From the NCBI GenBank assembly GCA_946183145.1, contig CAMGZM010000016.1, forward strand, positions 1 to 45,156: 45,156 bases of DNA, given 5' to 3'. The DNA comes from an uncultured Fretibacterium sp. Its GTDB lineage: Bacteria > Synergistota > Synergistia > Synergistales > Aminobacteriaceae. Below the pieces are notes generated by a model. The model did no database searches. It had not been told where the DNA came from and was given only the letters and a program-made list of their open reading frames with translations. This document shows, in pieces, positions 1 through 45,156 of the stretch. A program made the translations under genes and the position numbers. Each line of letters opens with the position of its first letter. Position 1 is the first letter of the stretch.

Positions 1-39
1 AATGAGGAAGAAAGCGTCAAAGCGAATAACTTTTTATAA

Positions 40-3000
40 GTCTTCTGTAACGGTAGCAAAAATTATCTCACGGGAAATGACAACGGCGCGTTAGGCGTTC
101 AGTTCATCACTGGACAGATTTCACGCGATGACCTGTTCAAAGGCGTTCAGGATAACAGCAAGAATTTTATTCAGGAACCGAGAATACAGACTTTCGGGAA
201 TAAATTAGCCGCTGGCGTTTCAGGCATTCTCACTCAGGGATGGAAAAACGCGGGCAAAGGTTTTCTTGCTGGCGGTGCTGTAGCTCTTCCTTTTGCCGCG
301 GCTGGTTCTTTCGTCGGCATGGCTAAACCTTTCGCTCTCGCTGGATTCAAAGCAGGGTATTATGGGGCTATGGCTTGGGAGCTGTCCGAGGATCAAGCCG
401 GAAATGACGTTTACGAGTTACTCCAAATGACTGACGAAAACGGGCAGCCTTTAGACGAGAATGTCGCTAGAATTACTGCCTGTATCACTGGCGCGGTTAC
501 TGTCGCTACTGAATTTGCCGCTCTTAAGTACATGCTCAATGTCATTCCGGGAGGGCAGACTATCAAAAACTTTCTCGGCATTGACAAGCAACACGTCATT
601 AACGCCGTCAGAAGCAATCCTGTTTTGCGTGATACTTTCTCACGTATTGCCGTCGACATGTCTAAAGGTATCGGTGTCAGCACTCTCAATAACATCATTG
701 AGGCCGTCAACACTGACTTGAAAATCCCCCTCGCGCAGGCTCTCTCCTCTCAGCCTTTCCCGCGTTTGGACTGGCGCAAATGGGCGGGCGATACTTGGGA
801 ACACGTCAAAGATACCGCGACTTCCTCAATCAGAGATTTCACAGGGTCGGCTCTGCTGTCATTCCTTTTTGACCCTAGACAGACTAATTTGTGGAAGACC
901 GCCAAATGGGCGCGCGACTTCAAGCAGTCCGTCAAAAATATTTCTGACGCTACGGGACTTCCTCAAGCTGACGTTGAAAAATCCATCGCCGAAAATATAA
1001 GGGCGGAACAACTGCAAAATATCGAACAGCAATATATTTCTGAACAGCAGAATACAGACATTCAAGCAAACAATTCGGATAACACCGCGCAGGAAAATAA
1101 ACCCAAATTTGTCTATATTCCCGCTGACGAGTTCAGACAGTTCACAACTGATAATCCAGCTTTCAAAGGGCAGGAGGCTTTCAGGGCAGGCGAGGAAGTC
1201 GCGCTCACTCAGAACGTTTTCGACTTAATCAAGAATGACGACAACGGAAAAGCATTCGTTAATTCCATCGCTGATGATGTCAGATTAGGCGCGGACGGAC
1301 GCACTTTCGCTGAGGAAACTTTACGCAGTGTAAATACTCAGCAGGACAAAGCAGAAATTTTCCATTCAACTGAAAGCCAGAAAGTTTATGATGATCTCGT
1401 TCCTCAGCTCGAAAACGCTGGATTATCACATGAAGAGGCTGACATCATCGGGAATATCGCTAGAGTCGCCAACACTGCCGCGCTTGCCGCTGACGGCATT
1501 CCTCTTATACCCGTCTCCGTCGAAACTCCTGAACAGGCGCAGGACTTCTCGCGCATTAACAGCCAATATGACATCAACAACCCGGATACTTGGCCTAATC
1601 AGGAACGGGCGCAGCAGTATTCGGAGCTGTCAAAACAGGCAAAACTTCCCGACATCATTCAAAGCACTAAGGACATTTTAGACATCATTTCAGGGAAAAA
1701 ACCTGCTTTAGGCGAGGAATTGTCCGGCAAAAGCTCAGAATTGTTCGAGGGCATGAAGGGCGAAATGCCTGCTCACATTAAATCTACTATGCGTGAGTTA
1801 CTGCGCGAGGAGCTTAACGACTACAGATTTCAGCTTCAAGCTTCAGGTCTCGACGTTATGGACTCTATCGCTGCTCTTCAGCTTGACCCGCAACGATATT
1901 CCATCAATAACAATTTCCCACGTGGTAAATCCAGAAATCCAGATTTCAGCTACTCTTTCAGCCAACAGGGGCATAAGGCAAAAATTGATTTCGCTGTCGA
2001 TGGCATTGACTTAACCGCAAGGCTCAAAATTCAGGGCAGGAATGAACCCCTCATTTTCTCCGTCAAGAATTTTAGATCCGCAAGCCTTCCGCAGGTCATT
2101 TCTGATCTCACTTCCGGCAATACTCTCGCGGGCGTTACTCTCGCTGATACTCCAACCGCTCAGAATATCGCCGACGCTTTCTCAAGAGTATGGAATGACT
2201 TAGGGCTTAATGCCGTACCAACACAGCATGAGGACTTCACTGTTGACGCTCCTATCTCTGAACGCACTGACGACTTCAGCATTCAGAAGCCCGATACCGT
2301 CAGAGAGGATTTCACGCTTGATGTTAAGGCCGTCAATGATGATTCTATTCCCATTGAGATTATCACGTCTCCTACTGACACCAGTAAAATGCCCTTCGCC
2401 GCTAGAAAACAGCTTAACAGGGATATGGACGCTTGGCGCAATAACGTTGAGGAATACCTCACTAACCCGCAGACTACTACAAACAGCAGACAGGAAATTA
2501 CCGTTATGCAGACTCCGCTTGTACTGACTCTGCTAGGCGCAAAACATGTGCCGCTTAAAATCAACAACGGCAAATTACTCAAAATTCTTAGTGAGCATTC
2601 TTCTATGACTCCTGATTTGCTCATGGAACTTCCTAAGGCTTTGGCTGACCCTGTCGCTATTTTCCCATCCGCTACGGGAGGCAAGGACAGCTTAGTCTTC
2701 CTCACTGACTTGAAAGACCAACACGGCGCAAGCGTCCTTTCCGCTATCTACCTTGACCAGAGAAACGGCACCATAAACAAAATCGCAAGCGCGTACCCGA
2801 AAATCGACAGGAAAAATAATCCCAAAAATCAATGGTTCAGAGACCAGATTCAGGAGGCTATGCACAACGGAAGCCCGCTTTACGTCAACACGACTAAGGC
2901 GCAATTATGGCAGAATGATACGGGCATTCAACTCATGCAGCAGGGCGATATTTATACCCATACGGAGCAGGATTTAATCAACCTTTGGAATTTGCCCGAA

Positions 3001-6000
3001 CAAAAAGGGTTCTATTTCACCGAATCGGATACGGGGCTTCCTAGCGCAGAGTACTACGAAAGAGGCTCTAAAGGCTTCATCAGGTACTTCAACTCCGCCA
3101 TGAATAACGCTCTTCAACGCGCTTCTCGTTTGTGGGCTACCGTTCATGAAATTGGGCATAACATGTTCTCGTCCCTTCAGATGAGAGCCAGGAACGGAAG
3201 CATTCAGTCTCTTCAGGACAGAAATACTATCATCACTCATGCGGGGTTCTCCGTCGAACAATTCGAGGCCGATAAACACAATAAAGGCGGAGTCAAAGAA
3301 AAAGTTAATGAATACGCCGCTGACGCTTGGCAAACATACATCGCTGAGGGAAAAGCTCCTAGTCAAGACTTGCAGAAAGTTTTCGACAGAGCCAGAGATT
3401 TCTTCCTCGATACTTACGGCGATATTACCTCTCAGCTTAGAGTTCCCATTGATGATGACTTGAGAGCTGTCTTTGATAGAATGCTCACCATTCCACGACT
3501 CGCTCATTCCTCCGTCGCTGATTTCGCCCTTGACGATATGAGAATCTCAAACCAGATTAAAGCATATGAACAGCTCAGAGATGACGAACAGCGAAAACTT
3601 GATGAGGCTATGCAAGCAAGGCAGGATATGCAGGACAATCCGCAAAACTGGCAAATTGACGAACAGTCCGCGCAACTCGTTCAAGACTATATCAATCAGC
3701 TAGACTACAGAGAAATTCAGCGCGATGAGTTAGACGCTCAAAAACAGCACGCTAGGGAAATTATTGCCGCTATCAAGTCTACAGGTCTAGGCGTTTCTAG
3801 GGCTGACGTTATTACTTACTTCGGAAAAGAAAATCTGCGTTCCTTCTATGATAAATGGCGCGGCACTGGCGTTTATGTCGCCTCTGATAATCATATGGCT
3901 GACAGACTCGCTGACGCTCTCGCCGATTTAGGCTACTTTCAGAATGACGCGACTCAGGCTTTCGGTCAGGGCGCGGGAAATATTCAAGCTCTCATGAACT
4001 GGCTTATGTACTTCGACAAAAAATCTTTGAACATGAACATTGATAACCCGCCTCCAAATGTCGAAATTAATACGGAAACTCTTAATGCATTCCTCGCTCA
4101 GTTAGGCGTTGAAGGTACTGTTGACTACCTAAAGCAGAGACTCAAGCTCATTAACAGCTTCCTAAAGTCGGAGCATGATTTGACTTCTCAGCAGGTTGAA
4201 GCTCTCATTTCTGAACGCGATAATATTAATGACTGGCTTTCTCGGCTTGACCCGGATTTGGACAACGGCATTAAAGCTCCTAAACGCCAGAAGCCAATCA
4301 TCAGCAAGTCAGATTTACGGCGGGGCATTATGACGGGCTACAGAATCGGACAGCAGGAGGAACGCGAATTTTCTCAGCTTCACGAAAAACACGCACTTGA
4401 CACTCAGCGCGATTCACTTTCTGAACGTGAGCAGAAAAGACTTGATGACCTGCGCGCAAAAAGAGAGACTGACAAAATCCATAATCAAGAGAGACTGCAA
4501 ACTATCCTGCAACGTGAACAGCAAAAACACGACGCTCAACATCAGCGCATGATTGACAGATTCCAGCGCAGAATTAATACCTTCAACCAGAGAATAAACA
4601 ACATCAAAAACTTCATCGCTCAATACCGCCAAAGACGCGACATTAAGCAAATGGTAAAATCCATCTTCAGAATGAGCAAGTCTAAATCTATCTCGTGGGA
4701 CAAGCTACAGCAGATTAACTCCCTTCTGCAAGGCTACAACCTAGACAGAAAAGGTATCAAGCACAGGGACTTGTTACGGCAGTTCATCGACATTCAGACT
4801 AATGAAGGCGAGCAATATACTCAGGATTTCGCAGACGAGTTCGCGCAGGACAACAACATCACTCAGCAGGACGTTGACGACTTCCTTTCCGTTACTCACA
4901 TTGAAGATATGACACTTCAGCAGGTGCAGGAGCTTTTTGCTAACGTCAAGGACTTGTTCAGGCAGGGGCGTGAGCAGTTCGTCCAGTGGCGTAATGAAAG
5001 AGACAGCAGAAGGGCGGAAATGTCCCGGGCTTTGCTCGGTGATTTAGAAGCATTCAAACGGGGCAATACTAGAATTCCTAGAGACAACTCCGACTTGACA
5101 CGCCAATACGTAAGCAATATCGCTCATTCTTACTGGAACTCCGTTCAGTTACCGGGACGTTTCCTGCGCGGTCTCGGCGAAAACTTCAGGCGCATTTTTG
5201 AGGACGGAATGACAAAAAGAAGAGGAACGGCTTTCAGGTGGATTGACATTCGCGAAAAAGGTTTCTGGGACGCTCTAGAAAAAAACGGCGTTTCCATCAA
5301 ACAGATTTGGGATAACGCCATCACTGTCGACGGGCATAATTTCTCGTGGGAAGAAGCTCTGTCTATCTATCTCGGCATGAAAAACGACAAGCACAGGGAC
5401 GCTATCCTTTACGGCAATTTCGTCGTCAACAACACTGACAACCTTAAACCTTACACTAACGAGCAGGACGCGCTAAGGGCTATCGGCAAAATCATTCAGG
5501 CCGTCAATGACAACCCCCGCATGAAGGCTATCGCTGACTGGATCGTCTCAGACTTCAACCAGCACTTCGACAGAATACAGCAGGCCAATATTGACAACTT
5601 CAACAAGGGCATGAACAGAGAAGATAATTATTCCCCCATGTTCAGACTTCAACATCAATCTGGACAAGGCGTTAGTTCTTTCGAGATTGAAGCCATGACT
5701 ATTAACGCCAACAATCCGCAAACTCTTCAAGACGTGGCAGATAATTTTCTCTTCGAGCGCAAAAATTTATCACCCGAACAGCAGCAGCCCGTCAACCTCA
5801 AACTCATCTCCGTTTGGTTTGACGCTATGCACATGCAGGAGTTCAACGCCGCTTTAGGCGGCTACGCCGCTGACATCAGAAGCGCGTTGCTCAGTCAGAG
5901 CGACAACAGCTCCGTTCAGCAGAACATCAAAGAAAGATTAGGCGATCTTGACTGGAATACTCTCATCGACATTTACAACAATTCCATCAATGATAACCTT

Positions 6001-7152
6001 CATAAAGATATGAGTACCGCTGACAAAATCGCGTCTGTCCTCGTCAGGGCTAGAAGTGCCGCTTATGTTCCGTTCAACCCTGCAACCGCTTTTAGTCAGT
6101 TCTCTAGCTACATTACCGCGCTCCCTTACGCTGGCGGGCATTTGCTACGCTCCCTGTGGAAGGCCATGCAGGACGCTCCGCGTTTCCTTCAGAGAGTCGC
6201 TCAATTAGGCTTCAAACAAGCATGGAAACAGACAGGGCAATTTAGAGAATCGGTCTACGAGAAATCGCCAGAATTACGCTATACTGCAGGAGACCCAATC
6301 GACAGCGAGTTTTCTCTCAGCCTCGAAAGAAGACCACTTGAGTCAAGCAACAAATATCTTAACTCCGTCCTTCAAACGCAACCTGTAAGAACTTCTGCTA
6401 ACCTCATCAGGCGCGGCTTGGCTTGGGGCTATGGTGCCGTTCAATTCATAGACAACGTTACTAAATCCATCGTCTTTGACGCGGTCTATGACAGAAACAT
6501 TGACAGGGGATTATCTCATGAAGAGGCCGTGCGGCTCGCTGACAGGGCTGTCCGTGATACTCAGCCCGCTTCTACCAACAGGGAAAAGGCGCAGTTTTCA
6601 CGGGGAGGCGCGGTTCAGCAGTTGTTCTTCTCCCAGTTCATGAACGCTCTTATGCCACTGTTCAACATGACTTTTGTCGATACAGCTTACAATCTCACTC
6701 ACGGCGGATGGAATAAAGTTATGGATACGGGATTCAGACTCCTCGCTGTCGCTGGCACTTTCGCGCTCGCAGGCGCAATTAAGGACGCTTTCAACGGAAG
6801 GCTTCCTACTGGCCGCGAACGTGATGACGGCTCCGTCGATGACTTGGGAAGCTGGTTCGCTGAGACCGAATTGTCTAATCTGCTCAACGTCATTCCCATC
6901 GTCAACAGATTCTTTGACGCAGGAAGCTCCATCAGAGGATTCAAATACAGAGCTTATGACAGACTCACCGAACCTGTCGAACGTATCGTTAAAGGCATTC
7001 GCGATTACGGAAAATATGAAGGCGAATTTAACGGACAATCCATTGAGAATATCATTCACGGTGTCGCCTTGCTCGGTCTCCCTATTCCCTATTCGGGCAT
7101 TAGGCAGTGGCTCAGGCTCTTCGGTCTCTACGGAAATGATGACGGCAGATAA
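40..7152 (+). CDS. Giant internal virion/ejection protein with HEIGH metallopeptidase motif (5' end outside window)
   Basis: The frame is open from base 40, after a TAA at 37-39; the first ATG is at 319. No ATG, GTG or TTG occurs in frame between 40 and 319, although that stretch reads as good protein, so the true start lies upstream, probably the gene at 44583 across the window ends. From the ATG it encodes 2277 residues. It has HEIGH at residues 943-947 and a downstream Glu in NEYAAD (about 998), the arrangement of a zinc metallopeptidase with a third Glu ligand. Long charged helical, coiled-coil-like stretches follow (about 1080-1600). The C-terminal 350 residues have hydrophobic segments and resemble the membrane-interacting end of phage ejection proteins. 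Position after gp13/gp14-like genes and before terminators supports a T7 gp16-like role: carried in the capsid and ejected into the host. The peptidase role is inferred from the motif only. Confidence 0.75.
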   Translation, partial: VFCNGSKNYLTGNDNGALGVQFITGQISRDDLFKGVQDNSKNFIQEPRIQTFGNKLAAGVSGILTQGWKNAGKGFLAGGAVALPFAAAGSFVGMAKPFALAGFKAGYYGAMAWELSEDQAGNDVYELLQMTDENGQPLDENVARITACITGAVTVATEFAALKYMLNVIPGGQTIKNFLGIDKQHVINAVRSNPVLRDTFSRIAVDMSKGIGVSTLNNIIEAVNTDLKIPLAQALSSQPFPRLDWRKWAGDTWEHVKDTATSSIRDFTGSALLSFLFDPRQTNLWKTAKWARDFKQSVKNISDATGLPQADVEKSIAENIRAEQLQNIEQQYISEQQNTDIQANNSDNTAQENKPKFVYIPADEFRQFTTDNPAFKGQEAFRAGEEVALTQNVFDLIKNDDNGKAFVNSIADDVRLGADGRTFAEETLRSVNTQQDKAEIFHSTESQKVYDDLVPQLENAGLSHEEADIIGNIARVANTAALAADGIPLIPVSVETPEQAQDFSRINSQYDINNPDTWPNQERAQQYSELSKQAKLPDIIQSTKDILDIISGKKPALGEELSGKSSELFEGMKGEMPAHIKSTMRELLREELNDYRFQLQASGLDVMDSIAALQLDPQRYSINNNFPRGKSRNPDFSYSFSQQGHKAKIDFAVDGIDLTARLKIQGRNEPLIFSVKNFRSASLPQVISDLTSGNTLAGVTLADTPTAQNIADAFSRVWNDLGLNAVPTQHEDFTVDAPISERTDDFSIQKPDTVREDFTLDVKAVNDDSIPIEIITSPTDTSKMPFAARKQLNRDMDAWRNNVEEYLTNPQTTTNSRQEITVMQTPLVLTLLGAKHVPLKINNGKLLKILSEHSSMTPDLLMELPKALADPVAIFPSATGGKDSLVFLTDLKDQHGASVLSAIYLDQRNGTINKIASAYPKIDRKNNPKNQWFRDQIQEAMHNGSPLYVNTTKAQLWQNDTGIQLMQQGDIYTHTEQDLINLWNLPEQKGFYFTESDTGLPSAEYYERGSKGFIRYFNSAMNNALQRASRLWATVHEIGHNMFSSLQMRARNGSIQSLQDRNTIITHAGFSVEQFEADKHNKGGVKEKVNEYAADAWQTYIAEGKAPSQDLQKVFDRARDFFLDTYGDITSQLRVPIDDDLRAVFDRMLTIPRLAHSSVADFALDDMRISNQIKAYEQLRDDEQRKLDEAMQARQDMQDNPQNWQIDEQSAQLVQDYINQLDYREIQRDELDAQKQHAREIIAAIKSTGLGVSRADVITYFGKENLRSFYDKWRGTGVYVASDNHMADRLADALADLGYFQNDATQAFGQGAGNIQALMNWLMYFDKKSLNMNIDNPPPNVEINTETLNAFLAQLGVEGTVDYLKQRLKLINSFLKSEHDLTSQQVEALISERDNINDWLSRLDPDLDNGIKAPKRQKPIISKSDLRRGIMTGYRIGQQEEREFSQLHEKHALDTQRDSLSEREQKRLDDLRAKRETDKIHNQERLQTILQREQQKHDAQHQRMIDRFQRRINTFNQRINNIKNFIAQYRQRRDIKQMVKSIFRMSKSKSISWDKLQQINSLLQGYNLDRKGIKHRDLLRQFIDIQTNEGEQYTQDFADEFAQDNNITQQDVDDFLSVTHIEDMTLQQVQELFANVKDLFRQGREQFVQWRNERDSRRAEMSRALLGDLEAFKRGNTRIPRDNSDLTRQYVSNIAHSYWNSVQLPGRFLRGLGENFRRIFEDGMTKRRGTAFRWIDIREKGFWDALEKNGVSIKQIWDNAITVDGHNFSWEEALSIYLGMKNDKHRDAILYGNFVVNNTDNLKPYTNEQDALRAIGKIIQAVNDNPRMKAIADWIVSDFNQHFDRIQQANIDNFNKGMNREDNYSPMFRLQHQSGQGVSSFEIEAMTINANNPQTLQDVADNFLFERKNLSPEQQQPVNLKLISVWFDAMHMQEFNAALGGYAADIRSALLSQSDNSSVQQNIKERLGDLDWNTLIDIYNNSINDNLHKDMSTADKIASVLVRARSAAYVPFNPATAFSQFSSYITALPYAGGHLLRSLWKAMQDAPRFLQRVAQLGFKQAWKQTGQFRESVYEKSPELRYTAGDPIDSEFSLSLERRPLESSNKYLNSVLQTQPVRTSANLIRRGLAWGYGAVQFIDNVTKSIVFDAVYDRNIDRGLSHEEAVRLADRAVRDTQPASTNREKAQFSRGGAVQQLFFSQFMNALMPLFNMTFVDTAYNLTHGGWNKVMDTGFRLLAVAGTFALAGAIKDAFNGRLPTGRERDDGSVDDLGSWFAETELSNLLNVIPIVNRFFDAGSSIRGFKYRAYDRLTEPVERIVKGIRDYGKYEGEFNGQSIENIIHGVALLGLPIPYSGIRQWLRLFGLYGNDDGR

Positions 7153-7159
7153 CACAAAA

Positions 7160-7189
7160 CCCCCGGCCCACTTTACCGGGGGCTTTTTT
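7160..7189 (+). terminator. Intrinsic terminator after the giant virion gene
   Basis: A 7-bp stem CCCCCGG/CCGGGGG (7160-7166 with 7176-7182) is followed by C and six T. It lies 8 bases after the stop of the giant gene and should end the late transcript. Confidence 0.85.
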
Positions 7190-7344
7190 GTTATCCTAAT
7201 GAGGGGAAGAAAACAGCTTGCCGCCTCTTATCCTGTTTTACGCTAATACGTCTTTTCATCCGTTATAACTGTCCATGAGTCTGTTGACCGTTTTTGTGCC
7301 TTTTTTCCGCTTTTACTATCCGTGAGTCTTACTCTCATAATTTA

Positions 7345-7371
7345 CCCCCGGGACATTTCCGGGGGGTTTTT
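7345..7371 (+). terminator. Second intrinsic terminator, backing up the late transcript
   Basis: Stem CCCCCGG (7345-7351) with CCGGGGG (7359-7365), then a G and five T on the plus strand. It abuts the stop codon of the leftward gene ending at 7371. Read leftward it lacks a good T tract, so its main target is rightward transcription. Its stem sequence is the same as in the first terminator about 180 bases upstream. Confidence 0.75.
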
Positions 7372-7832
7372 CATGAACGAAGGCTCTTCAGCAGTTCCGC
7401 GTTGTTCTCCTCTATCAGCCGCTTCACGTCTTCCAGCGTGATTAACGGCTTGCGGCTCTCTCGCCATTCTAGGAATTTCTGCACACTCGGCAGCACTATC
7501 ACTACTCCCAACAGCACAAGCACCAAGTATATATACTGCTTCATGTCGTCTATCCGCGACGAAATATTTTGCGTGTTGTCCGTCATTCGCGACTCTAATC
7601 CGTCTGCTCGCGCTGTAAGGCCGGATACCGCTTGCTTCAATTCGTTGATGTCCTTCCGCTGGCTTTTCAGCTCATCTAGTATCATGTCGAGTTTCGCGTT
7701 TATCGTCTGTATTTGAACGTCAAATACTTCCTTCCGCACATATTCGCTCATATCTCCTGATACCGCTCCGTTGCTCGTATTTGCCGTTAGCAGTAGCAGT
7801 ATTAGTGTGATGATTAACTTCAACGCTTTCAC
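7371..7832 (-). CDS. Small coiled-coil protein with signal-like N-terminus and one membrane segment
   Basis: About 153 residues. The first 22 residues are basic then strongly hydrophobic (ITLILLLLTANTSNG), like a signal peptide or anchor. Residues about 30-95 are heptad-rich with many Glu, Lys, Asp and Leu (coiled coil). A second hydrophobic stretch (YIYLVLVLLGVVIVL) lies near residues 101-115 and a charged tail follows. The GTG at 7832 sits very close to an AGAGGA site, so the TTG at 7823 is a competing start. It could be a spanin-like, holin-accessory or superinfection membrane protein; none of these can be shown. It is the last gene of the leftward block and stops at the terminator. Confidence 0.6.
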   Translation of the reverse strand: MKALKLIITLILLLLTANTSNGAVSGDMSEYVRKEVFDVQIQTINAKLDMILDELKSQRKDINELKQAVSGLTARADGLESRMTDNTQNISSRIDDMKQYIYLVLVLLGVVIVLPSVQKFLEWRESRKPLITLEDVKRLIEENNAELLKSLRS

Positions 7833-7839
7833 TTCCTCT

Positions 7840-7879
7840 GCTGTATAATTTTATCCATATACATATTATGATTGGAGGG
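7840..7879 (+). promoter_or_regulatory. Putative -10 element and ribosome site for a small rightward gene
   Basis: GCTGTATAATT at 7840-7850 contains TATAAT (7844-7849). The identical 11-mer occurs at 8484-8494, and in both places a small plus-strand gene starts 35-36 bases later. No good -35 box is visible. GGAGGG at 7874-7879 is the ribosome site for the TTG at 7886. Confidence 0.45.
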
Positions 7880-7885
7880 TTTCTC

Positions 7886-8086
7886 TTGTTACATTCTGAC
7901 GGCTCTTCTTTTCCGCTTGACGCTCTCAGCAAACAGCAGGCTAACTTCTTTGACAATTCGGGCGCAATTTTTGAGTCTCCGGGATCATCCATCGGCGATA
8001 ATCCGCAATTCAGAATCAGAACTCAGAGACTCATTCACGAAACTCATTACGACTCGCACAGCTTCAACGAACGTGAAATCCTATAG
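7886..8086 (+). CDS. Small hypothetical protein (66 aa)
   Basis: I do not recognise this protein. The open frame starts at an ATG at 7868, but GGAGGG lies 6 bases before the in-frame TTG at 7886, so I chose TTG. The product is 66 residues, soluble and mixed in composition, with a polar middle (NPQFRIRTQRLIHETHYD). It runs opposite to its neighbours and overlaps the end of the leftward frame at 8064 by about 20 bases. The ribosome site and the upstream TATAAT are the main support. Confidence 0.45.
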   Translation: MLHSDGSSFPLDALSKQQANFFDNSGAIFESPGSSIGDNPQFRIRTQRLIHETHYDSHSFNEREIL

Positions 8087-8285
8087 GCGGTTTGCCGTGT
8101 ATCTCACGGATTATCCAGTTCGTTATCTCCGCTCCGTGACTCATAAAAGCATATTCGGGATTGTCGCTTTCGGGTATAATTCCGTTGATACGTCCAATAC
8201 CAAAGTGAAGCACCTGCTGTACTTGCCCTGATATTTTTCGTTCGGCCATCTGCTCATGGCTGACGGCTTTATGCTTATCTCGCAC
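8064..8285 (-). CDS. Small hypothetical protein or 3' part of a frameshifted gene
   Basis: The leftward frame has a GTG at 8285 and an in-frame ATG at 8249. From the ATG it gives about 61 residues (AERKISGQVQQVLHFGIG...), protein-like up to the stop. It overlaps the frame of 8141-8452 by 145 bases, too much for two independent genes. The first about 65 residues of the 8452 frame look real and its end looks like noise, while this frame looks real from about 8250 on. A single gene broken by a frameshift near 8250-8290 is a good explanation. No function is recognised. Confidence 0.4.
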   Translation of the reverse strand: MRDKHKAVSHEQMAERKISGQVQQVLHFGIGRINGIIPESDNPEYAFMSHGAEITNWIIREIHGKPPIGFHVR

Positions 8286-8452
8286 TCTACAGCAGGCTCT
8301 ATCTCATCTGAATACACAAATTCCGCCGCTATCGTTATTCCATTCTCTGACTCAAGCATTATCTTTCCCCGACGCGAGGATTCTCTCAGACTACGAGCGC
8401 AGCCGGGCGCGTATTCGTATATCAAAAACTTACGGTTTATCATTTCAGGCAT
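8141..8452 (-). CDS. Small hypothetical protein, possibly frameshifted near its middle
   Basis: The ATG at 8452 has GGAGGA just upstream on the minus strand. The first about 65 residues (MPEMINRKFLIYEYAPG..., then SENGITIAAEFVYSDE) read as a normal small protein. The last about 40 residues overlap the better-looking frame at 8064-8285. The family is unknown. Probably one gene of about 125 residues spans 8452 to 8064 if a single-base error is corrected. Confidence 0.45.
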   Translation of the reverse strand: MPEMINRKFLIYEYAPGCARSLRESSRRGKIMLESENGITIAAEFVYSDEIEPAVECEISIKPSAMSRWPNEKYQGKYSRCFTLVLDVSTELYPKATIPNMLL

Positions 8453-8483
8453 TCTCTCTCCTCCTCTCTCACACCGCCGCAGG

Positions 8484-8519
8484 CTGTATAATTACTCTAC
8501 ATATCTTTAGGAAAGAAGG
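8484..8519 (+). promoter_or_regulatory. Putative -10 element and ribosome site
   Basis: This is the second copy of GCTGTATAATT (TATAAT at 8488-8493). AGGAAAGAAGG follows just upstream of the ATG at 8529. The -35 region is not recognisable. Confidence 0.45.
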
Positions 8520-8528
8520 CGTATTAGC

Positions 8529-8720
8529 ATGGATTCTCCGTTCCTTACCGAAAATGAGCTGTCCGCTGTCAAAAAGTGCTTGTTCGATTTCGTTGTCAAT
8601 GTCGCTGAAATGCCTACTGCTTCTCAGCACAGAATCGCTGTTCTTCCGCAGATGACTGAACTCCTGCTCAAATTCACTGACCCTAATACCGTTCTCAATC
8701 TGCTGAATGCTCAAAGTTAG
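8529..8720 (+). CDS. Small hypothetical protein (63 aa)
   Basis: The ATG at 8529 is preceded by an AGGAAAGAAGG ribosome site and a TATAAT 35 bases further up. The product is a small, probably helical protein (ENELSAVKKCLFDFVV...; TELLLKFTDPNTVLNLL). No family is recognised. A minus-strand frame at 8469-8714 overlaps it completely but lacks a ribosome site, so I prefer the plus strand. It lies between leftward genes and could be a small early regulator or inhibitor; that is a guess. Confidence 0.5.
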   Translation: MDSPFLTENELSAVKKCLFDFVVNVAEMPTASQHRIAVLPQMTELLLKFTDPNTVLNLLNAQS

Positions 8721-8721
8721 A

Positions 8722-9114
8722 CTACATTCCCATACGGGGCATTTTTTCTAAATCCTGCTCCGTATATTTCCTCTTTCCTCGATTCAACACTACGTAATTC
8801 ACAGGCACTGTGAAGCGTATCCGATTCGCTGTTCCTGTCTTCCCTGTGCTGTCTTTTCCATAGCTCACTCCAAGCACGGGAATATTTATCTTCACGCCTC
8901 CGTCCGTTTTTCCCTCCGTTTCACTGCTCACTGACAAATCAAATTTTATGTTCATCTGCTCGGAGGTATCCTCATACGAATTGGGGTATATCTTCACTCC
9001 CAGTTCGCGCCCTTTGTCCTGTGCTTCTTTCAATCCGGCCGCTATCTCCAATATCGCCGCTCTCACAAATTCGCTCAGGCTGGGGGCTTTCGTTTTTTCC
9101 GTTTGGTCGCTCAT
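8722..9114 (-). CDS. Conserved-looking hypothetical protein next to the repressor
   Basis: 130 residues. The N-terminal helix (SLSEFVRAAILEIAAGLKEA) is followed by a beta-rich half (MNIKFDLSVSS, VKINIPVLGVSYG, NRIRFTVPVNYVVL). The layout of an amphipathic helix followed by strands is common in small proteins that co-occur with defence or signalling genes, but I cannot name a family with certainty. It starts 15 bases after the repressor gene and is probably co-transcribed with it, which fits a gene expressed from the prophage state. Confidence 0.6.
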   Translation of the reverse strand: MSDQTEKTKAPSLSEFVRAAILEIAAGLKEAQDKGRELGVKIYPNSYEDTSEQMNIKFDLSVSSETEGKTDGGVKINIPVLGVSYGKDSTGKTGTANRIRFTVPVNYVVLNRGKRKYTEQDLEKMPRMGM

Positions 9115-9128
9115 ATTCTCTCACCCCC

Positions 9129-9479
9129 TCACGCCGTCGCAGGCTTGCTCATCGAGGCCATCACTAAACGCTCAATCAGTGTGCGCGTTTCGGGCGTGTT
9201 CGGAAATACTACTCGATTCTTTCCTCCCCATTCATATACTAAACTCCTCGCTATCGGTGTTTCTTCATCTGATTCTTCTATCGACTCTGATAACAGATTT
9301 TCCGCAGATACATTCAGGGCTTCTGCGAGTTTCATTATCATTGCTGTGTCGGGACCTTTATCTGTTTCCTGCTCCCATCTCCGTATAGTCGTTTCATGGA
9401 CTCCGACTCTTTCTGCTAGTTGCGGCTGAGTCATTCCGGCGCGTTTCCTTAATTCCCTTATCCGTTTCCCGATTCCCAT
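9129..9479 (-). CDS. XRE-family (Cro/CI-type) transcriptional repressor
   Basis: 116 residues from the ATG at 9479, chosen because AGGGG lies 6-7 bases upstream; a GTG three codons earlier is possible. Residues 5-60 form a classic HTH_3 domain (RIRELRKRAGMTQPQLAERV, then VGVHETTIRRWE as recognition helix). The C-terminal half is short and lacks the Ser/Lys peptidase of LexA/CI, so cleavage-based induction is unlikely; induction through the antirepressors encoded at 9923 or 11824 is more plausible. It faces away from the early operon, across four TAATCGGTTT-like repeats that are its probable binding sites. The recognition helix is identical to that of the protein at 10569. Confidence 0.85.
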   Translation of the reverse strand: MGIGKRIRELRKRAGMTQPQLAERVGVHETTIRRWEQETDKGPDTAMIMKLAEALNVSAENLLSESIEESDEETPIARSLVYEWGGKNRVVFPNTPETRTLIERLVMASMSKPATA

Positions 9480-9515
9480 TTCTTTCACCCCTTTTATTTT
9501 ATGTTAGCAAGTTTA

Positions 9516-9668
9516 CTCGGTTTCTTAAAGAGTATTCATAATCGCTTTACCATGCAATTTTAATCGGTTTTGGTTGACAGAATTAAAATAACGTGTATAA
9601 TACCAACTAAATTAAATCGGTTACGCAATAAAACAACTACAAACAACGCAAGCAACTGTAATCGGTTT
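9516..9668. promoter_or_regulatory. Operator region: four TAATCGGTTT-like direct repeats
   Basis: Copies are TACTCGGTTT (9516-9525), TAATCGGTTT (9561-9570), AAATCGGTTA (9614-9623) and TAATCGGTTT (9659-9668). Spacings are 45, 53 and 45 bases, all in the same orientation. Two copies bracket the consensus rightward promoter; the first lies toward the repressor gene. They are the likely sites for the two XRE proteins with the same recognition helix. Confidence 0.7.
9574..9601 (+). promoter_or_regulatory. Consensus sigma70 promoter for the early rightward operon
   Basis: TTGACA (9574-9579), a 16-base spacer, then TATAAT (9596-9601). An operator-like repeat ends 3 bases before the -35 box and another starts 12 bases after the -10 box. 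This is the best promoter match I found in the window. Confidence 0.85.
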
Positions 9669-9729
9669 TAACGAACACAGTAACACAAATACCCTCATTC
9701 GGGAGTATGTCCGGCACAGGTTCGGACTA

Positions 9730-9951
9730 TTGAAAAAGTATCAGCAGGATTTAGACAGGCTCATTCGCCAGGCTACTTTTATCCACAGACTGACATATAC
9801 ATGGCTTCATGCACCGATGGCAAGGTCGCTTTCCCGCCTCTGCAAAATCTCTTGCACTTTCTCGACAGGGACGGCGTTCACCACAGCAGAATACGCAATC
9901 TTTTTACAGGAGGTGTTATTACATGGCGTTACTCCTTCACCCGGTCTATGA
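9730..9951 (+). CDS. Possible small early protein ahead of Rha
   Basis: The TTG at 9730 gives 73 residues starting with a charged helix (KKYQQDLDRLIRQATFIHR). It overlaps the start of the Rha gene by 29 bases. Coding is uncertain: no strong ribosome site is visible and another frame (ATG at 9801) is also open. No family is recognised. Confidence 0.35.
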   Translation: MKKYQQDLDRLIRQATFIHRLTYTWLHAPMARSLSRLCKISCTFSTGTAFTTAEYAIFLQEVLLHGVTPSPGL

Positions 9952-10576
9952 GCTGTACCAGAAAAACAATACCGCGTTCTGCTCCTCTCTTCAGGTCGCT
10001 CATGAGTTCGGGAAATTGCACAAAAACGTTATCGCAGATATTCGGAATCTTGATTGCTCGGAAGATTTCAGACAGCTAAACTTTCAGCCGTCCTCATACC
10101 ACAACGAGCAGAACAAAAAACAGCCCATGTACTTAATGACAAGAGACGGTTTCATGTTTTTGGTCATGGGGTATCGTGGCAGGAAGGCCGCAACCATCAA
10201 AGAGGCTATCATTCAGCGGTTCAACGATATGGAGGCTTTCATCAGGGATTACTTGCTCACTAAAGACGATTTCCCGGCTTTCACTCAGGCCATCATGGAC
10301 GCTCATCAAGAACCAAAAAATTATCACTACTCTAATGAGTACAACATGATTAACCGTATCGTTCTCGGCATGGATGCTAAACACTTCAGAAAAACTCACG
10401 GTATACAGGAAGCTAAAAGCATAAGGCCGTTCCTCTCTGATGATCAGTCGAAAGCTATCAAGAAACTTCAGCTTGAAGACATCAGACTTCTCTACAGGGG
10501 ACTTGATTACGAGGCTAGAAAAATATTCCTTGAAGCTGTCTTCCTCAACATTCAGGAGGGGAGGCTTCATGCCTGA
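9923..10576 (+). CDS. rha: Rha-family phage regulatory protein
   Basis: The ATG at 9923 follows AGGAGG by 9 bases; an upstream open frame from 9809 lacks a ribosome site. The product has 217 residues. The N-terminal half has the Rha pattern: VAHEFGKLHKNVIADIRNL followed by YLMTRDGFMFLVMGYRGRKA and an FNDMEAFIRD helix. The C-terminal half is a separate domain of the antirepressor type (FRKTHGIQEAKSIRPFLS). Rha proteins interfere with phage repression or host factors; here it is the first sizeable gene after the operator-controlled promoter. Its end overlaps the next gene by 8 bases. Confidence 0.85.
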   Translation: MALLLHPVYELYQKNNTAFCSSLQVAHEFGKLHKNVIADIRNLDCSEDFRQLNFQPSSYHNEQNKKQPMYLMTRDGFMFLVMGYRGRKAATIKEAIIQRFNDMEAFIRDYLLTKDDFPAFTQAIMDAHQEPKNYHYSNEYNMINRIVLGMDAKHFRKTHGIQEAKSIRPFLSDDQSKAIKKLQLEDIRLLYRGLDYEARKIFLEAVFLNIQEGRLHA

Positions 10577-11063
10577 GACTTTCGGCGAAAGATTAAAACA
10601 ACTCAGAAAAAAGGCCGGACTCACTCAAACTGAACTAGCAGATTTAGTTGGCGTGCATGAAACAACTATTAGGCGTTGGGAAAATAATAACGATAAACCT
10701 ATGCCCGATTCTTTCTCGCGTCTGGCTAAGGCTCTCGGTGTGAGTGAAGCGGATTTGCTCAATGACTCACTGCGCGAACAAAAACCCGGCGAGTGGGTTA
10801 TCAGCTTTAAGACCGTCGCGCATTTCAACACGGAGGAGGTGGTTGATATGACCGGTAATATTTCCCCCGTCTGCTCCATTCAGGCAGGACCTAACGGCTG
10901 CGGACTCGTCATCAAAGGGGACTGGAAAACTTTAAGCACTAAGAAGGGTCTTGAAGAACTCTTCAGGCAGGTCGTTAGAGATTTCTACAAACCCATTCAG
11001 ACCGCGGGCATCGCTTACGGCGAAATTCCCGATGAAGAGAAATCTACCAAGAAAAGGAGGTGA
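10569..11063 (+). CDS. XRE-family regulator, second member of a facing pair
   Basis: The ATG at 10569 has a GGAGGGGAGG site just upstream. 164 residues. Residues 4-60 are an HTH_3 domain (FGERLKQLRKKAGLTQTELA; recognition helix VGVHETTIRRWE). The C-terminal 100 residues are an unrecognised domain rich in short strands (EWVISFKTVAHFNTEEVV). The DNA-contact helix is identical to that of the leftward repressor at 9129, so the two should compete for the same operators, in the manner of CI and Cro. It is distal to Rha in the early operon and could feed back on its own promoter. Confidence 0.8.
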   Translation: MPETFGERLKQLRKKAGLTQTELADLVGVHETTIRRWENNNDKPMPDSFSRLAKALGVSEADLLNDSLREQKPGEWVISFKTVAHFNTEEVVDMTGNISPVCSIQAGPNGCGLVIKGDWKTLSTKKGLEELFRQVVRDFYKPIQTAGIAYGEIPDEEKSTKKRR

Positions 11064-11070
11064 TGACGCT

Positions 11071-11814
11071 TTGCGTTACTATATTCCGACTGTACTTGAA
11101 GAGGCTTATTCCTTATCTAAAGACGCTATCATGTACAGAATCAGAAAAGGTATCTTGAAAGCTATCAAAATTCCTATGAGCGAAAAGTCCTCGCATCATT
11201 TCTTCTATGCCATTCCCGCATCGGAACTGCCAAAAATTGAGAAATTCAAGCTCCGTGAACCTGAGTTCAGAAAAAAGCATCAGCCCGATTACTGGCAGGA
11301 ATACTTCAGCAAAAAACACGAAGAAGAAAAAGCATTGGAAGAGTACAACAGATTACAGAGAGAACGCCGATTAAGGTATCAATCTTACGATGACTATATG
11401 CAGTCTGAGGATTGGCAGAAAAAACGCTTGCAAAGACTCAAAATTGACGATTTTCAGTGCCAGAGATGCGGAACTGCTAAAAATCTGCAAGTTCATCACA
11501 TCACTTACAGACATTTCCGCGATGAGCCTATGGAAGATTTGATTACTCTCTGCGATAACTGCCACAGAGAAATTCATAAACACGATTTCAACGCTTTTGC
11601 TGACGGTGAAGACATTGACAAAGATTTAGGCGTTGACATTGAAGCTGAAAAAGCAAAAGAAATTTCTCATCTGAGTCGTGTTAATCCTGAGACTCTCAAG
11701 GCACTTTTCCCCACCATCTACAAAGAATTACACGGAGACAAGATTCAGCCTCAAAAAGATGATGATGAAATCACTATGCTACTTGAGAGACTCAATCCAG
11801 CTAACAAAAATTAG
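11071..11814 (+). CDS. HNH endonuclease with N-terminal helix-turn-helix-like region
   Basis: I chose the TTG at 11071, 10 bases after GGAGG and close after the previous stop; there is no in-frame ATG nearby. 247 residues. Residues 1-50 resemble an excisionase/MerR-like DNA-reading segment (YIPTVLEEAYSLSKDAIMYR). A charged helical linker follows. The HNH core has CxxC at 130-133, HH at 142-143 (VHHITYRHF) and CDNCH at 161-165 with His169. Such proteins nick or cut DNA; in phages they serve packaging or act as free-standing homing nucleases. Its position in the early operon, far from the terminase, argues against a packaging role. Confidence 0.8.
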   Translation: MRYYIPTVLEEAYSLSKDAIMYRIRKGILKAIKIPMSEKSSHHFFYAIPASELPKIEKFKLREPEFRKKHQPDYWQEYFSKKHEEEKALEEYNRLQRERRLRYQSYDDYMQSEDWQKKRLQRLKIDDFQCQRCGTAKNLQVHHITYRHFRDEPMEDLITLCDNCHREIHKHDFNAFADGEDIDKDLGVDIEAEKAKEISHLSRVNPETLKALFPTIYKELHGDKIQPQKDDDEITMLLERLNPANKN

Positions 11815-11823
11815 GAGGTTACT

Positions 11824-12525
11824 ATGTCCATCAACAACACAAGCAACTTGCCCGCCGTCATCAACCTTAACTTCAACGGCTTCACCATCAGAAACGTACG
11901 GGACAATGACGGCAAAATCTGGTTCGTCGCTAAAGACATCGCAAGAAAGCTCAACTACTCGGACGCATCAATCGCACAGTCAAATAACCTTTTCGGGGCT
12001 GTGCCGGAAGTATGGAAGGGACATAAACGGATTATGACCCCCGGCGGCGAACAGGATATGCTCTGCGTTACCGAGAACGGCGCGTATTTCTTCCTCGCGA
12101 GATCGGACAAGCCAGGCGCGTTAGAGTTTCAGATGTGGCTCGCGGGCGAAGTCGTACCATCCATCATGCACACGGGGGAATATGTCGCTCCAGCTCTCAA
12201 GGCCGAAAGAGAGAAGGCTAAACCCGCTACCGTTCCGCAGGACATCAAGGTTTATCTCTCAAAGGCTAATTTCACCGCGCAGGAGAGAATCATCGACAGG
12301 GCTTTAGACGCTAAAACTGATGACGAGTTAAGAAAAGTTCTCGCTCTCGATTTGGCCTTCAAGGCTCGCACTGGGTTTTCTGCCATTGAAGCGGCGGGCA
12401 TTTCCATTACGCCGGATTGCTCATTCCATCCTATACATTTCCCCACTTGCTCGATTGGCGGTTGTCAGTGGCACTTCAAGAGAACTCTCGATCCTTGCCT
12501 CAGACTTCCTAACGAAACAGAATGA
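11824..12525 (+). CDS. Bro-N-domain antirepressor
   Basis: The ATG at 11824 follows AGGAGG. 233 residues. Residues 10-120 match the Bro-N pattern: FTIRNVRDNDGKIWFVAKDI, KLNYSDASIA, MLCVTENGAYFFLARSDKPG, and EFQMWLAGEVVPSIMHTGEY. The C-terminal part is unusual: residues 150-190 are helical and the last about 40 are rich in Cys, His and Pro (SFHPIHFPTCSIGGC) with no known domain. Bro-N proteins relieve repression or redirect host DNA-binding proteins. It is the second antirepressor-type protein in the operon. Confidence 0.8.
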   Translation: MSINNTSNLPAVINLNFNGFTIRNVRDNDGKIWFVAKDIARKLNYSDASIAQSNNLFGAVPEVWKGHKRIMTPGGEQDMLCVTENGAYFFLARSDKPGALEFQMWLAGEVVPSIMHTGEYVAPALKAEREKAKPATVPQDIKVYLSKANFTAQERIIDRALDAKTDDELRKVLALDLAFKARTGFSAIEAAGISITPDCSFHPIHFPTCSIGGCQWHFKRTLDPCLRLPNETE

Positions 12526-12707
12526 GGCACGAAGGTTTATCGCTCGACTATCAGAAAACTCTGGCTTTTGCCGCTCTTCGTAACTACACAAAGGCTTTGC
12601 GCGAGGTTCACTCCTACGATGGGATAAGGGAATTGCGCAACATGCTCAAAGGGTTTTCGGATGCTAATTTGCGCTCGGCGAAAAGACACCGCAAGCAGGG
12701 GGCTTAA
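12522..12707 (+). CDS. Small basic hypothetical protein (61 aa)
   Basis: The ATG overlaps the stop of the Bro-N gene (ATGA), which suggests translational coupling; no separate ribosome site is seen. 61 residues, helical and basic at the end (RSAKRHRKQGA). The family is unknown. Confidence 0.55.
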   Translation: MRHEGLSLDYQKTLAFAALRNYTKALREVHSYDGIRELRNMLKGFSDANLRSAKRHRKQGA

Positions 12708-12709
12708 CC

Positions 12710-12790
12710 ATGGATACCCACGTTATCGCCGTGTTCCTGCTTGTCGGCTTCTCTTTCGCTTTAGGCTTCTTGCTGGGCAAAATCTGGTAA
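12710..12790 (+). CDS. 26-residue single-membrane-span peptide
   Basis: ATG at 12710, two bases after the previous stop, with GCAGGGGG upstream. The peptide is almost entirely one hydrophobic helix (VIAVFLLVGFSFALGFLLG) ending in KIW. It is followed at once by a terminator, so it closes a transcription unit. Its function is unknown; tiny membrane peptides can act as lysis helpers, toxins or exclusion factors. Confidence 0.5.
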   Translation: MDTHVIAVFLLVGFSFALGFLLGKIW

Positions 12791-12799
12791 GACGGATAC

Positions 12800-12832
12800 C
12801 GCCGCCCTGCTTTCACAGGGGGCGCGCTTTTT
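12800..12832 (+). terminator. Intrinsic terminator within the early region
   Basis: CGCC, a bulged G, then CCCTG (12800-12809) pairs with CAGGGGGCG (12816-12824) around a 6-base loop, and CGCTTTTT follows. It ends the first early segment after the 26-residue peptide; a partial terminator allowing timed read-through is possible. Confidence 0.7.
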
Positions 12833-12860
12833 CTACTAGAAAGGAGGTGTTCATTATATC

Positions 12861-13178
12861 ATGATTTACGGACCTTTCTCTTCTGTCTTCGGTATTACTG
12901 ATTGCGCCATCTCTCTACACGTTCGCATTACACACGAGCGCAATAACTTCGCGTTCGCTTGGAAGCAGTATCAGGATTTAGGCGGGGAAAATGCTACGGG
13001 GCAGGATTGGCACTTAGCTCGCGCTTGGAAAAACGCAGCAGATTCTCACAAGTACACTCTCGACATTCTCGAACGTCTCGCTGAGGATTTCGCAACTCAA
13101 CTCACTCCTGAAGCTCTCAAGGATATTCACAACACTTTGAGCTACATTGATGAACAAGACAAAAAAAAGGCGGGTTAA
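12861..13178 (+). CDS. Hypothetical protein (105 aa)
   Basis: GGAGG at 12843-12847 is 13 bases before the ATG, which is longer than usual, but no closer start is in frame. 105 residues, helical, with an aromatic N-terminus and a Lys-rich end. It includes LDILERLAEDFATQLTPEAL, an amphipathic helix. The family is unknown. It is the first gene after a terminator and heads a run of closely spaced small genes. Confidence 0.6.
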   Translation: MIYGPFSSVFGITDCAISLHVRITHERNNFAFAWKQYQDLGGENATGQDWHLARAWKNAADSHKYTLDILERLAEDFATQLTPEALKDIHNTLSYIDEQDKKKAG

Positions 13179-13184
13179 TCCACT

Positions 13185-13355
13185 ATGAACACTAACAGAC
13201 ATTCGGCTTACTCTTCGTTCCTCGCTCTGTTATACCGCGTTTATTCTGAGGCTCTCAATAAAGCCGTCCCTGACTCGCCCGATTACAACAAGCTATACAG
13301 ATATTGGCTCAAGGTCAGAGACAGGCTTATGAAGGCCATGTACAACTACAAGTGA
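13185..13355 (+). CDS. Small hypothetical protein (56 aa)
   Basis: ATG at 13185, 6 bases after the previous stop, with a weak GGCGGG site. The product is Tyr-rich and probably helical (SSFLALLYRVYSEALNKAV, then YRYWLKVRDRLMKAMYNYK). No family is recognised. The tight spacing to both neighbours supports a real gene. Confidence 0.5.
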   Translation: MNTNRHSAYSSFLALLYRVYSEALNKAVPDSPDYNKLYRYWLKVRDRLMKAMYNYK

Positions 13356-13369
13356 AAGGGGGTGTGAAC

Positions 13370-13939
13370 ATGTTCGATCCTAACTCTCGCGAAGAACGCG
13401 CTTTCCTCTCCGCTCTCTACGAACACCGCAACGATGAACCCACTTACGAGCAGCAGGAACGCTTACGCGCTTACGTCAACGGCACTGATGACCAGTATGA
13501 AGATGACGCGGTAATTGTCAGAAAGGCTCTCTACGGCTCTGTTCCTCCTAAGGATAACAACGCGTTCTGCAAGCATGACCCTTTCATGGATGACGAGTTC
13601 GACTGCGGGAAAAAAGTTATTCCCTCATGGGTCGCTTACACAGAGGCTAATTCTCACGTTTTCCGTAAAGGCCCTGTCATTCCTTACGGTCTTATGCATA
13701 ATTCCGTTTCCGCTTGCTTCAACCTGCATATTTTCTCGATCATCAGACGCGAATTTAACGGCCGCATTTCTCTTCGCACTACGTGCGTTGAAAAATCTCA
13801 TGGAGACCCTGTATGGGATATTTACCGCGAGTTTGAAGACGATTACGCTCCTCTGGAACTCATCCTACACACTAAACACTTAACGCAGGGAGAGGGCATT
13901 TTCATCAATCACTCGGAGCGCTGGCACTGGCCGGATTAA
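13370..13939 (+). CDS. Hypothetical protein (189 aa)
   Basis: The ATG at 13370 is preceded by AAAGGGGGTG. 189 residues with an acidic N-terminal third (Glu/Asp/Gln rich, NDEPTYEQQERLRAYV) and a more globular remainder (PYGLMHNSVSACFNLHIFS, GRISLRTTCVEKSHGDP). No motif or family is recognised. It belongs to the run of early genes leading to replication. Confidence 0.6.
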   Translation: MFDPNSREERAFLSALYEHRNDEPTYEQQERLRAYVNGTDDQYEDDAVIVRKALYGSVPPKDNNAFCKHDPFMDDEFDCGKKVIPSWVAYTEANSHVFRKGPVIPYGLMHNSVSACFNLHIFSIIRREFNGRISLRTTCVEKSHGDPVWDIYREFEDDYAPLELILHTKHLTQGEGIFINHSERWHWPD

Positions 13940-13959
13940 ACAATGGAGGTTGATCGGTC

Positions 13960-14157
13960 GTGAGCAAATGCAGACTTATTGACATGAAGGCTTACTCAAG
14001 GGGTGAAATTCGCATTATCGGTGAGAACGGGAACAAACAGGCTCACAAAATGCACGGCGATTTATGCCCCGAATGCGGCCAGTTCTCCGTGTTCCCTGAA
14101 GGCGGCTGCTGGACTTGCTTGTCCTGCGGCTGGAGCAAATGCAACGTTAGGAGGTGA
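13960..14157 (+). CDS. Small zinc-ribbon protein resembling the tail of class II ribonucleotide reductase
   Basis: The GTG at 13960 has GGAGG 10 bases upstream. 65 residues. The C-terminal half has CPECGQFSVFPEGGC and CLSCGWSKC, a four-Cys zinc ribbon. The CPECG...EGC...CxxCGWSKC arrangement recalls the C-terminal zinc ribbon of vitamin B12-dependent ribonucleotide reductase (NrdJ), but no reductase is visible in the window. Related stand-alone ribbons occur in phages. A role in nucleotide supply or in capturing the host enzyme is speculation. Confidence 0.65.
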   Translation: MSKCRLIDMKAYSRGEIRIIGENGNKQAHKMHGDLCPECGQFSVFPEGGCWTCLSCGWSKCNVRR

Positions 14158-14163
14158 TTAGCT

Positions 14164-14343
14164 TTGTCCGTTCTCTTACTCATCGCTGGCTTCTGCGTAC
14201 TCTGCTTGTCTGGCTGTGTTGCGATCCTCTTCACCGCGCAGAAAATACTTAACCGCGCTTTTGACATGATTGATTTCGTCGTCGCTTACTCAGAACACAA
14301 CGAGCACGTTTGCGACATCGACAGGCCGGAGGTTTCGGATTGA
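14164..14343 (+). CDS. Small membrane protein (59 aa)
   Basis: The TTG at 14164 follows GGAGG (14150-14154) by 9 bases. The N-terminal 25 residues form one hydrophobic helix with several Cys (SVLLLIAGFCVLCLSGCVAI), which could be a signal anchor or lipoprotein-like segment. The rest is a short acidic soluble tail. It overlaps the next gene by four bases (TTGA), so the two are probably translated together. The family is unknown. Confidence 0.55.
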   Translation: MSVLLLIAGFCVLCLSGCVAILFTAQKILNRAFDMIDFVVAYSEHNEHVCDIDRPEVSD

Positions 14344-14561
14344 CGCAGATTGAACACCCGCATTATTACAACGCTGGAGGGGTTGAGGTTATTGACTTCA
14401 TTGATGCTCACGGCCTCAACTTCTCCAGAGGCAACATCATTAAGTACGTTACTCGCGCGGGCTTGAAGGACGGCGAAGACGAATTAACCGCTCTCCTTAA
14501 AGCCCGCTTCTACCTAGACAGGGAAATTCAACGGTTACAGAAAGGATCAAAGCATGAATAA
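14340..14561 (+). CDS. DUF3310-family phage protein (nucleotide-kinase-like small protein)
   Basis: I chose the TTG at 14340: GGAGG lies 8 bases upstream and it overlaps the previous stop. The in-frame ATG at 14310 would sit inside the previous gene. 73 residues with the DUF3310 signature: HPHYYNAGGVEVIDFIDAHG, NIIKYVTRAG, and an amphipathic helix ending in ARFYLDREIQRL. This family is widespread in phage replication regions and is related to MazG-like or T7 gp1.7-type proteins; its exact reaction is unsettled. Confidence 0.85.
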   Translation: MTQIEHPHYYNAGGVEVIDFIDAHGLNFSRGNIIKYVTRAGLKDGEDELTALLKARFYLDREIQRLQKGSKHE

Positions 14562-14703
14562 CTTTATCTTCATCTGCGAGGAAGACTTCAAGGACATCAT
14601 AAAAGAGGCCGTCATTCTCGCTATCCTTTACGGCAACAATCACAACAACAATCACGACAGAAAGGACGATCTCGATGCCGTTCACGAAAGCAAAGAGAAC
14701 TAA
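14554..14703 (+). CDS. Small hypothetical protein (49 aa)
   Basis: The ATG at 14554 overlaps the previous stop region by 8 bases, with AAAGGA upstream. 49 residues: a helical half (ICEEDFKDIIKEAVILAILY) then an Asn/His-rich hydrophilic tail. It overlaps the start of the ATPase gene by 29 bases. The family is unknown. Confidence 0.5.
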   Translation: MNNFIFICEEDFKDIIKEAVILAILYGNNHNNNHDRKDDLDAVHESKEN

Positions 14704-15364
14704 TGCAAAGCTCAGGCTCGCAATCACAGGCTCGGCGGGAAGCGGAAAAACTTTCGGCGCTTTGCTCATCGCTTTGGGGCTTGAGGGAAAAATCGCCGTC
14801 ATTGACACCGAAAACGGTTCCGCTGACCTCTACGCTCACTTGGGCGATTACGATACTTGCCAGCTTACGCCCCCGTTCGACCCCCGCAAGTACATTCAGA
14901 CCATTCACGAGGCTGAAAATGAAGGCTACAACGTCATCATCATTGACAGCCTCAGCCACGAATGGGCAGGTGAAGGCGGTTGTCTCGATTTGCAGGCCAA
15001 AATCGCCGCTACTAAATACAGGGGGAATACTTATGCCGCATGGAGAGATGTTACTCCATTGCATAACGCTCTCGTTCAGGCCGTTCTCGCGTCCCCGTGC
15101 CACATCATCGCTACCATACGGTGCAAAACTGATTACGCTAACGATAACGGTAAACCTGTGAAAGTCGGTCTTGCTCCCGTTCAGCGCGAAGGCTTAGATT
15201 ACGAGTTCACGAGCGTGCTCGACATCTCCCAGAACCATTTGGCCACCGTCAGCAAGGATCGCACGGGACTGTTCCCCGATACTCCCTTCTCCATTACTCC
15301 GAAAGTCGGCGAACTCTTGCTTGACTGGCTCAATGCCGACTACAAGAATGAAGCGGAAAAATGA
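14675..15364 (+). CDS. Sak4-like/AAA_24 phage ATPase (single-strand annealing recombinase)
   Basis: The ATG at 14675 follows an AAAGGACG site. 229 residues. Walker A is GSAGSGKT near residue 20; Walker B is VIIIDSLSHEW near residue 88. The rest follows the RecA-like phage AAA_24 fold (RCKTDYANDNGKPVKVGLAP, then a strand-rich C-terminus). This family, often called Sak4, acts in phage recombination together with a single-strand-binding protein. No SSB was recognised nearby. It lies between DUF3310 and a small conserved protein, a common phage neighbourhood, and overlaps the next gene (ATGA). Confidence 0.8.
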   Translation: MPFTKAKRTNAKLRLAITGSAGSGKTFGALLIALGLEGKIAVIDTENGSADLYAHLGDYDTCQLTPPFDPRKYIQTIHEAENEGYNVIIIDSLSHEWAGEGGCLDLQAKIAATKYRGNTYAAWRDVTPLHNALVQAVLASPCHIIATIRCKTDYANDNGKPVKVGLAPVQREGLDYEFTSVLDISQNHLATVSKDRTGLFPDTPFSITPKVGELLLDWLNADYKNEAEK

Positions 15365-15537
15365 CAAAGTCTGATTTCTTTTCTCTCGTAAGAGATATGC
15401 GGAATGCTCAGCGGGAATATTTCCGTACTCGCAGCAAAGACAGCCTCAGGAGGAGCAAAGCACTCGAAAAACAGGTTGACGAAGCTCTTTCGGGACAGGC
15501 TACATTATTTGACGAATTGAATGGAGGTGAGGGCTAA
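15361..15537 (+). CDS. Small conserved phage protein (58 aa)
   Basis: The ATG overlaps the ATPase stop (ATGA). The pattern LVRDMRNAQREYFRTRSKDS followed by LRRSKALEKQVDEAL is one I associate with short helical proteins in many phage recombination regions; no function is established. Its stop overlaps the next start by one base. Confidence 0.65.
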   Translation: MTKSDFFSLVRDMRNAQREYFRTRSKDSLRRSKALEKQVDEALSGQATLFDELNGGEG

Positions 15538-15797
15538 TGCCCGACTTCACTCCCGGTCCGTGGGTGGTTGAGAAAGATAACCTTCACCCATTCTTCTACG
15601 TAAGCAAGGAAAAATCAAAAACATTCCTCGCTACTGTCAACAATGAAGCAAACGCCAGACTCATCGCCGCCGCTCCCGTTATGTACAAGATACTCTGCGA
15701 CATTCGCGAATGGTGCGAGTATGATGATTTAGACGCAGATATTGAAGACGATATTGCTGAAGTCTTAAACGCCATTCACGGGGAAGAGAACAACTAG
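15537..15797 (+). CDS. Ead/Ea22-like small phage protein
   Basis: The ATG at 15537 overlaps the previous stop (TAATG); GGAGGTGAGG lies just upstream. 86 residues. FTPGPWVVEK at the start and NNEANARLIAAAPVMYKIL in the middle are typical of the Ead/Ea22-like early proteins of lambdoid and other phages. The C-terminus is very acidic. The function is unknown. Confidence 0.7.
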   Translation: MPDFTPGPWVVEKDNLHPFFYVSKEKSKTFLATVNNEANARLIAAAPVMYKILCDIREWCEYDDLDADIEDDIAEVLNAIHGEENN

Positions 15798-15799
15798 CC

Positions 15800-16054
15800 A
15801 TGAAAGATTATCTGAAACCATGCCAGTTTTGCGGGAAAACGCCTGATTATCTCAAATCTGTACTTGAACAGAAACATCACAAAGGCAAAAAGAAAACTCT
15901 TAAACGTTACGTCATCATGTGCAATCACTGCGGGGCTATGGGAACACCTTCAAAAATCATTGAAGACGATACAGCTCTCGGCATTATTAATGCTCCGTAT
16001 GTCTACATTGATGAAGCTGTCGATAACTGGAACAGGAGAGCTAATCATGAATAA
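15800..16054 (+). CDS. Lar-like zinc-ribbon protein (restriction alleviation family), copy 1
   Basis: 84 residues, two bases after the previous gene. LKPCQFCGKTPDYL and IMCNHCGAMGTPSKII give two Cys pairs. DEAVDNWNRRA at the end is the conserved tryptophan-containing tail of Lar-family proteins, which in the Rac prophage modulate type I restriction. The domain assignment is fairly safe; the anti-restriction activity is inferred. It overlaps the next gene, a second protein of the same fold. Confidence 0.75.
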   Translation: MKDYLKPCQFCGKTPDYLKSVLEQKHHKGKKKTLKRYVIMCNHCGAMGTPSKIIEDDTALGIINAPYVYIDEAVDNWNRRANHE

Positions 16055-16244
16055 CACGCTTAAACGATGCCCCTTCTGCGGCGGTAAAGCTGAGTTAAGA
16101 CACGTTTTAGGCTACTACAACGAGAAACGGGGCAAACACTGCGGCGTTTTCGTCATGTGCTCGGAATGCCTCACTACTTCCGATAACTACTCTTCGGAGC
16201 TGGCCGCCGTAAGACACTGGAACAATCGCATTCACGTTAATTAA
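16047..16244 (+). CDS. Lar-like zinc-ribbon protein, copy 2
   Basis: The ATG at 16047 has AGGAGAG upstream and overlaps the previous gene by 8 bases. 65 residues. RCPFCGGKAELRH, VMCSECLTTSDNYSS and AAVRHWNNRIHVN repeat the Lar plan: two Cys pairs and a WNNR tail. The tandem arrangement with copy 1 suggests duplication followed by divergence. It is the last gene before a strong terminator. Confidence 0.75.
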   Translation: MNNTLKRCPFCGGKAELRHVLGYYNEKRGKHCGVFVMCSECLTTSDNYSSELAAVRHWNNRIHVN

Positions 16245-16248
16245 ACCG

Positions 16249-16287
16249 AACCGCTCGTCTCTCAAATGGGGCGGGCGGTTTCTTTTT
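16249..16287 (+). terminator. Strong intrinsic terminator ending the early operon
   Basis: A 13-bp stem with a few G-U pairs: 16249-16261 pairs with 16268-16280 around a 6-base loop, followed by TCTTTTT. Confidence 0.85.
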
Positions 16288-16323
16288 ACCAGCATGTTAT
16301 GATAGGGGTTAAATACAATTTTT

Positions 16324-16360
16324 CCCCATATCCTGACTTTTGCGGGTTTCGGACATGGGG
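16324..16360. promoter_or_regulatory. Inverted repeat in the primase leader
   Basis: CCCCATATCCTGA (16324-16336) and TCGGACATGGGG (16349-16360) are near-perfect inverted arms separated by 12 bases. It lies 105-140 bases before the primase-helicase gene, between the terminator and its start. It may be an operator or an RNA hairpin; a TTGACT at 16377-16382 could belong to a promoter but has no clear -10 partner. Confidence 0.45.
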
Positions 16361-16464
16361 ACGCAGTAATTTCTTCTTGACTGTTTTTGTTTGGTATGTC
16401 CATTCTACCACATTCACAGCCTTTTCGGGATTACTGCTGATCCTTTACTCTAGGAGGCTACTAC

Positions 16465-18408
16465 ATGGCTACTAATTTACCTTACCCTGACGATTGGGAG
16501 ATACAACGTTCCTTCTTGGAGTTCCTCAATAATCACAACCTAACTCCGGCTGAGAATATCTCCATCGTTCTGGACAGCGATATTCACCGTTACGCTCTCG
16601 TCGGCGATAAACACGGCAACAAATCGGGCGCTTACTGCGTTTACACGGATAAATGGCCGGGCGGCTGGGCTATGGACTGGCACGTCGGACACTCCGTTAA
16701 TTGGGTCTACCCGCACGACAACTTTAACGACGAGCAGAATACTTACTTCAATTCCGACGAGTTCAAACAGGATCGTGAAGAGGCCATCAAGAAAAAGGAG
16801 CAGGAGCGTAAAGCTAAGCAGGCTGAGGCCGCCGCACACGCTCGTAACAGAATTGATACTCTTCCTGAAGCTGACGGAAATCACAAGTACTTCATCGCAA
16901 AACGCATTTACCCCTACGGCGTTAAAATCGACGGTCATAACCTCGCTGTCCCTCTCCGCGACATTAACGGCCTCGTTCAGTCCTTGCAGTGGATTTACCC
17001 GGACGGACACAAAAACATGTTCCCGGGAGCTACTACTACTGGCCTTTTCTGGTCCGTCGCTCTCGATACTGTCGATCCAAAAGATAATAAGGCCGTCATT
17101 CTCTTAGGCGAGGGCTTTGCTACTATGGCTAAATGCTACGAACTCACAGGTTACCCCGCTGTCGCCGCTCTGTCCTGCTTCCAGTTGCGCACTGTCGCGG
17201 AGCTGTTACATCAGAAATTCCCGCTGGCTAGGATCATCATTACCGCTGACAACGACAAGGCTACTGAACTCAAACGCGACTTTAACCCAGGTGTTGATGC
17301 CGCTCGCAAAACTTGCAGGGCGGGACTGGCTGTTGATTGCATTTTTCCGATTTTCCCGAAACCTGATGACGGTACTGACTGGGACGATTACGCTCTCTTT
17401 TACGGCGATGATAAAGCTCAATCAGACATTCACGCGTTAATCTCAAAGGCTCTCACTCCTAAGCACATTCAGGATATCCAGTCCAGAATTACATGCATTA
17501 ACGCTCAGGACTTACGACACAAAATATTTCCCCCGGTCAATTGGGCTATTCCCGGCTTCCTTCCGGCGGGCTTGTCCATTCTTGCAGGAGGCCCGAAGAT
17601 CGGTAAGTCTATTCTCGCTTTGCATCTCGCCCTCGGCATTGCTATCGGCGGCTGTGTTCTCGGAAGTATCAACGTCCAGAAAGGAAGCGTGCTGTATCTC
17701 GCTCTTGAAGACACCGAACGAAGATTGCAGGAACGTATCAATTACTCCAACATTCTCACTGACGATGACGATCTCTCAAAGCTCACTCTCATTACTAACA
17801 TTCCTCGTCAGCATGAGGGCGGTCTAGATTATTTAGACTGGTGGGCTAAGGAACATTCTGATGCTAGGCTCATCATCATAGACACATTCCAGATGTTCCG
17901 TAAACTCCTGTCGGGCAAAGGCAGTATGTACGCTGAAGATTATGACGCTGTCAGCAAAATCAAATCCATCGGAGACAATCATAATATCTCTGTTACTATG
18001 CTCCATCACCTAAAAAAGGGCATGGAAGGCGACTGGTTAAGTGAAATCTCTGGTTCGCAGGGCATCGCGGGCGCGGCTGATACCATTTTCAGCCTCAAGA
18101 GAGACCGCAATTCTAACATGGGCACTCTACACAGAACAGGGCGCGACGTTGAGGAAAAAGACTTCATGATGAAACTTGACGGCTTCGGGTGGCTGTTGCT
18201 TGGCGAGGCGGAGGGAATGCCTATTCCTGAATGGAAGTCTCAGATTTTGACCTTCCTCAAGGACAACAAGAGCATTACCCCAATGCAGTTGGCTCAGACT
18301 TACAACATTCCGATTAAAACAGCACAGTCAAACATCACACGGCTTGCAAAGGAAGGGCTGATCCGCAAGACTGGTTACGGGACATACGGACTACCCGAAG
18401 AAAAGTAA
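16465..18408 (+). CDS. Primase-helicase (TOPRIM plus RepA-like AAA_25 ATPase)
   Basis: The ATG at 16465 follows TAGGAGG by 8 bases. 647 residues. The N-terminal about 190 residues are a primase-like region with a Lys/Glu-rich linker. A TOPRIM-type segment follows (VILLGEGFATMAK near 210, then ARIIITADNDKATEL near 255). The helicase half has Walker A GGPKIGKS at 375-382 and Walker B RLIIIDTF near 468-475, as in RepA/hexameric replicative helicases. The last about 50 residues form a winged helix (SITPMQLAQTYNIPIKTAQS). It should unwind and prime phage DNA. It lies directly before the iteron-like array, and the C-terminal winged helix is a candidate contact for it. No DNA polymerase was found, so synthesis probably uses host enzymes. 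Confidence 0.85.
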   Translation: MATNLPYPDDWEIQRSFLEFLNNHNLTPAENISIVLDSDIHRYALVGDKHGNKSGAYCVYTDKWPGGWAMDWHVGHSVNWVYPHDNFNDEQNTYFNSDEFKQDREEAIKKKEQERKAKQAEAAAHARNRIDTLPEADGNHKYFIAKRIYPYGVKIDGHNLAVPLRDINGLVQSLQWIYPDGHKNMFPGATTTGLFWSVALDTVDPKDNKAVILLGEGFATMAKCYELTGYPAVAALSCFQLRTVAELLHQKFPLARIIITADNDKATELKRDFNPGVDAARKTCRAGLAVDCIFPIFPKPDDGTDWDDYALFYGDDKAQSDIHALISKALTPKHIQDIQSRITCINAQDLRHKIFPPVNWAIPGFLPAGLSILAGGPKIGKSILALHLALGIAIGGCVLGSINVQKGSVLYLALEDTERRLQERINYSNILTDDDDLSKLTLITNIPRQHEGGLDYLDWWAKEHSDARLIIIDTFQMFRKLLSGKGSMYAEDYDAVSKIKSIGDNHNISVTMLHHLKKGMEGDWLSEISGSQGIAGAADTIFSLKRDRNSNMGTLHRTGRDVEEKDFMMKLDGFGWLLLGEAEGMPIPEWKSQILTFLKDNKSITPMQLAQTYNIPIKTAQSNITRLAKEGLIRKTGYGTYGLPEEK

Positions 18409-18446
18409 ACCCATCGATTTCGACGGGGTTAAAACACAAAGACACT

Positions 18447-18483
18447 AATCCATAGGAGAAAATTTCTCTTATGGATTTTTTTT
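18447..18483 (+). terminator. Intrinsic terminator after the primase-helicase gene
   Basis: A long stem beginning AATCCATAGGAG and ending CTCTTATGGATT (18447-18477) is followed by an uninterrupted run of T to 18483. It separates the primase transcript from the repeat array. Confidence 0.85.
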
Positions 18484-18510
18484 GCTTTTTGCATTGGTCA
18501 GTTAGTCAAC

Positions 18511-18833
18511 ATATATATATACATATTTTTGCAGGTTTTGCAGGAGTATAGTATTCATCATGCTTTATATGCGTCTCCGTTGCAGGAGTTTTGCAGGAGT
18601 TTTGCAGGAGTTGAGTATTCATGCGGTTTTTTGTTTTTTCTTTGGTTAATCTTTGTTAAAAATATATAAACCATTGATATGACTGAAGACCTGCAAGAAT
18701 TGTATAAAGACCTGCAACAATTCGCCAAGACCTGCAAAGACCTGCAAAAGACCTGCAAATCTATAATCACATGGATTTAGTATTCATGCGTATTTACGTG
18801 TAAGACCTGCAAGACCTGCAAATATATATATAA
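18511..18833. repeat. Iteron-like array, candidate replication origin
   Basis: Twelve copies of a 7-base unit. Five read TTGCAGG (starts 18529, 18538, 18580, 18591, 18602) and seven read as its complement CCTGCAA (starts 18690, 18711, 18731, 18741, 18752, 18806, 18815). A TA-alternating tract lies at each outer edge (18511-18520 and 18822-18832). AGTATTCAT occurs three times (near 18550, 18613 and 18779). The stretch 18409-19078 holds no convincing gene. Repeated protein-binding sites, AT-rich melting tracts, the neighbouring helicase-primase and the base-composition flip at this place together indicate a theta-type origin; the function is inferred. Confidence 0.75.
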
Positions 18834-18915
18834 CACCCTCCAATCTGGATGATGAAGAAGGGCATGAAGTATAAAATCAACATAATAAAAACGCTTATCA
18901 TGAATAGAATGCTGA

Positions 18916-18949
18916 TAATAACAAACCGCCCTGAGCGCGAGAAGGGCGG
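18916..18949 (-). terminator. Leftward intrinsic terminator between RusA and the repeat array
   Basis: CCGCCCT (18926-18932) pairs with AGGGCGG (18943-18949). Read on the minus strand the hairpin is followed by TTTGTTAT. It would stop leftward transcripts before they enter the repeat array. Confidence 0.55.
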
Positions 18950-19078
18950 AAAGTTATACGCACAATAAGGAGTAAAGCTGATAAGTCAACAGGTAAAATG
19001 ATAAGATGAGCATATTATAGCATGGATTACTATCAAGTATAGTATAATGGCTGTTATCCCAATGAAAGAAGTGAAAAA

Positions 19079-19456
19079 ATGAGCAGTCTGTTGCGAGTAG
19101 CGTTTGAGGGATTGCCGCCGAGTGTGAACCGAATGTACCGAACCGGGAGAAGCGGAACGAGATACAAGCGATCGGAGGTAAGCGACTGGCAGGAAGAGAC
19201 AGCCGGGAAAATCCGGGAGGCATGGAACAAGGAAGCGTATGCGGGAAATGTGGAAGTACATATAGTGTTGACGGTGAAGGGCAGTCGGCGGTGGGACATA
19301 GACAACCGATTGAAGGCATTACTCGACTGCTTTGAGCTAGCGGGAGTAATTAAGGATGACAGCCAGATATGGGGAATAGTGGCGTATAAGGAACGCGGCA
19401 AAAAGGACGGAGTAGAAGTTGTGATGATGGAACACACAGAGATATACAGGAAGTGA
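19079..19456 (+). CDS. rusA: RusA-family Holliday junction resolvase
   Basis: 125 residues. The N-terminal GLPPSVNRMYRTG is the usual RusA opening. The catalytic cluster is RRWDIDNRLKALLD, with Asp73, Asp75, Asn76 and Lys79, followed by GVIKDDSQI (Asp93, Asp94). The length matches the family. It cuts four-way junctions made during recombination or replication before packaging. A TATAAT at 19043-19048 could start its transcript. It is the first gene on the right side of the composition flip. Confidence 0.9.
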   Translation: MSSLLRVAFEGLPPSVNRMYRTGRSGTRYKRSEVSDWQEETAGKIREAWNKEAYAGNVEVHIVLTVKGSRRWDIDNRLKALLDCFELAGVIKDDSQIWGIVAYKERGKKDGVEVVMMEHTEIYRK

Positions 19457-19480
19457 GAGAAAAGCGGGGAATATGTAGCT

Positions 19481-20203
19481 ATGAAATACGGGGAAATCAT
19501 AGAGTTAGGGCGGCACAAGCTGATGTGTGGAGATGCGACGAGTCGTGATGATGTTATTAGGCTTGTTGACGGAGTGAAGGTTGACTTGGTGCTGACTGAT
19601 CCGCCTTACGGGATAAACATACAGAACAAAGACGGGACATATGGAGGCACGAATAAGACACCAGACGGAAAATATTGGCCATCACCGAAATATCCGCGAA
19701 TGATAAATGATGACAATGTGCAGTGCGCGAGGGACAATTACGCGATAATCAAAGAGATATGCGAACGGCTGATAATGTGGGGAGCTAATAACTTCTGCGA
19801 TATTCTGGCGGTAAGCAACGGCTGGTTAGTATGGGACAAACGTATACGGCTGAAAAATTCTTTCGGGCATTGTGAATTAGCGTGGACGAATGTAACAGGG
19901 AAAATAAAGTTGTATGCTCATGAATGGAGCGGCTGTTTTCGCGAGGGGTCATATAAGCTAAATCCCCGCCCCCGTGTGCATGTCTGTCAAAAGCCCGTAG
20001 AGCTTCACATGAGTATTCTTGAGGACTTCACACAGGCAGAGGACGTAATACTAGACTGTTTTGGCGGATCAGGAACGACATTAATCGCGAGCGAGATGAC
20101 AGGCCGGAAATGCCTCATGATGGAGATTAGCCCGGAATATTGCGACATAATAGTGGAGCGATACAAGAAACTGACAGAGGGAAAATTACCGCTGGAGGAA
20201 TGA
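19481..20203 (+). CDS. DNA methyltransferase (site-specific, N4/N6 type)
   Basis: 240 residues. The N-terminus (LGRHKLMCGDATSRDDVIRL) is typical of ParB-linked phage methyltransferases. The catalytic motif DPPYG is at residues 40-44 and the AdoMet motif FGGSG at 194-198, an order with catalysis first (beta class). The middle region for sequence recognition is short. It probably methylates adenine or N4-cytosine in phage DNA to escape restriction; Lar-like proteins elsewhere in the genome may serve the same end. The target sequence cannot be read from the protein. Confidence 0.9.
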   Translation: MKYGEIIELGRHKLMCGDATSRDDVIRLVDGVKVDLVLTDPPYGINIQNKDGTYGGTNKTPDGKYWPSPKYPRMINDDNVQCARDNYAIIKEICERLIMWGANNFCDILAVSNGWLVWDKRIRLKNSFGHCELAWTNVTGKIKLYAHEWSGCFREGSYKLNPRPRVHVCQKPVELHMSILEDFTQAEDVILDCFGGSGTTLIASEMTGRKCLMMEISPEYCDIIVERYKKLTEGKLPLEE

Positions 20204-20207
20204 GAGA

Positions 20208-20648
20208 ATGACGGAAGAAGAATACCGATACGCGGAGAAGGTGTTATACAGTTACAAGCGTAATGTAGAGACAAGCGAGCGAATGTCTGAAGAGTTACGG
20301 AGATTGCAAGCATCAGGAGACGTACACGGACAGAGTTATGAACAAATAGCAAGAGGTGGAAGTGGTGATCCCGTAGCGCGTCATGTGGACGAAATCATGA
20401 GGTTAGAAGCCCGGCTGAAGAGAATATTACGGCGAGTGAAAGCGGTTGACGAAATGCGGAAGGACTTGCGAGAAGGCAACGTGATAACGATAACGAAGCC
20501 GAAAAACTTGCAGTTAATCCTGGACGGGTATTATATCCCCTGTTTAACGGTGAATGAATTTCTGAGTATAAATTGTTGGTCTCGTAGTATATTTTATGTG
20601 CGTCGGCGTGAGTTAGTGATGATAGCGGGAGAATACCTGCGCGCTTGA
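20208..20648 (+). CDS. ArpU/RinA-like late transcription regulator
   Basis: The ATG at 20208 follows GGAGG. 146 residues. A long helical N-terminal half (EYRYAEKVLYSYKRNVETS) is followed by a C-terminal helix-turn-helix of the sigma-like type (TVNEFLSINCWSRSIFYVRR). Size, layout and location just before the packaging genes match ArpU/RinA proteins, which switch on phage late genes. It would act as a positive regulator of the rightward late operon. Its end overlaps a hairpin shared with the opposing gene. Confidence 0.65.
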   Translation: MTEEEYRYAEKVLYSYKRNVETSERMSEELRRLQASGDVHGQSYEQIARGGSGDPVARHVDEIMRLEARLKRILRRVKAVDEMRKDLREGNVITITKPKNLQLILDGYYIPCLTVNEFLSINCWSRSIFYVRRRELVMIAGEYLRA

Positions 20649-20660
20649 TATTCCCCCGCT
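20624..20660. terminator. Hairpin between convergent genes, possible bidirectional terminator
   Basis: AGCGGGAGAATA (20624-20635) and TATTCCCCCGCT (20649-20660) pair at 11 of 12 positions. The left arm is inside the last codons of the ArpU-like gene. No long T run follows on either strand, so terminator strength is uncertain. Confidence 0.5.
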
Positions 20661-20667
20661 GGATTTG

Positions 20668-23070
20668 TTACTCTGTGAAGATGAAGCCTAACTGCCTGTG
20701 CTTAGTCTCAAAGAATTTCACGCCCTCAGGAACGGAAGCGGAATATTTTGCGTTGATATTTGCGGGGTTGGAACGAACATTAGCGTGTAACTCTCTGCAT
20801 TCGATGAGCCTTTTTGCGAACAATTCGGCAATGACATTCTTTTTCCCCTTAGGCTTAGCGATGAACAGTCGCAAGTAAAAGCCGAGCTGAATGATGGCCT
20901 GCGGGGATATGGACGACAGCAGAGAGATAACAGCCTCGAGGAACATGCAAGATGAAATGACGGCGGCATTATGGTCAAGAGCCTTGCGGCGTTCAGCAAA
21001 ATGCAAGTCTTTTGTCTCAATGAGTTTATGCTCAATATCAGCCGGAGCAGCTTCAGGCCTGACTTTAATACGCGGAGAGGGATTAACAGTATATTTCTTC
21101 TTTAGCTTCACATGTGGCTGTTGCGCTGTAATGTCTTTCACTTCAGCTTTGATTGTCATAGCTTTTTCTCTGCGCTGAATGATTTTGTCAGCGTATCTTC
21201 GAGCATAAGCGAGTTTGCGTTCACATTCAGGAGCGGCAATGCGGGTGAATTTATCAAAAACCCTGTCAGCGACGCAAAGAAGCCTAATACTTTCGGAGCT
21301 GATACCTTGCAGAGCGGCAATAATTTCCTCACGAGTTTTGCAAGTAGCAATCTGAGATCGGCATAATTTGAGTTTTTCTGAGAAATCTTTGCGCCGCCAT
21401 TTGTAAATGAGCGGAGAAAAATCGTTAGGATTGCCCGGTGCGAATTTTTCAAGCTCAACGAGCCACGGAGCGAAAACAAAAGACCGTATAGTGTCATTGT
21501 CTGGAGTGATGTTCGAGGCAAGCCACAGCCGTATGTAAATAGCAATGAGCCGTAAGAAGCAGCGAATGCCGGAAGCCTGATTGTAAGGGACGACGGCGGC
21601 GTGAGAGTGATTTTCGGGAATGTCGCAGGCGGGGACAGTAACATACGGGCATTCGTCGGTGATGGTGTCCGGGTATGTAGTGTATTGCGGGCGTTCGATA
21701 TGCTCCGAGGGAACGATAGTAAAGCCGGGATTTTCGGTGTACTGTTTATTCCAAGCCTGGAAGACTTCATTTTTCACGTCAGCTTCATTCTGATGAGGAA
21801 TAACACGGCCTAAACCTGTGCGATATACTGTAGCAGTAACTTCATGGCCGCAATCGCGACATTTGAGTCTGTAGTAGATGTGTTGCCGTGCAATTCCGCC
21901 GTTGAAACGTCTTGTAGCAGTGCTGAAATTGTTATCATCGCAGCGTTTGAGGAAGGGAATATGAGTAGAGCGGCAATTCGGGCAAGGTTTGAGGTGATGA
22001 AGGGGGTTATTGTCGGTGGGGATTGCGTCAGGCGTGTGTATTTCGGGAATGTCCATATCCGGGCAAGAGTTATCGCCGGGCGCGTCAGAATATGAGTCGT
22101 CCATATAGAGGGCATCAGGCTGTGTGATTTCGGCGGGAGCGGAGATTTCCGGCTGTGCAGTGTCTTCACTCTGAGGTTTTCCAGACGGTTCCTGCTTATC
22201 AGCCCAAATTTCAATATTGCGGTATTGCGTCATGAAAGCAGCATACTCAACGCCTGCGATGGTCTGAATTTTCGCCTCTTTGATCCATGCGCCAATGAAA
22301 TCGGTAGTAACAGCGTCAGCGGTTCTTGCGATAATCTTAACGGGGTAATGATTGCCGGAGTCGTTGCCATAGTAGACAGTGCCGGGAATGAATTTGACGC
22401 TGACAGGCTGAGGAATGGTGCGAGGCTTAGGAGCGGGGATAATAATATCATCCTGCTGAGCGTAGCCATTATCGCCGGTAACATTCTCTGCAGTCATATA
22501 GCCGTTGCGTTCTTCGAGGATGAGAGAAATTTTGCTTGCGAGCGCGTCAATGAGTTTAGACTTGTTCATGCGGCTGAAGTAAGGAATAGTGTAGCACAGT
22601 GCAAAACCTTTCAACTGAACGAGAGACGCCCCCGAAAAAGCCCGTTTGATTTCGTCTATGGATTTGCCTTTGAAGTAATCAGCATCGAGGAGCGATTTAG
22701 CGTTATCATTCGTATCACTCTGAACGGTTGCGGCATTCGCGGGCTGTGAGGCCAGTGCGTTATCGTTGTCACTTGCGTTCGTGATTTCTGCAGTTGCGAT
22801 TTCATCGGGCTGTGAGTCATCATCAATGTAGCTGTCAGCATACAGGCAGAAGAATGCAGTTGCGTGTACAAATTCGCCGCGTGAGTCTGACGTGAATATT
22901 TTGCATCTGCAATGAGGCATTTTAGTGCCATCATGTGAAATGTGGCTGAATGTAAGATAGCAGGGAGTGCGTTTTGTTACGGTGTAAATGTCAGTGATGA
23001 AAGTAGCTTTTCCGTCATATTTTGCGGGTAAGTGAAGAGCGTATGATTTACCGACTTCAAATTTTGTCAT
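20668..23070 (-). CDS. Large leftward multidomain protein with Lar-like zinc ribbon, unknown function
   Basis: 800 residues; GGAG lies just upstream of the ATG at 23070. Residues 3-80 and 224-292 look like two copies of a small beta-type module (FEVGKSYALHLPAKYDG versus FIPGTVYYGNDSGNHYP, each with an RT..V..F core). Residues 127-185 form a SAP-like helical segment (VQLKGFALCYTIPYF, NKSKLIDALASKI). Acidic linkers follow. A zinc ribbon spans 360-445: CPNC at 363-366, CRDC at 404-407, and AWNKQY at 439-444 matching the Lar tail. The C-terminal 300 residues are helical. It stands alone on the minus strand with its own operator-rich promoter, like an accessory (moron) gene. An anti-restriction or anti-defence role is inferred from the Lar-like part only. 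Confidence 0.6.
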   Translation of the reverse strand: MTKFEVGKSYALHLPAKYDGKATFITDIYTVTKRTPCYLTFSHISHDGTKMPHCRCKIFTSDSRGEFVHATAFFCLYADSYIDDDSQPDEIATAEITNASDNDNALASQPANAATVQSDTNDNAKSLLDADYFKGKSIDEIKRAFSGASLVQLKGFALCYTIPYFSRMNKSKLIDALASKISLILEERNGYMTAENVTGDNGYAQQDDIIIPAPKPRTIPQPVSVKFIPGTVYYGNDSGNHYPVKIIARTADAVTTDFIGAWIKEAKIQTIAGVEYAAFMTQYRNIEIWADKQEPSGKPQSEDTAQPEISAPAEITQPDALYMDDSYSDAPGDNSCPDMDIPEIHTPDAIPTDNNPLHHLKPCPNCRSTHIPFLKRCDDNNFSTATRRFNGGIARQHIYYRLKCRDCGHEVTATVYRTGLGRVIPHQNEADVKNEVFQAWNKQYTENPGFTIVPSEHIERPQYTTYPDTITDECPYVTVPACDIPENHSHAAVVPYNQASGIRCFLRLIAIYIRLWLASNITPDNDTIRSFVFAPWLVELEKFAPGNPNDFSPLIYKWRRKDFSEKLKLCRSQIATCKTREEIIAALQGISSESIRLLCVADRVFDKFTRIAAPECERKLAYARRYADKIIQRREKAMTIKAEVKDITAQQPHVKLKKKYTVNPSPRIKVRPEAAPADIEHKLIETKDLHFAERRKALDHNAAVISSCMFLEAVISLLSSISPQAIIQLGFYLRLFIAKPKGKKNVIAELFAKRLIECRELHANVRSNPANINAKYSASVPEGVKFFETKHRQLGFIFTE

Positions 23071-23141
23071 TAGTGAAATCTCCTTTTGACATATGGATTA
23101 GTCGTAAGGTGTTCAGGCCTGATTTCCTGTTGACGGTGCAT

Positions 23142-23232
23142 AGTATATCCTAGTAATAGGATAATGCAATCAGTAATAATACGTATTATCCTAGTAATAG
23201 GACATAGCTATAATTATCCCAATAATAGGAGA
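23142..23232. promoter_or_regulatory. Divergent promoter region with three palindromic operators
   Basis: Operators of the form TATCCTA-N4-TAGGATA lie at 23146-23163 (perfect arms), 23187-23204 (one mismatch) and 23215-23232 (two mismatches). The leftward promoter has TTGCAT (plus-strand 23164-23169), a 16-base spacer and TATACT (23142-23147), so the first operator fills its spacer. The rightward -10 TATAAT at 23209-23214 lies between the second and third operators. A protein bound here would shut both directions; the helix-turn-helix protein encoded at 23240 is the nearest candidate. Confidence 0.75.
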
Positions 23233-23239
23233 TGATGCC

Positions 23240-23539
23240 ATGAGCATATCAGAAGAATACATGTCAGCGGTTGACGCGGCATTGACGTTAAATATAGATA
23301 GAAGCCGGGTATTAGTTTTGTGTCGTCAGGGCAGATTTGCAGGAGCGGCAAAAATCGGAACAAGCTGGGCAATCCCGCGTTCGTCGGTTGAGAATTTCCG
23401 CCGATTGCCGCCGGGAGGAAGTAAGAACCTGAAACAGCAGCACGAAGAGGATAAAGCGATGATTGAGCGGTTGCGTGAAAGCACGAGGCAGCACGGGAAT
23501 GCAGACGGTGGAAATTGCGGACATGATGAGAGGTGTTAA
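23240..23539 (+). CDS. Helix-turn-helix (excisionase/MerR-like) DNA-binding protein
   Basis: The ATG at 23240 follows AGGAG. 99 residues. Residues 8-50 have the excisionase-type winged-helix pattern (SAVDAALTLNIDRSRVLVLC, then GRFAGAAKIGTSWAIPRSSV). The rest is charged and probably disordered, with Cys/His at the very end. Such proteins act as small repressors, Xis factors or plasmid regulators. It is divergent from the 800-residue gene across three palindromic operators, suggesting it controls that gene and itself. Confidence 0.7.
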   Translation: MSISEEYMSAVDAALTLNIDRSRVLVLCRQGRFAGAAKIGTSWAIPRSSVENFRRLPPGGSKNLKQQHEEDKAMIERLRESTRQHGNADGGNCGHDERC

Positions 23540-23543
23540 GTGA

Positions 23544-23696
23544 ATGGACATTAGGGAGAAGATAGCGGCGCGAAAAGCAGAGGAGCAGAACGGCGGCGGG
23601 ATAAACCGAGCGTTGTGGCGAATGGCGGGAATAATTCTGACAGGTTACGCGCTCGGAACGGTGATAGCGTTGATGCTTTTGGCGTTAAGGGGATAA
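23544..23696 (+). CDS. Small membrane protein (50 aa)
   Basis: ATG at 23544, 5 bases after the previous gene. A charged N-terminus (MDIREKIAARKAEEQN) precedes a single hydrophobic helix (MAGIILTGYALGTVIALMLL). It is 2 bases from the next small membrane protein. The function is unknown. Confidence 0.5.
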   Translation: MDIREKIAARKAEEQNGGGINRALWRMAGIILTGYALGTVIALMLLALRG

Positions 23697-23697
23697 C

Positions 23698-23895
23698 ATG
23701 ACGACAGACGAGAGAATAGCGGAGCTTGAGAGGAAATGCGCCGATCTTCAAGAACAGCTGAATATGGCGTATGATGATTTAGACCGCCGAATAGAAGCGG
23801 GAAATTCTGACAGGCTGACGATATGCGGAATAATAGTAGCGTTGATAGTTGGAGGCATCCAGATAGTACTTGCGGTGCTTGCGTTGTTGAAGTGA
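23698..23895 (+). CDS. Coiled-coil membrane protein (65 aa), XhlA-like
   Basis: ATG at 23698. Residues 4-35 form a heptad-rich helix (ERIAELERKCADLQEQLNMA) and residues 40-64 a membrane helix (LTICGIIVALIVGGIQIVL). This plan is shared with XhlA/hemolysin-type small proteins that associate with holins. The genome's clearer holin is at 38886, so this could be a lysis accessory or an early membrane factor. Confidence 0.55.
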   Translation: MTTDERIAELERKCADLQEQLNMAYDDLDRRIEAGNSDRLTICGIIVALIVGGIQIVLAVLALLK

Positions 23896-24027
23896 ACACA
23901 GACAGCAAGCCGAATTAACGCAGATTTGTGGACAAAAGGAACGATTTGCGGTAAAATTCCTTATGTCTAGAAATAGGCAAAAGGTTTCATCTATAGTATC
24001 ACTACCTAATATCCCAAGAAATAACTG

Positions 24028-24059
24028 ATACCCCCTGAGAAAATCAGCAGGGTATTTTT
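24028..24059 (+). terminator. Intrinsic terminator before the packaging genes
   Basis: ATACCCCCTGA (24028-24038) pairs with TCAGCAGGGTAT (24044-24055) with small bulges, followed by a T run to 24059. It separates the small regulator/membrane operon from the late genes. Confidence 0.75.
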
Positions 24060-24074
24060 ATGCGTAAAAACGAT

Positions 24075-24107
24075 AACGGCATGTGCTGAATGAAGGCATG
24101 TGCCGTT
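24075..24107 (+). promoter_or_regulatory. Hairpin in the leader of the terminase operon
   Basis: AACGGCA (24075-24081) pairs with TGCCGTT (24101-24107). GGCATGTGC occurs twice as a direct repeat within it. No T tract follows. It may stabilise or regulate the late leader, or be a protein site. Confidence 0.35.
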
Positions 24108-24128
24108 TGTAGTATTGGAGGGTACGAA

Positions 24129-24470
24129 ATGACAAACATCAAAAGAGACAGTGCCGGGCATTTCGCGCCTGGAGTGAGTGCGAACCCCGGCGGCCGCATG
24201 AAGATTGACCCTGAAGCAAAAGAAATCTTGAAGGCAGCAACACCAAGAGCGGCGCGGCGATTAGTTGAGATGATCGACAGCAAGTCAGAAAAGATTGCGA
24301 TTGTAGCGTGCAATTCAATTCTTGACAGGATATTAGGCAAGCCGGAAGCAATAAGCAAAGTAGAATTATCCGGGGAAAATCAGCCGGTAGTATTATTTCG
24401 ATGGATGACAGACAAAGAAGCGTCAACGATAACAGCGCAGAATGCAGAGATAAACAGCAAGGGCGAGTAA
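24129..24470 (+). CDS. Small terminase subunit-like protein (DUF5681-type N-terminus)
   Basis: I chose the ATG at 24129 because GGAGGG lies 7 bases upstream; an in-frame ATG at 24090 would fall in the leader hairpin. 113 residues. RDSAGHFAPGVSANPGGRMK is the DUF5681 opening seen in small terminases or packaging-linked proteins. A helical middle follows (KSEKIAIVACNSILDRILGK). It directly precedes and overlaps the large terminase by 70 bases in another frame, supporting a DNA-recognition role in packaging. Confidence 0.65.
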   Translation: MTNIKRDSAGHFAPGVSANPGGRMKIDPEAKEILKAATPRAARRLVEMIDSKSEKIAIVACNSILDRILGKPEAISKVELSGENQPVVLFRWMTDKEASTITAQNAEINSKGE

Positions 24471-25762
24471 TCATACTGCCATATTTACCGCGCAATCCAC
24501 AGCCGGAAATCCATAAAGCAATCGATGAGCATAGGTTCAGCGTGATAGTAGCGCACAGGCGATTAGGAAAAACCGTATGTGTAATCAATCACGCGATTAT
24601 GAAGGCACTGACGGACAAAAGCGGCTCAGGGCGTTACGGGTATATAGCACCGTACAGAAGTCAGGCAAAATCTATAGCTTGGGATTACGTCAAGCACTTC
24701 ACAGCGGGCGTGCCGGGGCGGAATGTCAACGAGACCGAATTAACGGTAGATTTTCCTAACGGAGCGCGTATCAGGCTGTTCGGGGCTGATAATCCCGACG
24801 CGATGAGAGGGCTATATTTCGACGGCGTAATACTCGATGAGGTTGCAGACATGAAGCCGGAAGTATGGGGGGAAATAATCCGTCCTGCGCTATCAGACCG
24901 AAACGGCTGGGCGTGTTTTATAGGAACGCCGAAAGGGCAGAATTTATTTCACGAATTGTACGAGTACGGATTGAGCCATAACTCATGGTGTAGTGTGATA
25001 TACCGCGCTGACGAAACCGGGATAATCCCGGCGCAAGAGTTAGAGGAAGCAATAGCCGTGATGAGTGCTAATCAGTACCGGCAGGAGTTTTTATGCGACT
25101 TCAGCGCGAGTGAAGACAACGTGCTAATCACGATCGACATGGTAAGCGACGCGGCCAAAAAGGGACTGACTGAGGCAGATATTCGCGGCGCGGTTCGCGT
25201 GATGGGCGTTGACGTTGCGAGGTTCGGAGATGACAGAAGCGTGATATGCAGGCGCGAGGGGTTATGGTGCCATGATATGCGGATTGTTGAGAATGCCGAC
25301 AATATGACGTTCGCCGGGATTGTCGCAAGAGAGATTGACGAGTTCAAGCCCGATGGAGTGTTCATTGACGCGGGGCGCGGCGAGGGAGTTATCGACAGGC
25401 TGAGGCAACTGGGATATTCAGTGCTGGAGATAAATTTCGGATCAAGCGCAAGTGAGAGCGCAAGATACGCCAACAAACGGAGCGAAATGTGGGACAAAGT
25501 GCGGGAATGGATAAAGTCAGGCGGTGCAATTCCGAATAACCCCGAATTGAAAAGTGAGCTTGCAAGCCCGACATACAAATTTGACGCTGGCGGTCGGTTA
25601 GTCCTTGAGCCGAAAGAAAAGCTCAAAGAGAGGGGATTACGTTCGCCGGATTTAGCAGACGCGCTCGCACTGACGTTCGCGTACCCGATACGAGGCACTA
25701 GAGGCGGGCAATCCGTCAGAAGAATAATGAATGATGACATGAGCAAATATTTCGGGCTATGA
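24401..25762 (+). CDS. terL: Large terminase subunit (ATPase-nuclease)
   Basis: 453 residues. Walker A AHRRLGKT is at 51-58 and Walker B GVILDEVAD near 142-150 with catalytic Glu. The RNase H-like nuclease half has VMGVDVARFGDDRS, VFIDAGRGEGVID and LADALALTFAYP, supplying its acidic metal ligands. The start is uncertain: the ATG at 24401 has no clear ribosome site and may rely on coupling with the overlapping small-terminase gene. It powers DNA translocation into the capsid through the portal encoded at 25978. Confidence 0.92.
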   Translation: MDDRQRSVNDNSAECRDKQQGRVIILPYLPRNPQPEIHKAIDEHRFSVIVAHRRLGKTVCVINHAIMKALTDKSGSGRYGYIAPYRSQAKSIAWDYVKHFTAGVPGRNVNETELTVDFPNGARIRLFGADNPDAMRGLYFDGVILDEVADMKPEVWGEIIRPALSDRNGWACFIGTPKGQNLFHELYEYGLSHNSWCSVIYRADETGIIPAQELEEAIAVMSANQYRQEFLCDFSASEDNVLITIDMVSDAAKKGLTEADIRGAVRVMGVDVARFGDDRSVICRREGLWCHDMRIVENADNMTFAGIVAREIDEFKPDGVFIDAGRGEGVIDRLRQLGYSVLEINFGSSASESARYANKRSEMWDKVREWIKSGGAIPNNPELKSELASPTYKFDAGGRLVLEPKEKLKERGLRSPDLADALALTFAYPIRGTRGGQSVRRIMNDDMSKYFGL

Positions 25763-25774
25763 GAGGTGAAAAGA

Positions 25775-25981
25775 ATGTGCGTATCAGCACCGACAGTAAC
25801 ACAGCCAAAGGTAGAAGCTCCCGTGCAAAGTGTGAGCATGAATGCCGCTGACAGTACGATAGCTCAGAGAGAAGGCGACAGACAGAGGCGGCTGCGGGCG
25901 TTGTCGCGTTTCCAGACAATGCAGGGAGGCGCAATGCAGGGAAGTGAAGCCGGAAATGGCAAGGTGAGATTAGGAGCATGA
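25775..25981 (+). CDS. Small hypothetical virion-region protein (68 aa)
   Basis: The ATG at 25775 has AGAGG 8 bases upstream; the GTG at 25766 in frame is less well placed. 68 residues, low complexity, rich in Ala, Gln, Arg and Ser, starting MCVSAP. Unstructured short proteins between terminase and portal occur in podoviruses. It overlaps the portal start by four bases. The role is unknown. Confidence 0.55.
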   Translation: MCVSAPTVTQPKVEAPVQSVSMNAADSTIAQREGDRQRRLRALSRFQTMQGGAMQGSEAGNGKVRLGA

Positions 25982-27702
25982 CACAGCCAAGTACGCGCAG
26001 AAATAACGCCGATACACGGTTCACGCAGATGATGACAGATCGCCGGGACTATTTAGAGTGGTGGCGGAAATTGTCAGACATGTACGCGCCAAACAGGGGA
26101 CGTTTCAGCGTGGACGAACTGCCCAGAAAAAGCCCGGTTCGCTTCAACACAAGAGCGAGGCAAATTCCCGACGATTTTGCAGCAGGAATGAAAAGCGGAC
26201 TGACTTCACCAAGTCGGCCGTGGTTCACTCTAACACTTTATGACAATGGATTAGCAGAGCTTGAAAACGTCAAGGCATGGCTGACGGAAGTACAAGACAT
26301 AATGCAGGGGGCAATGCTGAGAACGAATTTGTACGATCAGCTTTTTGACGTGTACAAAGAGCAGGGCATATTCGGGACTGCGGCATTGCTGATTGAGGAA
26401 GATGACGAGAATATATTTCATGCTCAGAGCCTCACGGCCGGAAGCTACGCAATAGGAGTTGACAAGCGCGGGAAGGTCAACAGGTTCTGCCGTCAGTTTC
26501 GCAGGACGGTTCAGCAATTAGCGGAGGAATTTGGCGAGGGAGCATTACCGCAGGAATTACGCCAAAGGCTGAAGGAAAAACCGAATAATACGCGGTATGA
26601 GCTGAGGAATTTGATTGAGCCGTCGCAAGAATATCTGCGTGATGACATGGCCGGGCGTTTTCAGTATGTCTCGTACTGGTGGCTGAAAGGATATTCAGAG
26701 CCGGAATTTTTGCGCGTGGGAGGGTACAACGAATTTCCCGTGATGGTGCCAAGATGGCGCGTGATTAATGATGATTTGTATGGGCGCGAACAGCCGGGTG
26801 AAACAGGATATGACGACGCAGTAACACTTCAGCAGATGGAGATTGACGAACGGTCTGCGCTGAAAAAGGGAGTAAATCCGCCTGTGATGGTGCCTGAAAG
26901 TTTGACGCAGGGAGATATAGACGATAGGCCGGGAGGAGTAACGAAATATTATCCGACAATGGACGGGGCAAAACCCGCAATTACTCCGCTGTATCAGGTG
27001 ATTTTTGACCACAGGAGCGTAGCGGAAAAACGGCTTGAGCTGACTGCGCATTTGGAGGAAATATTCTATGTCAACATGTTCAAGATGTGGACGACGGACA
27101 TGAGGCAGGGCAGGACAGCAACGGAAATACAAGCGCGTGAGGCTGAAAAAATGTTCATGCTGGGGCCTCTGATAGAGCGTCAGATGTCGGAGCTTTTAGA
27201 GCCGATGATAGCGCGTATCTACGGAATATTAGACAGAGCCGGAAAATTCCCAATGCCGCCGGAAGAACTGCAAGACCGTGAAATCAAAATTGAGTACATG
27301 AGCATATTAGCGAGTATTCAGAAGCAATCAGCGTATGCGGGAATTGAGCAGATACTCACGACAGCGGGAATGATTGCACAGCTTCAGGCTACATCAGGGA
27401 AAACGCCGGAAGTCTTAGACAAGATAGACGGGGACGAAATCATAGACCAGTTAGCAGACATGTACGTGATCCCCGCGGGTATCGTTCTCGGAGATGATGC
27501 AGTAGCCGAAAAACGCGCTCAACGTCAACAGGCAGAAGCACAAGCACAGGCGCAACAGCAGGAATTAGCCGGGGTTCAGGCAATGAGCGACGCAGCACCG
27601 AAAATCGCAGGAGCAGCGCAAACACTTTCAGAAACGCAAATGCCCGATGGCGGCTCAGGTCTTGAGGCTTTAGCAAACATTGCAGGAGGGATGACGCAGT
27701 GA
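25978..27702 (+). CDS. Portal (head-tail connector) protein, podovirus type
   Basis: 574 residues, the usual length for T7/BPP-1-type portals. The opening MMTDRRDYLEWWRKLSDMY and ATGMKSGLTSP-type helix (FAAGMKSGLTSPSRPWF) are hallmarks of the Head-tail_con family. VTKYYPTMDG and AEKRLELTAHLEEIF lie in the central wing/stem. The C-terminal barrel is Gln/Ala-rich and helical. Twelve copies should form the ring through which the terminase packs DNA. The first ATG overlaps the end of the preceding small gene. Confidence 0.92.
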   Translation: MTQPSTRRNNADTRFTQMMTDRRDYLEWWRKLSDMYAPNRGRFSVDELPRKSPVRFNTRARQIPDDFAAGMKSGLTSPSRPWFTLTLYDNGLAELENVKAWLTEVQDIMQGAMLRTNLYDQLFDVYKEQGIFGTAALLIEEDDENIFHAQSLTAGSYAIGVDKRGKVNRFCRQFRRTVQQLAEEFGEGALPQELRQRLKEKPNNTRYELRNLIEPSQEYLRDDMAGRFQYVSYWWLKGYSEPEFLRVGGYNEFPVMVPRWRVINDDLYGREQPGETGYDDAVTLQQMEIDERSALKKGVNPPVMVPESLTQGDIDDRPGGVTKYYPTMDGAKPAITPLYQVIFDHRSVAEKRLELTAHLEEIFYVNMFKMWTTDMRQGRTATEIQAREAEKMFMLGPLIERQMSELLEPMIARIYGILDRAGKFPMPPEELQDREIKIEYMSILASIQKQSAYAGIEQILTTAGMIAQLQATSGKTPEVLDKIDGDEIIDQLADMYVIPAGIVLGDDAVAEKRAQRQQAEAQAQAQQQELAGVQAMSDAAPKIAGAAQTLSETQMPDGGSGLEALANIAGGMTQ

Positions 27703-27995
27703 ATGCGCTGATGGCAAAACAGATAAGGAACGATTACGCAGAAATTCTCCAGAGCGAAGCCGGTCGGCGTGTGCTTGGGGGAATTTTTTTTACGGCCGGG
27801 CTGAACAGTCCCGTAAGCGTGATGAATGATTTTCAGCTCGGAAGGCATGATTTAGCGTTGCAGATAGCTAATACGGTGCGTGAAGTCGATGATTACGGTG
27901 TCGCGGAATGTGATAAGGCATTCGCGGACTTCAGGAAGGGATTTGATGATGATGGAAGAAACAACGACAGCGATGCAGGAGAGTACTACGAATGA
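27699..27995 (+). CDS. Bbp19-like head-region protein
   Basis: The GTG at 27699 follows GGAGG by about 9 bases and overlaps the portal stop (GTGA); an ATG at 27711 is too far from the site. 98 residues. LQSEAGRRVLGGIFFTAGLN, then LGRHDLALQIANTVRE, matches the Bbp19-type family located between portal and scaffold in BPP-1-like phages. The exact function is unknown; it may assist head assembly. It overlaps the scaffold gene by 50 bases. Confidence 0.75.
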   Translation: MNALMAKQIRNDYAEILQSEAGRRVLGGIFFTAGLNSPVSVMNDFQLGRHDLALQIANTVREVDDYGVAECDKAFADFRKGFDDDGRNNDSDAGEYYE

Positions 27996-28647
27996 GGGAC
28001 AATCACAGACTGAGCAGACCGGGAACGTCAAGCCCGCGCTATTCGATGAGCCGCAAGAACACGCAGAGAATATACAGCCGGAAGTTAAGCCAGAAGAGGG
28101 AGTATCAGCAGGTGAAGTCTTCAAGGCAGAGGAAATAACGCTGCCGGAAGGAGAAAAGTTTGACGCGGAATTAGGCCGGACATTTGCGGAAATACTCAAT
28201 GACGGGAATTTGTCGCGCAAGGAATTGGGGCAGAAATTATTTGATTTGTACCATTCGCAGAGCGTGAAAATTCTTGAGGGTCTGAAGTCGGCGGAAGCTG
28301 AGAGGGTGAAAACGTTTGAGGCGGAATTAGCGCAGGAAAAAGCGCAGTGGCTCAAACAGTGCCAGGCAGATACAGAATACGGCGGGCAGAATTGGGAAGG
28401 CTCACAGGCCGTAATCGACAGAGGGTGCAAGCTGCTCGCCACGCCGGAAGCAGTCAGCCTCATGCAACGGTACAACCTAAACACACACCCGGAGATTGTG
28501 AGAATGTTTTACCGTGCGGGGAAACTGGCGGGGGAGGATAAATCACAGGTTTCGGGGAATGGTTCAGGCAAAACCGCAGACCCGGCGACGGCAATATTCG
28601 GTGAGAGCCTGAAAGAATATTACAAGCGAAAAGGAGATAAAGAATAA
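27946..28647 (+). CDS. Scaffolding protein
   Basis: I chose the ATG at 27946 (first of three consecutive Met codons) because AGGAAGGG lies 6 bases upstream. About 233 residues, very acidic with a Glu/Gln-rich disordered N-terminal half, a helical middle (AERVKTFEAELAQEKAQWLK) and a basic C-terminus (LKEYYKRKGDKE). Such charge layout and position immediately before the capsid gene are typical of scaffolds, which guide capsid assembly and then leave. Its stop overlaps the capsid start by one base. Confidence 0.8.
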   Translation: MMMEETTTAMQESTTNEGQSQTEQTGNVKPALFDEPQEHAENIQPEVKPEEGVSAGEVFKAEEITLPEGEKFDAELGRTFAEILNDGNLSRKELGQKLFDLYHSQSVKILEGLKSAEAERVKTFEAELAQEKAQWLKQCQADTEYGGQNWEGSQAVIDRGCKLLATPEAVSLMQRYNLNTHPEIVRMFYRAGKLAGEDKSQVSGNGSGKTADPATAIFGESLKEYYKRKGDKE

Positions 28648-29627
28648 TGGCAGCAGAATTTTTAACGCTGATGGATCTGCGCTCGCGGCTCATGCCTGAC
28701 GGAAGCCCCGTAAATTCATATGCGGAGCTTTTAGCGCAGGAGAATGAAATACTTGATGATATACCGTGGAGCGCGGGTAATCAGCTCACGGGGGATATAC
28801 ACTTCAGGAGAACGGCACTTCCGAGCGCACAGATACGCCGAATAAATCAGGGTTTCGACAGCTCAAAAGGCGCAACGGAAGCCGTAACAGAGACATGCGT
28901 TCAGATAGTCTCAAAAATGACCGTTGATATGGTAGAGCTTGATTTGTCGCCCAATCCGGCAAATTATCTCCTCTCAGAAAGCAAAGGCCATATTGAAGTA
29001 ATGAACCAGGACGTGGTAACAAACTTCTTCTACGGAGCTAACCCGGAAGGTATAAAGGGTTTCGCGTCAAGGCTCAACAAGTTATCGCACAAGCAGGTGA
29101 TAGACGCGGGGGGGTCGGGGAATAATCTTGCGTCAATCTATATAGTGAAGTGGGACACAGACGAGGTAACCGGGATATATCCGAAAAACTCAAAGGCCGG
29201 TCTTGATGTGTACACGCAGGAGAATGTTTACGTCAAGGACAGGGACGGCAAAGACTTCCGCGCTCATGTTACGGAGTGGAGCTGGTTTGTCGGGCTGAAG
29301 GTACGCGATGACAGGTATTTGGCTCGGCTGTGCAACATTGACCGGGACGCGCTTCAGGCAAGCACAGAGGCGGCGAAAAATGCGCGTCAGGAATTGTTCA
29401 GGCTGATGATAAAAGCCAAAAACAGAATTCATCACGTCTCGCAGGGGCGCGTTGTCATGTACGCTGATCCCGATATTTTCGACATACTAGAGCAGGCAGC
29501 GTTTGAGAAGAGTAATAACAATCTAGGGTACTCAGATATTGAGGGCGACAGGAGAATACTCAAATTCGCGGGCATACCGATAAAGAAGAATGAAGCGCAG
29601 AGTTTGGCAGAAAAGAAGGTGAGCTAG
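28647..29627 (+). CDS. Major capsid protein (BPP-1-like, HK97 fold expected)
   Basis: The ATG at 28647 follows AAAGGAG. 326 residues. LMDLRSRLMPDGSPVNSYAE, LLAQENEILDDIPW and VTETCVQIVSKMTVDMVELD are typical of the capsid proteins of BPP-1/N4-type podoviruses and relatives. It lies between scaffold and cement genes. RVVMYADPDIFDILEQAA near the end is the usual strand-helix of the A domain. Several hundred copies would form the shell. No separate protease gene was seen next to it. Confidence 0.85.
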   Translation: MAAEFLTLMDLRSRLMPDGSPVNSYAELLAQENEILDDIPWSAGNQLTGDIHFRRTALPSAQIRRINQGFDSSKGATEAVTETCVQIVSKMTVDMVELDLSPNPANYLLSESKGHIEVMNQDVVTNFFYGANPEGIKGFASRLNKLSHKQVIDAGGSGNNLASIYIVKWDTDEVTGIYPKNSKAGLDVYTQENVYVKDRDGKDFRAHVTEWSWFVGLKVRDDRYLARLCNIDRDALQASTEAAKNARQELFRLMIKAKNRIHHVSQGRVVMYADPDIFDILEQAAFEKSNNNLGYSDIEGDRRILKFAGIPIKKNEAQSLAEKKVS

Positions 29628-30023
29628 ATGATATTCGATTATGAGTTGATGTTCACGGACGAAAATATAGCGTTCTCACCAGTAACAAACGGAGTTGTTG
29701 GGCGTGTGCTTGATTTGGCCGGAAAAGGTCAGGGCAAAGGGTTCAAGTCGTGGATAGCGTTTGCGTTCTCGGAAGATGTAAGCGGCGGGGCTGTGAAATT
29801 CTCGATTGAGACAGCAGACAATGAAGAGTTCAGCGGCTCAAAGGAAATCCCGTTATCACTGCCGGAGTTGAGCGCGTCTGACATGACAGCAGGAGCTATA
29901 TACAGTGCGCCTCTTCCTGTCGTCGGCATGGAGCGTTACTGCCGTCTAAAGGCTGAAGCCTCAAGCGCGGTAACTTTCACGGGGCTGAAAAGCGGTTTTG
30001 TGCTTGACGCTACGCAGGAGTAA
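29628..30023 (+). CDS. Bbp16-like capsid cement protein
   Basis: The ATG at 29628 directly follows the capsid stop, with AAGGTGAG upstream. 131 residues, nearly all beta (KFSIETADNEEFSGSKEIPL, MERYCRLKAEASSAVTF), in line with a jelly-roll cement protein such as BPP-1 Bbp16, which clamps the shell at capsid symmetry positions. The assignment rests on gene order, size and pattern. Confidence 0.75.
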   Translation: MIFDYELMFTDENIAFSPVTNGVVGRVLDLAGKGQGKGFKSWIAFAFSEDVSGGAVKFSIETADNEEFSGSKEIPLSLPELSASDMTAGAIYSAPLPVVGMERYCRLKAEASSAVTFTGLKSGFVLDATQE

Positions 30024-30025
30024 TC

Positions 30026-32929
30026 ATGTCAGTGTTCATTCTCTGCGAACAGGCTGTAGGGCTTGTGCGCGGAAAAAGGCTGATATTGTCCAGTACGGAG
30101 AAATCATATCTTGAGGCACTGAATTATGAGGGGCTGACGGCTGAACATTCGCAAGATGAAGCGGTCGTCTGCGCTCTCCATTTCGCAAGAGTGCGCGACA
30201 GGCTTTTGCAGATTTATCCGTGGGTGTTCGCGAGGAAGTCGGCAACAGTTTCGGCGGGAGGAAGTCTGCCGTCGGACTGCCTCAATGTTCTTTGCGTTCT
30301 CGTTGACGGTGTGCCGGTTGAGTACGAGATAACAGCAGGAAGGCTCAATACGACAGCAAGCGCGGCAGTTCACTACACGGCGAAAATCACAGACACGGAA
30401 CAATGGAGCGCGATATTCCGGGACGTTTTCGTGTATTCACTCGCGATTGAGATATGCAGCGCGGTAACAGGAAAACCCGAATATGTCCAACTGTTAGAGC
30501 AAAAAGCGCAGGAGCTGATTACCCGCGCAATTCAGAACGGAGCAATCAAGGCAGAAACACGAATAACGCTGAAAGATGAGCTGTATAACCGAGCTGTAAT
30601 CTTGTCGCGGGGTCAGAGAACGATAAAGGAAACGAGTACGGCGGCTTTGACGCAGGGGACAGACAACGCCGGATTTGTCAATGACCGAATGACGGCGGAA
30701 TATCAGGTATGCGAGCATTCAGCGGAGAGCGTAAGAAACAGACTGCTAGAGCTTTACCCGTGGGTGTTCGCAAGGAAAAGCGCGTCATTGCTGGGAATGG
30801 CTCAGGGTTCGGGCGGATGGAGCTACAGCTATCAGCTTCCGTCGGACTGCCTGAAAGTGCTTGCAGTTATCGGCTCGGATAAAGCGTTGGAGTTTGAGCA
30901 GGCCGGAGCAAAGGTTTTCACGAATGATGACGCGCAGACTGTCAGATATACCGGGCTTGTTGAGGACGCGGGGAAATGGCCGGGAAGTTTCCGAGATTTG
31001 TTCACGTATCAGCTTGCGATTGAAGTAGTTTACGCAACAACGGGTAATGTTCAGGTCATTCAGCTATTGGAGCAGAAAAGCCTTCAGGTGATACAGTTCG
31101 CATACAACAGCGGGCTAATCCAGAATGAAACGAAACTCCCCGCAAGCGATGAGCTTTACGGGCGGGCGATAAATATAGCTCACGGCTCAGAAGAAGCTGA
31201 CGAGAATATAACAGCACGAAACGCGCGGGAATACTCGGTATGCAAAAACAGCGCAGGTTATATCCGCGACAGGCTCATGCAGTCCCATCCGTGGAAGTTT
31301 GCGAGGAAAAAAGCAAAGATCACAAACGGAACGCTGCCGGGTGACTGGCTCGCAACTTTAGCGGTTACGGTTGACGGCAAGCCGATAGATGATGACGTTC
31401 TGCCATTAAGAGGTGAATTGACGTATACGGCGAAAATCATGGACATAAACAAGTGGGACGCGATATTCAAGGACGCATTCTGCTACTTATTGGCCGGAGA
31501 AATAATCAGGTCAGTGAAGGGTAACGCGGAGTTAGCGCAGTCAACAGAGGCAAAAGCAGATGAGTATATCCGAAAAGGCTACGAGCTGGGAATAATCAAG
31601 GCCGAAACGAAATTAAGCGTCAAAGATGAGATATTCAGCAGGGCGATTAATTTAGCGCGTGGGCAGAGATTAACCAGTCCGACAAGCGAGCAGTCTAACG
31701 CAATGGGACTTGATTACACGGGTTATCCCAACTGGCGCAACGAGGCAGAATATCAAGCGTGTATACGATCAGCAGAGACTATCAGGGATAAACTTTTGGA
31801 GCTTCACCCGTGGGTATTCGCAAGGAAGAGCGCACAGCTTCAGCACTCAGGAGAGAATATCACGGGCTGGGAATACGGTTATGACTTGCCGGAAGACTGT
31901 TTAGCGGTTCTGACAGTAATAACGGAATGCGGAAATCCAGAAGATTATGAAGTTGCAGGAAGGCGAATTTACGCAAACGCACAGGGAATAACAATCAGGT
32001 ACACGGCAAAAGTTACGGAATATAGCAAATGGCCGTCAATGTTCGCGGACGCATACGTCTATTTTCTGGCGTGCGAGGTTCTAACGGCAACAATACCGAT
32101 TGGTGAGGCACTCCAAAACATGGTTGCGTATCTCAAGCGGGAATGCGAGAATGCAATCTCAGAGGGCTACAGGATAGGAATAATCCGGGCTGAGACGAAT
32201 ATAACGCTCAAAGATGAGTTATGCGGGGGGGCTGTGGGGCTTCTGCTGGGACTGTCGGGTGATGAAAAACTTGTGCCGGAAATCAAAGCTCAAGCGTATT
32301 CAGCAGTTCGGCGGGCTTATGACAATATCCGGGACAAACTGCTTCAGATGTACGCATGGACGTTCGCAAGAAAAACCGCGTCATTGCCGACCAAAGCGCA
32401 TAAAGTTTATGGGTGGCGTTATACGTTTGAGCTTCCGCCCGATTGCTTGAGGGTCAACAGCGTGATAGCTCATGACAGGCGCGAGGATTATGGAGCTGAT
32501 ATTGAGTGCATGAGGCTGTCTGAATTTCCGCGAAATGTTGAGATTATCGAGTATGAAGTCTCAGGCTCGGAGCTTTACGCAAACCGCGAAAATGTACATG
32601 TCAGGTACACAGCGAGGATAACGGACAAAGACAAATGGCCGCCGCTATTCACTGAAGCACTGATATACTGCCTAGCGTCAGAAGCGGCTTTGAATGTGCC
32701 AGTGAGAGCCGAAATCCATCAAATACTCATGGAACGGGAAAAACAAGCAATCGAAACAGCAACAGCAAACGGCGTAATCAGGGAAGAAACACGACTGCCA
32801 TTACAGCACGAAAGCACAAGGACTGGACTATTAAACCGCCAGTATCTTGATTATTCAGGGCTTGCAACAATTCCGTGCGGTTACGGGGGGTGCAGAAATG
32901 CAGATGAGTTTTTCATCCGGCGAGATTAA
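30026..32929 (+). CDS. Five-repeat head-tail adaptor-like protein (967 aa)
   Basis: The ATG at 30026 follows AGGAG. The protein holds five tandem copies of one domain of about 175-180 residues. The conserved Trp of the (Y/H)PWVFARK motif occurs at residues 66, 246, 423, 596 and 778, i.e. periods of 180, 177, 173 and 182. Each copy continues with LPxDCLxVL, a strand region, YTAKxTDxxKWPxxF, then an LAxE helix and a (G/N)xIxxET end. This resembles the small T7 gp11/P22 gp4-type adaptor placed between portal and nozzle, which normally has one copy of about 200 residues. The nozzle gene follows and overlaps by 32 bases, so the role is probably the adaptor ring. How five linked copies fit a 12-fold portal is unclear. 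Confidence 0.75.
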   Translation: MSVFILCEQAVGLVRGKRLILSSTEKSYLEALNYEGLTAEHSQDEAVVCALHFARVRDRLLQIYPWVFARKSATVSAGGSLPSDCLNVLCVLVDGVPVEYEITAGRLNTTASAAVHYTAKITDTEQWSAIFRDVFVYSLAIEICSAVTGKPEYVQLLEQKAQELITRAIQNGAIKAETRITLKDELYNRAVILSRGQRTIKETSTAALTQGTDNAGFVNDRMTAEYQVCEHSAESVRNRLLELYPWVFARKSASLLGMAQGSGGWSYSYQLPSDCLKVLAVIGSDKALEFEQAGAKVFTNDDAQTVRYTGLVEDAGKWPGSFRDLFTYQLAIEVVYATTGNVQVIQLLEQKSLQVIQFAYNSGLIQNETKLPASDELYGRAINIAHGSEEADENITARNAREYSVCKNSAGYIRDRLMQSHPWKFARKKAKITNGTLPGDWLATLAVTVDGKPIDDDVLPLRGELTYTAKIMDINKWDAIFKDAFCYLLAGEIIRSVKGNAELAQSTEAKADEYIRKGYELGIIKAETKLSVKDEIFSRAINLARGQRLTSPTSEQSNAMGLDYTGYPNWRNEAEYQACIRSAETIRDKLLELHPWVFARKSAQLQHSGENITGWEYGYDLPEDCLAVLTVITECGNPEDYEVAGRRIYANAQGITIRYTAKVTEYSKWPSMFADAYVYFLACEVLTATIPIGEALQNMVAYLKRECENAISEGYRIGIIRAETNITLKDELCGGAVGLLLGLSGDEKLVPEIKAQAYSAVRRAYDNIRDKLLQMYAWTFARKTASLPTKAHKVYGWRYTFELPPDCLRVNSVIAHDRREDYGADIECMRLSEFPRNVEIIEYEVSGSELYANRENVHVRYTARITDKDKWPPLFTEALIYCLASEAALNVPVRAEIHQILMEREKQAIETATANGVIREETRLPLQHESTRTGLLNRQYLDYSGLATIPCGYGGCRNADEFFIRRD

Positions 32930-34094
32930 CCCGATTTTACACGCAAGGGTTGACTTGTCCCGCTATCATACAGGGCTTGCGGAGCTGTCTAACATGATCG
33001 TGCTTCCGCAAGGAGGCGTAACAAGGCGCGGAGGCTTCAGCCAAATAAAACAGATACCCTCAGGAGATGTGCGGTATATCCCGTTTGAGTACAGCAGCAC
33101 GGACAATATATTAATCGAGTTAAGGGAAAAAACTGCGATATTCTACAGCAATGTATCTGAAAATCTGACAATGAACGCAAGCATATCAACACCATATGAA
33201 GGCTGTGATATTGCGGACATTCGTTATGTGCAGAGCGGAAATGTAATGTTCCTGACGCACAGGAAGTACAAGCCTATGATGTTAAGGCGTGAAAGTTTGT
33301 CGTCATGGGTCATTGAGGAATTGCTGTATAGAGGCGGCCCATTCATTGACGGTGCGGAGTGGAACAGCAACGCGGTTATCAGGCTTGAGGGGTCAGGCGA
33401 TTACAGGACAGTACAAAGCACAGGGGCAGGTATATTCACTTCAGGGCTTGAAGGTACACTGCTGAAGCTGGAATACGCGGTATCACCAAGCACTGAGACT
33501 TTTACGTCTGAACCTGCGCCGCTGACAGGCTCAAGCAGCACGATAGAAGTGAAGGGTACGCTGAACGTGATGACGACGGGAGAATGGAAGGGGATAATCT
33601 CCGTTCTCAGAAGCTCCGACGGCGGCGACTCATGGGTAACTATCAGGCAGTACAAGCGCACAGACCCAGAAACGCAGGGGCAGTGGGATTTCTCAGTAAG
33701 CGAGACTGAAGCCTACATACTTTACCGCGTAACGGCACAGTATACGACCGACACAAACCCGATAGACCCAGACACGCCAGTATACGCGGCGGGAGATGAT
33801 ACGCCGTCAAAAGAACCCGCAGAAGTTACGGTATCTGCAAGCGGCTTCCTGAAAAGCGAAAATTACAGGATACAGAGCGTATCAAGCGAATATTCAGCCA
33901 GTGTAAAACGCGAAACTAAGACAGGCTACGCGATTAATGACAGTTTCAGCGGGCGCGTGTCGTTATGGTCAATAGGCGCGTGGGGAAATGTTCAGGGGTA
34001 TCCGGGAGCTTGCGCAATGTATCAGGACAGGCTGATTTTCGCAGGAAAATCAAGACAGCCACAAACAATATGGATGAGCAGAACGGGCGATTAA
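32898..34094 (+). CDS. Tail nozzle (T7 gp12-like tail tubular B) protein, N-terminal part
   Basis: I chose the ATG at 32898, preceded by GGGGGG; the in-frame ATG at 32847 lies well inside the previous gene. MSFSSGEINPILHARVDLSR and IVLPQGGVTRRGGFSQI are hallmarks of podovirus nozzle/stabilisation proteins. The frame stops at TAA 34092-34094, but the same frame continues as protein without a break in similarity: SRTGD-stop-ADFSISDP, where the family has TGDY or a similar aromatic residue. A Tyr codon changed to TAA is the simplest reading. The intact product would be about 719 residues and form the tail tube tip. Confidence 0.75.
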   Translation: MQMSFSSGEINPILHARVDLSRYHTGLAELSNMIVLPQGGVTRRGGFSQIKQIPSGDVRYIPFEYSSTDNILIELREKTAIFYSNVSENLTMNASISTPYEGCDIADIRYVQSGNVMFLTHRKYKPMMLRRESLSSWVIEELLYRGGPFIDGAEWNSNAVIRLEGSGDYRTVQSTGAGIFTSGLEGTLLKLEYAVSPSTETFTSEPAPLTGSSSTIEVKGTLNVMTTGEWKGIISVLRSSDGGDSWVTIRQYKRTDPETQGQWDFSVSETEAYILYRVTAQYTTDTNPIDPDTPVYAAGDDTPSKEPAEVTVSASGFLKSENYRIQSVSSEYSASVKRETKTGYAINDSFSGRVSLWSIGAWGNVQGYPGACAMYQDRLIFAGKSRQPQTIWMSRTGD

Positions 34095-34118
34095 GCAGAC
34101 TTCAGCATATCAGACCCA

Positions 34119-35054
34119 TTGAAAGATGATGACGCTGTAACGCTTACTCTTGCGGCAAAGGGCGCGGACGGTATTCACAGCCTTGTTGCGGGAAGTGATA
34201 TTCTCGCGTTCACACGGTCGGGCGAGTGGAAGATACGCGGTTCAGGCGACAGCGGCGCAATTACTCCGAGTGCGCTAACGGCTCATCAGCAGACAAGCAT
34301 AGGCACGAAAGACATTCAGCCAGTTGAGGCGGGCGGAAGGATTATCGTCGTACAGGCTCAAGGGCAGAAAGTTTACGCGCTGGGGTATGACCTGAACACT
34401 GACGGCTATACAGGAAGCGAAATATCCATATTAAGCAGTCATATCTTTGAACGTAAGCAGATAAACGGCATGGAATATCAGAAAAACCCGGACAGTATTT
34501 TGTGGTTCGTTCTTGATGACGGGACATTAGCGGGCTGTACGTTCAACCCTGAGCATGAGATTATCGGCTGGTCAAGGCATAATTCAGCATATAGATTTGA
34601 GAGCCTCACGGCTGTAACAGGAGACAATCAGACAGAAATTTTTGCGGTGATGTCGCTTAACGGGGCGAAATATCTGCACAGAATGAACGACAGAAGAAAC
34701 ACTGCGAATTTTGCGGACGGAGGATATGACTTTGACAGCGAGATCAGGACACTGAGACTAAATGCCGGGAGTGAAAACGGGAGCGGATATACGGAGCGGA
34801 AATTAATAGCGCGGGTTGTCCTCAGCGTGATTAACAGCGTCCGGGCTTGGGTTGCTCCGGGTGAATTGAACGACAGCGCAAAAAACTGGCAGAGGCGGAG
34901 AAAAGTAACTTTCCAGACAGCAGACTATATCACTGACGCTGATATTCAGATGGATAACGGCTTCAGCGAATACGCCTGCGTTCATGTGAAAAATGTTGCT
35001 TCTGAAAGACTTACGATAGCGGCAATTACGCCAATAATGACAGCAGGAGGATAA
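34119..35054 (+). CDS. Tail nozzle protein, C-terminal part (same frame, after an in-frame TAA)
   Basis: Same frame as 32898-34094; coding resumes at 34095. A TTG at 34119 could restart translation but has no good ribosome site. 311 residues: LTLAAKGADGIHSLVAGSDI, RIIVVQAQGQKVYALGYDL, DSILWFVLDDGTLAGCTFNP and EHEIIGWSRHN are typical of the propeller-like second half of nozzle proteins. It should be joined to the previous segment if the TAA is an error, or made by read-through. It is followed after 3 bases by the tailspike gene. Confidence 0.75.
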   Translation: MKDDDAVTLTLAAKGADGIHSLVAGSDILAFTRSGEWKIRGSGDSGAITPSALTAHQQTSIGTKDIQPVEAGGRIIVVQAQGQKVYALGYDLNTDGYTGSEISILSSHIFERKQINGMEYQKNPDSILWFVLDDGTLAGCTFNPEHEIIGWSRHNSAYRFESLTAVTGDNQTEIFAVMSLNGAKYLHRMNDRRNTANFADGGYDFDSEIRTLRLNAGSENGSGYTERKLIARVVLSVINSVRAWVAPGELNDSAKNWQRRRKVTFQTADYITDADIQMDNGFSEYACVHVKNVASERLTIAAITPIMTAGG

Positions 35055-35057
35055 ATT

Positions 35058-37076
35058 ATGAACTGCGGATGTGAAAAGAAACAGGAATACGGCGAACCAG
35101 TAATGTATATCGGAGACGGGATTACTACGGAATTTCCGATACCGTTCGGGCATTTGGGCGATATGATAACAATCAAAACGCCTGAATGCGGAATTAGCGT
35201 AAAGGTTGAGAGGGACTGCGCGTACCAGGTTGTGGACGGGGTCGTGAAGTTTCTTACTCCGCCGCCGAAAGGAACTGTCGTAGCTTTTGCGCCTGATGGT
35301 TGCCTTCTGAATGCGCGGGGAGAATGGAGTACAGAGAAAATCTACAGGCGCGGGGATGTAATCACTCATGATGATGTCTGCTATTTCGCAAAAGATACCA
35401 GCTGCGGAGCTGAACCGCTTACCCATTCTGATAAATGGCTTGCTGTTTCGGGAGTGTCAGCAACTCTTCAGATCGGCACGGTAACAACTGCTCCGGCAGG
35501 AACTCCGGCAAGCGTAACAAACAGAGGCACAGCAAGAGAAGCAATACTAGATTTCGTGATACCCGGAGGCGCAAAGGGCGATAAGGGCGACACGGGCGAT
35601 ATAGGAGCGCAGTATGACACGGTTGCGGAAATGGTCGCTGACGCAGGACTACGCAACGGAGATTACGCGCAGACAGGCGGATATTATTCTTACGGGGATA
35701 AGGGCGCGTGCCTGTACAGAATATCAAATACGAGCGGCTCACTAAAAATCAGGCTCAACAGCGGACTTTACGCAGAAGTCGCAGAGAGTGAAATTACTTC
35801 CGGTAAACTCGGCATTATCGGCACAAAGAACGCAGGACTTCTTCAGACTGCTATAGACACTTACGCGCGGTTCGTCATCGACACGGATATTACGACAACG
35901 CACAAACTTGTGATGAACAAGGACGGCAGGACACTCATAATCAGAAGCGCAACGATAACTTACACGGGAAGCGATGAGGCCGCAATCCATGCAACAAGCT
36001 CCAACTCTGTAATCGCGGGGGACGGAAGAGCCGCTATAACCGGGCAGGGAACAGGCGCGGGAATACTTCTAGGCGGCGAGGGAAAAACAAAAAACTGCCT
36101 CAGCAACGTAATCAAGACGCTGAATATTGCCAAATTTGAGAGTGGAATATCCATCTACAATAATCAGCTTAACGGTCTGGCCGTCTATTTTCACAACATA
36201 GGCGACATGAATATACAGGACTGCAAAAACGGAATACTGCTTACAGGATGGGCAAATGCGAATATCGTAAGCAATATCATCTTCTGGAGGTGCGGATCGG
36301 CGAATAATTCCGGCGGGGCGGTCGTCATGAAAACTCTTAACGGGCAATATCCGCTTGAGAACAACATTTCACACATATTCCATCATCAAAGCACAGACGC
36401 GACAACTCTCAACATTGAAAAAACGAATTTCAGCGTGTTCACGGGGATAATCTGCGAACAGGGCGGAAGCGGAGCTAAATCACTTGTAATAACGGATGAC
36501 GGTACCATATGGAATATATTTTCTATGTGTTCAAACGTTTCAGCTTTCAGACAAGTACCCTCAGCATGTTATAACAGCAATATCTTTATGGATTTAACTG
36601 GACTGGCTGCGGGAGCTGTAAGTTCTAATTCACTGACAGGCACGACACTCAGCTACAAGAAACAGAACAGCCCGATGACGCTGAAAAGATATTATAGGGG
36701 GAAAAACGTATTCTCGGAACGTGCTAGACCGCTTTTGCTCACGCTCCTGACTGGCCGGAAAATAGGATGCGGTATTTTCCTCAAGGTGCGCGTCAGGTAT
36801 GGCAATGCAGCGAATGTCATGTTAATTAACACTTGGGCGGAAAAGTCTTTCATCTGCAAATTCAACGCAGATGCTACTTCTGTTGAAGAGCTTGAAAGCC
36901 TGGTAATTCACGGTAATTTGATAACTTACGCGGACAACGAGATACATATAGTAACCCCCGACAACGGAACCAATGTTGATGTTTTTCTTTTGGTTGAGGT
37001 TGAGCAGACTGTTTACAACATGGCTAACGACACAGTTTACACGCTCAATGAAGAGCTTTTCGAGGAGGTTAGTTAG
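35058..37076 (+). CDS. Tailspike/tail fibre with collagen-like stretch and beta-helix
   Basis: The ATG at 35058 follows GGAGG. 672 residues. Residues 10-85 form a virion-anchor domain (YIGDGITTEFPIPFGHLGDM) also recognisable in the protein at 40366. A short Gly-X-Y run (GAKGDKGDTGDIG) near 175 suggests a trimeric segment. Residues about 240-530 have the many short strands and Asn/Gly turns of a beta-helix. The C-terminal about 110 residues (KVRVRYGN, WAEKSF, PDNGTNVDVFLLVEVE, VYTLNEELFEE) are homologous to the end of the next protein. It is a likely host-receptor binder or surface depolymerase; no catalytic residues can be assigned. Confidence 0.8.
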   Translation: MNCGCEKKQEYGEPVMYIGDGITTEFPIPFGHLGDMITIKTPECGISVKVERDCAYQVVDGVVKFLTPPPKGTVVAFAPDGCLLNARGEWSTEKIYRRGDVITHDDVCYFAKDTSCGAEPLTHSDKWLAVSGVSATLQIGTVTTAPAGTPASVTNRGTAREAILDFVIPGGAKGDKGDTGDIGAQYDTVAEMVADAGLRNGDYAQTGGYYSYGDKGACLYRISNTSGSLKIRLNSGLYAEVAESEITSGKLGIIGTKNAGLLQTAIDTYARFVIDTDITTTHKLVMNKDGRTLIIRSATITYTGSDEAAIHATSSNSVIAGDGRAAITGQGTGAGILLGGEGKTKNCLSNVIKTLNIAKFESGISIYNNQLNGLAVYFHNIGDMNIQDCKNGILLTGWANANIVSNIIFWRCGSANNSGGAVVMKTLNGQYPLENNISHIFHHQSTDATTLNIEKTNFSVFTGIICEQGGSGAKSLVITDDGTIWNIFSMCSNVSAFRQVPSACYNSNIFMDLTGLAAGAVSSNSLTGTTLSYKKQNSPMTLKRYYRGKNVFSERARPLLLTLLTGRKIGCGIFLKVRVRYGNAANVMLINTWAEKSFICKFNADATSVEELESLVIHGNLITYADNEIHIVTPDNGTNVDVFLLVEVEQTVYNMANDTVYTLNEELFEEVS

Positions 37077-37736
37077 ATGGGGCTTAACGGCACAACATTC
37101 ACGGTGGATCACATACAGCTGAAGAGCGACACTAAATCAGGGTGGACGAGCAAAAATCCAACACTAGCAAAAGGCGAGCTAGGACTTGAAAGTGATACGC
37201 TGAAAATCAAAATCGGCAACGGGTCAAGCGCATGGACTAACTTGGCATATGCTACAGTAACTCTCGCAGAGCTTGAAAGCGGTATACCTTCGCTGAAAGT
37301 TACAGGGACAATGACTGCTGCAAGTTTATCAAGCAGTTTATCAAACATAAGGCGGTATAACAACAAAGTTACAGTGATTGAAAGACAAACAGTTACGCTC
37401 CTTACATTGCCGACAAGCGGCAAAAAAGGCTGTCCTGCGTATATCAGGGTTCGGGTATTGTTCTCTAACTATTCGAACCTTGCGTATATACAGAGATATG
37501 CTGAAAAAAGTTTCCTGTACAAGGGGCAAACATCATCGTACAGTCTGGAAGAACTGACAGATATGCCAGTGGTTACGGGCGCAGGCGGAGCTGTTTCAGC
37601 AGCAAATAACACTATCACTATAACTATGCCAAACAACGGAACAAATGTCAGCATAGGCATTTACGCAGAAGTTGAAACACTGTCGCCGGACGGAGTGTTT
37701 TATACGCTGAATACTGACGCGTTCAAGGATTATTAG
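37077..37736 (+). CDS. Fibre-like protein with Mtd-N-type domain and shared C-terminal module
   Basis: GAGGAGG lies 11 bases before the ATG, inside the previous gene. 219 residues. WTSKNPTLAKGELGLESDT followed by KIKIGNGSSAWTNL is the N-terminal domain found in phage fibres and in the Bordetella phage tropism determinant Mtd. The C-terminal about 115 residues match the end of the preceding tailspike (AEKSF, EEL, PNNGTNVSIGIYAEVE, VYTLN-type ending). It is probably a short fibre or a spare receptor-binding module. No reverse transcriptase or template repeat is seen, so diversification is not supported. Confidence 0.75.
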   Translation: MGLNGTTFTVDHIQLKSDTKSGWTSKNPTLAKGELGLESDTLKIKIGNGSSAWTNLAYATVTLAELESGIPSLKVTGTMTAASLSSSLSNIRRYNNKVTVIERQTVTLLTLPTSGKKGCPAYIRVRVLFSNYSNLAYIQRYAEKSFLYKGQTSSYSLEELTDMPVVTGAGGAVSAANNTITITMPNNGTNVSIGIYAEVETLSPDGVFYTLNTDAFKDY

Positions 37737-37747
37737 GAGGCGCGGAT

Positions 37748-38125
37748 ATGGCAAAAGATACTGAGCATTTCAAAGTAAGCGAGTTCGCGTGCAAATGCGG
37801 GTGCGAGAAAAATGACATTGACCAGAGAGTGATGGACATGGCCGAAACTATACGGCTTGCGCTCGGCGTTCCCGTAAGAGTTAATTCGGGGTGCAGGTGC
37901 AAAGAGCATAACGCAAGGAGCAAGGGCGTTCCAAACTCTAAGCACATTTCAGGCAAAGCCGCGGATCTGTCGTGCAATTTAGGCAGCGCGAAAATGTTTG
38001 AGACCGTCAAGAAACTTCACGCTGAGGGAAAATTGCCCGCTCTGGATTACTGCATTAAGTACAGGACGTTCATTCATATCGATTGCGGCGGTAAACGTAA
38101 AACTTTGTGGGAGGTTCGCTTATGA
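37748..38125 (+). CDS. M15-family peptidase endolysin
   Basis: The ATG at 37748 follows AGGAGG. 125 residues, the single-domain size of Peptidase_M15_3. Zinc ligands fit His66 and Asp73 in SKHISGKAAD and His110 in FIHID; VNSGCRCKEHNARSKG and Asp100 complete the site. It would cut the peptide part of peptidoglycan (D-Ala-D-Ala type activity). It has no signal peptide, so it needs the holin at 38886. It sits among fibre genes rather than beside the holin. Confidence 0.88.
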   Translation: MAKDTEHFKVSEFACKCGCEKNDIDQRVMDMAETIRLALGVPVRVNSGCRCKEHNARSKGVPNSKHISGKAADLSCNLGSAKMFETVKKLHAEGKLPALDYCIKYRTFIHIDCGGKRKTLWEVRL

Positions 38126-38364
38126 GCATAAGCGGTAATACGATGAATGTGGAAAAGCTGACTGTTGACGGAAAAGACGTAAAAACAGTACTCACAGACC
38201 TTATGACAAAAAGAAAGCTGGGTTTCACGTTCCCCGAAATGGGTATTAAATCACTGCTGACACTTGATTTTCAGGGTTGCGAGTTCTCATTCATAGAAAA
38301 TTCGTTCTACGACATAGTAATTTTAGACGCAGAAAATAAATTTGTTTGCGGAAAATTCAGATAG
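38122..38364 (+). CDS. Small fibre-region protein (80 aa)
   Basis: The ATG at 38122 has GGGAGG 7 bases upstream and overlaps the endolysin stop by four bases; an in-frame GTG at 38107 lacks a site. 80 residues. The opening MSISGNTMNVEKLTVDGKDV parallels the first 20 residues of the proteins at 37077 and 38378, suggesting a shared attachment strand, but the following Mtd-N-type core is absent. The role is unknown. Confidence 0.55.
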   Translation: MSISGNTMNVEKLTVDGKDVKTVLTDLMTKRKLGFTFPEMGIKSLLTLDFQGCEFSFIENSFYDIVILDAENKFVCGKFR

Positions 38365-38377
38365 GAGGAGCAAAAAG

Positions 38378-38821
38378 ATGGCAATCAGCGGAACAACATG
38401 GACATTCGACAAAATCATACTCAAAGACAAAGCGGCTTCAGAGTGGACGAGCGCAAATCCTACGCTCGCAAAGGGCGAAATCGGCTTAGAGAATGACACG
38501 GGGAAATTCAAGCTCGGAGACGGCACAAAGAACTGGACATCACTGCCCTACACAACAATGACAGTTGCAGAGATAAACGCGGAGCTTGCGAAAAAGGCTA
38601 ATACTTCAGCAATACCGCCCGTTGTCGACAATCTCACAAGCACAAGCGCAACTTCAGCTCTCAGCGCAAATCAGGGACGCGCTCTTAACGCCAAAATTCC
38701 CGCCGTCGTCAATAACGTTACTACTACTACAGCAGGGAGCGCACTTGACGCGGTTCAGGGCAAAAATCTCAATGACGCGATTAACGCGATTAAGAACGTT
38801 ACTACCATCGCCGTAGCTTAA
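38378..38821 (+). CDS. Fibre-like protein with Mtd-N-type domain
   Basis: I chose the ATG at 38378, preceded by AGGAGG by 8 bases. 147 residues. WTSANPTLAKGEIGLENDTG and KFKLGDGTKNWTSLPY repeat the domain of the 37077 protein at both protein and DNA level. The C-terminal half has two copies of a VVxNxTxTxAxSALxAxQGxxLN unit common in trimeric tail fibres. It lacks the C-terminal receptor module of its paralogue. It ends just before a terminator, so it closes the late structural operon. Confidence 0.7.
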   Translation: MAISGTTWTFDKIILKDKAASEWTSANPTLAKGEIGLENDTGKFKLGDGTKNWTSLPYTTMTVAEINAELAKKANTSAIPPVVDNLTSTSATSALSANQGRALNAKIPAVVNNVTTTTAGSALDAVQGKNLNDAINAIKNVTTIAVA

Positions 38822-38838
38822 CGGCGTTTTTTCTGACG

Positions 38839-38868
38839 GCCTCCCGTTTTATCGCGGGGGGCTTTCTT
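38839..38868 (+). terminator. Intrinsic terminator after the fibre genes
   Basis: GCCTCCCG (38839-38846) pairs with CGGGGGGC (38855-38862) over 8 bp, followed by TTTCTT. It lies within a few hundred bases of the second base-composition flip. Confidence 0.75.
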
Positions 38869-38885
38869 CATATAAGGAGGTTCGC

Positions 38886-39344
38886 ATGACTGATGACTTA
38901 ATTCAGACTGCTATTGATTTCGTGTGCGGAGGCAGTATCGGCTTAATGGCGTGGTTCTTCGGCGGACGAGACGGCTTCTTGATGGTTCTGCTCGCGTTCA
39001 TGGTTATAGATCAGCTTTCAGGATTGGCCGCAGGGTGGAAGGAGCATAAATTATCCAGTGATACAGGTTTTACGGGGCTGTTGCGTAAGGGGATTATTCT
39101 CGCTTTCGTCGGCATGGCTCATCTCATAGATACGTATATTCTTAAAGATACTATGCTCGGTAATACTGAAGCGATAAGAAACGGCGTGTGCATGTTCTAT
39201 ATCGCTAACGAGGGAATATCCATCTTTGAGAATGCTGAAAGGCTCAATATTCCCGTTCCAGCTTTCATTCGCGACAGGCTGGACAATCTCAAAAAATTCA
39301 GCGCAGGCAAGGATAAAGACAAGGAGACGAAAAAAGCCAAATGA
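38886..39344 (+). CDS. Phage holin (toxin-secretion/lysis holin family)
   Basis: The ATG at 38886 follows AAGGAGG. 152 residues. Hydrophobic segments at about 14-26 (GSIGLMAWFFGG), 30-50 (FLMVLLAFMVIDQLSGLAAG) and 68-90 (GIILAFVGMAHLIDTYIL), plus a fourth weaker one. VIDQLSGLAAGWKEHKLSSD and GLLRKGIILAFVGMAH are characteristic of the Phage_holin_4/TcdE-like family. The tail is highly charged (GKDKDKETKKAK). It makes the membrane hole that releases the endolysin encoded at 37748. It overlaps the next gene by four bases. Confidence 0.85.
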   Translation: MTDDLIQTAIDFVCGGSIGLMAWFFGGRDGFLMVLLAFMVIDQLSGLAAGWKEHKLSSDTGFTGLLRKGIILAFVGMAHLIDTYILKDTMLGNTEAIRNGVCMFYIANEGISIFENAERLNIPVPAFIRDRLDNLKKFSAGKDKDKETKKAK

Positions 39345-39784
39345 GAATAACTTTTGAGCCTCTAAAACCTGAACATTCACGCATTGCCGCTCACCTAAGA
39401 CAGGCCGATATTGACGAGATTAACGCGCTTAACGGACTTTCGCCGGGGGTCGCCGTTGCTTATTCCATCGCTAACTCTGAAAAGGGCGCGGCTGTCTTCT
39501 TTGACGGGGATTTGTCCGCCGTTTTCGGCATTTCTCGCGGCGTTATATGGCTCGTAGGTACTGACGAAATTAACAAGCACCCGGTCGCGTTTTATCGGAC
39601 TTCTCGCAGGATTTTCCGAAAATTAAGCAACGGGTATCCTAAACTTGAAAATTACGTTGACACTAGAAATATTCCCTATTTACGCTGGCTTCAGTGGCTC
39701 GGTTTTGACATTTCTCCGCCTGTTGACGCGGGCGGCGTGTCTTTTCACCATGTCGTATGGGAGTCTCGAAATTGTGCACTCTAG
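39341..39784 (+). CDS. Internal virion protein A-like (T7 gp13/DUF2833, GNAT-like)
   Basis: The ATG at 39341 overlaps the holin stop (ATGA). 147 residues. The fold pattern (MRITFEPLKPEH, GAAVFFDGDLSAVFGISRG, VIWLVGTDE, then LRWLQWLGFDISPP) matches the acetyltransferase-like DUF2833 proteins found as gp13 of T7-type phages. Activity is doubtful; in T7 the protein helps virion assembly. Its position at the head of the internal virion genes fits. Confidence 0.7.
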   Translation: MRITFEPLKPEHSRIAAHLRQADIDEINALNGLSPGVAVAYSIANSEKGAAVFFDGDLSAVFGISRGVIWLVGTDEINKHPVAFYRTSRRIFRKLSNGYPKLENYVDTRNIPYLRWLQWLGFDISPPVDAGGVSFHHVVWESRNCAL

Positions 39785-40365
39785 CTACTGCTTTAACCGC
39801 TGTCTCGGCGGGCGCGAGTTTATATCAGGGTTATGCGTCGGGACAATCCGCTATGGCTCAGGCTGACGCTCAAGCTGACGCTCTCGAACGTAACGCGGAA
39901 ATCTCACGCGCTCAGGGACATGACGCTATTGAACGCGGCGGTATGGAGGAATTAAGACTAAGAAGGCAGCTCGCTAATCTCAGGGCTAATCAGCGCACAC
40001 AGGCGGCCGCTTCAGGCATTGACATTAATTCGGGGAGTGCACTTGACGTTCAGAACGCATCCATCAGTGAGGGCGAATTTGACGCGGAGGCTGTCAGGTT
40101 CAACGCCGCAAGAGCCAAATGGGGATATGACACTCAGGCCGATAACATGATTGCTCAGGCCAATAACGCAAGGGCTATAGGAAGGTCGGCTAGAACAAAC
40201 GCACTAATAGGCGGGGTCGCTAATGCTCTCGGCACTGTCGGAACGGGGCTGTATTCCAGCAAGCAGAATTATTCTCCGCTCACTGAACAACTTTTCGATG
40301 ACAGGTCTAAATATTGGGGGCCGATCTATAACTCTATCGAACGTAAAAGAAGGGGGTACGTGTAA
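39772..40365 (+). CDS. Internal virion protein (T7 gp14-like)
   Basis: I prefer the TTG at 39772, 8 bases after GGGAG, giving an MCTLATALTAVSAG start; the ATG at 39757 is in frame but has no site. About 197 residues. A hydrophobic N-terminal segment is followed by a long Ala/Gln/Arg-rich helix (AMAQADAQADALERNAEISR) and AASGIDINSGSALDVQNAS, a motif of gp14-like proteins. A second hydrophobic stretch is near 155. It is expected to be ejected and to form the outer-membrane part of the DNA channel. Confidence 0.7.
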   Translation: MCTLATALTAVSAGASLYQGYASGQSAMAQADAQADALERNAEISRAQGHDAIERGGMEELRLRRQLANLRANQRTQAAASGIDINSGSALDVQNASISEGEFDAEAVRFNAARAKWGYDTQADNMIAQANNARAIGRSARTNALIGGVANALGTVGTGLYSSKQNYSPLTEQLFDDRSKYWGPIYNSIERKRRGYV

Positions 40366-40695
40366 ATGCCGGTTACTTATACCTGCAACGGCATCGTTAA
40401 AGAGTTTCCCATTCCTGACGATGAAATTTTCAATTCCGTTACTGTCGCTTTCACTGACGGGGCTAAATTCTCGTTCAACAAATATTCGCTCCTGTTCATG
40501 GAAAATATTTTCACCGCTAGGGGCTGCGTCTGCTTCAAGGAAATTCTGCCTGCTGGCTCTACCGTTACCATCAATGACGCTCAAGCTGAAACTCCTGAAC
40601 AGGCCATTGAACGACTTGACGATACTACTGAGGAAATTAAGCAGACTCAGCAGGAAATTCTTGCCGTCGAACAGCTCGCCTTTGAGGATAACTAA
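40366..40695 (+). CDS. Small protein with tailspike-anchor-like domain
   Basis: The ATG at 40366 directly follows the previous stop; GGGGG is upstream. 109 residues. YTCNGIVKEFPIPDDEIF...GSTVTI resembles the N-terminal anchor of the tailspike at 35058 (GDGITTEFPIPFGHLGDM...KGTVVAF). A helical end follows (ERLDDTTEEIKQTQQEILAV). It may be an adaptor for fibres or a virion decoration. It is odd to find it among ejection proteins. Confidence 0.55.
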   Translation: MPVTYTCNGIVKEFPIPDDEIFNSVTVAFTDGAKFSFNKYSLLFMENIFTARGCVCFKEILPAGSTVTINDAQAETPEQAIERLDDTTEEIKQTQQEILAVEQLAFEDN

Positions 40696-40697
40696 TT

Positions 40698-42125
40698 ATG
40701 AGAGTTCCTGTTTATGAAAGACAATCGGGCATTGCCGCACTTCCGGCTATGCAGTCTCCCGTTCTTATGCCCGAAAATGACGGCGGAAATGCTATCGCGG
40801 GCGCAGTCAGGATTTTGGCCGACAGAGCAATCAAAATCCATAATGATTGGGAGGACTCGCGGACTCTGGAGCTGTTCTCTAAATTCAAGGCTGACAGCTC
40901 AGACTTTCACGACAACCCCGACACGGGCATTTTCAACACTCGCACGGGCTATCTTTCGGAAGGCGTGTTTCATGACGCTGACAACTGGATGAGAAAACGC
41001 GGGGAAGATTACGCTAGGCAGTTACAATCGCCGAGAGCTAAAAATAACTTCAGGCGCATGGCTTCTGATTTCATCACTCAGCAGGGACATACTAATTCAC
41101 GCTTTGAGGCCGCCCAAATGAAGAAATACCGCACTGACACGGCGGACGCGGCTGTCAAAAATTATCTGGCTGACATTGAAGCTCACTGGGACGATCCTGA
41201 ATATATCCAGAAAGCAAGAGAAGCTATCAATCAGGCTCTCGAATTAAAGCACAGAGGCGAGGGGCAAGAAGTCTTCTTCAATGCAGGGCTTGAAGTTGAT
41301 GACCAGATTGCTCAGGCAAGAATTAGACAGGCTTATCTCAGAGACCCATTAAGGGCGGTGCAACTGCTTAATGACAGAGATATTAAGCTCAAACCTGATA
41401 CTCGCGCCAAACTTACCGAGGCTTTGCGCAACAAAACAGAAATTTATGAGTTACGCGCTATCGCTGAGGCGTACGCTAAGAATTTCACGCCGGAAACATC
41501 TGCTGACGCTGAAAGAAAACTCATTCAGACTTACGGCGCGGAAAAAGGTCAGAAGGCTTTTCAGGCTCTCACCCGTATCTGGAGCGTTCAGAATTATCAG
41601 GATTACGCAAAGAGAAGAAATACCGCTATCCAACAAGCTCAGGCTGAGGACGATTTCGTCATGCGATTCATGTCAAATGATGACACTTTGACCGCTGAGG
41701 AAATACAGAACGCCGCAAGAAATAAAATCATTGACCCAAATAAGGCTATGGCTCTCATCAGAGGGCTTCACGCTAGAGAAAATGAAGCTCAAAAACTCAT
41801 CAAGGAACAACAGAAACTTGAGGCAAAAAAAGCACAAATTGAGCTGGAAATTCTTTCGTGGGCGGGAAATTGGGCGGATGACAACTTCCTTCAGGGCTTT
41901 ATCCATGACAAAACTATGACTGAGGACGAGGCGAGAGCTTACAGAAACAGGCGAGAGCAGTTCTACGCGGACAAAAGAAAATCTACTCTCAGTGATACCG
42001 CTGACAATCTCACTAGAAAACTTGTTGACCCGGACAAATTCGGAAGGCTCACACTTGACGATATTCAAGCCAATATCGACAATTTAGACCCCAGACAAAG
42101 CCAACGCGCTCAAAAATGCCGTTGA
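40698..42125 (+). CDS. Large internal virion protein, N-terminal part (frameshifted)
   Basis: 475 residues up to a stop caused by a frameshift. The frame is coding to about 42090 (ANIDNLDP), then the +1 frame carries on sensibly with DKANALKNAVETRDKAEQ. Removing one C from the CCCC at 42090-42093 joins both parts into one protein of about 1295 residues. The N-terminal part is helical, rich in Gln, Lys, Arg and Ala, with no membrane segment, as in T7 gp15-like ejection proteins. The break is most simply a homopolymer sequencing error. Confidence 0.7.
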   Translation: MRVPVYERQSGIAALPAMQSPVLMPENDGGNAIAGAVRILADRAIKIHNDWEDSRTLELFSKFKADSSDFHDNPDTGIFNTRTGYLSEGVFHDADNWMRKRGEDYARQLQSPRAKNNFRRMASDFITQQGHTNSRFEAAQMKKYRTDTADAAVKNYLADIEAHWDDPEYIQKAREAINQALELKHRGEGQEVFFNAGLEVDDQIAQARIRQAYLRDPLRAVQLLNDRDIKLKPDTRAKLTEALRNKTEIYELRAIAEAYAKNFTPETSADAERKLIQTYGAEKGQKAFQALTRIWSVQNYQDYAKRRNTAIQQAQAEDDFVMRFMSNDDTLTAEEIQNAARNKIIDPNKAMALIRGLHARENEAQKLIKEQQKLEAKKAQIELEILSWAGNWADDNFLQGFIHDKTMTEDEARAYRNRREQFYADKRKSTLSDTADNLTRKLVDPDKFGRLTLDDIQANIDNLDPRQSQRAQKCR

Positions 42126-42255
42126 AACAAGAGATAAGGCCGAACAAGCTCAAGCCGCGAAAAATGATGAGGAAGCAAGAAAACATTTTCAGACTTCTCT
42201 GCGCATTATCGTCGAGAACGGCGGACTTATCAGACGGGCGCAGGTCAATACTCTT

Positions 42256-44583
42256 TTGCGGAAAGAAAAAATTGATGACGCTTTCGCCAATTACCTCTAC
42301 GGCAAAGAAGACGCTTACAACAAAGAGCAGGAAAGACTGAGAAAAGAGAATGAACGGGAAGCCGCTTCCGCTAAAAAATTAGCTGACAAACAACAGGCTG
42401 AACAGGATAAATTACAGCTCAAGGAAAATCTTTACTCACAGGCTCAACAGTTCGCCAGAGTTTACCCGACTGGAAACAGTGGTGAGGGGCGGTCGTTCAT
42501 TCAAGGGCTGAATATACCAGTCGACGATAAAAATCAGCTCCTCCAATATTACGATGACATTATCCAGTCGCAAAGGCAGCAAGGCAAAGATTCTTCTGAC
42601 GAGGCTAAACGCTCTAGGGAAGAGATTCATAACTTACAGCTCGCAAGCATTATTAACGGGCGCGGGCAGTCAAGAGAGTTTTACCAAAAGGCTTTGGACG
42701 AGGGAAATATTACCCCGAAAGAATATAATGACTACATCGCTGAATTAGACAAGCTAGAAAGAGCAAACGCTAAAGTTCAGGAAGACAGCATGAAAGATAC
42801 TGCCTTGCGCAACGCTGACAGCATTTTTCAGCAGTTCGGACTTGATAATCTTGATGCCGCTTACGAGGCTATAAGGGCTATCCCTGACAGAAACGAACGA
42901 CTCCAAACTTGGAATTACTTTAATGACAGGCTCGCTCAGGAAAGAACCGTAAGACAGGAAGACAACAGAATCAAATCAGAAAGACAGAAGCAGAATTACA
43001 GGGACATCGATAATAATTACTGGCGAAATTTCAAGGCCGTACCGCCTCAAGTACTCGATGATTTGAGGAATAATGAAGGGCTGACTGAGGAACAATACCA
43101 GAGAGCGCAAGCCGTAAACGCCAAAATCGGACAAAGAGCGGGCGTTATCGATGAGATTATCAGTAATAATCCAGACTTCAACAACTGGACGCTCGCTAGA
43201 CAGGAAGCAGAAATTATGAGCCGCATGGGGACTACTGAAGATGACAGAAAGCAGAATGTAGCCAATCTACTCGCGCTCTTGCAAGATGGCAAGCTCACAG
43301 ACGCGCAGATTGATTTCGACTTCTATCATGGCAAAATTTCCACTGAGGACAGAGAGAATATCAAAAACTTTGACAAGCGTTTCGAAAAAATGCAAAAGTC
43401 CGCTATTCATGCTACGGAAGCTATGTTATTGCAGTTCGTAAACAACTTAGGCGTGTTCAAACCTGAGTTACGCCAAGAACTTATCAGAAATGCAAGAGTT
43501 GATTTCATGCTCGCTACTAATAAACTTGATGTCAGGGATAAGGATTTCTACACAAGGCTTCAGGACATTTATAACACTCTCGTGCAAAATATCTCCACCG
43601 TGTACGCTGAGAAAGTTAGTTTTACTTACGGCTGGATATTCAAGTCTCCTACTCCGGCGGGCATTCGTTACAAACCAGCAAGAGCGCAAGCTGATAGGTT
43701 CTCCGTTCCTAAACCTCAGGTATCTATGCCGTTTCAGAATGCGTCAGGCGATTGGAGCTATATTGATACTCAGGGCAACCAGTTTCAGCCGCAGACTTTT
43801 ACGCCGACTCAGACACAGCAAGAAAACATTCAGCATGATCCGTATTATCAGGACATTCCGCAGGAGTTCTTCACTCCATTCTACCCTCAGCCCAGACAAC
43901 AAAATTCTGACAACGGCGGGGACGTTAAGACTGTACAGAATACAACAACTAATACGCAAAATCGGCAGCCGCGTGATATTGGGCTGGAAATGTTGCCGGG
44001 GGCTACCATCACAGGCAGGTTTGACGACTGGAGAGCCTACAGAAACGGCAAGCACAACGGCGGCGATTATGCTATCGCTGAAGGTACGCCAATCACTTCC
44101 GCGGATTTCGGCCTTCCTGTCTCCGTCGCTAAGGTCAATACTACTTCTCCTTACAGGGGCGGCGGCAATTCCGTTACTCTCGCGGGCTATGCTGATAACG
44201 GCGACTACTACGAGTTCATTATCAGCCATATGAAAAACGGAAGCATTCCTCTCAAAGTAGGCGATTTAGTTACTCCGGGTACTGTTATCGGCCAGGTTGG
44301 AAATACCGGCATGACTTCTGACAGGGCTAAAGGCGGTATTACGGCTTGGTACAAAGGCAAGTCCTCAGGCTATCACATGGACTTGAAAATCAGAATCAAC
44401 GGCAAATACATTGACCCGCAGAAATACATTCCACCGACAAGAAATAACGTTCAGGATATACCAGCTCCGCCCGTCGTCAGCTCGGAAATTGAGAGGCTCG
44501 ACGCTCTTAACGCTATTCTCTTCGGCAATCTTGGCAGCTTCGACATTTTCGCGCCTTCGGGCAGTTTCGGGGTGAACTACTAA
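42256..44583 (+). CDS. Large internal virion protein, C-terminal part with M23 peptidase domain
   Basis: The listed start is a TTG, but the frame is coding from about 42091 and belongs to the gene starting at 40698. 775 residues. A long Glu/Lys/Gln-rich helical body is followed by a low-complexity Gln/Pro/Phe linker (about 500-580). The C-terminal M23/LytM-like domain has KHNGGDYA (His codon 44053, Asp 44065), ISHM (His 44227), GQVGNTGM and YHMDLKI. The last motif has His-x-Asp where M23 enzymes have His-x-His, so one zinc ligand is replaced. As a virion enzyme it would open peptidoglycan during DNA entry. It overlaps the next start by one base. Confidence 0.75.
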   Translation: MRKEKIDDAFANYLYGKEDAYNKEQERLRKENEREAASAKKLADKQQAEQDKLQLKENLYSQAQQFARVYPTGNSGEGRSFIQGLNIPVDDKNQLLQYYDDIIQSQRQQGKDSSDEAKRSREEIHNLQLASIINGRGQSREFYQKALDEGNITPKEYNDYIAELDKLERANAKVQEDSMKDTALRNADSIFQQFGLDNLDAAYEAIRAIPDRNERLQTWNYFNDRLAQERTVRQEDNRIKSERQKQNYRDIDNNYWRNFKAVPPQVLDDLRNNEGLTEEQYQRAQAVNAKIGQRAGVIDEIISNNPDFNNWTLARQEAEIMSRMGTTEDDRKQNVANLLALLQDGKLTDAQIDFDFYHGKISTEDRENIKNFDKRFEKMQKSAIHATEAMLLQFVNNLGVFKPELRQELIRNARVDFMLATNKLDVRDKDFYTRLQDIYNTLVQNISTVYAEKVSFTYGWIFKSPTPAGIRYKPARAQADRFSVPKPQVSMPFQNASGDWSYIDTQGNQFQPQTFTPTQTQQENIQHDPYYQDIPQEFFTPFYPQPRQQNSDNGGDVKTVQNTTTNTQNRQPRDIGLEMLPGATITGRFDDWRAYRNGKHNGGDYAIAEGTPITSADFGLPVSVAKVNTTSPYRGGGNSVTLAGYADNGDYYEFIISHMKNGSIPLKVGDLVTPGTVIGQVGNTGMTSDRAKGGITAWYKGKSSGYHMDLKIRINGKYIDPQKYIPPTRNNVQDIPAPPVVSSEIERLDALNAILFGNLGSFDIFAPSGSFGVNY

Positions 44584-45131
44584 TGCAGGACTTTTACGGC
44601 AATAATACTCAGAATATTAACAACAATAATAATGCTCCGTCCATTGAACAATTACAGCTTCAGGGCTTGGAGCTAACTCGCAGGCTTGATGACCCCTTCG
44701 ACTCTATTAACGGCTTCGACTGGCTCATTAACCGTTACCCAGCTTTGAATAACAGAATATCTAAGGCTAGGACGGCGGGGTTTTCGGACGAGGAAATTAA
44801 TTCGGCCATGCAGAATATGGAGCGCAGACTTAACTTTTTCGGAAAACCCAATGAAGTTAATCAGGCTTTGGGACGCACTGAGCAATCCATGAGTGATGAC
44901 GCGGCTTTTCTCTATGTCAATCAGTTTCAGGCTTTCAGGGACGCTTTCCCAGATAAAAACGATGACGAGATTTTTAACGCTATCGAGCTGTCTAAACTTG
45001 AAGGCGTTAATCCGGGCGCGTTGTTGCAGTCTAAGGAGCTGTATAACGCTTTCCTCAGAGGACAGAAGGAACGTGAGTCTATCTATGAGTCGGCCATTAG
45101 AGGCTTAACAACAGCTAATGAGAAATTATAA
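44583..45131 (+). CDS. N-terminal part of the giant ejection protein, cut by the window end
   Basis: The ATG at 44583 follows GGGGTG and overlaps the previous stop. 182 residues: an Asn-rich start (GNNTQNINNNNNAPS), then helical segments (FDWLINRYPALNNRISKART, DDEIFNAIELSKLEGVNPG). The frame ends at TAA 45129-45131, after TTANEKL, in an AT-rich last 30 bases unlike the rest. The window's first bases in frame 1 encode NEEESVKANNFL then TAA. Joining TTANE to EESVKANN would link this gene to the giant frame at 40-7152, giving about 2,560 residues. The short end sequences are probably unreliable contig ends. Confidence 0.6.
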   Translation: MQDFYGNNTQNINNNNNAPSIEQLQLQGLELTRRLDDPFDSINGFDWLINRYPALNNRISKARTAGFSDEEINSAMQNMERRLNFFGKPNEVNQALGRTEQSMSDDAAFLYVNQFQAFRDAFPDKNDDEIFNAIELSKLEGVNPGALLQSKELYNAFLRGQKERESIYESAIRGLTTANEKL

Positions 45132-45156
45132 TATCTTGTAATAATACTATTGAATT

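Follow-up and report, generated by a model that had tools for sequence, protein, structure and literature searches.

Profile matches and predicted structures confirmed that a 967-residue protein is composed of five tandem podoviral head-tail adaptor domains (phrog_394 / T7 gp11-like). It is encoded in the window, by which we mean the whole 45,156-nt stretch of DNA from an uncultured Fretibacterium sp. (Synergistales) that was analysed. The ORF occupies exactly 30026-32929 on the + strand, starts with ATG and has AGGAG 5 nt upstream. The initial annotation had recognised five copies of an adaptor-like domain in it, and both the copies and their Trp codons (30221, 30761, 31292, 31811 and 32357) were found where it placed them. 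The repeat motif reads PWVFARK in three copies, PWKFARK in the third and AWTFARK in the fifth; the motifs are spaced by 540, 531, 519 and 546 nt, and the repeat unit is ~160-190 aa long. The whole protein matches phrog_394 of PHROGs in five stretches (E = 7e-127), and each unit matches this family alone (E = 7e-14 to 2e-30). A six-row domain profile matched the Carin1 connector (8ck1, E = 2e-15), the closest relative with a solved structure, and LME-1 orf17 (9efk, E = 3e-6) in the PDB, and tblastn retrieved BPP-1 Bbp14 and epsilon15-type adaptors. A Pfam search of the 967-aa protein named no adaptor family, and its HRCT1 match, which was under the cut-off, was discarded as spurious. In the AF2 model of the fourth and fifth domains (D4-D5), each domain is predicted to fold as alpha1-alpha2-beta-alpha3-alpha4 (mean pLDDT 75, pTM 0.49). 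The top Foldseek matches of this model were Carin1, LME-1, T7 gp11, PhiM1 and the crAss001 ring proteins 7qog/7qoi. The full-length AF2 model shows the alpha-beta-alpha secondary structure five times, at low confidence (pLDDT 62, pTM 0.30). A four-helix bundle with a beta fibre-dock insert is thus present in the D4-D5 model and in the full-length secondary structure. The links from alpha4 to the next alpha1 are 10-12 residues long in the AF2 models, whose inter-domain arrangement carries no confidence. Membership of an unrelated family, which would have spoken against the initial annotation, did not emerge, as PHROGs placed every unit in phrog_394 and Foldseek returned podoviral adaptors.

The five domains are 32-42% identical in pairs (blastp E = 1e-14 to 1e-43, far past chance), and 23 invariant columns are common to the five repeats and a single-domain relative. 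Because the copies share just 60-80% DNA identity, confined to short blocks, collapsed or expanded repeats in the assembly are unlikely. Production of separate domains from internal translation starts was also considered and rejected, as no strong ribosome-binding site was found at the domain borders. Podoviral adaptors have a single domain per chain; this chain has five, and it was filed as a multi-domain variant.

Each domain resembles phrog_394 adaptors (BPP-1 Bbp14, Carin1 8ck1 and LME-1 orf17 9efk, with the T7 gp11 fold) in sequence and predicted fold, and the gene takes the same place as theirs, between cement/capsid and nozzle genes. In contrast, known members of phrog_394 have a single ~200-aa domain in each chain and a single gene in each genome, whereas the window has five domains of position-specific types. 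That the ORF occupies the usual place of an adaptor gene had been proposed before and was borne out: the cement gene precedes it, the nozzle gene follows, and terminase, portal, scaffold-like and capsid genes are nearby (Table 1). It was also correct that no other adaptor gene is present, as the five domains gave the only adaptor matches in the whole 2.5-Mb host genome, with no normal single-domain adaptor elsewhere in it. In the literature covered, which lay mostly outside subscription papers, no fused multi-domain adaptor was found. As far as we found, the five-domain form is new, a variation on a known part that has not been described before. The earlier claim that no adaptor of this form has been described therefore stands for the literature, but two-domain, two-gene and probable multi-domain relatives exist, as described below.

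Table 1. Adaptor gene of the window, its domains and the neighbouring morphogenesis genes (positions in the window; L099, G016 and G025 are relatives described in the text)
Feature	Position	Strand	Evidence or remark
Portal, Head-tail_con PF12236	25978..27702	+	E 6e-124
Major capsid protein, PF20911 GP7	28647..29627	+	
Cement-like protein, Bbp16-like / phrog_427	29628..30023	+	
Five-domain adaptor gene, 967 aa	30026..32929	+	ORF and phrog_394 matches
D1, first type	30026..30583	+	nearest to single-domain adaptors; 57% identical to L099 first domain
D1 alpha1-alpha2 loop, canonical	30083..30163	+	T7 gp11 counterpart contacts nozzle (PMC6702177); 49% identity to references vs 16-22% in D2-D5
D2, internal type	30584..31153	+	phrog_394 match, tree
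D3, internal type, shortest, beta region reduced	31154..31636	+	phrog_394 match, tree
D4, internal type	31637..32200	+	phrog_394 match, tree, AF2 model
D5, terminal type	32201..32845	+	~20-aa insert common to G016 last domain and G025 single-domain adaptor
C-terminal arm, LDYSG motif, once, after D5	32780..32926	+	also ends L099, G016 and several single-domain adaptors
Nozzle, phrog_376, start approximate	32952..35054	+	in-frame TAA at 34092-34094

Conservation differs among the domains by region. As references for every unit, we used eight domains from relatives, namely six single-gene adaptors and the two adaptor genes of a prophage, G108. In the alpha1-alpha2 loop, D1 shares 49% identity with the references, about as much as these share among themselves (37-51%), whereas D2-D5 share 16-22% with them. 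The beta region is 31-37% identical to the references in all five domains. With columns taken as independent and regions picked after the alignment had been inspected, the excess of D1 over alpha1-loop-alpha2 gave a permutation p of 5e-5, and the same N-terminal excess of the first over the second domain of a two-domain relative, L099, gave p = 0.003 (0.00015 for the loop alone). In the window, in L099 and in another relative, G016, the DYSG arm is found only behind the last unit; in G108, it is confined to the second gene. T7 gp11 touches the nozzle through its alpha1-alpha2 loop and the portal through its C-terminal embracing helix, together with the end of the helix before it (PMC6702177). 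Because D1 alone has the canonical loop and D5 alone the arm, the T7 contact map, applied here to a distant relative, suggests that nozzle contact was retained in the first domain and portal contact in the last. Such positional conservation would be predicted for a stack rather than for a single ring with five equivalent positions.

The region-specific conservation and the tail barrel of crAss001 together suggest five rings of 12. The crAss001 barrel is 23 nm long and is built from paralogous proteins of adaptor fold, which form exactly five dodecameric rings in a stack (PMC10172136). By analogy, the 12-fold portal would carry twelve chains, with a separate 12-mer ring formed at each of the five domain positions and these rings lying one above another. 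D5 would lie on the portal, which the C-terminal arm would embrace; D2-D4 would be the middle rings; and D1 would bind the hexameric nozzle at the far end. As estimated from helix lengths, the links of 10-12 residues would reach the portal-side domain and not the nozzle-side one, which would place the domains in this same order, with D5 toward the portal. The product would be an extended tail barrel from a single gene, ~20-23 nm long if ring height is as in crAss001, and it may serve to reach through host surface layers. We consider this the likeliest reading, with about an even chance of being right, the stacking being inferred. The crAss001 proteins R1-R5 are likewise diverged paralogues of the same fold that make five rings on a 12-fold portal, as is proposed for the window. 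However, they are encoded by four separate genes and are 15-31% identical (PMC10172136), whereas the window has one fused ORF, and no crassvirus relationship of the window phage was seen.

It had been pointed out in the initial annotation that five linked domains do not divide evenly into a 12-fold portal ring. This problem arises only if the domains lie in one ring, and it vanishes in the proposed stack because each domain would form its own 12-mer ring. Consecutive domains might instead take neighbouring positions of one adaptor ring as a pseudo-oligomer; six two-domain chains would then fill 12 sites, and of five domains perhaps four would enter (3 chains x 4), or the sites would be shared irregularly. 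The links, as modelled, can bridge neighbouring subunits, and the two-domain protein of L099 would suit the 12-to-6 symmetry step to the nozzle. The alpha4 end of T7 gp11 is directed toward the portal side (PMC6702177), and the alpha1 start likewise, judging from its topology. Nevertheless, we regard an arrangement within one ring as unlikely: all of its domains would have to contact both nozzle and portal, yet no domain but D1 has the canonical nozzle region and none but D5 the arm, and 12 is not divisible by five. Some points weigh against the stack. The canonical residues of D2-D5 could have been lost by relaxation of redundant copies, although conservation persisted elsewhere in these domains, and the modelled links would also permit side-by-side neighbours in one ring.

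A single ordinary ring formed by one working domain, with the other domains outside as spacers, fibre-docking or decoration modules, seems rather improbable to us. The beta region is the counterpart of the fibre dock of T7 gp11 (PMC6702177), so that extra copies could hold extra fibres, and D3 has lost part of this region. However, all five domains retain the alpha-beta-alpha structure and common core residues, which is more than free decoration needs. The protein could also be a polyprotein from which a protease frees single-domain adaptors for normal or mixed rings. Separate paralogues do stack in crAss001 (PMC10172136), and G108 has two separate adaptor genes side by side. In addition, the gene at 27880 of the window matches phrog_458, a family annotated as 'protease', though its position suggests a scaffold. 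No conserved cleavage motif was found between the units, however, and the links differ in length and sequence, so we hold such processing to be very unlikely.

Across 188 genomes surveyed at phylum level and 207 domain-bearing loci, multi-copy cases were found only in the window (five), G016 (two complete domains), L099 (two) and G108 (two genes). L099 (IMGVR_UViG_3300028887_000381, IMG/VR) has two domains in a 405-aa protein, and its portal, capsid and nozzle genes are intact. The G108 prophage has two adjacent adaptor genes (224 + 234 aa), which adjoin the nozzle gene. G108 and L099 are the same kind of phage as that of the window (their portals are 47% and 64%, and their capsids 54% and 66%, identical to those of the window, respectively) and share its restriction of the arm to the last copy, but they have two copies (unfused and fused, respectively), not five. 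The gene order of G108 (L253, G108:C11) is unlike that of the window: terminase, the two adaptor genes and nozzle come first, followed by portal, scaffold, capsid and cement.

G016 has two complete domains in a 448-aa frame, which opens with NTRITVSEELYQRAIGLVRGQRT, a segment that aligns to the end of one unit and the start of the next. Its upstream cement gene is truncated, and an anti-repressor gene lies between the cement gene and the array. Because the frame starts with a unit end and a unit start and lies beside the truncated cement gene and the anti-repressor gene, the G016 array is a remnant of at least three domains. The anti-repressor gene is Ant-like and is located at 4490-5424 of L068 (G016:C55), between the truncated cement gene and the truncated array. 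The relatives fall into a series of rising copy number: a single domain, two neighbouring genes in G108, two domains fused in L099, at least three in the remnant of G016, and five in the window.

Among INPHARED phage records, 88 of 88 and 152 of 152 have one adaptor place each, as found with two adaptor queries. A motif scan of IMG/VR with the whole protein gave no close relative, and scans of it with internal-type and terminal-type profiles gave no further array. In BFVD, Foldseek aligned unnamed viral proteins to several domains of the model in a row, at 13-19% identity: A0A516M5L4 (1139 aa, 1018 columns), A0A516L4P3 (583 aa, 809 columns) and A0A6J5LSM0 (512 aa, 733 columns). These predicted structures look like probable further arrays. 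Other long BFVD proteins, e.g., Q6RCF4 (741 aa), align over ~250 columns only, as expected if one adaptor domain is fused to something else.

We further suggest, with somewhat less than even confidence, that barrel length is written in one gene. A chain would span all rings, the number of tandem domains would equal the number of storeys, and tails would lengthen or shorten by in-frame recombination, relatives having 1, 2, at least 3 and 5 domains. If true, this would be a covalent, ruler-free setting of tail length. Adaptors have been treated as one-domain, one-ring parts; stacking of paralogues is known from crAss001. With its specialised copies in a set order, the fused five-domain adaptor is a directly testable case of tail extension in short-tailed phages, and a natural copy-number series (1, 2, 2 fused, at least 3 and 5) within one phage group suits such testing.

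A tree of the units informs the history of the array. D5 groups with the last unit of G016 (97/97), and D2-D4 group with its first complete, penultimate unit (93/88), while D1 falls among single-domain adaptors and L099 units. Monophyly of the five window units was rejected by the AU test (p-AU 0.005), and with it a recent expansion from one copy inside this phage. Corresponding units of the window and G016 are just ~41-46% identical. Because D5 and D2-D4 pair with their positional counterparts in G016, the ordered array of first, internal and terminal types is older than the split of the two phages and has been maintained since. As regards the stepwise duplication initially proposed, not all of the copies were born inside this phage, given the counterparts of D5 and D2-D4 in the G016 prophage. 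A dimer duplication of the form (AB)(AB)C, indicated by D1+D3 and D2+D4 pairs in the first FastTree tree, was dismissed, as D1+D3 was rejected (p = 0.012); AU testing gave no decision either way on D2+D4. L099 and G108 probably represent separate duplications. By eye, the single-domain adaptors of L100 and of G025, a relative in the same genus as the host, are apparent mosaics, with an N-terminal part of the first type and a C-terminal part of the last type; in-frame recombination would be expected to leave such mosaics if it can also reduce copy number.

The window copy of the prophage may be defective. The in-frame TAA splits the nozzle gene into 380 + 311 aa; the remainder is open in the same frame, and the stop lies at a position with Tyr in relatives (RTGD-stop-ADFS vs VGDYKNFS in L099). 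Because the nozzle gene holds this stop codon, the prophage may no longer make virions. Thus, this copy may be decaying, or the stop may be a sequence error; the array itself is fully open. The array could then serve no particular function and be the neutral outcome of unequal recombination within a prophage that is defective; the nozzle stop at 34092, the cut array of G016 beside an anti-repressor gene and the mosaic-like adaptors of L100 and G025 all fit this. We find it hardly credible, however, that copies at 32-42% identity with 967 open codons and 23 columns invariant with a single-domain relative are merely decaying. In addition, the array types are older than the split from G016, and in L099 both the two-domain gene and the nozzle gene are intact.

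Several other features of the window were observed. At 40698-44583, a single 822-aa ORF of L152 is matched by two ORFs, of 475 and 775 aa, that lie in different frames, which may reflect a frameshift or a split gene for an internal virion protein. Another L152 ORF, of at least 1419 aa, aligns to both contig ends (3145-3675 and 44703-45107), which hints at a circularly permuted phage genome or a giant internal protein broken here. An 800-aa ORF on the - strand (20668-23070) matched no Pfam family and had a weak PHROG match (Lar-like, E = 0.001). A 2277-aa protein encoded at 319-7152 has a MuF-C domain (PF18819, E = 3.5e-17).
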